Below, piece by piece: positions 1-64,000 of a stretch of 64,000 nt of DNA (its first letter is position 1; the number at the start of each line of letters is the position of its first letter). The DNA comes from Eucommia ulmoides (taxonomy: Eukaryota; Streptophyta; Magnoliopsida; Garryales; Eucommiaceae). A program made the translations under genes and the position numbers. Location: the NCBI GenBank assembly GCA_016647705.1, contig CM028338.1:21721577-21785576 (forward strand), written 5' to 3'. The notes beneath the pieces are model-generated. The model made no database searches. It saw only the letters and a program-made list of their open reading frames with translations, and was not told the DNA's origin.

Positions 1-467
1 AGGTTGTTAATGTAATTTTGATAAAAGTTTTCATTTAAACACTTGAGCATGTTACTTTTGGCTTTCGAAGAGGAAGAAGCAACTTCAACAAATATTTTCT
101 CTGGGACAACAAGATTTGATGGAGGTTTTATAAAAGGGACAAGTTTTTGAACAGGAGAGCTAGGAACCGTAATGGTTTCCTGAGCTTTTTTCATTTGGTC
201 AATATATTGGTTAGGAGAACGGATAAGGGTAATTTTTTGCAGGTTATCAACAACTTGGCTTATCGGATTTTTAAAGTCAGTGGGTTTTGTAGCACTGGAT
301 GAGTCATCCGTTTTTAGAGTACTGGACGAACAATCATTCTTTTTATCATCATTCTTTAGAGCACTGGAGGCTTGGCCTTCCTTCTCTTTTTCCTTTTTAT
401 CAAGTTTTACTATAGTTGTGTATTTACAAGATTCTATGACTACTAAGATATTCAAAAATTTACTTTT
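1..467 (-). CDS. Unidentified open frame, cut by the window edge
   Basis: On the minus strand one frame is open from a stop at 468-470 to the first base of the window, about 155 codons. The product is hydrophilic: a Lys/Glu-rich stretch, then Ser/Asp/Thr-rich segments (near 290-390), then a Pro/Val/Lys-rich part (near 70-240). I see no signal peptide, membrane segment or motif I can name. The only early Met is well inside the frame, so this is either an exon continuing from a splice site or a piece of a larger decayed ORF. The composition differs from the AT-rich, stop-dense DNA just upstream (480-1640), which is the main reason to think it was coding. It could belong to a host gene or to a mobile or viral-like polyprotein; I cannot decide. 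Confidence 0.35.
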
Positions 468-734
468 CTAGATCATGCTAAAAGTATAATTAAATTTTTC
501 GAGTTATTTACCAATTTGAACATGATGTTTGCTCATTTTAATAAGGGATAATTACCCAGGGATCCGTTAGAAAAACTACTGATTAAATTTCTTTTTAGTG
601 GATTACCAAACAGTCTTTTGCAATTATTTGGTTAAATTTGCCCTTCCAATTATTTACTTGATTTATAGTTTTTTAAAAAATAGGTATTCAAAATTATTTT
701 AATAAAATCGAAATAATTATTGTTTTTCACATTT

Positions 735-1325
735 TTTTCACGATTTAGTTATATATTTAGATTCGTCTTAATAAATCTTCAAAATGATATCTCATTCAAT
801 ATTTATTTATTAGTTTTCAGATTCGTGTTATATTTAACATAATATTTTGAGAATTTTCAAATTTCACACTCATATTACATTCAACATATTATTCAGAATT
901 TTCCTAATTTTTTACATCGTGTTGAATTTAACATGATATTTTTTATGATTTAGCTATAATTCAGATTCATCTGAATAAAATCTTCAAGAAGATATTACGT
1001 TTTTTTTTTCATAAAAAAATTAGATTCGTGTTACATTTAACATGATATTTGCAGAATTCTTAATTTTTATATTTGTGTTATATTCAACATGCTACTTCGG
1101 ACCTTTTGTATTTTTTCATGTCATGTTGAATTTAACATGATATTTTTTTTTATGATCTAATTATATATTCAGATTTGTATGAATAGGATCTTTAAAATGA
1201 TATCACGTTCATCATTTTTCATAAAAAATTCACATTTATGTTATATTCAACACAAAATTCACATTTATGTTTTCACATCATGTTGAATTGCAACATAGTA
1301 TTTTTTTTTTACGATCTAATTATAT
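735..1325. repeat. Degenerate ~206 bp tandem repeat
   Basis: The segment GATTTAG/GATCTAA followed by an ATATATTCAGATTCG-like stretch and AATCTTCAAAATGATATC recurs at about 742, 947, 1154 and (partial) 1313, giving periods of about 205, 207 and 159 bp. Between these lie copies of GTGTTATATTCAACAT and of its near reverse complement ATGTTGAATTTAACAT. Similar short motifs continue without clear phasing to about 1640. No coding capacity is seen. Confidence 0.6.
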
Positions 1326-1639
1326 AAATATCCTTACAACATAATATTTTTTTTTTGTTTGTTTTATATTTTATATTTCTATTTTTTAATCTCTTGTTTT
1401 TTATTTTCATTTATTTTGCATTTTTTTTTTTATTTCTTGTGTTTTGTTTTATTTAATTTATTTTGTTTTGATTTTTAAAGTTTTTGGTATGGTATTTGTA
1501 GCGAAAAAAAGTAAAAATCTAGGAAAAAAAATACAATTTTTAATCAATAATTCACATTCGTGTTATATTAAACACAAAATTTACATGTGCGCTATGTTGA
1601 ACACGAAATTCTCTTTCGTGTTATATTCAACATTGTGAA

Positions 1640-2829
1640 AGAATAAAATTATCCGAATCTAATTTTGGATTTGAAATTGGGAGTAATAGGTATACAATTC
1701 TATAAGTTATGGACCATTTCATTTAATTAAAAGTTGATGAATCCGTAGATTTAGATTTATTATTGGGTAATTTTTCCTTTTAATAATTTATTAAATGAGT
1801 TTAAACAAATGAACGAATAAGTTGTTAAAAGGTTGGTAGATTTACCGCCCTAAAACTGACCTTCCTTTTCTTTTCTTGAGCGGAGACCGGAGCGTATATG
1901 AGTGCGAGTGGGGAAGGAAACAAACCGTGTCATGTGAAATGATTTGTTCCAAGCAATGAGCTGTCAATCTTCCATAATCACGTGATCCTTTCTTTATTTT
2001 TTGCAAATTTCTTTCGAAAATGTAATTAATTGAAATGAAATTTAGGTTTTCATGCGAGTGATTCTTGTCTTTTATCTTTTACAAACCAAGCCTCCGTTCT
2101 AACTCCAACCTTTCTCCTTTTGGTCTCTTTCTCTCTCATTTTTTTCACATTACCATTTCCAAGAAACGAGATCTTCGGCCTTTTTGGTCCAAAGATATCC
2201 ATAATTCTAAAGAAAGGTATACTTCACTTTTTTTTTTTTTTTTTTTAAAGAGCGAAAAATCCTGTCTATTTTTACAAATATCAATAATTTAGAACACTTA
2301 CAAATAAAACTGCAAATCAAATGACAAATCAATTTATATTTTAGACTGTCAAAACATTTTCAACTTCTATGAAATACCCAAATTAGGATTTGGCTCAAAA
2401 TTGAACTGCTAAATACATGTGATCCTGTCACTCTCACTCTCACTCTCACTCTTTCCCGATCCATTGTATCTCTCACCAAAATTAAGCCCTTAAACCTAAC
2501 CCTCTTATTACATGCCCTACTTTCTCCCTTTCGCTCTGCCACCTACTACTGCACGCTCACGACGATCGTCTAAACCCTCTTTCTTTCATCTTCTACTTCG
2601 TTTTCTTTCTTTCTCTCTCATCTGTCCTTGGTTGCCCCCGCCTCCTCTCTCTCTTTCTCTAACATGCAAGACGACCTCTCTCCTCAACCTCTGACCATTG
2701 CCATCGAAATCATGCCACCATTTCTCTTCAATTCCCCTCTCTATCCATCCCACACAACCAAGGGCATATCCATCATCTCACAGACCGATGCACCTCTGTG
2801 TCCTCACGCTCAACTTCTCTTTCTCTCTC
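1640..2829. other. Non-coding flank of the transposon stack
   Basis: No supported gene. It holds an AT-rich stretch, a T run at about 2228-2246, a (CTCACT)n microsatellite at about 2429-2453, and a strongly pyrimidine-rich stretch (about 2500-2830) on the plus strand. The short open frames here are Ser/Leu/Pro-rich by composition. The base composition would suit sequence near a gene promoter or 5' leader, but no gene start can be defended. Confidence 0.4.
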
Positions 2830-2999
2830 TGTCACACCCCACCTCAGACACTATACCTAAGGCTAGGTCTAATATCGACTTGATATTACCCAATGAAATA
2901 CTAACATATTCTGAATAAAATTATACAATTAACTAAAAATTGACATAGATTTTTAAAAATTTCACCAACACAGAATTCAAGAATTATACAAATCCAACT
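2830..2999 (-). repeat. Chromovirus 3' LTR, terminal piece
   Basis: On the minus strand the LTR would end at 2830 with GGGGTGTGACA. The upper edge is the TSD CAACT (2995-2999) of the copia element; the other TSD copy is at 9302-9306. The boundary at 2830 is inferred from the characteristic terminus, not from an outer target duplication. Confidence 0.5.
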
Positions 3000-3597
3000 T
3001 GTTGATCTTAAGATTTTAATGGACAATTAAACGTTGATGTTTTTGGTAGAACTAACGGTTTGTTTTAGTGTTTCAGTTTATTAGTTCCGAATGATGAAGA
3101 TTTGATGATAAAGATGATGAAGGAATTAAGAGGTTGAAGAATTTGAAGAATCTAGTGAAAACAACTCAGGTTTAAATTTTAACTCTTAATATTCCAATTA
3201 GGATCACACATGACACAAAAATATTTTTAAATAATGTTTATAAATATGTGTGTTTTTAATAGGATTCTAATTAGTTAAATTATTTGCTCCTATGTGTAAT
3301 TGAAAAAGAAATATTTATAATTAATTAAAATTGGAGTTAAGTATTTAGTGGAGCTAATTAAGAAAAGAAAATGGTTAAAGGGGCGAAAACGTAAATGAGA
3401 ATGTATTAAAAACAAGTTTAGAAAAGAGATCCAGTATGCATAAGTCGACTGGTAAGTCGACCGGACATAACAGGTGAAACTCTCTATATCTCTCAGTCGA
3501 CAGGTAAGTCCACCGGTGGAGAGAAATTGAATTCTCTGAATCTCTAAGTCGATAGGTAGGTCGATCGGTGAAGGAAAATGGAACTCTCTGAATCTTA
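3000..3597 (+). repeat. SIRE 5' LTR remnant
   Basis: It aligns with the start of the 3' LTR at 7190 (TGTTGATC, then GGACAATTAAA) and contains the same U3 minisatellite of CTCTGAATC-GTCGAC units. It stops inside that minisatellite at about 3597, where gag sequence begins. About 1.5 kb of LTR plus primer site is missing relative to the 3' LTR. Confidence 0.85.
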
Positions 3598-6500
3598 AAC
3601 GAAAACGTTTTCATAAATTCTTTTCTGAAACCAAGGATCTTGTTAGATGTTTTAAATGTAATGTTGTGGGGTATACTATTCGTAGATGTTTTGCTAAAAT
3701 ATCTAACTTTAGACAAGTTTGGGTTTCAAAAGGAACTAAAATTGTCCTGACTAACAAAATCGGACCCACTTAGGCTGGGTACCACTTAGGAACGATTTGA
3801 GGTGCTCTTTACAGGTTATTCTAAAAGCTTCGATAAGTAAGGACAAATGGTTCCAGGATAGTGGTTGTTCTCGACACATGACGGGAGATAAAGGAAAATT
3901 TACATCTTTGACACCTAAAGATGGAGGTCGTGTGACTTTCAGAGACAACGCAAAGGATAAAATTATCGGTACAGGTAATATAAAAAATGGTACTACTATT
4001 ATTAAAGATGTGTTACTAGTTGATGGACTTAAACATAATTTGCTTAGTATTAGTTAACTAAGTGATAAGGGTTGTAATGTTATATTTGATCATGATAGAT
4101 GCATTATTAAGAATAGTTATGATAGTAGTATCTTGCTAGTTGCATCACGTTTTGAGAATGTTTATACTTGTTCATTTGATGATTTTAATTCTCAAAATTT
4201 ATCTTGTTTGAATACTTTATCTGAAAAATAGTTGGTTATGGCATAGAAAACTTGGGCATGCTAGTATGGAGTTAATCTCTAATTTATCTAAGAAGAGTCT
4301 CGTACGTGGTCAACCTGATTTGAAATTTGTGAAAGATAAAGTATATGATGCATGTCAATTAGGCAAGCAGGTTAGATCATTATTTAAGAAAAAGATGCAC
4401 ACGTCCACGTCTAGATGTCTTGAGTTATTGCATCTTGATTTGTTTGGGCCTAACTCTGTTGCTAGTATTGGTGGTAAGTTTTATGCATTTGTTGTAGTTG
4501 ATGATTATTCCAGACTTACCTGAATATTTGTTCTTGCTAAGAAAAGTGAGGTTGCTTCTGTTCTAGCTAAATTTTGTAAACGTGTTGAAAATGAGAAGCA
4601 ATGTTCTATTATTAACATTCGTAGTGATAGGGGAAGAGAGTTTAAGAATGATGATGTGGTAAGTTATTGTAATGAACATGGTCATGCTGACAACTTTTCT
4701 GCAGCAAGATCACCGCAACAAAATGTTGTAGTGGAAAGGAAGAACAAGACACTTCAAAAGATGGCCAGAACGATGCTTACTGAAAATCGCTTACCAACCT
4801 ACCTCTGCGCCAAAGCAATAAGTCCAGCTTACCATGTAGTGAATCGAGTATCAATTCGTAGAGGGTTTAACAAAACCCCATATGAAATCTGGAATGTTAA
4901 GATTTCTAATATTTCATATTTTAAAATTTTTGGATGTAAATGTTTTATTTTGAATGACAAGGATAATCTTGGTAAATTTGATGTTAAATCTGATTATGGA
5001 ATTGTCCTTGGATATGCTACTAACAGTAAGGCTTATAGATTTTATAATAAATGTACATTAGTAGTAGAAGAAACAATGCATGTTGTTTTGAGGAAGCTGA
5101 TCTATTCTTGTCGAGAAAGGTTTTGGATGATGATGATGCAGGTATTTTAAATAATCAAAACCAATGTGATAATGTACTTGAGGAATCCCAACAAGAGGAT
5201 GAACCTAAGGAAAATGATTTGACTTTACCAAGAGCTATAAAGATAGTACCAGGACATTCGATTAAAGAAATCATCGGTAATTTCGAAGGAGGTGTAAGTA
5301 CTCGTTTTTCTCTTAGGGATATAATTAATCTTGCTTTCTTATCTCAAATTGAGCCTAAAAATATAAATGAGGCATTAGTTGATGAATCTTGGATTTCCGC
5401 AATGCAAAATGAGTTAGTTCAATTTAAGCGGAACAAAGTATGGTGTCTTGTTCCAAGACTGGATTTTCATCCAGTTATTGGTACTAAATGGGTTTTTAGA
5501 AATAAAAAGGATGAATATGGTATGGTAATTAGAAACAAAGCAAGATTAGTGGCACAGGGCTATAATCAAGGGGAAGAAATAAATTATCATGAAACCTATG
5601 CTCCTGTTGCTATACTAGAAGCAATTAGAATGCTACTCGCTTTTGCATGTTCACGTAATTTTAAGCTATATCAAATGGATGCAAATAGTGCATTTCTAAA
5701 TAGCTTTCTAGCTGAATAAGTTTATGTGGAACAACCCCCGGGATTTGAAAGTGATAAATTTCCCGATCACGTATTTAAACTTCGCAAGGTTTTGTATGGG
5801 CTCAAACAAGCTCCTAGAGTTTGTTATGAGAGACTCAACCGATATTTGATCGAAAACGATTTTCGAAGGGGTATTTGTGATATAACTTTGTTTGTGAAGC
5901 AAACTGATTCTGATATCCTATTAGTACAAGTTTATGTTGATGATATTATTTTTGGATCTACTAATGATGATCTTTGCCAAGAGTTTGCTAAGATAATGCA
6001 CGTGGAATTTGAAATGAGCATGATAGGAGAATTGAATTTCTTTCTTGGATTGCAAATTAAGCAAACCAAAGAAGGAATATTTATAAACCAAGCTAAATAC
6101 ACTAAGGAGCTATTAAAGAAATATGGAATGCTCTAAAGAATACAAAACTCCCATGGCAACGGCTACAATGATAAAAAAAAACCGATACGGGCAAAAGCGT
6201 TAATGAAAAAATGTATCGAGGTATGATTGGTAGTCTTTTGTATTTAACTGTTAGTAGACCTGACATTATGTATAGTGTTTGTCTTTGTGCAAGATTTCAG
6301 TCTTGTCCTAAAGAATCGCACTTGATTGCGATTAAGCGAATTTTTTGATACTTAAAGGGGACGACTGACCTAGGATTATGGTATCCTAGGGGGAGTGATT
6401 TTAAATTGGTAAGTTACTCCGACGTTAATTTTTCCGATTATAAAGTTGAGCGAAAAAGTACAAGTGGGTTATGTAATTTGTTAGGACATGCTTTGGTTTC

Positions 6501-6888
6501 TTGGTCAAGCAAGAAACATAATTCAATAGCCTTATCCACTACTGGGGCTGAATATATGGTAGCTGGTAACTGTTGTGCTCAAATCTTATATATTAAGCAA
6601 CAGTTAAATGACTTTAGAATTTGTATGGAGGAGGTCCCGATCTTTTGTGATAATAAAAGTGCTATTTGTCTAAGTAAAAATCCTACACAACACTCATGAA
6701 CTAAGCACATAGAGATTCGACATCACTTTATTCGTGATTACATTCAGAAAAGGGATATTGTTATTGAGTATATTGATACCTCTGACTAGCTTGCTGATGT
6801 TTTTACCAAACCACTAGCGGAAGATTAGTTTGTGAAAATCATTCGCGGTTTGGGTATGGCTAGACATAATGATGTTTGTCTGGAGTAG
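3598..6888 (+). pseudogene. SIRE-type gag-pol polyprotein, broken
   Basis: This is the former polyprotein that encapsidates, copies and inserts the element. Visible in order are a zinc knuckle (3648-3689) with spacing C-X2-C-X4-Y-X4-C, where Tyr replaces the usual His; the retropepsin motif DSGCSRHMTGD (from 3857); the pre-integrase zinc region (about 4240-4370); an integrase core with HLDLFG (Asp at about 4437), SDRGREF (about 4622) and the Glu of VERKN (about 4731); RT with YVDDIIFGS (about 5933); and RNase H with SYSDVNF, TTGAEY, CDNKSA and RHHFIRD. The catalytic residues look intact, but there are stops (for example after 4052, at 4521, 5717, 6697, 6787 and 6826) and at least three frame changes. 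The final stop is at 6886-6888. Confidence 0.9.
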
Positions 6889-6959
6889 AATTATTAAGTG
6901 TTCCCCCCTCCCTAAATTTTATTTTTGAAGATGACAAAGGGGAAGAATTAGTTGATGTT

Positions 6960-7050
6960 TTATTGAATATCTTAAGGGGGAGTTTAATTTTTATATTTGT
7001 GTGTTTTATTGAATATCTTAAGGGGGAGTTTAATTTTTATATTTGTTCTT
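6960..7050 (+). repeat. 47-bp tandem duplication with purine tract
   Basis: TTATTGAATATCTTAAGGGG followed by GAGTTTAATTTTTATATTTGT occurs twice, at about 6960 and 7007. Each copy carries an AAGGGGGAG polypurine stretch. A third GGGGGAGTG stretch lies at about 7119 and the tract next to the LTR is at 7174-7188. The element therefore has several polypurine tracts downstream of RNase H. Confidence 0.7.
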
Positions 7051-7173
7051 TATTGATCATTTTTTTAAATCTTCATTCTTATGCTTAAAAGTGTTATAAA
7101 ACCCGTTCTCGGATTCAGGGGGAGTGTGGTTATATTATTGTTTTGAAGAAAACATCAAAGTTAATTGTCATCA

Positions 7174-7189
7174 TAAAAAATAGGGAGAT
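7174..7189 (+). other. Polypurine tract of the SIRE element
   Basis: AAAAAATAGGGAGA followed by T lies directly upstream of the 3' LTR start (TGTTGATCC at 7190), where the plus-strand primer is expected. Confidence 0.7.
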
Positions 7190-9301
7190 TGTTGATCCTA
7201 AGATTTTGATGGACAATTAAATGTTGATGTTTTTGGTGAAACTAACGGTTTGTTTAAGTGTTTCAGTTTATTAGTTCCAAATGATGAAGATTTGATGATA
7301 AATATGATGGAGGAATTAAGAGGTTGATGAATTTGAAGAATCTAGGGAAAACAACTCAGGTTTAAATTTCAATTCTTAATATCTCAATTAGGATCATACA
7401 CGACCCAAAAAGATTTTTAAATGATTTTTATAAATATGTGTGTTTTTAATAGCATCCTAATTAGTTAAATTATTTGCTCCTATGTGTAATTGAAAAAGAA
7501 ATATTTATAATTGATTAAAATTGGAGTTAAGTATTTAGTGGAGCTAATTAAAAAAAAAAATGGTTAAAGGGGCAAAAACGTAAATGAGAATGCATTAAAA
7601 ACGAGTTTAGAAAAGAGATCTAGCTTGCATAAGTTGACCAGACAAAACAAGTGAAACTCTCTGTATCTCTCAGTCGATAGGTAAGTCGACTGGTGAAGAG
7701 AAATGAAACGTTTTGAATCTCTAAGTCGACAGGTAGGTCGACCGGTGAAAGAAAATAGAACTCTATGAATCTCTAAGTCGACAGATAGGTCGAACGATGG
7801 ACACAAAATCTTTAGCTTGGCTACATCCTGAATCGAGCGGTCGACTGATGACGTTTTCAGGATATTGCGGTTTTCAAATTCATATCTAAAAGTAGCCATT
7901 TTTGGTTGGGATTTGTGAGCGATTAAGGATTTTATGATATTTAAGATATGCTACAACTATTATTTAATTCCTATATATTTGATTCATTAAGTTTTAATGT
8001 TTCTCAATTTGGTACATAAAATTGTTTCTATTCTATACAATTGAGACTGAGAAATATTTGAGGACTTAATTGAGAGATTTAAAAGCTATAATTAAGTCAA
8101 TTGAACCAAAATGAAGTCATAATGATATAAGGGGTATAAGAGAGCATTTAAGTGTCATGACATATGAGAACTAGCCATTAGAGAGGTAATTTATATCCCA
8201 TATATATAGATCTGCGTTTTTCATATCATTAAGAATTGCTAAGAGAGATTAAGAGATCAAGAGATTATATTGAGTTTTTCTAAGAGATGTCATACTGAGT
8301 TTTTGTGAGAGCTATTCTAAGAGACAATCTTGATAATCATTGGCTGTTAATCATGCTGCTACCAGATCTGAAGTAACTACGCTCTAATTATTTTTTTTCG
8401 GTGGATTCCGGGTTAGATCTTTCCAATTACTTTCTATATTGTATTGCTTGTTTAATTTTTGGAAATTGATCTTTAGAAATTGTTTCTGATTTTTTTTGAA
8501 GAAAATATTTTATAAACAATTTCTTGAATCTGATTACGTGCTAAATTACGTGTTACCCATCTTTTGTTAAAAATCAGATTTTTGAGTATCTCACGTTTTC
8601 TATCACTGGTTTTGGGATATTAATCGAGTTTTGATTTATTTGGGGTGGTAGAAGCTCCGAGTGAGATAACTTGCTTATCAATTTGTATTGGTGAGTAGTG
8701 TGACAGATTAAATACTGTTGGGGGTATTTAATCAAAGGGTAGTTGGTTTCAGTCTCTTCCTGTAAAGAGATTGGGGTAGTAATTCTTCTTGGATAGAATT
8801 GATTTGTGTGAATTTTTAACGATTCAATACTTATCGAGTAAAAAGATATTTGGAGTGTTGGTGAGATTTTGATTCTTTTGCCTTTGTGATAAAAAGAATT
8901 AAGTTATTCTTGAGCTTGTCAAAAGTAGAGGTTCTTCTTTAGCCTGTGAAAAAGATTTTGTAAAGGTTGATTCTGAGCCTGTAAAATAATCGTTGTGAGA
9001 GTTTGGTTCCTACATTTAAAGGGATCTTGAATATTAGTGGGTGCGACTCTCCGTGGGGCTCGGAAGACTGGATTAGCCAAGAGTAGCTTGGTGAACCAGT
9101 ATGAATTTCTGGTGTGCTGCAATCTTTATTTTATTATTGTTGTTTGGTGTGAACTTAGTTGATTTGATAATTCCGTTGTAATTTAAAGATAATAATTAAT
9201 TTAGGATTAAAATTAATTATTTGATTTATTGAAGTATTTTCTCTCTGATATTTTTAATTACCCAATTCATCTCCCCTCTTGGGTATTCCATTGGGCCAAC
9301 A
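7190..9301 (+). repeat. SIRE 3' LTR
   Basis: 2112 bp, TG...CA, ending GGCCAACA next to the TSD CAACT. U3 contains a minisatellite (about 7640-7800) of ~57-bp units with GTCGAC/GTCGACCGGT palindromes. Further copies of this LTR are the solo LTRs at 32733-35012 (plus) and 48883-51033 (minus). Confidence 0.9.
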
Positions 9302-9994
9302 CAACTATATCATAACAAACCACAAAAGTCCAAACCTCTCATTACCAACAATTGTCTTAACATAATATAACCACATGCTGAGCAGTATCAAAATTCCATA
9401 GATATAATCAAAATAAAACAACTGAATTTAAATCAACTGATCCATTTATTTTTATATAATATAAGAAAATACCACACACATACTTTTATGCTAACAATAT
9501 GATCATTTACCTCACCATTAAGAGTTATGACGGTGCCGTAACCCATATATTTGCTAAATCTAAGGTTGTTAGTGTCAGGGCCATTCAATATCTCTAATGG
9601 TAGGAGCCAAAACGTGATAAAAACTACCATATCATACTGATAATCACAACCCGTGGTAAAAACCACCATATCATAGTGACAACCTGTCGTAAAAACACCA
9701 TAGCATACTGATAATCATAACAACAATATATCAAGCATCTGCAGAACATACTCTATTATTAGGTCTAATAACATCCCGCATGACATGCCTTCATGTCGGG
9801 ATCATACTATGGCATAATAGGATAATAAAATTCAGTTTCCACAGAAAATTTCACTTGATCCATTTAATGTTGTGAAATTGTCCATTTTAATAAATATTTT
9901 ATTTTTCACATTTTTGTACAAAAATGTAATTGGACAATTTATATAGAAGACATTATACTCACATCGATAATTGCAACGCTTATACATTGCTGTC

Positions 9995-10151
9995 GAAAAA
10001 TTAACGTAGATGACATCGCCTGAGAACCTAACACATGGCATGGCCTAAACTAAAAATTTATCTAAATAAATTAAGAAAAATTAACGTAGATGATGTCGCC
10101 TGAGAACTTAACACATGGCATGGCCTAAACTAAAAATTTATCTAAATAAAT
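9995..10151. repeat. 80-bp tandem duplication
   Basis: Two adjacent copies begin GAAAAATTAACGTAGATGA at 9995 and 10075 and run through ACATGGCATGGCCTAAAC to TCTAAATAAATT. They differ at only a few positions (for example ACATCGCC versus TGTCGCC), so the duplication is fairly recent. Confidence 0.9.
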
Positions 10152-10604
10152 TGAATATAAAATGACATGCATGAAATGTGTAACAATTAAATAAATGCAT
10201 TATTTTTCGGCTCCCAAAAAAATTCCTAATTTATTATGATGTTATTAAAATTACACATTGTATTTTGACTCTTCCCTTGATTGACAGAGGAGCGAGCTGA
10301 ACTTAGATCTTAGCCTGTGTGCGCGGTGCAGCAGAAGGGTTGGTGTGGCGGCCTTTGAGCTTCTTTAGTTCCCGGCCTTTTGGGGACTCTTAAATTAGAT
10401 TAATAGTATAAAATATTATAACTAGAATTACAAAATTTATCAATTAATAAGAAAATTTACTGACAAATATTAATTAACTATTAATAAAATTCGTTAGTCA
10501 ATGAAATATTAAAAATAATATTTTAATAAAATTTTATAATTCATTTTGAATAAAATTTCAATATATGTATATATATAGACACCAAATATCCCAAACCCAC
10601 CTAT

Positions 10605-10607
<3 letters not shown>

Positions 10608-10635
<28 letters not shown>
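10608..10635. repeat. (CA)n microsatellite
   Basis: About 14 CA dinucleotides, followed by TATATTCACATACATATG-type sequence. Confidence 0.95.
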
Positions 10636-10641
<6 letters not shown>

Positions 10642-10738
10642 TCACATACATATGTACGCATATACATGCATATATAAGGATAACATATAAAAGAGAAGAG
10701 AGATAGAGAGAGGTGCTTACAGGGATAGGCAAAGAGAG

Positions 10739-11554
10739 TGACGCGCCCCGATTTTCTAAAAGGAAAAGAATATTAAATAATAATAAGCATAAAGAGAGAT
10801 GGGTCTTTTAAGAGCCAATTTTCTCAAAAAAGTATTTAGGCCGTTTTAAAAAATAAGGAGTCACCACATAGTATTTGATTTAAATAGTGTGCTAGGTCAC
10901 TGAATTTTAAAATACAAATTTAAAAGGCCTAAGTAAAAATTGACTCCTAAAAAACACAGTCAAAACAAAAAATTCATTTAAAGGCTCGGAGGTCGGTTAC
11001 GCTCAGAGAATGTGTTAGGCACTCCAAGACGCCCGTTGGAAGGCGATACCTTATATCTAATTAAGTCCAATTAGTTTACTTTGAATATTATATTTAATTT
11101 TTGAAATCTTTTCTTTCTTATATTTTTTTTTTTTGGTATTTTCAAAAATAAAATGGGACAAGTTTTTGTATTTTTGGGAATGTTCTTCCGGTATGACCTT
11201 TTATCGAATATTAAGGATTCGATAAGGATGACCTCTGGGGGGGTATTTATATATGTTTCCGAGAGATTTTTTTTCTTTAAATTGGCAAACTAAAATAAGT
11301 GAATAAGTATGAAAATTTGAATGCAAAAACTAACATGATATGAATTCTATTTTATTTGTGCAAAAGTGATCTAGAAACTACTTATGTGATTTTTTTATAT
11401 GAAAGGGTCTAATTTAAACATGCCAGTACAAAATGATATGAATACGACGATTAATCAGGGAACACTACATGATCATGCATGGCAATGATTTAATTATTTA
11501 ATATAAAAAAATGCAAGTAATGTACGTGTCGTGACTAAATGAGAAGTAGTATAG

Positions 11555-11633
<79 letters not shown>

Positions 11634-12954
11634 ACTATATGTATGAAATATAAAAAGAGTGTAAGTGGTAAAAGTATCCTACACATGTCGTCTAAATGAT
11701 ACAAGAAATAACTATGCGAGATGGATGCAATTAATGTCTATTTTAAGTTTGCCCAATTAATTTAATGAAATCCCGATTTGAAATTGTCTCAAATTCTATG
11801 AGTATGAGAATTGAGGAAGGATCGCGGAAATAATTTTGTTGGAATTAATCTTGTCGAAACTTAAGTAAAATCCCACGAAAAATATTTACCGAGGGAAAAG
11901 ATTTCCTAAAAGCAATAGTTTCTAAATTCCACTCTAGTTGGGGATGGAAACGAGGCCACAGAAAACTCTCACACGATTTATCGAATCGTTGGATTCATCT
12001 TAAGTTCGTAAAGATTAATTACTACAAACTAAGATTTTATTATTTTTGGATTTTTATATTTTTTATTTTTTAGAGTTTTGATAACAAGAATAAAAATAAA
12101 ATAAAGAAAATACAAAAAAATAAATAATGAAAACATCATTCACTGACGCTCGGGGATTAAGTTTAAGCACGAGAAACCCACTTGGCGTCTTCATCGGATC
12201 ATCAGATGATTTACTTTTTTTAGTTTTTTTTTTTTTTTATGAATTGCGAAAAAAAATAAAAAATAAAAATAAAAAACAACGAGATATGAGTGTCCTCATC
12301 TAAACGCTCAATGTTTCAAATTGAGAATGAAGAACCTCATCCCATTGTTTTTATTGAGTCATCGGACAACTAAAAAAATAAAATTGGTAGGAATTTAAAT
12401 TGCGAGAAAAATAAGATAAGCTAAAAAATTAAAGAAAAAGAAAAACATATATGTTCTAGGCTAAGAATCCTAATACTCGAGTTTTTTTTCTCTCGCAGAC
12501 AGCTTCTCAAAAGGGCTTTCGAAGAGAATTACTCTCTTAGGGATTATTTATCTCAATTTTTGAATGAATCAACTAGGATGAGGGGGACCCTATTTAAAAG
12601 AAAGAATGGTGGGTGAAAAACACGAAATAAACCTAAATACTAGGTTTGGCCTCCAAAGCACAGTCCAAATTGGGCAAGGAAGGGAGAAATTCAGAAAAAC
12701 CTCAAAAAGAATCTTCTAGACACAGGGTGCATGAGAAATATAAGCCCTTTTTCATTGCCTCACCTGGTATGACACGTGGCGTGCCACTACTATTTCTCTC
12801 TCTATCACGTACACATACACACATGGCTGCACAAAAATTTGGCCCCCCATTGGTACACACACACACATATACAAGTTGACAGGAACATGGGGCCCACCGT
12901 TTCTTTCTCTCTCACACATACAAACACAGTTCACACATACATACACAAATGCGG

Positions 12955-12993
<39 letters not shown>

Positions 12994-13357
12994 TATCTCT
13001 ATCTCTCAGTTAGAATTGTGGCAGATATGGAGGGCCCCCATGTGATTTTTTCTCTCTCTCATCTCTTTCTCACCCTCACGGTTCTCTCTCTCTCCTCCAT
13101 CTCTATCTATTTTCTCTCTTTTTCTCTCTTCTTTATTTTTTTCTCTCTCTCTCATTTCCATTTACCTCCCATTTTTTCCTTTTTTCTAATTTTAACTCAT
13201 TTTTTCCTAATTTGGATTTTTCTTCTCCTTTTTTTTTTCTCTTTATCTATTATATTATTTTCTGAAATAAAATAAAATAAAAATAAAGTAGATTATAAAA
13301 TAAAGCATAAAAGTTTTGAGGGGGAGAAATAAGGGATAAAAGACAAAATGTGCCCCA
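10739..13357 (-). repeat. Tat 3' LTR
   Basis: On the minus strand the LTR ends GGGGCGCGTCA at 10739. Its body matches the 5' LTR at 38750-42012 over long stretches, for example the CACACATGG/CACACAC region, the pyrimidine-rich block 12950-13250 and AAAATAAAGCATA at about 13300. The start is set at 13345-13357 because the first ~45 bp align poorly with the 5' LTR. Contains a long (TA)n microsatellite (11557-11630) and CT-rich low complexity. Confidence 0.7.
11557..11630. repeat. (TA)n microsatellite
   Basis: About 37 TA dinucleotides inside the Tat 3' LTR. The 5' LTR has only A-rich sequence at the matching place (about 39580), so the array expanded after the LTRs separated, or was lost in the other. 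Confidence 0.95.
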
Positions 13358-14309
13358 TCCTGTAGTTGGGGTTGACACTTCAATGACCGAACATTTGCAG
13401 GTTGCCTACATACCTTAACATTATGCCGAAGAGCAAATTTAGCGTAGTTCACTAAATGCCCCTTTCAGGGAAAAACACAAACCTGGATGCCAATTTAGAG
13501 CTTTTGAATATTTAGCAGTAGAAGTCTCTGGTTTGAGTCGACAGGAAGGTAAGAGGTCTCAATGATAGGGAGATATATGCTCCTAGCCCTTTTGAGATCT
13601 CTGTAAGATAAGACTTCCAAAACAAAATTTTATTCAGAAAAAATTGTCACCTTTGACGACTCGCAATTTCATTCCCCCTTTTTCTTTCATAATCGCTCGG
13701 CTGATGGCGCTTGGATCAAAGCAATATAGGGGGATCCTTTTTTTAATTATAGAGGTGCACCCTGTGGAGGTTTTCTCTGGGTTATTGGAAGGGTCTGATA
13801 CCGAACAATATCCTCATCACCTTTATTTCATTATGTTTGCTAATTCTCATTTTCTCTTTTTTGATAGGCCTCTTCATCAATAGGGGAATCATTTACTCTT
13901 GCTTGCTCTGTATTTCTTAAATCCAGCAAAACTGGTTGAGCCAAAATATGAAAAAATATATAAAATATTACTAAAGCAAATATCTTTATCACCAAATATG
14001 TTTGTTGCGAGATTCCAAGCTAGACTATTTGGCAAATATGATTTTAATGCAAATTTGAGCCATACCTGATGTTTTTCTTCATAGATTCAAACTTCTTCCA
14101 AATACATCAAGTTCCAAACATGGAGATTGTTTACGATCGATGAAATTTAGCCTTAGTGGTATTCCAAAAAAGGACCCCCGGGCGATCTACCTGTCCCTTA
14201 TTTATTTAGTTTTTATTATTTAAAAAAAAAAAAATAGATAATCACAAATCAAAACAATTTACTTGAAAAATAAAGGTCTTTATTGGACAAAGTATTTCTT
14301 TTTAGAATC
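13358..14309 (-). other. Tat 3' non-coding region between integrase and LTR
   Basis: No frame of interest. Lies between the integrase stop codon (14310-14312) and the 3' LTR. Contains GGTTGCCTACATACC (about 13400), a motif I associate with the 3' region of plant Tat/Ogre elements. Confidence 0.55.
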
Positions 14310-14499
14310 CTAATTCAGAGGCTCGAGAAATACATCACCATTTATTTCTTGAAGAATCAACGCTCCATCGCTCAAGGCTTTGTGAACAACAAAAAGACCT
14401 TCCCAAGTTGGGGCGAACTTGCCCTTGGCTTCATCTTGAAAATAGAAGATTTTTTTCAATACCAACTCACTAGCGATGAAGACTCTATGGTGGACCTGC
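14310..14499 (-). pseudogene. C-terminal end of Tat integrase
   Basis: Minus strand, open from 14499 to the stop at 14310-14312, about 62 codons. The peptide includes ELVLKKIFYFQDEAKGKF, then APTWEGLFVV, then SDGALILQEINGD, the usual end of Tat-type integrase (K-L-x-P-x-W-E-G-P-Y-V-V followed by GGALxL). The upstream part of the domain is missing: the frame is cut by the P-family LTR that begins at 14500, and the integrase core resumes only at 30303. The gap implies loss of part of the C-terminal half of integrase on insertion or later. Confidence 0.8.
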
Positions 14500-15836
14500 T
14501 GGTAGCGGAATATTACATCGCTACTTTAACCGCAAGTGTACGGGTCAAGTTGTATAGAATAGGGAAGAGTAAGGGTTGTCGTATCCACAGGGATTTGATT
14601 AAATTATTGCTAACTACTGCGATTATCATAACCGAACTTGATCTAGGCGATTGAAATTAGGGTTTTTGGTTTTAGATTATATACTAAACTAAATTAATAA
14701 TTAATCAAAACTATAATACTAAGTATACTATATGAGAATAGATTATCTAGGGATTAACTTTGTTTACTTATACATATTTGATCCAATCTAGTTTACATTA
14801 ACGGTATTAAAATTATCCGACAATCTAAGTATCGAAAACTCACTCACTACCTCTTCCAAAGTGTAAAGTGAATGAATATGCGACTTTGTGTTAATAGTAA
14901 TGTCTCCATCTAGCGTCTAAACAACAATAATCACATGAGTTTCGCCCTAACCTCACGGATTTCACACTTTCTAATACTTTCCCGAGTCATTAGATTGTCG
15001 CGTTGTGTTTAAACCCTAGTCCGAATCCGGGGTTACCACTCCCAAGTGTCAAACCCTGTATTCTCAAATCAACCACAATATCATAACAAGCATACTATGG
15101 AGGTAAAAGAATGGTAAACACAATCGAATATAGATGAACAACCATTAACGAAACATGATTTACTAAAACAACGTTTTCATAAACTATATCAATCCCTAGA
15201 CAATAGATATTTAGCTACTCATGATCTTAACCGAACATTCATTAAAATAAGAGATTAACATCATAATTAAATATACAAAACTTAATAACAAAGAGAGAAA
15301 CAAAGAGCGGAAAGTAAATCTGTGAAGTGAAGTGTTCCACTTCTGCAAAAATCACTCCGAAATCGTTTCCTCTTCCACAAATTGATGTTCTCCTCTTCGT
15401 GGTTCTTGATCTTGAGTACCCAAATATCCCAAAAACTCTCCCAATTGTGTTCTAAGTGTCTTGGAATCAAAGGGAATAAGGGTTGGTCTAAAAATATCAA
15501 GCCAAAAATCTAAAAACACTTTACAGCTAAGGGCTTCGACACTGTAGTGGTCAAAACACCGCTGTAGCGGTGGGATGTCGATAGGCTCACCGCTACAGTG
15601 GTGGTAAAGCAGTGGGCGATCTGCCCTCTAATCACTGTAGTGATGATCATTGATCCTTTTCAACGTTCCTCCACCGTCTTCCTACTGATTTGCTCGTTTT
15701 TTAACTATTTTTGCTCCTAACCTCTGCTTTGAATAAAAACAAATAAAAATGAATTGAAGTATAATAAAACATAACAAGAACAATCAAAAACTACCAAATT
15801 CGGCTTGAAAATAGATAGATAAATTTCCACCTATGA
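14500..15836 (-). repeat. P-family 3' LTR (element A)
   Basis: 1337 bp. On the minus strand it starts TCATAGGTGG (first TG decayed to TC) and ends GCTACCA. U3 has the palindrome cluster at about 15535-15650 with TGTA/TACA cores (ACCGCTGTAGCGGT). No second copy of the neighbouring CCTGC is found at the far end. Confidence 0.8.
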
Positions 15837-17469
15837 AATACCTCTAAACGTAAAATTTTGCTAGTTCTTGAGCAAAACACCCATACAATAAAATAAACTA
15901 CCACAACAATTAATGAACTGAAATACTAAAAACGAAAAACACTGAGGAACTAAAAATAACAACAACGTATGAGTTTTGAATTTCATCTTATACGACTAAC
16001 TATTTTCTCTCATCGGCCCCCAATCATATCGATTTCAAGAGTAAAATGCACTATGTGGTGTTCTAGAATTTTAACATTCAATAATAGTAAACGCCATTGT
16101 AGATCCTGCTCAAGTGTGTGTGCGAAAACTCAATCATACAACCATCCACAGATCGGATTGGATTATCTACCAACAAAGTTCATGACTTAAACCACAAAGG
16201 TATAAGAAATCCATATGCCTGACTGGGTTCCACTCTCCACTAATGTAGGCTTGGAAATTCAAAAAGATCAATAATAATTGGTTTAGTTTTTGTTAAATGG
16301 CCAAGGGTATATTAGGAATATAAAAACAGGTTAACGTTATTAATTTAACGATACCCAAGGCACAACGCTTGACTCAATCACACTCTTAACCCCACATAGA
16401 TCAATTTGAAATAACCCTAAACTTATATTTGAAAACGTAGCACTCACTTGTCTAAACAAACAAAAATAAAACCGTATATACACATGTTTTTTTTTGCCAT
16501 TATGAAACACTCCCCCAAACATATTTGATTTGTACAATCTGACGGGTGTGGAAATACGAAAAATAGAAAGTGAGTACTCGAATACTGAACCAATCAATAG
16601 TTCGCCCAAAACCCAACCGCTCACTTCAAGTAGCATAACAAACACTAACTTGATCTCACTCAAATTGTGCCTTAGGTTTAGCGACAATGGTTTGGAAAAA
16701 CTTTAATTGGCCAGGGTATTTGTTACATGTTCAGAATTGAAATGGCTTACCGGCTTCGACAGGGTAACGAAAGATAAATGATATTACATTGTAGGCTTCA
16801 AAGGCTCAAGTGATTAAAATGAATACTTAAATCATATCTTCTGAACTACCTCGCCTAGAATTTTGCCTAGAATTTCCCACAAATCGGGTTCTAGAATTCC
16901 TATTGTCATGAATTTGGCTAACAGATAATCGGTGTCAAATCAATTGGATAGCTAGTACATTGAGTTTAAATGCTCGTGCAAGTTAGGATCCACGATAACA
17001 TTTACCACAACGAAATGTCAAGCACATAGAATACACATGAATGGGCATTGCGCTCGACCTCAATAAACAATTAAGGGATAGACTCATCATCGGGTAATGG
17101 CCCAGATGAACTACAAAACTCAGCACATAACAACAACAACTAAAAACATAAACACACTAACACTAAACAAACATGCATACAATTTAAACAATAAATTAAC
17201 TTAAACTATATAACTAACAAAAAGAAAACATAATAACATACTACACATCACCCCAAAACTTAAAACGGTTAGTGTCCACAATGACCCAACATCGATCTCA
17301 ACAGTTGAAATAAAATATGACGATGAAGGGAGTTTAGAACAAGTATTTGGGAGGCGAGACAATCTCGCCTACGAGTAAAGTCAGCGGTGACGGTTTAATT
17401 TATTTGAAAACTTGGGTTGCCTCCCAAGAGGTGCTTGGTTTAAGGTCCTCGGCCTAACACGGAGAAGGG

Positions 17470-18480
17470 CTAGTCAAAAAGTGGCTTCTGCCCATAGTAT
17501 ATGTCATACAACACAATATACGGGTCTTGGTTCAGAATGCCCTCAAGCTTGGCGAGATTTGGCAATGATCGGCTCGTATTCTCAACTTGATTTTTCTTCG
17601 AATTTTGTGCTTGGTAGGCATGGATGAACGGAGTTGGAAGTAATGGAGGACAACCAAGCCACATTGGATCCTCATAGAAACATTCGTCTTTGATCGGTGT
17701 CAGAATCACAACGTGGATCTCAAACGGTGGATAATCACAAGTGTTATCTTTTGATTCTTCATCGTTGCTCAATTTTTGGGTCTCCTCATCATTAGGATCT
17801 TCATCAATGATCAAACCCAATGTCCTCCCACTTGCATTTGGTTCCTCACGGTGACTTTCAATGCATGTGGCGTTTGTGTCTCTTAGTGCTACCGTTTCTC
17901 ACTTAGCCTCAATAAAGCAGATAAGCTAACCGATTTGCGTTTGAAAAGACATTACGGTCGTATCAATTTTAGCTCAGGTCGTCTCAATATTGTTAAGACG
18001 ATCCTCGTGCTTGTTGAGATGGTTATGCGTTTACCTCAAGAAAATTTGAGTTTTCCCCATAACTGTAGCAAATATCTCTTCCAGGGTGGGGGAAAACTCA
18101 ACAGGCTAGTCTAGGGTGTCAATCCATGGCACCGAAATGTTGGAATTATCCCTCAAGTTTTGGTAACTTGTTGAATAATTCTAATTCTTAAAATCAAGCT
18201 CCGCCATGTCTTCCAAGAATCGATAGGCTTCGTCTGCGGCTAGTTGGTCAAATGAGATGGTACCATTTCCTCTTTCAACCCACATTCTTGTTGCGACTTG
18301 TAACCCATCTAGGAAGTTTATTAGTTGACATTCCCTCGGGAAACCACGATATGGGAACCGAAATAACAACTCCTTGTATCGATCTTGAGCACAATAAAAT
18401 GGCTCGGAATGTTGTTGAAAGAAATGCAACAATACTCGTTGATGAGACATCTTCAAGTACCCTGCATGAAAAACAAAACT
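17470..18480 (-). pseudogene. Athila-type gag remnant
   Basis: Structural (capsid) protein remnant. The segment 18181-18456 reads as a gag C-terminal part: AQDRYKELLFRFPYRGF, then a QLINFLDGL-like helix, then EAYRFLEDMAELD. This matches the A-W/x-R-F/Y-K-x-L-L...C-P-x-H-G...F-Y-x-G-L...EEAxxLxxxMA pattern of Athila gag. After a stop at 18180 the same product appears to continue with stops and frame changes through LNNIETT and TQIGxL (about 17930-18000), and a Glu/Asp-rich segment follows in a second open stretch, 17820-17470. With the tRNA-Asp primer site this places the family in or near Athila. The gag N-terminus was not found. Confidence 0.6.
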
Positions 18481-18570
18481 AAAAAAAAAAAAAAATTAAA
18501 AATAAAATAAATGCCTAAATTAAAATCAAGTTATTTACTCACAATATCAACAACAATCTAAAAACTAATC

Positions 18571-18587
18571 CCCGACAACGGCGCAAA
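18571..18587 (-). other. Primer binding site, tRNA-Asp type (element A)
   Basis: On the minus strand TTTGCGCCGTTGTCGGG follows the LTR end (CTACCA, AG). It is a mutated form of TGGCGCCGTTGCCGGGGA, the complement of the 3' end of plant tRNA-Asp. Confidence 0.8.
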
Positions 18588-18592
18588 AAACT

Positions 18593-21326
18593 TGGTAGTG
18601 GAATATTATGTCGCTACTTTAACCGCAAGTGTACGGGTCAAGTTTTATAGAATAGGGAATAGTAAGGGTTTTCGTATCCATAGGGATTGGATTAAATTGT
18701 CGCTAAGTACCGCGATTATCATAACCGAACTTTATCTAGGCGATTGAATTTAGGGTTTTTGGTTTTAGATTATATACTAAACAAAATTAACAATGAATTA
18801 AACTATAATACTAAGTATACTATATGGGAATAGATTATCTAGGGATTAACTTCGTTTACTTATACGTGTTTGATTCCATCTAGTTTACATTAACGGTATT
18901 CAAACTATCCGACAATCTAGGTATCGAAAACTCACTCACTACCTCTCCCGAGTATAAAGTGAATGAATATGTGACTTCGAGTCAATGCCAATGTCCCCAT
19001 CTAGTATCTAAACGACACTAATCACATGAGTCTCACCCCAACCTCACTGATTATACACTTTCTAATACTCTCCCGTGTCATTAGATTGTCGCGTTGTGTT
19101 TAAACCCTAGTCCGAATCTGGGGTTACCTCTCCCAAGTGTCAAACCCCGTATTCTCAAATCAACTACAATATCATAACAAACATACTATGGAGGTAAAAG
19201 AACAGTAAATGCAATCGAATACGGATGAACAACCGTTAATGATCGGTGTAATTTACCTATCTATTTCCTAACTGAACTTATTAGTTTTCAAGTACGTTTG
19301 TTACGTTGTATTACGTTTTGATATATTTTTATGTATTTTTGTATACACCAGGTGTGTGGGGGTGAAAAGGCATGAAAATGGATCATAAACGATCAAATCG
19401 GACCAAGAACGGTGGGAAAACAAGTATGAGGGCATAATTTTGAAAACTATACTACCGTCGCGGCATCCAGACCACTGCCACGGCGGTCAATATGCAAAGA
19501 TGACCAAAATGTTACTGACAGACCATCGTTGAGGCGGTGAAAGAACAAGATGGTCTCTGATCCTACCGCTGAGTCCACCGCCAAGGCCGTGGCTTAACCG
19601 ACATACCCACCGCTATGACAGTCAATCTGCACAGCTGTTAGATATTGTTTTAGATATTTTGCTCCCTATTTAAACCATTCTCCTATCTCCTTCTTCAACC
19701 CCCAGCCATAGGAGACCCCTTAGGGTTCCTAATATTTTGAGAGTGTTTTGGGGTGTGCACAACTAATTCCAAAGGAGAAGAACACGTTGCAATAAAGGAG
19801 AAGCGATCGTTGGACGGTTTTAGTGGTAAATCTTTAGACTACGGCTAAGTTCTTCTCTTTCTCTCTTTATTTTCTTAACTTTGGTTGGTTGTTGAGCATG
19901 TTTAGCTCGGTTTTCATTGTATAAATGGTTATGACCATGAGTCAAACTGATTTTGTTTAGGGATTAATATATTTTATGAAATCGTTGTTTGTTTAGATTT
20001 ATGTTTCGTTAATGGTTGTTGTTCGCTATTTCGATTGTGTTTACCGTTATTCTTTGATATCATGGTTGTTTAGATAATTGGAGAATATAGAATTTGACAC
20101 TCGGGAGAGGTAACCCCGAATTCAGATTAGGGGAAACACAACGCGATAATCTAATAACTCGGGAGGGAGTTAAAAAGTGTGCAATCAATGACGTTGGGGC
20201 AAGACTCATGTGACCTAGTGTAGTTAAGACGTTGAGGGGGACTTTTTTGTTGACGCGAAGTTACATATTCACTCGTCTTACACTGGGGAGAAGTGGCGAG
20301 TGAGTTTACAATACAAAGATTGTCAGATACGTCGAATGCCATTATTATAAACTAAACGAGACCAAACACGTTTTTGTAAATGAAGTTAATCCCTAGGAAA
20401 TCTTTTCCCTAAACATCTCAATATCATATTAGTATAGTTAGTTTAATTAACTTAGTATTAGTATTAATTAATTATAAACTTTATTTTTATCACCTAAATA
20501 AAATTAGGCTATGACAATCGCAGTTCTCGATAATAATCTCAACCAATCCCTGTGGATACGAAAACCCCTACTCCTTCCCATCTATCCTAAAACTTGACCC
20601 GTACACTTGCGGTGAAAGTGGCGATGTAATATTCCGCCACCAGTTAACAAAACATTATATACTCAAACAATGTTTTCATAAACTATATCAATCCCTAGAT
20701 AATAGTTATTTAGCTACTCATGATCTTAACCAAATATTCATTAAAATAAGTAATTAACATCATCATTCAATATACAAAACTTAAGAACAAAGAGAGAAAC
20801 AAAGAACACAAAACAAATATGTGAAGTGAAGTGTTCCACTTCCGTAAAAACTGCTCCGAAATCGTTTCCTCTTTCTCAAATTGATGTTCTCCTTTTTTTG
20901 GTTCTTGACCTTGAGCTCCCAAATATCCCAAAAACCTCCCAATTGTGTTCTAAGTGTCTTGGAATCAAAAGGAATAAGGATTGGGCTCATAATATCAAGA
21001 AACATATCTAAAAACCCTTTACAACTAAGGGCTTTGGCACTGCAGCGGTCAAAATCACCGCTGGGATGTCAGTAGGCTCACCGCTGCAGCGATGGTAAAG
21101 CAGTGGGAGTTTTGCCCTTCCATTGCTGCAGTGATGATCATTGATCTTTTTCAACGTTCCTTCACCGTCTTCCTACCGATTTGCTCGTTTTTCAACCATT
21201 TTCGCTCCTAACCCCTACTTTGAACAAAAACAAATAAAAATGAATTAAAACATAATAAAACATAACAAGAACACTCGAGAATTACTAAATACGACTTGGA
21301 AATAGATAGATAAATTTCACCAATCA
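18593..21326 (-). repeat. P-family LTR (element A, upstream), split by a solo LTR
   Basis: Runs 18593-19239 and 20643-21326 around the solo LTR at 19240-20642; net length about 1326 bp, close to the 1337 bp partner at 14500. Minus-strand start is TGATTGGTG (21326), end CTACCA (18593). The palindrome cluster (about 21035-21140) has TGCA cores (CACCGCTGCAGCGATGG). Confidence 0.85.
19240..20642 (+). repeat. P-family solo LTR, TSD GTTAA
   Basis: 1403 bp, TGATCGGTG...CCGCCACCA on the plus strand, flanked by exact GTTAA (19235-19239, 20643-20647). The uninterrupted equivalent is at about 15129-15150. Its U3 cluster (about 19450-19620) uses GC-rich cores (ACCGTCGCGG, CCACGGCGG) instead of CTAG. Confidence 0.92.
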
Positions 21327-22289
21327 AATACCATTAAACTTGGAATTTTGCTAGTCCTCGAGCAAAACGCCTACGCAATAAAATAAACTACTACAACAAT
21401 TAATGAACTGAAATACTAAAAATGAAAAACACTAAGGAACTAAAAATAACAACAACGTATGAGTTTTGAATTTCATCTTATACGACCAAAAATGTTCCCT
21501 CATCGGCCCCCAACCATATTGATTTCAAGAGTAAAACGTACCATGTGGTGTTCTAGAATTTCAACATTCAATAACAGTAAGCGCCATTCTAGATCCTGCT
21601 CAAGTGTGTATGCAAAAACTCAATGATACAACCTTCCACACAAACCGAATTGGATTATCTACCAACAAAGTTCATGACTTAAACCATAAAGGAATAGAAA
21701 ATCCATATGCCTGACTGGGTTCCACTCTCCACTAATGTAGACTTGGAAATTCAAAAAGATTAATAGGACTTGGTCTGGTTTTTGTCAAATGGCCAAGGGT
21801 ATGTTAGGAATATAAAAACAGGTTAACGTTATTAATTTAACGATACCCGAGGTATAACGCTTGGCTCAATCACACTCGTAACCCGACACAGAACAATTTG
21901 AAATAACCCTGAACTTATATTTGAAAATGTAGTACTCACTTGTCTAAACAAACAAAAATAAAACCGTATATACACAAGTTTTTTCTGCCATTATGAAACA
22001 CGCCCCCGAACTTATTTGATTTGTACAATATGATGGGTATGGAAATACGATAGAAAAATGACAAGTGAGTACTCGAATACCGAGCCAATCAATAGTTCGC
22101 CTAAAACCAATCGCTTACTTCAAGTAGCATAACAAACACTAACTTGATTTCACTCAAATTGTGCCTTAAGTTTAGCGACAATAGTTTGGAAAAACTTTAA
22201 TTGGCCATGGTATTTGTTACGTGTTCATAATTGAAATGGCTTACCGATTTCGATAGGGTAACGAAGGATAAATGATATTATATGGTAGG
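21327..22289 (-). other. P-family internal region, partial second unit
   Basis: Non-coding sequence homologous to 15837-16790, continued at 30113-30302 beyond the nested element. Highly conserved with the other copies, without a reading frame. Confidence 0.75.
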
Positions 22290-23858
22290 TGATAGATGTG
22301 ATCTACCTATATATTTCCAAATCGGCTTTGTTTGTTTTAGAGTATTTTTATAGCATTTTTATTATGTTTTAATTAGTTTTTATTCTTTTTGTATAAATCA
22401 GGTGTTTGGGGTGAAAATGTACAAAAATGGAGCGTAAACGATCAGATCAAACCAAGAATGGTTGAAGAACGGTGGAAAAATAAGCACGTAGGCAACAATC
22501 AAAATAGTAGCCCACCGCCTAGGTGTCCAGACCATCGCCTAGGTGGTGAAACTACAGGATGGTCACCAAATCCACCATTGTCTTCACCGTTGCAGCGATC
22601 AACAAATCGACATACCCACTGCCTAGGCGGTGACCTCTGCACCAGATTAGATATTGTTTTGAGATATTTTGCCTATTTAAAACCCTCTCATCTCCTTTTC
22701 TCTTGCACTCTCTGGCCATTAGAGCCCTTAGGGATTAGTTTAGAATAGAGAGAGAAAGTATGAGGAGTGCTCAAACAATTCCGAAGGAGAAGATTACCAC
22801 ACGGAGAAGGAGAAGCGATCGGTGGACGGTTTTAGCGGCTAATCTTCGGACTACGGCTATGTTTATCTGTTTTTCCTTTTATTTCTTAACTTCTATATTT
22901 GTTTTAGCATGTTTAGATTGATTTTAATTGTATAAAAAATTATGACCACGAGTTAAATGTGGATTATGTATGAGATTAATATTATTTATAAAAACCTAGT
23001 TTTGTTTGAGTTGTGTTTCTTTAATGATTGTTCTTCGCTATTTTGATTGTGTTTTTCGTATAGTTTGTTTATTATGCTTAGATAGATATATCGAGAATTC
23101 GGGGTTTGACACTCGGAAGAGATAACCCAGAATTCGAACTAGGGTAAACAACGCGACGATCCAATAACTCGAGAGGGAGTTAGATTGTGGGTAATCAATG
23201 ATGTTGGGGTAAGATTCATGTGACCTAGGGTCGTTAAGACGTTGAGGGAGACTTCTTCATTAACATAAAGTCATGTATTCCCTTGTCTTACACTCGAAAG
23301 AGGTGGCGAAGGAGTTTACGAACTGAGATTGTCGATAGGGTAAACACAACACGACGATCCAATAACGCGGGAAGGAGTTGGATTTTGTGCAATCAATGAC
23401 GTTTGGGTAAGACTCATGTGACCTAGGGTCATTAAGACGTTGAGGGGGACTTCTTCGTTAACACGAAGTCATGTATTCCCTCGTCTTACACTCGGGAGAG
23501 GTGGCGGGAGAGTTTACGAACTGAGATTGTCAAATAGGTTGAACACCGTAACACATAAGTCAAACGAGATCGGACACGTATTTGTAAACCAAGTTAATCC
23601 CTAGACAATTCTTTCCCCTAAAACATTTCATTATATTAGTATAGATAATTTAGTTAATTAGTTTAGTTTAATATAAATTTTATACATTCTTTTTAGACTA
23701 GATAAAGTTCAGTCATGAAATTACGGTACTCGATAATAATGACAACAAATCCCTTTGCATATGATACCCGATCTTAAAAGATTCATCATACTAAAACTTT
23801 GACCTCGTACACTTGCGAGTAGTCAATACGCGAGCGTTTAACAAACCCTCGCCGTACA
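22290..23858 (+). repeat. P-family 5' LTR (element C)
   Basis: 1569 bp. U3 palindrome cluster at about 22510-22640 with CTAG cores; TATA-like CCTATTTAAAACCC near 22671; tandem block of ~196 bp (from about 23141 and 23337) containing AGGTCATTAAGACGTTGAGG-type sequence; ends GCCGTACA. Confidence 0.9.
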
Positions 23859-24012
23859 AGTTTTTGGCGCCGTTGCCAGGGATTGTGTTTGTCGAATTCA
23901 GTTTTCGGCAATCACTACCAAGTTGTTGGCACCGTTGTTGGGGATTGTGTTCGTCGAATTCAGTTTTTGGCAATCGCCACCAAGTTTTTGGCGCCGTTGC
24001 TGGGGATTGTGT
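23859..24012 (+). repeat. Three tandem primer-site units, 62-bp period
   Basis: TGGCGCCGTTGCCAGGG at 23865, TGGCACCGTTGTTGGGGA at 23927 and TGGCGCCGTTGCTGGGGA at 23989, each followed by TTGTGTTTGTCG and (first two) AATTCAGTTTTCGGCAATC-like sequence. The spacing is exactly 62 bp. Only the first is next to the LTR. Confidence 0.9.
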
Positions 24013-24443
24013 TTGTCGTTTATTATTGATATTGTGAGTAAATGACCAGATTTTACTTTAGGCATTTCTTTTGTATATAATTTCTGTTTGTAGTTTTGTT
24101 TTTATTTATTATGTAGGGTAGTTGGAGATGTTAGATCGCTAGGTATTGATGCATTCCTTTTAACGGGATTCTGAGCCGTTTATAGTGTTGGTGCCATGCA
24201 CATAAGCCGATGAGGCGTGTCGTTGAAAGATCGAGCCATCCAGTGCAATATCTTACCTCCCAAGGTTAAAATAAATTAAATCCATTACAACCGACTTGAT
24301 TTGGAGGCGAGATTCTCTTGCCTCCCAGGTACGTCTTCTAAACACCCTTCATCAGCATGCTTTAATTTATATGTTGAGAATGACGATTGGGTTGCTATGG
24401 ACACTGTCCGTTTTAAGTTTGGCGGTGATGTGTAGTATGTTAG

Positions 24444-26132
24444 TGATAGGTGTAAATTACCCCTATATTTCCAAACCGAATTTATTAGTTTTTGAGTACA
24501 TTTATAGTTATTTTTATATGTTTTAATAAGTTTTTATTCTTTTTGTATTAAAACAAGTGCGTGGGGGTGAAAAGGTATGAAATTGGAGCATAAACGATCA
24601 ATTTGTATCGAGAACGGTCGGAGAACGGTGGAAAAATGAGCAAGGAGGCAAGATTCTGAAAGAAGCCCTTTGCCTAGGCGTCTAGACCTCCACCTAGGTG
24701 GAGAAGATGCAGAGAAAACACATTTTGTTACTGACGGACCACTGCCTAGGAGAAATATTTCTCCGCCTAGTCGGCAAAGAGGCAGAATGTTGGAAGCAGT
24801 CCCTCCGCCTAGGCGGAAATCCAGCAGAATGTGTTCCTCGTCCACTACTGACTCTATCGCCTAGGTGAAAACCTTAACTGACATACCTCCGCCTAGGTGG
24901 AAATTCCATTGCCTAGGCGGAGACCTCTGCATAGTGGGAGATATTTTTGAGATATTTTTTGGCCTATTTATACCCTTCTCTCATCATCTCTTCTGACTTC
25001 TTCAGCCCTTAAGGCCTTTGGACATATTTTAGGGTTAGGATAAGGGATTTTTGATGGAGATCTCTCAACCCGAGGTGGAGGATGAAGAGGGAAGCGATCG
25101 GTGGACGGTTCTAGCGGCCATTCTTTGAGTATTGGCTAAGTTGCTCATTTCTTCTCTTTCTTTTCTACATTTTGGTAGTTTTTGAGCATGTTTATGCCAT
25201 TTTACATTGTATACGTACTTATTTCCATTAGATAAACATAGGTTGTATAGGGATTATTAATATAATTTATGAAAACGTTGTTTAGTTGAGTTTATGTTTT
25301 GTTTGCGATTGTTCTTCATTATGTTGATTGTGTGTGCCGTATTATTTGTTTATATTTCTTAGATTTACATTTCGAGAATACGGGGTTTAACAAATCCCAG
25401 ATTCAGACTAGAATAAACAAATGCCACAATCCTATAACCCGGTCAGGGTTTGGATTGTGGACAATCGATGACGTTGGGGCAAGACTCATGTGACCTAGAG
25501 TCATTAAGACGTTGTGGGGGATTTTTGCGTTGACACAAAGTCATGTATTCCCTCGTCTTACACTCGGGAGAGGTGACGGGGGAGTTTTAGAACGGAGATT
25601 ATCGATGGGTAAACACAACGCACGATCCAATAACCCGGGAGAGAGTTGGATTGTGTGCAATCAATGATGTTGGGGTGAGACTTATGTGACCTAGGGTCGT
25701 TAAGATATTGAGGGGGACTTCTTCGTTGATTCGAAGTCACGTATTCCCCCGTCTTACTACACTTGGGAGAGGTAGCAAAAGAGTTTACGAACCGAGATTT
25801 TCATTTAAGTCGAACGCCGTTAACATAAACTAAAACGAGACTGAACACGTATTCGTAAACGAAACTAATCCTTAGACAACCTATTCTCTCAAAACTATCT
25901 GATATTAATATTAGTATTAGTATAGATTAAATTAGGCTATATTAGTATTAGTATTAGTTAATTAAATTACATTTTTGGTTGCTTATATAAAGTCGAGTTA
26001 TGATAATCGCGGTACTCGATAGTAATCTCAACCAATCCCTGTGGATACGGTACCCGACCGAAAGGTCTACTATACTAAAACTTGATCCGTACGCTTGTGG
26101 TGAAAGTGGTTGCACTTAATTAGCGGCCACCA
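24444..26132 (+). repeat. Left arm of palindrome 1: full P-family LTR
   Basis: 1689 bp. U3 cluster 24670-24915 with CTAG cores, including a perfect CCGCCTAGGCGG at 24805-24816. TATA-like GGCCTATTTATACCC near 24961; duplicated ~196-bp block (about 25409-25800). Confidence 0.85.
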
Positions 26133-27166
26133 AATTTTAGTATAGAAGACCTTTCGGTCGGGTATCGTATCTACAGTGATTGATTGAGATTACTATCGAG
26201 TACCGTGATTATCATAACTCGACTTTATCTAGGCGACCAAAAATGTAATGTAATTAACTAATACTAATACTAATATAGCCTAATTTAATCTATACTAATA
26301 CTAATATTAATATGAGATAGTTTTGAGAGAATAGTTTGTCTAGGGATTAGTTTCATTTACGAATACATGTTCAGTCTCGTCTTAGTTTATGTTAACGGCG
26401 TTCGACTTATATGACAATCTCGGTTCGTAAACTCCTTCGCCACCTCTCCAGAGTGTAAGACGGGGGAATACGCGACTTCGAATCAATGAAGAAGTCTCCC
26501 TCAATGTCTTAATGACCCTAGGATGCATGAGTCTCTCCCCAACGTCATTGATTGCACACAATCCAACTCCCTCCCAGGTTATTGGATTGTGCGTTGTGTT
26601 TACCTTATCGATAATCTCCGTTCTAAAACTCTTCCGTCACTTTTCTCGAGTGTAAGACGAGTGAATACGTGACTTTGCTTCAACGCTGAAGTCCCCCTCA
26701 ATGTCTTAATGACTCTAGGTCATGTGACTCTTTCCCCAACGTCATCGATTGTCCACAATCCAAACGCTGGGTTAGGCTTGATTTTGTACTTTTACCGCCT
26801 AGGCGGTGGCACACTTTCTTGTTTTGGCTGTAACTTCTTCATCCATACTCCAATTGAGGTGATTCAAAAACTAATGGAAATATAAGAGAAAGATATACAA
26901 CTTACAAGTTTTGAGTTTTTCCAAAATAAGATTTTATCGTAGTAAAAAATAGCCTTGAAGTTACAGTACCTGTATCGGCTTTGCACATTTCCACCATTTT
27001 TCCACCGTTCTTGATTCGATTTGATCGTTTTTGATCTGTTTACATACTTTTTCACCTCAAACACCTGATTTAGACAAACACATATAAAAACATATTAAAA
27101 CGTACTAAACATACTCGAAAACTAACAACGTTCGGATTGGAAATAGATAGGTAATTTACACCTATC
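26133..27166 (-). repeat. Right arm of palindrome 1: partial P-family LTR, reversed
   Basis: On the minus strand it starts TGATAGGTGTAAATTACC and runs through a U3 unlike that of the left arm, with one perfect CCGCCTAGGCGG (26795-26806) and ACTTGTAAGTTGTATATC-type sequence. It then jumps (about 26760) into the shared block and stops in AAGGTCTTCTATACTAAAATT at 26133. Confidence 0.85.
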
Positions 27167-28490
27167 AGTTAGTATGGGTTACGATTTTACTATATTGCAT
27201 GTTTGTTTAGTGTAGAATGTTTTGATGTTGTTGTTGTGTGCATGCTGAGTTTTGGATTCATCTGGGCTGTTACCTGATGATGATATTATCCCTGGTTGTC
27301 TTCAAAGTCAAGGGTAATACCCGTGCATGTGTGTTCTGTGTGCTTGGCAATGCATTTTGGGTGAAAATTATTGTAGATCCTAATTTGCACGAGCACATAG
27401 ACTCAATGTATTTTTATTCAATTGATTTGAGGCCGATTATTGATTAGCCAAACTCACGACAAATTAAGGATTCTAGAACCTGATTGAGGGAAAACTTGAG
27501 GCGAAATCCTAGGCGAGGTAGTTTAGGAGACGTGATTTAGGCATTCTTTTTGTCGCTTGAGCCTTTTAAGCCTACCATGTTATATGTTTATCCCTCGTTA
27601 CCCTGTCGAATCCTAAATGCCAATTCAATTTTGAATACATGAACAAATACCCTGGCAAATTGATCTTTTTCCAAACTCATATCACTGAATTAAAGGCACA
27701 TTTGAGTGAATCAAGTTAGCATTCGCAAATGCTTCTTGATGTGAGCGGTTGGGTTTTGGGTAAGCTATTAATTTGTTCGGTATTTGAGTATTCACTTGTC
27801 GTTCATATTTCACACACCTCTTAAATTGTACAAATCAAATAAGTTTGGGGGGGTGTTTGTTGGAAAAAAATGTAAATATCGTTAAATTTTCGTTTCTTTT
27901 GACAAGTTAGTACGTTGGTCTTAAATGCAAGTTTAGACTTGTTTCTAATTTATCTATGGGGTTTCGAGAGTGAATGTGCCAAGCGTTGAGCCTTGGGTAA
28001 CGTTAAGTTAACAACGTTAACCTGTTTTCTCTTCCAAAATATCCTTGGCCAAATATTCCAAAACTGAACCAAGTCCTTCTGATATTTATGAACTTCCAAG
28101 CCTACATTAGTGGAGAGTGGACCCCAATCAGGCATATGGATATCCTAGTCCTTTATGGTCTAAGTCATGAGTTTAGTTGGTGGATAATCCATTCCGGTCT
28201 TGGATAGTTATATTATTGAGTCTTGCACAAACACGTTGACAGGATCTAGAATGGCATTCACTATTATTGAATGTCGAAATTCTAGAACACCACATGGTGC
28301 ATTTTACCGCTAGAACTCGATATGACTGGTGGTTGTTTAGGGAAAATGACTTGGTCGTTAGAAGGATTCAAAACTCGCATATCGTTATGTTTAGATTGTT
28401 TTTAGGTTGTTTGTCATTTAATTTAGTTATGTTTTTTTTTTCGTTTGTGTTTTGCTCGAGTACTAGCAAAATTCCAAGTTTGGGGGTATT

Positions 28491-30112
28491 TGATTGGTGT
28501 GATCTACCTATAAATTTACAAATTGGTTTTGTTTGTTTTAGAGTATTTTTTACAGAGTTTTTATTATGTTTTAATTAGTTTTTTTTTTCTTTTTGTATAA
28601 ATCAAGTGTTTGGGGTGAAAACGTATGAAAATGGAGTGTAAACAATCAGATCGAACCAAGAACAGTCGAAGAACGGTGGAAAAACAATCACGAAGGTAAT
28701 AATAAAACAGCAGCCCACCGCCTAGGCATCTAGACCACCGCCTAGGCGGTGAAAATGTAGAGAGGGCCTAAATATGCTGGAAGCTCACTGCCTAGGCGGT
28801 GAAACTACAGGATGGTCACCAAATCCACCACTGTCTTCACCGCTGCGGCGATTAACGAACCGACATACCCACCGCCTAGGCGGTGACATCTGTACCAGAT
28901 TAGATATTTTTTTTGAGATATTTTGCCTATTTAAACCCCTCTCCTCTCATTTCCTCTTGCTCTCTCTAGCAATTAGAGTCCTTAGGGATTAGTTTAGAAT
29001 AGAGAGAGAGAGTATGGGGAGTGCTCAAACAATTCCGAAGGAGAAGATTAACACGCGGAGAAAGAGAAGCGATCGGTGGACGGTTTTAGCGGCTAATCTT
29101 AGGACTACGGTTAAGTTCATCCATTTTTCCTTTTATTTCTTAACTTATATATTTGTTTGGGCATGTTTAGATCAATTTTAATTGTATAAATGGTTTTGAC
29201 CATGAGATAAACGTGGATTATATATGGGATTAATTTTATTTATAAAAACGTAGTTTTGTTTGAGTTGTGTTTCTTTAATGATTGTTCTTCGCTATTTTGA
29301 TTGTGTTTGCCATATAGTTTGTTTATTATGAATAGATAGATATATCAATAATTCGGGGTTTGACACTCGGAAGAGGTAACCCTGGATTCGGACTAAAGTA
29401 AACAACGCGACGATCCAATAACTTGAGAGGGAGTTGGATTGTGGGCAATTGATGACGTTGGGGAAAGACTCACGTGAGCTAGGGTCATTAAGACGTTAAG
29501 GAGGACTTCTTCGTTGACACGAAGTTAAGTATTCCCTCGTCTTACACTCGGGAGAGGTGGCGAGGGAGTTTACCAACTGAGATTGTCGATAGGGTAAACA
29601 CAACGTGACGATCCAATAACGCGGGAGAGAGTTGGATTGTGTGCAATCAATGACGTTGGGGCGAGACTCACGTGACCTAGGGTTATTAAAATGTTGAGAG
29701 GGACTTTTTCATTGACACAAAGTCATGTATTCCCTCGTCTTACACTCGGGAGAGGTGGCAGGAGAGTTTACGAACTGAGATTGTCAAATAAGTTGAACAC
29801 TGTAAACGTAAGTCAAACGAGATCGAACATGTATTTGTAAACCAAGTTAATCCCTAGACAATTCTTACCCCTAAAACATCTCATTATATTAGTATAGATA
29901 ATTTAGTTAATTAGTTTAGTTTAATATAAATTTTATACATTCTTTTTAGCCTAGATGAAGTTAGGTCATGACAATTACGGTACTCGATAATAACGATAAC
30001 CAATCTCTGTGGATACGATACCCGATCTTAAAAGATCCATCATACTAAAACTTTGACCTCGTACACTTGTGAGTAGTTAATACGTGAGCGTGCAACAAAC
30101 GCTCGTTGTACA
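28491..30112 (+). repeat. P-family 3' LTR (element C)
   Basis: 1622 bp, preceded by the purine-rich AAGTTTGGGGGTATT (28476-28490). Perfect CCGCCTAGGCGG at 28738-28749 and 28872-28883, with near copies at about 28717 and 28788. Ends GTTGTACA before GTAGG. Confidence 0.9.
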
Positions 30113-30302
30113 GTAGGCTTCAAAGGCTCAAGTGATCAAAATGAATAACCAAATCATATCTCCTGTACTATCTCGCCTAGGATTTTACCTCGAATTTCTC
30201 GGTTCTAGAATTCCTATTGTCATGAACTTGGCTAAAGGATAATCAACATCAAATCAATTGGATAGCTAGTACATGGAGTTTAAGTGCTCGTGCAAGTTAG
30301 GA

Positions 30303-32727
30303 CTGAAGTTCGATAAGCCATCACATCATATGACAGCATATCGTCCCACTCAATATAGTTATCGAGGTTCGGATTGAAGTCAGGTAAGCCGTCACAGCAT
30401 ACAGCAGCATATCATCCCAATTATTATAGTTATCGATCATCTTCCAGAGGGTTTTCTTTATATTCTTTTTGGCAGCTTCCACTGCTCCATTTGTTTTCGG
30501 ACGATAAGGCGTGATGTTTTTGTGCTCGATCTTGAACTACTAATAGATTTCTCGGATTTCTGAGCCTTTCAGGTTTTTAACGTAGTCAATTATCAGTGCT
30601 TGCGACAAATCGTATCTTGACACAATGTTTTCTTTGATGAATCGGGCTACTTTCTTCTGAGTCCCTTGGGTCAAGAAGACAACCTCCACTCACTTGGTAA
30701 AATAATCAATTGCCACTAGGACAAAGCGATGACTGCTCGACGCCTTATGGGTGATTTCTCCAATAATGTCCATACCCCACATTGAGAAGGGCCATGAGGC
30801 CACCAAAAAATGAAGTTGCGAAGTTGGGATATGGATTTAATCATCGTGAATCTGACACTTATGGCATTTTTGAACAAACTGATCATAATCATTTTCCATC
30901 GTCAGCCAAAAATATTCGGTCATCAGAATTTTCTTCGCGAGCATTAAGCCACACATGTAAGATCCATCTATGCCACCATGGACTTCTTTTATCAACTGGA
31001 TAGCCTCTTTAACTCCAAAACATCTCGATTGACCCATGTTAGGGGAGCGCTTGTACGGACTCTTCTTGCTTAGGAATAATTGGCCTACTAATCTCTGGAT
31101 GGTCTTTCGATCAACACTCGATGCTCTCTCTAGGTACTCCCAATTTTTTAGGAAGTTCTTTAGAAGGTTCAACTTTGAGTTGCTAATAGTGGGCCAGTCA
31201 ACGTTGAACTCAGATTGCCATAGAGATGATATCATTGTCTTCCCAGGTGATGAAGATCATAGATGCCAAGGTAGTTAAGGCATTGGAAAAGTCGTTCTGG
31301 AGCTTCGGTATGCTTTTAAATTCTATCATTGTAAATTGCTCGCACAACTCCAAAGGGTGATTATTATAGGCTACCATGGTCGGATCTTATGTGGCATGCT
31401 TATTCGTCACTTGATTGATTATCAGCTCAGAATCCCCAAACACTAAAAAATCTTTGATCTTCATGTCGAAGGCTAACTAGAACCCCAAAATACATTCTTC
31501 GTACTCAATTTGGTTATTGGTGCTATGGAACTTTAACTTGGAAGCTACCAGATAATGCCGCTTGATCAGAGAAGTAAGAACAACTCTGATGCCGGCCCCT
31601 CAAGAGTTCATGGCTCTGACGACATATATTTTCCATACTGTTTCCTCATCGTTTTCCTCTACTGCATGAATCAACTAGTCAAGAAATAACATCTCAAGTG
31701 GCTAGTGTTTTGTTTGGGCTGGACAACTAGTTAATTGATCCGATATCACCTGACCCTTCACAGACTTTTGGGTCTTATAGATGATGTCGAACTCTATTAA
31801 TAACATTTGTCATTTTACAATTTTTCCCTATAGAATTGGCTTCTCGAAGATATATTTTAAGGGATCCATCCTGGCTATCAAATAGGTAGTCATCGAGAGT
31901 ATATAATGGCACAGTCGCTGAGCGGAGCAGGCTAGTGCACAATAGGTTCTCTCCAGCAAAGTGTATTTTTTCTCGTATATCATGAAGCACTTGATAAGGT
32001 AGTATATGGTTTGTTCTTTCTTTCTGGATTCATCGAGCTGCCCAAGAATGGCTCCCATGGAAGAGTCGAGAATCGATAGATATAGTTACAACGAAACTCC
32101 TTCCCGAGGTGGCACCAAGATTGGAGGGTTAGCCAAATAGGCTTTAATATTGTCTATGGCATTATGAAAATCGATATTCCATCGCCCATCACTCTCCTTT
32201 CGAAGTACCTTGAAGATTGGCTCACAAGTGGTAGTGAGTTGGAAAATGATTCGAGCTATGAAATTCAACCGGCCCAAAAAATCGTGGATCTCCTTCTTAT
32301 TTTTCGGTGGTGGAATCTCATGAATGGCCTTCGAAAGTGCATTTAACATGGAACCAAGAAGCTTTCTGGAAGTCACCCCGAAAGTGCATTTTGCCAGGTT
32401 GTGCTTGAGTTGGGACTTATGAAGTCTGTCGTACATCATTTTCAAATAACAGAGATGGTTATCATTCTCCTGGGATTTAACGATCATGTCCTTAACATAC
32501 ACCTCCATCTCCTTATGTATCATATCATAAAAGAAGATCGTTATTACTCTTTGGTACGGTGCCTCGGCATTTTTGAGGTTGAAAGGCTTCACCCTGTAGT
32601 AGAAGACTCCCTATGGTATGGTGAAGATTGTTTTTTTTCAATCTTCCTTATCCATCATAATCTTATATATCTAGAGAATCCATCGACGAAGGAATAGATC
32701 TTTCGCCCCGCAGTATTGTCAATGATA
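30303..32727 (-). pseudogene. Tat pol: RT C-terminal part, RNase H and integrase
   Basis: Minus strand. RT (32592-32086) shows KPFNLKNAEAPYQR and a catalytic box VYVKDMIV in which the first Asp of YVDD is Lys (codon 32491-32493), so RT would be dead. A Tat-type connection/RNase H region follows (about 32085-31250), with several stops. Integrase has a zinc region (30980-30840) HGGIDGSYMCG...CHKC in which the second His is Tyr, then the core: WGMDIIGE (about 30770), IIDYVKN (about 30595) and NGAVEAAKK (about 30495), so the DDE triad is still readable despite stops. A ~69-bp duplication lies at its end (30303-30440), where the gene breaks off into P-family sequence. Confidence 0.85.
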
Positions 32728-32732
32728 ATATG

Positions 32733-35012
32733 TGTTGATCCTATGTTTTTGATGGACAATTAAATATTGATGTTATTGGTAGAACTAATGATTTTATTGA
32801 GTGTTTCAGTTTATTAGTTCCAGTGATAAAAATGATCGTGAAGATATTGTGGCAATACTAAAGATAATGACAAAGATGATAGAAGATTAAGAGTTTGAAG
32901 AAATTGAAGAACCTAGGGAAAATAACTCAGGTTAAATTCTGACTCTTAATATATCCCGGTTAAGATCACACATGACATAAAATATTTTTCAAAATTATGT
33001 GTGTTTTTATAGGATCCTAATTAGTTAAATTATTTGCTCCTATGTGAAATTGAAAAAGAAATAAAGATAATTGACTAAAATTGAACTTAAGTATTTAGTG
33101 GAGTTAACCAAGAAAAGAAATCGGTTAAAGGGGCAAAAACGTCGATAAAATTGGATTTAAAATGAATTCAGGAGAGGATTCCAGCATCTCTCAGTTCATA
33201 GGTAAGTTGACTGGTGATTAATGAATGAAGTTGCTGAATCTCTCGATCGACAGGTAGGTCGAACTAAGTTTAAAATAAGAAGTGTCTGAATCTCTAGGTT
33301 TGTCAACTTGTGATCAGAGAATGAACTCTCTGAATCTTTAAGTTGACAGATAGGTTGACTTATGAAACTCTTTGAATCGTCCAGTTAATAGGTGATGGAT
33401 GGGCAGTTGACCGATGGGCGAAGAGATTTTGGCTTGGCAACATCCTAAATTGGGCGGTTGACCAATGGGTTTTGGCCGGTCGACAGATGGAGCTGTTTCA
33501 GGATTTATGGAATTTCGGATTTTATTCAAAAAGTAGCCGTTAATAGCCATTTTATGGTTAAGATATGTGAGATATCTTAGGGTTCTAATATGTTTTGAGT
33601 TATTTAATTAATATTTAATTATCCCTATAGATATGGTTTAAGTAGTTTTGATATTTATCAATTTGATACATATAATTCTTTTAATCTTATCTTATTAAGT
33701 TTGAGTAAAAGTTTGAGGGACTTAATTGAACATTTTAAGAGATATTTTAAGTGAATTATACCAAGAATAAATCATTATGATATAGAAAGTCTATTGGTGT
33801 AGTTGAATGTCATGATTTATGGGAACTAGCCGTTATAGGGCTTGTTTTAAGAGAATTTAAATAGATCGCGGATTTAATATAAAATAATTAGATATCAAGA
33901 GAATTCAAATTATTCTGAGCTTTTCAGTTCTCTTGCTTTCTAAGAGTTATCATACTGAGAGTTTGCGAGATCTTTCTTGAGAATCATTCTTTGGAGATTA
34001 TTTGTTTGATCACCGATTTGAAGTTGCATTACTAATCATTATTCTTTTGGTGGAATCCTGGTGAGATCTTTCCAAATTACTTACTATTAATTATTTCTTA
34101 TATTTTTTATTATTTGGAATTTGATCTTTGAAATTGTTTTCTGGATTTTTTATTGAAAATTATTTTTGAAACAATTTCTTGAGAAAATCTGATTACGTTC
34201 TTAATTGCTTACTACCCATCTTTATTTATTAGATTTTGGAATTCTCACTTTTCTATCACTAGTATTAGGACATTAATTGAGTTTGAATTTATCTGGGGTA
34301 GTAGAAGCTCCGAGTGGGAAAACCACTTATCAATTATTTTTAATTGGTGAGTTGGTTATCGGATTAGATACTACTGGGAGTTTCTAATCAAAGGTAGCTG
34401 GTTTCAATCTCTTTCGGTAAAACAATTGAGATTTTGATCTTTACCTAGAGTATAAAAAGATTATGTGTTAATTCTTCCTTGATTGAATTTGTGAGTGAAT
34501 TATAACGGTTCAATCCTTATTGGGTAAAAGGATATTTGGAGCGTATTTGTGTGAGGTTTAATTCTTGATCCTAAGGTATAAAAAGAATTAGGTCGTGATT
34601 CTCCATGTAATAGAATTAGGTTAATCTTCCACCTGGTAAAAAGATAGAGGTTATTCTTTAGCCTAGGAAAAGGAATTGTAAAGGTTGATTTTGAGTCTGT
34701 GAAAAGAATCGTTGTGAGGGTTTGGTTCCTACCTTTATATGAATCTTGAGTTTAGTGGGTACGAATCTCCACGGAGCTCAGGGGACTGGATTAGCAAGAG
34801 TAGCTTGGTGAACCAGTATAAATTTCTGTGTGCTGCATTATTTATATTTTGCTGTTTGGGTGTGCACCTAGTTGATAATATATAATCCGCTGCTATAAAA
34901 GATAATAATTAATTTTAGAATAAAATTAATTGTTTGATTTTTGAAGTGTTATATTCGATATTTTTTAATACTACCCAATTCACCCCCTCTTGGGTAGCTC
35001 ACTGGGCTAACA
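32733..35012 (+). repeat. SIRE solo LTR, TSD ATATG
   Basis: 2280 bp, TGTTGATCC...GGGCTAACA, with exact ATATG at 32728-32732 and 35013-35017. It splits the Tat RT. Same family as 7190-9301. The U3 minisatellite (about 33185-33480) is longer than in that copy and its GTCGAC sites are mostly decayed. No internal sequence, so it is a product of LTR-LTR recombination. Confidence 0.93.
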
Positions 35013-35017
35013 ATATG

Positions 35018-35577
35018 AATGTTTGGCAACAAAAAATCATATTTCAGACTTGCTAAGTTGAGATCATGATAATCCACCAGACTTTAATTTTTCCCAAGGA
35101 ATTTGGCGCTAGAATGACATTAGAGAGCCATTTACTGTAGTTATATACTTCTATGATTCGGGCATTGAACTACTTCACAATATCTCCCTTGACCTCGAGG
35201 CTGACAGCGGGCCCCAACTTCCTCAACTTTTGCTTGACCGGTATACTCCCAAGCTTTAGCGGCAGCTTATGGGTTACGATATTTTTGTCCAGCCCTACCA
35301 TATCGTCGTAGGACTAGGCAAATATATCTTGGTAGGAAACCAAGAGCGTCGTCAATTCTTTCTTTTCCAGTAGTGAGGGCTGATCCAATCTTTACTTCTT
35401 CAACTCTTCTGGGGTCCCCAAGTTTATCAACTCAATCTCGTTAGAACTGGAAATGTCTTTTTCTCAAATTCTACAAAAGCTTTTCAGATCTCACCATTTA
35501 AAACTGGGACGTATCGGCTTATCGCTTAATGGAAAGGTACGACATCCGAATCGACATTGATCACGTATAGTGTGTCA
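35018..35577 (-). pseudogene. Tat RT, N-terminal part
   Basis: Minus strand, continues into the RT segment below 32728 once the solo LTR is removed. Recognisable pieces: SYDDMVGLDKNIVTHKL (Tat: SYxEMPGLD...HxL), PVKQKLRKLGP and ILAPNSLGKIKVWW. Stop codons are present (for example in the SYQDIFA*SYDD stretch). Confidence 0.7.
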
Positions 35578-36508
35578 TTAATGATAAAATTGATCTTTTG
35601 GTGTAGCGATGAAGGCACTGCCCCCATTGTGGATCCACAACCTCTCCAACAATAGATTGTATGACGCTGGTATGATGAGCACTAGGAAATTCGCATTGAA
35701 CTGAATTGGGACAATTTCAATTGGCAAGTTAATCTCCCCGATGCTATCTCTTCTTGCCCCATCGAATACCCTGATAACCATTTTCGACAGTCGAATCTAT
35801 GAAAAAAACTATCCCCATTTCATTCAGTGTCGACAAAGGACATGTATTTAGAGCTGATCCATTGTGAATCAGTACCCGAGCTATAAACATTTTGTGGCTT
35901 CTGAATGTGATATTCAGGAACCTGTTGTGTCCAGTTCTATGTTCTTTGATCTCGTCATCAGTGAAAGTGGTGGTGCTAGATCCCAGGTCTTTGTCAACTA
36001 GAGTGACAAATTTTACTGGAGGGATCGTGCTTGGCAAGTGGGCTTCAATCAATACTTTCAGAAGTGCATGTCTGTGTACTTTCGAGGACAAGAGTAGTGA
36101 GAGCATCGAGATTTGTGCTACTGCTTTACTGAGTTGCTCAACTATCTTGTATTCTGAATTTTTCGTCGCCTTTAGAAAGTCTTGAGCCTCTTGTTCTTGC
36201 ACGATTTTTTTCAAAACTTTTCTTGGTTCTCTTATAGGATCCCTGATCAAATCCTGCTGCGTGTACACCATCTTAGACCTAGTGATTCTGCTAGTTTCTC
36301 CTATTGAGATTGACAATTCCTCTCATTCTCTAGTTTTAGCAACAATATCATAGTTATATGTGACCTTATTGAGACTTTTCACGAGCTTTTGGATCGGGAA
36401 AGACAGAACCAGAGATTTCACCAACTTTTTGGCTACCTTTTCTGGATGCAATTCTAACTCTCCGTCGAGAACCTTCGGGTGCAAACAAATACCACCGATA
36501 TTGATCAC
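35578..36508 (-). pseudogene. Tat protease region
   Basis: Minus strand. The stretch 36316-35744 holds KIVEQLSKAVAQISMLSLL, FTDDEIKEHRTGHN and the retropepsin site ARVLIHNGSALN. The usual sequence is VLIDNGSxLN, so the catalytic Asp is His here (codon 35864-35866). The next frame (35781-35578) continues with MVIRVFDGARRDSIGEINLP and a LLLERLWIH segment, the rest of the protease fold (flap and LLGRPWI motif). Order and spacing fit Tat elements; the protein is inactive. Confidence 0.8.
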
Positions 36509-36599
36509 AACTACTTCTTCCTCGACCTTCTCTGTGAAAATTAGATTGAACCCACTTCCATAGGGGGCATGTTCAGGCAGTGGATAATTGCTGACAGTT

Positions 36600-38223
36600 T
36601 GGTATACCAGTCTCAGGCTTTCTAGAAAATGTGATGGCTTTTGTCCGTATGAACTCCCAGATCTTATCTTTTAAGTGATAGCATTGCTCGGTCGTATGTC
36701 CTCTAGATCCTGAGTGGTACTTACAGAAAGCATTCGAAGAAGCGATTTTACTTCAAGGCTTAGGCTCATAGGATGGACAGGGAGTTAACATCTCTTGCTT
36801 CAAACAACTCCAGTACAACTCAGTGATTGAGACCGAAAGGTTTAGTAGTTCCTTGTTATCATTTTGAAAGTTCCCTCTAGTAGTGCGAGGTGGATAGCCT
36901 GGGTGGTATTGGGTTCTTGGTTTTAGGGTATGGTTAGGAATTTGAGGTGGGGCGTTCTGGTTTGGCTGATATGTATGGTAAGCGAGTGTTTGGTAGGCTT
37001 GGAGATAATATTGGAGAGTGTGGTTTTGGTAAAGGGGAGGTACGTTCTGGTAATAAGAGGGATAACTTTGGGAATATGGTTGGTTCCGGGGCTAATATTG
37101 TTTTTGGCGATTTTATGGGAGATTGTTGCAACATTAGTTGCTTCGGTTCGGGTAGTTTTTGGGATTGAAAACTTGGGTATTATTTTGGTGAAGGGTTTGC
37201 TGAGGGTAAATGACGATGGCTAGCTCATTATCTTTCTTCTTTGGTGGGGCTAATCTCTTCGTCAGATCGGGGAAGGCCTCTTTAATCTTTTTGCTCCTTA
37301 TTCTTTCTTCTGTCACTTTGAGTTGCTTGATCGCATCGCTGAAGGAAGCCACAACTATGCTCGAGAGATCTCAATAGAACGACGGCATCTGAATTTACTT
37401 GAATATCTCTAACTGAGTCTTCTCGCTCCGCCTAGGGACAACTTTAGCAGCCTTCTCCCTCCAGCGGGCGGTGTAACTCTGAAAGATTTTATCTTTCTTC
37501 TTCAGTATCTGGTAGAGGGTATTATAGTCTGATGCAACATCCTTATTTTATACATACTACTCATAGAAGGCCTCTACCAGATCCTCAAATATTTTAATCT
37601 ACGATAGGTCCAGGGTCATTTACAAGCTGAGAGCTGATCCTTTTAACTATTGTCGGAACATCTTCAAGAAAAGGTCTTCGTTCTGAGCATGAACTCGCAA
37701 CTCTTTCTTGTAGATACTGACATGCCATTTTAAGGGGCCAGTACTATTATACTTCATGAATTTTGGAACTACAAAGTTTTTTGGGAACACCACCGGGGTG
37801 GTGTTGACAACTACTTGTACGTTGCTTTTTTGGATGGATTTTCCTTTTTTAGCTCTTCCACTGTTCTCTCCAATTCTTATATTTTCCAAACTATGGCCGA
37901 ATGGAGTCCATCTTCTTTCCTGTTTTCGATTTCAATGGCCAGGGCTAGTTAATTGGCATTCAGATCGTTGGGTGGAGCAATGACTCTCTCTGGGTAAATG
38001 AAGATTTGCAGTACTGAGGGGGTTGGGCCTTTGGTTGGGATATGTCGATGCTCCATAGGTGAAAGGATAAGGGCCTATTTGGGTTGGTATGGTTCAGATT
38101 CGACATTAAGTTCTCCTACGGCCGGTTAAGTTCGTTGACCCTTTTCCTTAGCATGTCCATGGTTTCTTGCATCCGAGCCATTTGGGTCGTATAGGGAGAT
38201 TTATGATTACTTTCTGATGTCAT
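36600..38223 (-). pseudogene. Tat gag, broken
   Basis: Starts at an ATG (38223-38221) with a coiled-coil-like ARMQETMDMLRKRVNEL. The retroviral-type gag core is visible as FMKYNSTGPLKWHV (37765), the FEDLVEAFYE/QILKKK part (about 37500-37590) and SFSDAIKQLKVTEERI (37345). A zinc-binding stretch, FCKYHSGSRGHTTEQCYHL, lies at about 36690-36750 (C-x2-H...G-H-T-x3-C form). Frames change several times and there are stops. The same gene on the plus strand at 54950-56771 is equally decayed but related. Confidence 0.8.
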
Positions 38224-38730
38224 CATGAAATAAGTCTAGGCCTGACTGTAAGTAAAGACTAGACTTCGGATGGGGGAAAGCGAAATTGTTTTTCTGGGAC
38301 TAATTTTCCGGTCTCGTACAGTTCTTACAACAAACCCATTTATTAGTCCACGTGGGTCTTAGGTAGTCTTAAAATCCATTCAAGTTCAATTTTCTCAATT
38401 TTGATAATGATCGATCTAAACAGATAATGATTTATGAAAATTCTTTCATTACTTAAGCAGTAAACTTTGAACTCGTTTGGTTTTTAAAACTTCCTAAGAC
38501 ATCATAAATCCATCGAAAATAAAATCTCATTCTATGTCTTGTATTCATAGAATCCCATGGGGATAGTATGGATACAAGATGATTGTGTTGGAGGGTTTAC
38601 AATAATATAAGAGCCCGAGAGAAAAGAAAGAAAAGAAGAAAAAAACAAACATCACAACTTATTCAAAAACAAAATAGAAGGAATAGATAACAAAAATAAA
38701 ATTTGACATTAGGCTCGACCCTCTAATTGT

Positions 38731-38747
38731 CCCAAGTGGAGTCGCTA
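38731..38747 (-). other. Primer binding site, tRNA-Arg type (Tat)
   Basis: Minus strand TAGCGACTCCACTTGGG, two bases (GC) after the LTR end GCGCATCA. Related sites are 54624-54641 and 62483-62502 (TGGCGACTCCGTTGGGGACC). The set matches the tRNA-Arg-type primer site described for Ogre/Tat. Confidence 0.75.
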
Positions 38748-38749
38748 GC

Positions 38750-40865
38750 TGATGCGCCTGATTTTCCGAAAGGAAAATAATATTCAATAATAAGAAGCGT
38801 AAAGAGAGGGATTTTTTAAGCGCCACTTTTCTCAAAAAAATACTTAGCCCTTTTTTAAAAATAATAAGTCACCACCTAGCATTGAATTTAATTGGTGTGT
38901 TAGATCACCAATTTTAGAAAACAAATTTAAAAGGCCTAAGTAAAAATTGACTCCAAAAAAATACGGTCAAACCAACAATTCATTTAAAGGCTCGAGGGTC
39001 GGTTGCGATCGGGGGAAGGTGGGCACCCCAAGACACCCGTCCAAAGACGGTACCTTATATCTAATTAAGTCCGATTAGTTTAGTCTAAATGTTTTATTTT
39101 ATTTTGAAATCTTTTCTTTCTTATAAAAATCTTTTCGGTATTTTCAAAAATAAGATGGGACAACTTTTTGTGTTTTTGGGAATGTTTCTCTTGTATAACC
39201 TCTTATTGAATATTAAGGATTCAATAAGGATGGCCCCTAGGGGGGTATTTATTTATGTTTTCGAGGTTTTTTTTTTTTTTTTTTAAACTTTTAATGGACA
39301 AAGTAAAATAAGTGAATAAGTATGAATATATGAATGCTAAAACTATCATGATATGAATTCTATTTTATTTATGCAAAAGTGATTTAAAAACTACTTATTT
39401 GATTTTTTTTTTTTTATATAAGAAAGGGTCTAATTTAAATATGCCAATGCAAAATGATATGAATACGGGGATTAATCAAGGAACACTCCATGATCATGCG
39501 TGGAAATGATTTAATTATTTAATATAAAAAAATGCAAGTAGTTTATGTGTCGTGACTAAATGAGAAAAAGTAGTATGGATTAAAAAAAAACTATATGTAT
39601 GAAATATAAAATAAAGTGGAAGTGGTTAAAGTGTTATAAACATGCTGTCTAAATGATACAAGAAATGAATATGCGAGATGGAAAATTAATGTCTATTTTA
39701 AATTTGCCCAATTAATTTAAAGAAATCCTAATTTGAAATTCTCTCAAATTCTATGGGCATGATAATTGAGGGAGGACCGCGAAAATAATTTTGTTGGAAT
39801 TAATCTTTCGAAACTTAAGCGAAATCCCATGAATAGATTTATCGATGGAAACAATTTCCTAAAACCCATCGTTTCCAAATTCCACTTTAGTTGGGGAATA
39901 GAAACGAGGCCACAAAAAACTCTCTGACGATTTATCAAATCATCGGATTCATCTTAAGTTTCATAAGGATTAATTCCTACAAACTAAGATTTTATTATTT
40001 TTTGAATTTTATATTTTTATTTTTTTGGGTTTTGACAACAAGAATAAAAATAAAATAAGGAAAATACAGAAAGTAAAAAATAAAAACGTCCTTCACCTCA
40101 TGCTCTGGGATTAAGTTTAGGCACAAGAAATCCACCCCGGTGTTTTCATCAGATCATTGGACGACTTACTTTTTTTTAGCTTTTTTTCTTTTATGAATTG
40201 CGACAAAAAATAAAATAAAAAAGTAGCGATATATGGGTGTTCTCATCTAAGTGCTCAAAGTTTTAAATTGATAATGGGGAACCTCATCCAGATGTTTTCA
40301 TTGAGTCATCGGACAACTAAAGAAATAAAATTGACAGGAGTTTAAATTGCGAGAAAAATAAGATAAGCTAAAAAATTGAAGATAAAATAAAAACATACAT
40401 GTTCTAGGTAAAGAATTCTGATGCTCGATTTTTTTTTACTATTGTAGATAGCTTCCCGAAAAGGGCTTTCGATGAGAATCATTTTCCTAGAGATTACTCA
40501 TCTCAATTTTTGAATGAATCAACTACGAGGAGGAGGACCTAATTTATAGGAAAGGATGGGGCGTGATAAACATAAGGAAACCCAAAGACTAGATCTAGTT
40601 ACTAAAGACCAATCCAAATTGGACATAGAAAGGGAAAAATTCAGAAAAAACTCAAAAAGAATATTCTGGACATAGGGCGCGTGAGAAACATGTGCCCTTT
40701 TGCACTGCCTCACCTGGCATGACACGTGGTGGGCCTACTACACTCTCTCTCTCGTACACACACACACGTGCGCATGGTTGCCCCAAAACTAGGGGCCCCA
40801 TTGGTACACATACACACGGTACACAGACACACACATAAGTTGACAAGAACATAGGGCCCATTGAT

Positions 40866-40899
<34 letters not shown>

Positions 40900-41455
40900 G
40901 ATTCATACATACATACACGCGTCTATCTCTCTCGCTCTCTCTCCTCACTCTCTCTCTCTATCTTACATTCTCAGTTGGAATGGTCGCTGACATGGAGGGC
41001 GCTACGTAAGGGTGGTCATGGGCTGGGCCGGGCCGAATTTTAGCTAGGGTATTACAAAAAAATACTAGGCCCTAATCCGACCCGGTCCTTTGATCGGGCT
41101 ACTTTCATGCCTAAGCCCAACCATGAAAAAAATCAAGCCCAAGCCCGGCCCTAGGGCTGACCTGACGCTAAAATTATTTTTTATTTTAAAAAGTAAATAC
41201 TAAAATATAAACATAAACGCTAAAACATAAAAGTGATCAATAACAAGGCGAGACTCGCGGCGGAGAAAAACGATCGACGACAAATAAAATTGGCGAATAG
41301 AAGCGAATGACAACGAAGGAACGTGATAGACGATAACGACAACGAAATACAGGCAGGGAGGGAGGGAGAGAGGTCTCAGAAATAAAGATTGAAGAGCTAT
41401 GCACAAGTCTGTAAGCGGTGGATGAAATGAAATGAACTAGGGTTGGTTTGCTTGA

Positions 41456-41514
<59 letters not shown>

Positions 41515-42012
41515 TTTTCTAAATTAATACTCGGATTGAGCTGGACTAGCCCTAAAAAAAATTGGCCTGGCCCTAGCCCGACCCTAAGTTTGATAGAGCC
41601 TGAGAATCAAAGCCCAATTCCTGCCCATGGGATTAAAACTAAAGCCTAAGCCCTAAAAAAATAGGGTTGGGTTGGGCGGGCCCCCAAGCCCATAACCACC
41701 CCTAGCCCCACGTGATTTTTTTTTCTCCCTCTCGGTTCTCTCTTTCTCCTCCCTCTCTTAGTTTTTTTTTCTCTCTTTCTCTCTCTACTCTCTCTCTCTC
41801 ATGTCCACTTACCTCCCATTTTTTTCTTTTTTTCTAATTTTAACCCATTTTTTTTTTTTTTTTTTTCTGATTTCGATTTTTCTTCTCCTTTTTCTTTTTT
41901 CACTTTCTCTTTATCTATTTTTGTAATTTCTAAAATAAAATGAAAAACAAAGTAGATTATAAAATAAAGCATATTTGTTTTTTTGCAGAGCGATCAAAAT
42001 GCCGTGTTTACA
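38750..42012 (-). repeat. Tat 5' LTR with MITE insertion
   Basis: Ends (minus) GGCGCATCA at 38750 next to the primer site; proposed start TGTAAACACGG at 42012 beside GAGAG. Net length about 2.56 kb without the MITE at 41007-41704, close to the 3' LTR. Includes simple CT and CA repeats (40868-40960). Confidence 0.75.
41007..41704. mobile_element. hAT-like MITE (non-autonomous DNA transposon)
   Basis: Absent from the sister LTR, where GGGCCCCCATGTGATTTT (about 13033) is uninterrupted. Ends are inverted repeats: TAAGGGTGGTCATGGGC at the left and, on the other strand, TAGGGGTGGTTATGGGC at the right. Flanking 8-mers GCGCTACG and GCCCCACG match at 6 of 8, consistent with an old 8-bp hAT target duplication. 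The interior has repeated AAGCCC/GGGCT words and an (AT)n array (41471-41511). No transposase. Confidence 0.75.
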
Positions 42013-42534
42013 GAGAGGAGTGGAGAAAGCCGAATGAAAATGGAGAAAATCACGCGAAAGAGAGAGATAAATAATCTACACACAGAGAGAGCTCTATTTT
42101 TTTTGAAGAACTTTTCACCGCCTAAAGCTTTACCTTATTCCCTGTTTTTGTTTTTATTTTTTATTTTTTTTCTTGTGTTGTCTTTTTCTCTTTAGGACAA
42201 CACAACAAATGGATGTGTTGTCTTCATTATAAGAAGACAATACGCTCCATTGTATTATATTTTAATTATTTACACAAACGGCCCCTTTCAAAATGTAAAA
42301 ATATCAATTATACCAAAAAATCTTAAAAATTATATTTTGAATAACTCCCAAAACCTTCTAAAATTCTAATTAAAACTAACATATTAATCCCACTTTAAAA
42401 TAAAAATTTTAAATATTAAAATGACCTCTAAAAATTTTAAATTAAAATTTAAAATACCACACTAGACCCAAATATTTTGGAAATGCTACAAAGTGCAAAT
42501 TAAAAATATGCATATAGAAAATTAGGGTTTTACA
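42013..42534 (-). repeat. Chromovirus 3' LTR, first piece
   Basis: Minus strand start TGTAAAACCCTAATTTTC at 42534, directly after the purine tract GGGAGAAGGAT (42546-42535) and the GACAAAATTTC sequence typical of chromovirus 3' ends. Cut at 42013 by the Tat element. Confidence 0.75.
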
Positions 42535-42579
42535 ATCCTTCTCCCAAAAAGAAATTTTGTCTCAAAATTTAGTTACCCC

Positions 42580-45310
42580 AAACGAGCAAATGCAGATATT
42601 TACTTTTGATTTCCTCTTATTTTTTCCAAATTACTTTCTCTATGTTATAACAGTGTCATAGCACCGTCACCAACGAAATCGTTTTTGTTTGTAATACTTG
42701 ATCTTTACGGTCTAGAATCTGTTTTGGCTCCTCAATATATGATAGGTCTTTTTTTTTTAATTCAATTAGCTGAGATGTCAACACATGTGACGGGGCAGAC
42801 ACATATTTTCTAAGCATGGAAACATGAAAAACATTGTGCAATCTTGACAGCTCGGGCAGTAGGACTAGTTGATATGCTGTTGTACTGACCTTTTATAGAA
42901 TCTCGTACGGCTTGATGTATGTCGGACTTAGTTTTTTCCTTTTTCCCAAATCTCCTTATGCCTTTTCGCGGAGATATACGTAAAATACATAATCACCTAC
43001 TTCAAACTCCAACTCCCACCTACGCTTGTGAGCATAACTCTTTTGTTGACTCTAAGAAATCTTCAGTCTTACTACTTTCACTTTTTCTACTATTATCTGA
43101 GCTATGTCAGACATCAATAATTTCTGTTTCCCAACTTCAGTCCAACAAACCGGAATTTTGCATCTTTTGCCATACAATTCTTCATATGGGGTCATTTCAA
43201 TTATCGAATGATATCTATTGTTATAGAATAACTCCATTAAAGTCAAATGATCATCCCTAGCTACCACAAAATTCTAAAATGCGAGCCCTCAATCAATCTC
43301 CAATGTATGGTATGGATTCCGTGCTTTGACTGGCCGTCATCCTGTTGATGAAAAATTGTATTGAATTTTAATTTAGTACCCAGAGCAACCTGAAGACTAG
43401 GCTAGAATTTTGATGTAAATCTCGAATCTTTATTCATCATTATAGAAACTGGCGCACCATGCAACCTAACAATCTTATCAATATACAATTTTGCATACTC
43501 GTTTATCAAGTACGTGATTTTTACAGTCAGAAAATGAGCAGATTTTGTAACTCTGTCAACAATCATCCAACGGAATTATGTCCCCTTTGAGTATGGGGTA
43601 ATTCTGAAATAAATCCATCGTGATATATTCCCACTTCTATTTTGGGATAGGCAAAGGCTAGAATAACCCTCCTGAACGTTGGTGCTAAATCTTGACTTAC
43701 TGAAAGATAAGACACCTGGCAACAAATTTTGTATTTTCTTGTTTTATTTGATTCCAACATTAATGTTCTTGCAAATCCCGATACATTTTAATGCTCCCTA
43801 GATACATTGCATATATTGAACTATGCGCTTCCTCCAAGATATTTTTCTTTAAAACAATATTATTAGGCACACATAATTTATTCCCAACCAACAAGGCTTC
43901 ATCAGTATCTCTAACGAGATAGTTGGTTTTTTGCCCATTTTTCACTTCCTTCCTGATCTTTTCCAATTAGATATCTAACTTTTGAGCTTCTATAATACAA
44001 TCAATTAGCGTCAGTCTTAATGTCAAAATTGTAAGCAAAGATGAATCTGAACCACTACTAACTGGACTTGTAGGGATCACCACTTTGCATATAGGTTAGT
44101 ATAAATGACTCGAAAGTGCTCAATTGAACTTGCAGATTTTAGACTTAATACATATGCTACAATATAAGTTTTTCCATGGTGATAACAAATATTACTGTAA
44201 TGATCTTTAATCAATTCTATCCAATGCCTTTGTATCAGATTTAATTCTTTCTGAGGAAACAAATATTTTAAACTTTAGTGATCTGTGTATATCTCACATC
44301 GTCATGAACATAATTTCTTCATAGTTTCAAAGAAAACACAATCGCCGCTAACTCTAAATCGTATGTCAGTTAGTTACACTCATGATGATTTAATTTCCAA
44401 AAGTGTACGCAATCATATAACAATGTCGTACCAATACAAAATCCAAACCCAGATATAATGCATAAGTGTATATCATAAAATCATCATCTTCCGTGTAAAT
44501 AGAGACTATTAACGCTGATATCAATGTATTCTATAACTCTTGGTAACTTTTCTCCTATTTGTCAATCTACTCAAATTTGACTTCATTGTTAGTCAAACGA
44601 ATCAATAGTGTAACTATAATATAAAACCCATTAACAACCCTACATTAATAACCTGTCAATTTCAAGAAACTAAAAATCTATGTCACATTATTATTGTTTT
44701 TTTTAGTCAACTTGTATACCATCACCTGAGATAACATGTCCCAAAAATACAATTCTAACCAGCAAAAACTCACAAGTACTGAACTTAGCATATAATTACT
44801 TTTCTCTCAAAATTTATAGCACAATTTTGAGATGCTCTGCATACTCTTCTTTATTTTGGGAGTAAATCAGAATACAATCAATGGATACTATAATAAACCG
44901 ATCTAAATAAGGCTAGAAGATCCTATTCATCATTACTATAAATATAGTTGGGGCATTCGTCAACCCAAATGGCATAACTAAAAATTCATAGTTCTCATAC
45001 CTCGTACAAAAACATCGTCTTCAATACGTCACTGTTTCTAATTTTTAACTAGTGATATTCTGATCGAAGATCTATTTTGAAAAATACCTTGGCCTTCTAT
45101 AGCTGATAGAATAAATCATCAATTCTAGGCAATGGATATATGTTACGAATCGTCATCTTGTGTAGCTGCCATCATCAATACACATCCTCAAAGTGCCATT
45201 TTTAAAAAATAATACTCAGCTCCCTAGAAAAAATACATGGTGTAATAAACCTCCAGTCTAACAGATATTACAATTGAATTTTTAGTTCTTTCAGCTCAGT
45301 AGCTGCCATA
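42580..45310 (-). pseudogene. Chromovirus RT C-terminal part, RNase H and integrase
   Basis: Minus strand. RT piece [12 protein letters not shown] (about 44980) and [15 protein letters not shown] (about 44900), where the YVDD/FIDD box reads SIDC and so lacks the second catalytic Asp. RNase H and integrase follow with many stops: the zinc region around 43960-43770, DDHLTLMELFYNNRYHS and EELYGKRCKIPVCW (43260-43130), QQKSYAHKRR...FEVGDYVF (about 43020) and the integrase tail HNVFHVSMLRKY (42840-42805). The last motif followed by a chromodomain-like end is usual in Tekay/Del; the chromodomain itself was not confirmed. Confidence 0.8.
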
Positions 45311-46731
45311 TGTACGTCGAGGCGTTTGTTACGCGCTCGTGTATTGATTACTCGCAAGTGCACGAGGTCTAGTTTTAATATAGTGGATCGTTTAAGATAT
45401 GATATCGTTCCCACAGAGACGGGTTGAATAATTGAGTATTGCAATTTGCATAGCCTCCTATTATCCAGATGGTTCAAGAAATGATTTTAAAATTAAACTA
45501 ATTAAAACTAAGTTAAACTACAATTAGTGGGTTAATCCTAACTAAGTTGATTACCTAGGGATTGATTTTGTTTACTTAATACATGTTTGAGTTCATTTTA
45601 GTTAACAATAACAGAGTTTATGGTATCCAATAATCTCGGTTCTAAAACTCATTCGCCATCTTTTTCGAGTGTAAGACGGGAGAATAAGTGACTTCGTGTC
45701 AACGCCGAGGTCCTCCTCAACATCTTAACGACTCTAGGCCACGTGATTCTTACCCCAACGTCATCGATTGCACACTAACTAACACCCTCCCGGGTCGTTA
45801 GATCGTAATGATGGGTTTACCTTAGTCCGAATCCAGGGTTACTTCTTCTGAGTGTCAAACCCTAGATTCTCAAATCCAACCCTAATACCTTAACAAGCAT
45901 ATTGAAGTTGTCATAAAATGATAAACACAATCGGATTTAAAAGCAAACAACCGTTAAAGAAATCTATATTAAACCAAACGAGTATTTACACAACTACATC
46001 GTCCCTAGCTAATATTTATCTAATCTAACATGATCTTGGCCATTAGAACTACAAACCAAGAGATATTCATCATCATTTATAATAAAACATGAAATTACAA
46101 AGAGATAAACAAACAGAGAAAGATCAAATCTTAAAGTGGAGTGATCCACTGTCGCCAAAGACCGATCCGCCAATGTTTTCTCTTCTCCGGATGATAAATA
46201 TCCTCTTCAAGAATGACCAAGAATCAAGCTCCTAAAGTTAGAGACGTTCTATGCTCCAATAGGAGAAGTGGGAGAATGGGTATTTATAGGTGCAAGGTTT
46301 TAAAATATCTAAAAATATCTATTTGCTGTGCAGAGGCCATAGCCGTGGCCGTGGGATAAGTTGGTTTGTTCTCATATATTTTACCACGGCGGCCGTGGGC
46401 TTGCGCCGCGATGGTGGAATAATATCCAACTCTCTGATGTTTTACCGTCGCGACCGTGAGATTATCTCCGCGGCCGTGAGACTTTGTTCATTTAAGCACT
46501 TCTTTGCATTCTCACCGCTACGGCCATGGATTCTTGGCTGTGGCGGTGGCTCTTGTAATCTTGAAACCTTATTTCTTCATCGTTTTCCCACTGTTTTCAC
46601 TCGTTTGTCGCTTGTTTGTGTCCCTACACCTGAATTACATAAAAACAAACAAAAAAGAAATTAAATATAATTAAAACACTCGAAAACTACCAAATCCGGT
46701 TTAGAAGTAGATAGATATTTTACACCTGTCA
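45311..46731 (-). repeat. P-family solo LTR, TSD CCATA
   Basis: 1421 bp on the minus strand, TGACAGGTG...GACGTACA, flanked by exact CCATA (45306-45310, 46732-46736) inside the chromovirus RT. The U3 cluster (about 46325-46545) has GGC-type cores such as CCACGGCGGCCGTGG and CCGCGGCCGTG instead of CTAG. Confidence 0.93.
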
Positions 46732-47320
46732 CCATACGATTGGGTGGAATTGATATAGGAGATGTACCTAAAAATAATTCAATAGTGACTTCAATTTCTC
46801 TATCCACTGGCAAGCTTGGAAATTCTTCTAGGAATACATCTGGATAATTCCCAACCATTAGGATATCAACCAATTGTACTTCATTCTGATTGCTACTAAT
46901 CACATGCGCAAAAATTCTTGACATCCCTTTTTTAATGATTTCTTGGCTTCTAATATTGAAATCAAACTGACAGAGATAATGAATCTATCCCCCCAAAAAT
47001 ATATCCTTTGTCTTGCTTGAGACTCAAAAAATAACTTCCTTTTTAAAATAGTCAATTGATACATAACAACGAGATAAGATATCAATGACCAATATCACAT
47101 CGAATTTATAAATACTCAAGGGCAATAAATCCATTGAAAATTCTGTATCACTTTTGTTCTATTCACAAAACTCTATGAATTTTCTTTCATTGTTAGTCTC
47201 GAACACAACATCAAATATGAACCATTTTTGAAACTTTTTACATATGACATCCTCAATCCTTACAAGGTCTAAACCAAATCAAATAATTACCTTGAATTTG
47301 ATTCATACTGAAAACTATCA
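46732..47320 (-). pseudogene. Chromovirus protease end and RT start
   Basis: Minus strand. YKFDVILVIDILSRCYVSID (about 47110-47050) matches the DVILGMDWL segment at the end of chromovirus protease. AKKSLKKGCQEFL (about 46950) and NYPDVFLEEFPSLPVDREIE (about 46860) match the DVFPEELPGLPPxRxIEF start of RT, with SPISIPPNRM (about 46740) next. RT continues below 45311 once the solo LTR is removed. Frames differ between pieces. Confidence 0.8.
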
Positions 47321-47682
47321 TCCTCCCTAATTAAATCTATAAACTCGATTTTTTTTTTCATAATCAGTTTAAGGAATTAATTTTCCTCGAAGACGACAAA
47401 ATTGATCTAAACCTTTTTTCCGGCCACAAATTCCTCTGTTAGCTCTCTAAAAACCATGATCCTCTATTATCTCTATGTATTTTTTTAACCATCCATTCTT
47501 GAGCCTTTAACTAAATATTTAAATTATAACATAATCTTAGCACCCATACAACATATATAAATATTGAGGTTTATATTCCAATAAACAATAACATATATGT
47601 AATTCAATAATAATGCAAATGATGATCATGTTCTACGTCTAAAATATCTCAGTATATTTGTTGAATCCAAGGTTTTGATGAA
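47321..47682 (-). other. Unassigned sequence upstream of chromovirus protease
   Basis: AT-rich; no motif or frame I can support. Probably decayed chromovirus gag-protease sequence, by position only. Confidence 0.3.
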
Positions 47683-50600
47683 TGGTAGCGCGTAGATACA
47701 TTGCTACTTTCACCGCAAGTGTACTGGTCAAGTTTTAGTATAGATGGGGAAGAGTAAGGGCTGTCGTATCCACAGGTATTGGATTAGACGGTCGTTGAGT
47801 ACCACAATTATCATAAGCTAACTTTATTTAGGCGATAAAAATGTAGTTTTTGTAATAAAATATACTAATACTAAGTTAATTAAACTAATTATACTGATTT
47901 AGTGGTATGACGTTTATGAGAATTTATTGCCTAGGGATTAACTTCGTTCACTTAAATGTGTTTGTTTCAATCTAGTTTACATTAACGGCGTTTATCCTAT
48001 TCGATAATCTCAATATCGAAATCTCATTCACTACCTCTCCCGAGTGTAAAGTGAATGAATATGTGACTTTGTGTCAATACTGAAATCCCCCTCAAGTATC
48101 TATACGACACTTGGTCATATGAGTCTTAACCCAATGTCATGGATTGCAAACTTTCTAACTCCCTCCCGGGTTATTAGATCATTGCGTTGTGTTTAAACCC
48201 TAGTCCGAATCCGGGGTTACCTCTCCTAAGTGTCAAACTCCGTATTCTCAGTATATTATAACAAGTATATAAACGTGGAATAAAAGCAAACATAATTGGA
48301 TAAACATGAACAACTATTAACGAAACATATATTTTATATAAACGACGTTTTCGTGAATTATATTAAGCCGTAGACAATATATGTTTAGCTACATGTAACC
48401 CTATATACAACTAAATATGAACTAAACATATACAAACATTCAATAAAATCTATGAGAGAAATAGAGAAACGAGGAGACTAACTGTTATCCAAAGATTCAC
48501 CGCTAAAACCGCTCCGAGAATGCTTCCTCCTTCATCGCGTGGTGATCTTCTATTAGTCGAATGGCCTTGGAGCGCTCAAGACATTTGAAAATGCCAACCT
48601 CTTTTTTGGGGAGAATAGGGATGATATTTATAGGATTCCAAATATCTCAAAATATCCTAAAAATATCTTAACTGTCTGTAGAGTGACCGCTGCAGCGATG
48701 GGTTCATCGCTGCAGCGGTGGGATGATCATTGTAGCAGTGGCCTGCAGATGCTGGAAGTTTGCCTTTTTGCTCTTTTTCCACCGTTATTGCTCCGATATG
48801 ATCTTTTAAAGATCGTTTTAGTCCCTTTTTACCCAAATACCTATTTTAAGACAAAATAAATAAAAACGTATTAAAATATAACTGTTGGCCTAGTAGAATA
48901 CCTAAGAGGGGGGGTGAATTGGGTAATTAAAAAATCTTATCAGAATAAAACTTGAATAAATCAAATAATTATTTTTATTCCTAAATTAATTATTATCTTT
49001 ATAACACAGCAGAATAATATTATCAATATAAGTATACACTCAAACAACAAAAATAGCAAAGTAAATATTGCAGCACACCAAGATATATCCTAGTTCACCA
49101 AGCTACTCTTGGCTAGTCCAGTCCTCTGAGCCCTACGGAGATTCGCACCCACTAATTTTCAAGATCCCTTTAAAGATAGGAACTAAACACACACACCGAT
49201 TCTTTTACAGGCTTAGAATCAACCTTTACAATTTTTTTTTTCCAAGGCTCAGGAATAACCTCTATTTTTTACAGGCTCAAGAATAACCTATCTTTTTATA
49301 GGTTAAAGATTAACCTAATTCTTTTTATCACTAGGGCTCAAGAATCAAAACCTCCCCAAAATACTCAAAATATCCTTTTACCTGGTAAGGATTGAACCGT
49401 TACAAAATCACTCACAAACACGCAATTCTTATCTAGGAAGAATCACTACCTCAATCTCTTTACAGGAAGAGATTGAAACTTAACTACCCTTCATTAAATA
49501 TCCTCAATGATATTTAACCCATCACAACTCACCAATACAAAAATTGATGAGTAAATCTCACTAGGAGCTTCTACCACCCAAAATATATATAAACTTAATG
49601 AATATCCCAACTAGTGATAGAATTATGTGAGATGTAGAAATCTGATTTTAACAATATATGGGTAGCAAATTGGAGCACGTAATCAGATTCAAGAAATTGT
49701 TTGAAATAATATTTTCTTTAAAAATCAAAAATAATTTCTAAGATCAATTTTCAAAATACAATAATAAACAAGTAATAATTAATATGGAAAGATCTCACCT
49801 GGAATTCATAGAATTAATGGTGAAAATAATGTGGTTTCAATTTCGGTAAAAGCACAAATTGATCGCAGTTGATTATCAGAATCACTCTTAGAACAACTCA
49901 CAGTATCGTTGAATGATAACTCTTATAAACGCTCTCACAAAAAGACATAGAGTGATTTTATCTCTTAGAATGATTAGCTCTCTTAGAAAATTCGCAGGTT
50001 TATATAAGGGAACATGTAATCAGCCTCCTAACGGCTAGTTTACAAGTGTTATGACAATAAAATACACTTATAGACCCTGCATAACATGAGGACTTCATTT
50101 AAGTTCAATTTCACTTAATAACAACTTTTAAAACTCTCAATTAAATCCCCAAAGTATTTCTCAATCAAAACAAATAAGTATAAAATCCATTTTAAGTACC
50201 AAATTGAGAAACTTTAATAATTAATGAACCACATTGAAAGGATTTAATTAGTATATGAACCATATCTCAAATGTTAAGAATATCCCCAAAATCTCTCTCA
50301 AATCTTAACAAAAAATGACTACTTTTGGATTTAAAATCGGATAAACCAATATCTTGAAACTGCGCGTTCAATTAACTACCCAGTGGACTGAAGGATACTG
50401 GAAGTAGCCCATGCACTTGATCGGTCGACTCCTCAGTCGACTCGCAGATTCAGAGAGTTTGTCAAGCTTCCACCGGTCGACCGTTCTATCGACTCGCAGA
50501 TTCAGAGAGTTTGCCAAGCTTCTATCAATCGATCTCTCTGTTGACTCGCAGATTCAGAGAGTTCATCTTCTTTCTCCGGTCGACTCCTCAGTCAACTGCC

Positions 50601-52279
50601 CCCTCTTGAATCTCTTCACTGATCTCGTTTTTAACTTTCTTTCGTTTATAGTTTTGTCCCTTTATCCATATTTATATTCAAATAAACTCCACTAATACTC
50701 TTATATTCTATTTTAGTCATTCAAAAATATTTCTTTTTGATTCACATAGGAGCAAATAAATATACTCAACCAAAACACACATAAAAGATAAAATTCATTT
50801 TGTGCCGTGTGTGTATTCCTAAATGGGATATTAAGAGTTTATATTTACCTGGGTCGTTTTCCCTAATGTCTTAAAACTCTTCATACTTCTTCATCATCTT
50901 GATATCTTCATTTAGCATCCATTCACTTTGACATCTTCATTATTGGAACTTTAAATCACTGAAACACTTGATCAAATATTAGTTCCACCAAAACATCAAT
51001 ACTTAATTGTTCATCAAAATCTTGGGATCAACACTAACAAAATCGACTTGGTAATATATAGATAAATTACACCTATCAAATACTCCCAAACTTGGAATTT
51101 TGCTAGTCCTCTAGTAAAACACTTACACTAAAGTGAAAAACACAACTAAATTAACTAACATGAACAACCTAAACACAAACAATCTAAACATAATGATATG
51201 CGAGTTTTGAATTTAGCTTTCAACCAAAATATTTTTCTCTCAACAACCCCCAATCATATCGAGATCAGGTGGTAAAACGCACCATGTGATGTTCTAGAAT
51301 TTTGACATTCAATAATGGTAAACTCCATTCTAGATCATTTTAACGTGTGTGTGCGAAACTCAATAATATAACTATCCAACAATCAGATTGGATTATCTAC
51401 CAACGAAATTCATGACTTAAACCGTTAAGGGTTAGTATTTCTATACACTTAATAGGGTTCCACTCTCCACTAATGTAAGCTTCGAAGTTCAAAAATATCA
51501 ATAGGTCTTGGTTTGATTTGGAATATGGCCAAGGGTATATCGGGAATATAAAACGGGTTAACGTTGTTAACTTAACGATACACAAGGCACAACGCTTGGC
51601 ACAAACTCACACTCGAAACCCCATAGATAAATTGGAAACAACCCCGAACAATCATTTAAGACCGACGTACTCACTTTGTCAAAAGAAACGGAAATTGAAC
51701 TATATTTACATATGTTTTTTTTTAACGAACCACACCCCCAAACTTATTTGATTATTTCAATTTCATGTGTGTGATTAAAACAAAAGAAAAATGACAAGTG
51801 AGTACTCGAATACCGAACCATTCAAAAGTTCACCCTAAACCCAACCGCTCACTTCAAGTAGCATACACGAATGCTACTTGATTCGCTCAAATTGTGCCTT
51901 CGGCTCAACGATGTTGGTTTAGAAAAAGTTCAATTGGCCAGGGTATTTGTTATGTGTTTAGAATTGAAATGACTTACAGGCTTCGATAGGGTAATAAGGG
52001 ATAAATGATATTACATGGTAAGCTTCAAAGGCTTAAGCGATCAAAATGAATGCCTAAATCATCTCTTGAACTACCTTACCTAGAATTTTGCCTCAAGTTT
52101 CCCTTCAATCAAGTTCTAGAATCCTTAAATTGTCATGAATTTGGCTAATGGATAATTGACCTCAAATCAATTGAATACCTATACATTGAGTTTATGTGCT
52201 CAGGCCAATTAGGATCCACAATAACTTTTACCAAAATGACATGCCAAACACACAAAACACACATGAATGGGCATTACCC
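47683..52279 (-). mobile_element. P-family element B, 5'-truncated, with SIRE solo LTR inside
   Basis: Minus strand: internal region (52279-51079), purine-rich tract (about 51095-51079), 3' LTR 51078-47683 interrupted by the SIRE solo LTR. LTR start TGATAGGTG, end GCTACCA; net length about 1.25 kb, because LTR bases next to the solo LTR are missing. U3 palindromes at about 48685-48745 have TGCA cores (ACCGCTGCAGCGATGG). The internal region is non-coding and breaks off at 52275-52280 against a Tat LTR in the opposite orientation. Confidence 0.8.
48883..51033 (-). repeat. SIRE solo LTR, minus strand
   Basis: 2151 bp, TGTTGGCC...GATCAACA on the plus strand, i.e. the reverse of 7190-9301. Flanks ATAAC (48878-48882) and CTAAC (51034-51038) agree at 4 of 5, a slightly decayed TSD. 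The GTCGAC minisatellite lies at about 50420-50600 with three units of GACTCGCAGATTCAGAGAG. Confidence 0.88.
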
Positions 52280-54621
<2,342 letters not shown>

Positions 54622-54623
54622 GC

Positions 54624-54641
54624 TGGTGACTCCGCTAGGGA
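54624..54641 (+). other. Primer binding site, tRNA-Arg type (Tat, plus strand)
   Basis: TGGTGACTCCGCTAGGGA, two bases after the LTR end GCGTCA. Same arrangement (LTR-CA, GC, site) as the other two Tat copies. Confidence 0.8.
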
Positions 54642-54949
54642 TAATTAAAGGGTTAAGCCTACTATGTCCAAATAAGTCCAACTATTCCATGTTCGAATGT
54701 TATGTTTTATTTTGTTATTTTTTACTCATATATTTGTAAATAAGTATTGAGTTTGTTGTAAGAACACAAGATAGGAAAATTGATCCCAGAAAAGCAATTA
54801 TGGTTCCCCCATCCAAAATTCGATCTTTACTCGCTGTCGGGCCTAAACTCATTCTAGGATTACATCATAAGGTAATCTTGAATCTTCCCACCCTAGGAGG
54901 TGCCTGTTCCCCCATCCAGTGGAACTCCCGTGACTAAATCACTAAATCG

Positions 54950-56771
54950 TAACCTTCTAAGTGTTGGGATGGAGAACTTAGTACCGAATCCAAACCACGT
55001 CAGCCCGAATTTTGCGGTACCAGTCTACTACGGACCCTAGATGGGCCCTCATCCCTTATCCTATGGAGTGCTAGCATATCCCAGCAAGGGGCATGTCTAT
55101 CAGACCTTACCCGAGGGCCCAGCCCCATCTGTACCGTAGATATTCATTCACCAAGAGAGATTTGTTGCTCTCTCTAACGATTTGAATGCCAATTAATTTG
55201 CCCCGACCATTGAAACTAAAAAGAGGGAAGAAGATGGGCCCTCTCTAGCCTAGGTTATGAAATTAGAAAGAACAATAGAAGAACTGAAATAGGAAAATCC
55301 ATATAGAAAAATAACGTACAAGGAGCTGTTAGCACTACCCTGGGTGGTGTACCCAGAAATCTTCGTAGTTCTAGAGTTCACGAAGTATGATGGTACTGGC
55401 CCCCTAGAGTAGCATGTTAACATATAAAAGGAGAAATTGGGTGTTTATGCTTGGAATGAAGACCTCTGCTTGAAGATGTTCTGGAGATCGTTGAAAGGAC
55501 CAACTTTCAACTAGTATATGACCCTGGACCTATCGTAGATCAAGACCTTCGAGGATCTGGTAGAGGTTTTTTGTGAGTAGTATGTGTACAATAAGAATGC
55601 TATGTCATATTGCAATACCCTCTACCAAATACTAAAGAAGAAAGATGAAAGCTTTTGGAGGTACATTGCCCATTGGAGGAAGGAGGCTGCCAAAGTTGAC
55701 CCTAGGATGAGCGATGAGGCTCAGTTAGAGATATTCAAGTTAATTTAGATGCCGCTGTTCTATCACGATATTTTGAGCATAGCAGTGGCTTCTTTCAGCG
55801 ATGCAATCAAGCAAGCCGAGGTGATGGAAGAATGAATAAGGAGTGGAAAGATTGAATAGGGCTCGCTCGATCTAACGAATAAGTAACTCTACCAAAGAAG
55901 AAAGAGATTGAGGTAGTTGTCGTTATTTACCCCCAGCAAACCCTTCACTAAAATAACCCCTAAGTTTCCTATTCCTGAAACTATCCGAACCAAAACAACT
56001 AGTACTGCAACTATCTTCCACAAAATCGCCAAAACCAATATTATCCCCAGAACCAGCCATATTCCCAAAGTTGTTCCCGCTACTACCAGAACGTGCTTCC
56101 CCTTACCAAAATCACACACTCTAAGATTATTCCCAAGCCTAGCAAACACCCGCTTACCATACCTATCAGCTAAAGTAGAAACCCCCACCTTAAATCCCTA
56201 ACTATACCCTAAAGCCAGGGACCTAATACCACCCAGGCTATCCACATCACACTACTAGGGGGAACTTTCAGAACGATGACAAGGAACCACTAGACCTTTT
56301 GGTATCAATCACCAAGCAATACTGGAGTTGTTTGAAGTAGGGGATACTGACACCCCTTCCATCCTATGAGCCTAAGCCTTGAACTAAAGCGGCTTATTTG
56401 AATGCTTTCTATGAGTACCACTCGGGATCCAGATGACATACGAACGAGCAATGCTATTACTTGAAAAATAAGATTCAGGAGTTTATACAGATAGAAGCCA
56501 TCACATTTCCTAAAAAGCCTAAGACTGGTGTGCTAAGCTGTCAGCTGAATCAGCTACTTGAACATGTCCCCTTAGGAAGTGGCACTAATCTGATTCTTGC
56601 GGAGGAGATCGAGAAATAAATAATTGTAATTGATATCGATGGTATTTGTTTACATCCTGAGGTTCTTGATGCAGGGATCGAATTGTATCTAGAAGAGGTG
56701 GCCAAAAAGGTGGAGAAATCTTTGGTCTTGTCTTGTTCTATTCAAAAATCGGTGGAAAGTCTCAATAAGGT
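54950..56771 (+). pseudogene. Tat gag, plus-strand copy, broken
   Basis: Recognisable in order: LEFTKYDGTGPLE (about 55375), AWNEDLCLKMFWRSLKG (about 55450), FEDLVEVFCE (about 55545), LYQILKKKDESFWRYIAHW (about 55620), ASFSDAIKQAEVMEE (about 55790) and a zinc-binding stretch YEYHSGSR*HTNEQCYYL (about 56410), where Tyr replaces the first Cys. Many in-frame stops (TAG for the usual Trp or Gln codons). Continues to the KSVESLNKV stretch, where palindromic element 2 is inserted at 56772. Confidence 0.8.
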
Positions 56772-57817
56772 TGATAGGTGTGAAACACCTATCTATTTCT
56801 AAACAGGATTTGTTAGTTTTTAAGCATTTTAGTTATATTTAATCGTGTTTTAATGTGTTTTAGTGTAGAACAGGTGAAAGGATGTTAAAGGGCAAGAAAC
56901 AAGTGAAAACGGTGGAGAAACGGTAAACAAAATGTGCAAAATAGGGTTTCGGTGATTGAAGACCACCGCCTAGGTGGAAAAGAGGCAGAATGTTGGAGTG
57001 TTGAAAGGCTGAACCACCGCTTAGGCAAGAAAACGACAGATTGTTATGCCAGTAGCCACCGCCTAAGCGGAAAAACCACCGCTTAGGCGAAGTTACCGAC
57101 AGAAGTTAATCGACTTAAGTCCACCGCCTAAGTGGTGAACCACCGCTTAGGCGGTGATATTTTGTACAAAAATATCTATTTTCAAATATTTTAAGATATT
57201 TCCAAACCTTACCTATTTAACCCTTTTCTCCACCAAACCTTAGAAATGAGATAGACGTGAGATGAGGCTCCGGTTGACATCTTGAGAGCTCTCCTTCCAC
57301 CTTAGTTAGGTTTAGGTAATTTAGGAGGTAGATTAGATTAGTTTAGGAGGTGTTATTGGCCAATCCTTGAAGAGCTAGAAGAGGAAGTTCATCAACGGAG
57401 AAGAAGAAGCTTGGGAGGATTGTTCTTTGGCGAAAGTGGACCACTCCACTTTGAGATTTGGCTTTTCTTCTCTCTTTTCCATCTTTGTACTTAATTTTTA
57501 TTGTCGATGATGATGATCTCCTCTTGATTTAAATGTTGTATTGGTTAAGAACATGTTAGTGTAATTTAGAGATTAGTTAGGGAAAGGTGTAGTTGTGTAA
57601 ATACTCATTTGGTTCAATATACGTTTCTTTAACGGTTGTTGTTTTAAGTATGATTGTGTTTATCGTTTGATGAAGATCTTAATATGCTTGTAATGGTATT
57701 AGGGTTGGATTTGAGAATCTAGGGTTTGACACTCGGGAGAGGTAACCCTGGATTCGGACTATGGTAAACACATCATTATGACCTAACGACCCGGGAGGGC
57801 GTTAGTTAGTGTGCAAT
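56772..57817 (+). repeat. Left arm of palindrome 2 (U3-side part of LTR)
   Basis: 1046 bp, matched by 59718 down to about 58665. Palindrome cluster 56965-57155 with CTAG/CTAA/TTAG cores (CCGCCTAAGCGG, CCGCTTAGGCGG). Stops abruptly in GTGCAAT. Confidence 0.85.
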
Positions 57818-58221
57818 CTCGGGATTGAGAATTAAGAATTCCAAACTTCTTCATCTCTTCTCACTCTGCTTGATCTCAATAACACTATGAAACAAAAATA
57901 AAAATTAAAAACAAAACAAAAATAAATGTCAGGATTAACACCCGACTACTTAGTCACAATATCAACTTAGAATTCACACTAATCCCACGTCAATAACACC
58001 AAAAACTTGGTGCGTTGACAGAACTAGGATACGATACATTTGGTTTTCCTATTTAAAACTTAAGTTCTGAGCCGATACCGCATTTCTTTTGACAATATTC
58101 AAATAAAATTCAAACTAATCCCCGGCAACGGCACCAAAAACTTGGTAGGCGTTGACGGGAACAGAATTTAACAATATTCAAATAAAATTCACATTAATCC
58201 CCGGCAACGGCGCCAAAAACT
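57818..58221 (-). other. P-family leader with repeated primer sites
   Basis: On the minus strand: LTR end at 58222, AGTTTT, then TGGCGCCGTTGCCGGGGA (58215-58198), a perfect tRNA-Asp-type site; a second, TGGTGCCGTTGCCGGGGA (58135-58118), 80 bp further; and a weaker TGGTGTTATTGACG-type copy near 58001. The first two are embedded in the same AACTTGGTAGGCG...TTAATCCC context. Confidence 0.85.
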
Positions 58222-59718
58222 TGGTAGGTGCGATTTTGTGCACGCCTACTTATGCTCGCAAGTATACGAGGTCTAAAGTTTTAATATAGTGGATCTTTGA
58301 AGATCAGATATCATTCCCACAGAGAAAAGTGTGAATAATGGAATTGAATACCGCAATTGATATAGTCTCATGTTATCCTGACGACGGAAGACATGAATTG
58401 AAATTAAACTAAGCTAAACTACAATTAGTGGGTTAATTCTAACTAGGTTGATTAATTAGGGATTGATTTCGTTCACTTAATACACATTTGATTTCGTTTG
58501 GTTAACAATAACGGAGTTTAGGTATCCAACAATCTCGGTTCGTAAACTCCTCCGCCACCTCTTCCGAGTGTGAGACGAGGGAATACGCGACTTCGTGTCA
58601 ACGAAGAGATCTCCCTCAATGTCTTAACGACTCTAGGCCACGTGAGTCTTGACCCAACGTCATCGATTGCACACTAACTAACGCCCTCCCGGGTCGTTAG
58701 GTCGTAACGATGTGTTTACCCTAGTCCGAATCCAGGGTTACCTCTCCCGAGTGTCAAACCCTAGATTCTCAAATCCAACCCTAATACCATTACAAGCATA
58801 TTAATATCATCATCAAATGATAAACACAATTGGACTTAAAACAACAACCGTTAAAGAAACGTATATTAAACCAAACGAGTATTTACACAACTACACCTTT
58901 CCCTAACTAATCTCTAAATTACACTTACATGTTCTTAGTCAATACAACATTTAATCAAGAGGATATCATCATCATCAACAATAAACATGAAATACAAATA
59001 TGGAAACAAGGGAATAAAAGCCAAATCTCAAAGTGGAGTAGTCCACTTTCGCCAAAGAACAGTCCTCCTGAGCTTTCTTTTCTCGCTTGATGAACTTCCT
59101 CTTCTAGCTCTTCAAGGATTGGCCAAGAACACTCTTTACAACTAATCTAATCTAATTCCTAAACTAATCTAATCTAACTAAGGTGGAAGAGAGCTCTCAA
59201 GAACAACCAAGCCCTCTCCCACGTCTAAGGAGTGTCTAAGGTCTCTTTAGGTTTGGTGGAGAATGGGGTTAAAATGAGGGATTTGGAAAATATCTTTAAA
59301 ATATCTAAAAATAGATATTCATGTGCGGAGTGTCACCGCCTAAGTGGTGGTTCACCACTTAGGCAGTGGACTTAAGTCGGTTAAGTTCTGTCGGTAACTT
59401 CGCCTAAGCGGTGGTTTTTCCGCTTAAGCTGTGCATGCTGGCATAACAATCTGTTCTTTTCTCGCCTAGGCGGTGGTTCAGCCTTTCAGCACTCCAACAT
59501 TCTGCCTCTTTTCTGCCTAGGCGGTGATCTTTATTCACCGAAACCCTATTTTGCACATTTACTTCACCGTTTCTCCACCGTTTTCACTTGTTTCTCGCCC
59601 TTTGACGTCCTTTCACCTGTTCTACACTAAAACACACTAAAACACAATTAAATATAACTAAAATGCTTGAAAACTAATAAATCCAGTTTAGAAATAGATA
59701 TATTTTTCACACCTATCA
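58222..59718 (-). repeat. Full P-family LTR of palindrome 2
   Basis: 1497 bp, minus strand, TGATAGGTG...CTACCA. Palindrome cluster about 59335-59525 mirrors the left arm; single copy of the ~196-bp block. TATA-like CTATTTAACC on the left arm has a decayed equivalent here (near 59270). Confidence 0.85.
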
Positions 59719-60078
59719 AAGGTCCCATGGTACTATGCGATTGTCACTAAAACTAGAGAAAAAGAGGAATTGCCAATCTCAATAGGAGACACTAGAAAAA
59801 TTACTCAGTTTGGGAGGGTGTACATGCCACAATATTTGATTAAAGTTCCTATGAGAAAACCAAGAGGAGTTCTAAAAAAGCCGATGTTAGAACAGGAGGC
59901 TCAAGACTTCTTAAAGGCGATGAAAAATTCAAATACAAGATAGTAGGGCAACTCAGCAAAGTGCCAACGCAAATATGGATGCTCTCACTACTTTGCCACA
60001 TAGACAAAGCATTCAATGCACATACTATCAAGAATTTATTGCTTAAGATGACATGTAAGTGGCGGATGCAATTTATCA
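59719..60078 (+). pseudogene. Tat protease-region fragment
   Basis: Continues the Tat frame after the AAGGT duplication: TKTREKEELPISIGDT and EQEAQDFLKAMKNS-like pieces match 36316-36150 of the minus-strand copy (SISIGETSR, EQEAQDFLKATKNS). Ends near 60078. Confidence 0.65.
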
Positions 60079-61775
60079 AGATATTTTCATCAAAATATCT
60101 TAGGGTTAACTAAAAACCTTGAAATCCAACTATCGGTTAGAAGGCAAACTAGCCCAATTTAATTTAAAATCAACTTGATGTGTGATCACCAAATCATGAG
60201 TCATCAATACGCATTAAAGGAAAGATGACACTTCGAGACCAAATACATTGCACCTTGAAAATATTAATGGCAACCAAACCAAAATAGTGAAACTAACTGC
60301 TACTTAGTCCCTAAACCGAACCGGAAGTGTCACTTCATGCCATTAATGCACCCATGTGCAACCAATCATATTCAAGGGAGTGTAATAATTTCTAATGATT
60401 ACCAATCATTACTAGTGATTTCTAATCATTACCAAATCTAGAAAAAGATTTGGTAATCATTACCAAATCTTTAAGAATCTTCCACAACCTAAAATTCATC
60501 TAAAGCTGATCGAAACCAATACAAGAGAGTCTGTCTCCTAGGCTAAACAGTCCCCAATGTATGGACTAGAATGTCCAGCATATGGCTGAGTGCGTAGGCC
60601 CTTGGCCTATCAATAGAGGTGGCTTACTTTCATTTTGAACAAGTCTTGGAACCCTAGCTTCTCTCTTTAAGCTCAAGCTACTCTCTTAGATGCTAGGATT
60701 CTCAAGCATTTCTCTTGAATAACACCGTTATTCTACTAAAATTTGGTCCTAGAGGGTGTTCTTGAGATTCTTGGAGCAGGAACTCAAGAAGTTGACGGTG
60801 ATCGATCAAGTTCAAGCCATGATGATCAAAGAAGGATAAGAATGTTACTTAGTTAGGAAAAGACCACTCCCCTAAACTATGTATGTGTCTTGAACATCTA
60901 TTAATCTTGTCTTAATTTTATGTATTCTGGTTGTAAATAGTAGAATCATGTAGTATCTATGCTTTACTTTCATGTATATAACACATATAACCTATAACCA
61001 ACTAAATAAAGTTTATTTTTTTGTTACAATCATCAAACCATGTCCATTTCATAAAAAATCATCTCAAGAACATCAAGAAAATCTAAGAACATATTAAGAT
61101 CATATGAGGACCCAAATCATTCGAGAACATGTTAATAACATGTGGGGATTCAAACAAAATACCTATCACACCATGAGTTGTTCATAGTCTCTACGATTCT
61201 CTCAAGAACACTTCAAATTGACTATTTACTAACTGTTAATCCAACCATATAACTGTTAATAATAAATTTAGTTTCCACGAAAGGTTAAGATCATAGTCTA
61301 GCACTAAGTCTTCCGACTAGTGGACTGGTACCTATATATATATACACACACCACACCGACAGACCATTGTGGCTAAAAACTAGGGATAAAGGGAGTTCCT
61401 CTATTCTTTTAGGGATATATATGATTCCTCTTCATATTTTTTTTTTGTTTTTCTTAGTTATGAGTAGGACTGGTCTAAATATATGGTATTTCTTTTCATT
61501 TTCAACTAACAACTCACACCCTAACACTAACTTGTCTAAACAAAAGAGTTTTGTTAAGGTGTTCTTGACAAAATCAAAGAGGTCATATCCATATCATGTT
61601 GTGAATTATGTAGTGTTTAATAACTAAAATCAACTAAAATAATCTAAAACCCAACCAACTAGTAATCACCTTAACATAAACGAACTACATGATGACTTGA
61701 TACTCATTAATTTGAGATACGTAGGCAACACAAGTGCGGGTTCGATCACATATCTAAATAATTTAGTTTTAGTTT
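60079..61775. other. Unclassified, LTR-like sequence
   Basis: No coding frame. 60385-61020 looks like an LTR: a purine stretch CAAGGGAG before TGTAATAATT (about 60388), a hairpin at 60424-60464, a TATA-like CTATCAATAGAGG near 60607 and an AATAAA-type polyadenylation signal near 61006. No second copy or target duplication was found, so the family and limits are open. 61080-61775 holds nothing I can name. Confidence 0.3.
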
Positions 61776-61966
61776 TGCATGCTGGAACTATATGTCGACC
61801 TGACTCCTTGTGAAAACAAGGATATGTAGGAAACATATATAAGTTTCGGTCTCTTGAAATATATAAAAACATTTCATTTAGTATAGCTTGCATGTTGGAA
61901 CAACATGTTGACCTGATTCCTTGTGAAAACAAGGATATGTAGGAAGCCTATATAAGGTTCGGTCGG
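61776..61966 (+). repeat. ~113-bp tandem repeat in Tat/Ogre-like LTR
   Basis: TTGCATGCTGGAAC... and TTGCATGTTGGAAC... start at about 61776 and 61889. Both continue GACCTGA, then TCCTTGTGAAAACAAGGATA (which contains an inverted repeat) and GTTCGGTC or TTTCGGTC. Confidence 0.8.
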
Positions 61967-62480
61967 TTATATTGTTGTTTCTTATAAACTGTTATTGGGT
62001 TGTCACTGCCTAGAATAGCATAGATTAGTGGAGTTTAATGCTTTCATTATGTCAAAAGAATACAAAAATATTTTCATTCCAATATGCTTTAGGTATAGTT
62101 GCATATAGATAGTCAAACCATTTACCAGGTTTAATCATGTATAAAAATACATAAAAAAAAAGAAAGAAAAACTTTAAGAAAGGAAATTATTTTGTTTAAT
62201 TAAATCAAAGAAAATTACTTGGGTATTGTTTAACATTGAATATTTATTTAGACTAAGGTACCATTGACAGACGAGTATCTTGGGGGTACGTAAAATCTTC
62301 CCCAACCATAACCGACTCTCGAACTTTTTGAATATCTCTGGTACATAGACCTTTACAAGTCAAAACATGGGCCATTCTCAAAATGAACAGATTTGAACGA
62401 CTTAGAGAGAGAAGAATCAAACTTGTTTCCTCTTCTTCTTGTGCTCTACTTTTTCCGCTATCAAAATCCGAAGTACGTCA
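61967..62480 (+). repeat. End of a third Tat/Ogre-like LTR
   Basis: Matches the other Tat LTRs in a short block (TAAGGTACCATTGACAGACG at about 62256 compared with TAAGGTACTATTTTCTGACG at 54315) and ends ...AAGTACGTCA beside the primer site. The start of this LTR is not defined. Confidence 0.6.
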
Positions 62481-62482
62481 GC

Positions 62483-62502
62483 TGGCGACTCCGTTGGGGA
62501 CC
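62483..62502 (+). other. Primer binding site, tRNA-Arg type (third Tat copy)
   Basis: TGGCGACTCCGTTGGGGACC, two bases (GC) after the LTR end. Confidence 0.8.
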
Positions 62503-62824
62503 ATTAGAGTGTCGTCCATAATAATCCACTTAAAAATTACTTTTCAAAAAATCAAATTTCCTTCGCCTTTAAACAAACAAAAAATCCACCTCAGACAAAC
62601 ATCTAAAAATAGCCTTTGCCGAACAATTATCCTAAAGCTCATATGCTAGAGATATTAAGATGGGATTGACATCACGTTACCATGCCAGGATGCAATAGAC
62701 AATAACCGCTTTGAAGAAATCCACAGACGAAAAGAACCCGTGACCTTTTCTCAGGAAAATTAAGCAAGAACCCGTATCTCCACCAAGGAACTAAGAAGAC
62801 AAATCCTTTGACTTTATAACAGAA

Positions 62825-63455
62825 ATGACGCCTTGGAATAACTTTGGTAACCTAGGAGTTTGGAGAAATGACCCTAAACCCCCACACAAAGAATGGATCA
62901 CCTCGAAAAACTGTGAGAAAGCCTATTGGTTAACTTACTCGGAGATAATGAAGTAAGTCAAGAAATTTGCTGTCAAATAGGAAGAGAAGTATAAATATAA
63001 AGCCAACGTTGGAAAAGACTTAGGAAATGAGTGGACCTTTAACATGGAACCGATGACTAAAACACTGCCTTATCAACTGTCCGAAGAAGAGTTCCCTAAG
63101 CAAGACATAGTCCTAGGAGAACTATCCAAAATGTTAGATCAAATCGACAGCTTGGATTAATCCATTAATGAAATAGGACAGTCTATAACTAGGATCCAGT
63201 CAAGGAATGAAAATCTGTACCCAACCCCTGCTGAAAATGTATATACCCCAAGCGTTGAACTTTTACCCCTGTACATCACTATGCTAATACTTACACTTCT
63301 TCCTCCACCTGTATTCTCCACAATTCAACACGAATGCCTTCTGCGAGTATAACTCTTGGGTAATAGGCCATCATACCGATCAGTGCTACTCTATTTAGGA
63401 CCATATCAAAGACCTCATTCAGAATGAGGTGATCAACTTCAAATGGATCTTGATC
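62825..63455 (+). pseudogene. Tat/Ogre-like gag remnant, third copy
   Basis: Frame from ATG at 62825: TPWNNFGNLGVWRNDP, then a Lys/Glu-rich part with two in-frame stops, to a stop near 63162. Further on (about 63330-63450) another frame gives FCEYNSWVIGHHTDQCYSI then a stop then DHIKDLIQNEVI, the Tat-type zinc-binding segment (Cys...GH-x-T-x2-C followed by IQDLI). The core gag domain between was not recognised, so the copy is probably deleted or very divergent. Confidence 0.55.
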
Positions 63456-64000
63456 TAAGCCCTGATAATAGGAGTAGTAAGCTAAAAATGTATTTTTGTA
63501 CCCTTAATCGTTTTGATTTTCTTAACTTTCCTTAAGTAGGGAATTTTGGCATTTATATGATGTCCATAAGTAACTAAGGTATAACCCTACTATTATAAAT
63601 TACATTATTATCTACCTAAAGTTTGTCTCAAATTTCCATTTCCTGCCTTCAACAGTTGACGTGTCTATCATAGTTTTATACACTATAGAAAAACTAAGGT
63701 TTCGATAAATATGGTTTTAATATTTAGGTAGAACATAATCCAAAGTAGAGTTAAAAGGAGAATTCTTGCCTTAACCAAACGATGGTGAGATATTGACAAT
63801 AAAATCTGAGAAAGTTAGGAGAAAAACTTAGGAGCCCTGATTGTGGAATCATTACATATGTTCTAACCCGGGAGTGTCCGAGTAACCCTGAAGGAGTATA
63901 GAAGACCTCCTCAACTGGAATGAATGAAGAAATATTAGGATGATTAGTGATGTGAAGAATTATAGATAAAGTCTTAGAACTCACCCCTATCATAGAAAAA
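63456..64000. other. Unassigned end of window
   Basis: No motif recognised. By position it should be Tat/Ogre gag-pol linker or a further insertion. The open frame at 63751-63993 (minus) has no support. Confidence 0.25.

What the first reader, a model, noticed from the sequence alone, without database searches (positions are those of the whole stretch)
56772..59718. Palindromic retroelement with two U3 ends and an exact 5-bp target duplication (AAGGT)
The left end is the first 1046 bp of a P-family LTR; the right end is a complete LTR plus leader in reverse orientation. Both outer termini read TGATAGGTG inward. AAGGT flanks both ends, and the related Tat copy at about 36355-36385 shows the same site with one AAGGT and no insert. 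It therefore went in as one unit already inverted, not as an LTR later rearranged. Normal elements end with one U3 and one U5 end.
Basis: seen in the sequence. Interest (0 to 1): 0.88.

Follow-up and report, generated by a model that had tools for sequence, protein, structure and literature searches.

The report
Retrotransposon twins joined tail to tail
In what looks like a plant genome, two DNA copies of a jumping element were fused tail to tail, in several cases through the tRNA that starts the copying, and inserted into a chromosome as one piece, leaving a record of what can go wrong while such elements copy themselves.

Summary
Unit #1 (56772-59718) has a U3 tip at both ends, an exact AAGGT duplication and an empty site at 36363-36367. 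The window holds a second such unit, #2 (24444-27167, GTTAG). Elsewhere in the same 947-Mb genome I found ten more head-to-head joints, nine of them through tRNA-based searches. Both outer U3 ends were reached in 7 of these 12 units: 6 have an exact 5-bp duplication, one matches at 4 of 5. Several joints hold a near-whole tRNA-Asp with CCA fused to U5, the primer of reverse transcription; L080 holds pieces of two. Unit #1's arms belong to different LTR subfamilies, so one molecule folding back is excluded; it is a heterodimer joined at a 5-bp microhomology. Best model: two plus strands, each starting at an exact U3 tip, were joined 3' end to 3' end and integrase inserted the U3-U3 dimer. Joining during integration is not excluded. 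Ten literature searches listed no such report; most subscription papers are not held. Whether these palindromes make silencing RNA is untested.

The parts
56767..56771 (+). left target-site duplication AAGGT of unit #1
   Evidence: empty site
56772..57818 (+). unit #1 left arm: U3 tip to LTR position 1047, subfamily alpha
57814..57818 (.). unit #1 joint: 5-bp microhomology CAATC/GATTG shared by the LTR and the native leader
57819..58198 (-). leader of the second element, inverted; includes a second primer-like site at 58120-58136
58199..58215 (-). primer binding site complementary to the 3' end of tRNA-Asp
   Evidence: genome-wide pattern
58222..59718 (-). unit #1 right arm: complete inverted LTR, subfamily beta, U3 tip at 59718
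59719..59723 (+). right target-site duplication AAGGT
36363..36367 (-). empty site AAGGT in the related host repeat
24439..24443 (+). left target-site duplication GTTAG of unit #2
24444..26132 (+). unit #2 left arm: complete LTR, U3 tip to U5 end CCACCA
26131..26138 (.). unit #2 joint: 8-nt microhomology CAAGTTTT/AAAACTTG inferred from native contexts; the window reads CAAATTTT (one difference)
26139..27167 (-). unit #2 right arm: inverted LTR lacking about 45 nt of the U5 end, with a different U3
27168..27172 (+). right target-site duplication GTTAG
17233..17237 (-). empty site of unit #2 in the related host repeat (reads GTTAT, 4 of 5)
22290..30113 (+). ordinary element of the same superfamily (TSD GTAGG) in which unit #2 is nested

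Best explanation
Each unit is a dimer of two reverse transcripts of one LTR-retrotransposon superfamily. Plus-strand DNA starts at the polypurine tract, so its 5' end is an exact U3 tip. Two such plus strands, at different stages of completion and sometimes from different elements packaged together, became joined 3' end to 3' end by a few matching bases and were copied into a duplex with U3 at both ends. In several units one strand had copied nearly the whole primer tRNA, which would block its normal second transfer. Integrase then inserted the two U3 tips in one concerted step, making the 5-bp duplication. Shown: U3 at both ends, the duplications, empty sites for #1 and #2, tRNA with CCA fused to U5, two subfamilies in unit #1, and the joint microhomologies. 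Inferred: that the joined strands were plus strands, that reverse transcriptase made the join, and that it happened before integration.
For: TSD exact in 6 of 7 units with both ends seen, 4 of 5 in the seventh. Empty sites for #1 and #2; the host LTR runs on across the L051 unit. tRNA-Asp(GTC) at the joint of L028, and 17 further loci where it runs into U5; in 17 of these 18 the match reaches nucleotide 75 (CCA), and in 8 of 18 it starts at tRNA nucleotide 1 (L043 and L048 are probably one event). Other hits of the same search match the tRNA body only; the one read, L059, lacks the U5 part. L080 holds U5-tRNA'-tRNA-U5'. Unit #1 arms: alpha at 33 of 35 and beta at 34 of 35 columns (10 of the 35 are one 10-bp insertion). 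Joint microhomology 5 nt (#1), 8 nt (#2, allowing one later change; strict overlap nil), 3 (L053), 2 (L028), the last three judged against primer-site borders of relatives. The partner arm stops at many places: 1047 in #1, about 269 (L057), 516 (L044), 1188 (L052) and 1196 (L051) in the coordinates of different reference LTRs, or at a complete U5. The sense copy of the tRNA needs a DNA primer, which the partner's 3' end would supply (inference).
Against: L044's flanks differ at one base. In L057 the outer left LTR is only 64% like the inner 3' LTR piece, while that piece is 89.7% like the inverted arm, so its left end may belong to another element despite the exact duplication. Of the 17 tRNA-U5 loci beyond L028, 7 have a direct rather than inverted neighbour (L047 complex) and 2 are unassigned, so tRNA read-through does not always give a dimer. 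L028, L050, L052, L058 and L080 could not be tested for TSD. L054 has about 175 nt and L058 about 85 nt of mostly unassigned filler at the joint. Nine of the ten units outside the window were found through tRNA searches, so the sample is biased to tRNA joints; #1 and #2 have no tRNA copy. Two of 35 diagnostic columns do not support the left arm as alpha and one does not support the right as beta; none lies in the inner 450 bp.
Confidence: 0.7

Rival explanations
1. Hybrid intasome: two separate linear reverse transcripts each gave one U3 end to a single concerted integration, and host end joining then sealed their free U5-side ends.
For: Gives the same TSD, two U3 ends, two subfamilies and short microhomologies. 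Filler at the L054 and L058 joints looks like end joining.
Against: tRNA from nucleotide 1 or 5 up to CCA is kept at the joint in several inverted loci, and the tRNA must be copied into a second DNA strand, which is simplest if the partner strand primed it during reverse transcription.
Confidence: 0.22
2. Snap-back: a single plus strand folded back on itself and copied its own LTR.
For: Unit #2's joint fits 8 nt of complementarity at the U5 end. Arms of L053, L044 and L051 are 92.7-97.6% alike in the parts compared.
Against: Unit #1's arms are two subfamilies. Unit #2's U3 tips are 79.5% alike, no closer than to some other copies. L080 holds pieces of two tRNAs. A hairpin has only one open end.
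Confidence: 0.04
3. Two independent insertions into the same 5-bp site, followed by deletion of the middle.
For: The superfamily nests in itself in this window and at L051.
Against: Needs repeated exact hits on the same 5-bp site; the tRNA at joints has no place in it. Exact TSD in 6 of 7.
Confidence: 0.01
4. A transposon with long terminal inverted repeats, or a DIRS-like inverted-LTR element, replicating as a unit.
For: Long inverted arms and TSDs.
Against: The same LTRs occur as solo LTRs and in elements with direct LTRs among the 20 loci. Of 40 scored matches to unit #1's joint only the unit itself spans it. Joint positions differ among the units read. DIRS-1 uses a tyrosine recombinase (PMC5633606, passages).
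Confidence: 0.01
5. Assembly or sequencing fold-back artefact.
For: Fold-back reads are a known artefact (recalled); no reads could be checked.
Against: Arms are 89% rather than 100% identical, flanks are distinct host sequence, TSDs are exact and tRNA lies at joints.
Confidence: 0.02

Closest known systems
Ordinary LTR-retrotransposon insertion
   Same: LTRs with TG...CA ends, 5-bp TSD, PBS complementary to tRNA-Asp, polypurine-like tract before U3
   Different: Two U3 ends instead of U3 and U5; a joint in the middle; tRNA copied in several
Autointegration products of Ty1 and retroviruses (PMC4751563, passages seen)
   Same: Aberrant reverse transcripts with inverted segments
   Different: Those are circles or truncated circles; here linear dimers are integrated with TSDs and joined U5 side to U5 side
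Strong-stop DNA carrying primer tRNA, proposed as origin of some tRNA-derived SINEs (recalled; not found)
   Same: tRNA fused to LTR DNA at the U5 end
   Different: Here it sits inside an integrated LTR dimer rather than giving rise to a SINE
DIRS-1 (PMC5633606, passages seen)
   Same: Inverted LTRs
   Different: Tyrosine recombinase element with circular intermediates; here TSDs point to integrase, and ordinary copies have direct LTRs

Membership tests
LTR retrotransposon (integrase type) | 5-bp target-site duplication | tested here: met
   6 of 7 units exact, 1 at 4 of 5; solo LTRs L009, L010, L013, L026, L027 exact and L012 4 of 5
LTR retrotransposon (integrase type) | PBS complementary to a tRNA and polypurine tract before U3 | tested here: met
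   (in unit #1 the PBS; the polypurine-like tract in ordinary copies and in L054, L057)
LTR retrotransposon (integrase type) | one U3 end and one U5 end | tested here: not met
   both ends U3 in #1 and #2, L053, L044, L054, L057, L051
LTR retrotransposon (integrase type) | gag-pol coding capacity | tested here: inconclusive
   no open frame of 150 aa or more overlaps either unit; in one related element, L025, two frames gave only PF20167 pieces, both below that family's curated cut-off; probably non-autonomous
DIRS-like element | inverted terminal repeats | tested here: met
DIRS-like element | no target-site duplication | tested here: not met
   TSDs present
DIRS-like element | tyrosine recombinase | not tested
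   no search made
Long-TIR or foldback DNA transposon | many copies sharing the same unit and joint | tested here: not met
   1 of 40 scored matches spans unit #1's joint, of 1515 candidates; not tested for #2
Autointegration product | LTR CA terminus joined to an internal target | tested here: not met
   unit #1 joins LTR position 1047 to leader; L056, a direct joint, does have an exact CACCTATCA end against tRNA

The most novel reading that the evidence does not exclude
Tail-to-tail dimers are a regular side branch of this superfamily's reverse transcription, fed by read-through of the primer tRNA. Each integrated dimer is a promoter-flanked palindrome whose transcript is a long hairpin, so a failed replication product would become a source of small RNAs that silence the whole family in trans.
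Probability: 0.2. Interest if true: 0.85.

Novelty: new variant of a known kind. Interest (0 to 1): 0.73.

Why it matters
If the model is right, these insertions are fossils of reverse-transcription intermediates that are normally lost. They would show that integrase can insert two U3 ends in a living cell, that transcripts of different elements meet in one particle, and that the primer tRNA can be copied end to end and inherited. [quoted passage not shown] They also give a route by which genomes gain long palindromes that could trigger silencing.

Tried and rejected
Snap-back of one molecule was my first model for both units. It was dropped for #1 after the tree and diagnostic sites, and is unlikely for #2 because its U3 tips are no closer to each other than to some other copies.

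A first comparison gave L051's arms as 57% alike. That was wrong because the right-hand LTR used belonged to a later element nested in the unit (own TSD GTGAT). The true right arm is 92.7% like the left over 399 sites. L028, taken first as a simple unit, is a full element plus tRNA plus inverted LTR whose left U3 was lost beside a nested element.

The pattern GCCCCTACCAN{0,30}TGGTAGGGGC gave 0 exact matches and 0 in its control, so direct U5-U5 joints with these intact 10-mers were not found; U5 ends vary, so this is weak. The pattern ACTTGGTAGN{0,60}CTACCAAGT and the unit #2 joint search did not complete, so uniqueness of #2's joint is untested. The right end of L052 lies behind a nested insertion; of L058 one end was not found and the other leads into a longer element that I did not follow; the left end of L050 and of L080 was not found in the pieces fetched.

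Full report
WHAT WAS CHECKED. The window lies in a 947-Mb genome of 391 contigs (C14:21721577-21785576), unnamed; that it is a plant is inferred from its repeats (PF20167 'putative plant transposon protein' pieces in a related element, both below the curated cut-off). Unit #1 has TGATAGGTG at 56772, CACCTATCA ending at 59718, and AAGGT on both sides. Its arms are 88.9% identical over 1066 columns. The host repeat exists elsewhere in the window in inverted orientation with one AAGGT and no insert at 36363-36367.

A SECOND UNIT. At 24444-27167 the same tips face inward with GTTAG on both sides. Its host copy at 17233-17237 reads GTTAT without insert. The left arm is a complete LTR ending CCACCA; the right arm is an inverted LTR missing about 45 nt of its U5 end. 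The inner 642 sites are 90.3% alike, while the U3 tips are 79.5% alike, about as to other copies. The joint fits an 8-nt match, CAAGTTTT with AAAACTTG, if one later substitution is allowed; as the window reads, the strict overlap is nil. Ordinary insertions in the same window, read: an element 22290-30113 with GTAGG on both sides, a solo LTR 19240-20642 with GTTAA, and a solo LTR about 45312-46731 with CCATA.

UNIT #1 IS A HETERODIMER. Among 26 LTR sequences the right arm falls in a group with L010, L011, L013, L017 and L021 (local support 1.000 for the group, 0.996 without L011, 0.384 and 0.991 at inner nodes); the left arm falls outside it. At 35 columns separating 8 alpha from 5 beta copies, the left arm is alpha at 33, beta at 1, other at 1; the right arm is beta at 34 and alpha at 1. 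Ten of the 35 columns are one 10-bp insertion, so the independent changes are fewer. All lie at LTR positions 157-586, so the inner 450 bp are uninformative. Native leaders read ...AATCCCGAGATTG-AGCTTATTGC where unit #1 switches to LTR sequence, giving a 5-bp microhomology. Of 40 scored matches to the joint, only the unit itself spans it (1515 candidates).

HOW OFTEN, WITHOUT tRNA BIAS. A search with 429 bp of the left arm listed 42 matches (2958 candidates, 40 scored). In the 20 loci that I took from it, one, L028, holds a head-to-head pair of this LTR close together; each locus covers only about 9.5 kb, so longer units could be missed.

THE PRIMER tRNA AT JOINTS. L028 holds two head-to-head LTRs with a tRNA-Asp(GTC) between them. 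A search with this joint listed 50 matches (251 candidates, 40 scored). Besides L028 I fetched all 18 whose match ended at query position 76 or later: 17 (L042-L058) have tRNA running into U5, and 1 (L059) has tRNA without U5. L043 and L048 are neighbours with the same joint and probably one event. With L028, 18 loci: the match reaches tRNA nucleotide 75 (CCA) in 17, and starts at nucleotide 1 in 8, at 5 in 6, and at 6, 7, 8 and 12 in one each. What abuts the tRNA 5' end in the 17: inverted in 8 (L044, L050, L051, L052, L053, L054, L057, L058), direct in 7 (L042, L043, L046, L047, L048, L049, L056; L047 complex), unassigned in 2 (L045, L055). L080 was picked's list because two tRNA-U5 fusions there face away from each other 95 bp apart; it reads U5-tRNA'(75 to 12)-tRNA(24 to 75)-U5'.

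OUTER ENDS. I looked for the U3 tips of the 8 inverted loci (16 stretches; 3 more; 1 more), of L028 and of L080. Results: L053 TACGT/TACGT; L054 TCGGT/TCGGT and L057 ACTAC/ACTAC; L051 GGCTC/GGCTC; L044 CTCGC/CTGGC. With #1 and #2: 6 of 7 exact, 1 at 4 of 5; cross-pairing the same flanks gives 0 to 3 matches in all 42. Not testable: L028, L050, L052, L058, L080. In L054 and L057 one side is a longer element rather than a lone LTR: its inner LTR is preceded by a polypurine-like tract and the far U3 tip is about 3.6 and 4.3 kb further out. In L054 the three LTRs are 86-87% alike; in L057 the far LTR is only 64% like the inner LTR piece, which is 89.7% like the inverted arm, so L057 is the weakest of the seven.

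FREQUENCY. A primer-site-to-U5 pattern occurs 10,333 times with up to 2 mismatches (control 0); elements with repeated primer sites count more than once. The same pattern extended 9 nt further into the tRNA occurs 115 times with up to 3 mismatches (control 0); of the 100 listed, 74 have at most 2. So roughly 1% of primer sites show sequence like tRNA read-through; some of the 3-mismatch cases are probably chance. How many are dimers is known only for those read.

MECHANISM. Plus strands start at the polypurine tract (Ty3 review PMC5371799, passages), so their 5' ends are exact U3 tips, and plus strong-stop synthesis normally ends within the copied part of the tRNA primer (established for retroviruses and LTR elements; recalled). 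A strand that copies the whole tRNA has a 3' end that cannot pair at the primer site. Joining its 3' end to the 3' end of another plus strand and copying across gives a duplex with exact U3 tips at both ends and explains why the partner arm may stop anywhere in the LTR. Integrase then acts on two U3 tips. That the join precedes integration is inferred. A model in which two molecules each give one U3 end and host repair seals the rest fits nearly as well.

CONSEQUENCE NOT TESTED. The core of unit #2 (25640-26570) folds as RNA into a near-perfect hairpin (-698.6 kcal/mol against a mean of -217.0, sd 7.4, in 20 shuffles). Whether it is transcribed or makes small RNAs is unknown.

LITERATURE. In ten searches no listed title or abstract start described U3-U3 or tRNA-centred LTR dimers; lists were capped (for example 20 of 221, 15 of 22, 10 of 13). 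I saw passages of four papers (PMC5371799, PMC7472051, PMC4751563, PMC5633606). The library lacks most subscription journals, so prior reports cannot be excluded.

Noticed in passing
24444-27167: A second U3-U3 unit with TSD GTTAG, not named in the finding, nested in an ordinary element 22290-30113.
   Followed up: yes
58088-58228 and 23859-24018: The leader carries tandem repeats of the LTR-end plus primer-site sequence (two or three primer-like sites per element).
   Followed up: no
14499-22289: LTR and internal segments of one subfamily alternate in tandem, suggesting unequal recombination, with a solo LTR (19240-20642, TSD GTTAA) inside.
   Followed up: partly
L046, L049, L042, L056: tRNA fused to the leader, to sequence near the polypurine tract, to internal sequence, or to an exact U3 terminus in direct orientation: other outcomes of tRNA read-through, such as misplaced second transfer or circle-like joints.
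   Followed up: partly
L054 (C14:14664950-14665550): About 175 nt of mostly unassigned filler lies between the U5 end and the tRNA at the joint.
   Followed up: no
4524-5719: Fragments of a copia-type polyprotein (the frame 4524-5150 matches SH3_retrovirus and weakly the integrase core).
   Followed up: no
C5:35807800-35808900 (L048, L043): Two tRNA-LTR joints with the same flank about 0.5 kb apart, probably a local tandem duplication.
   Followed up: no
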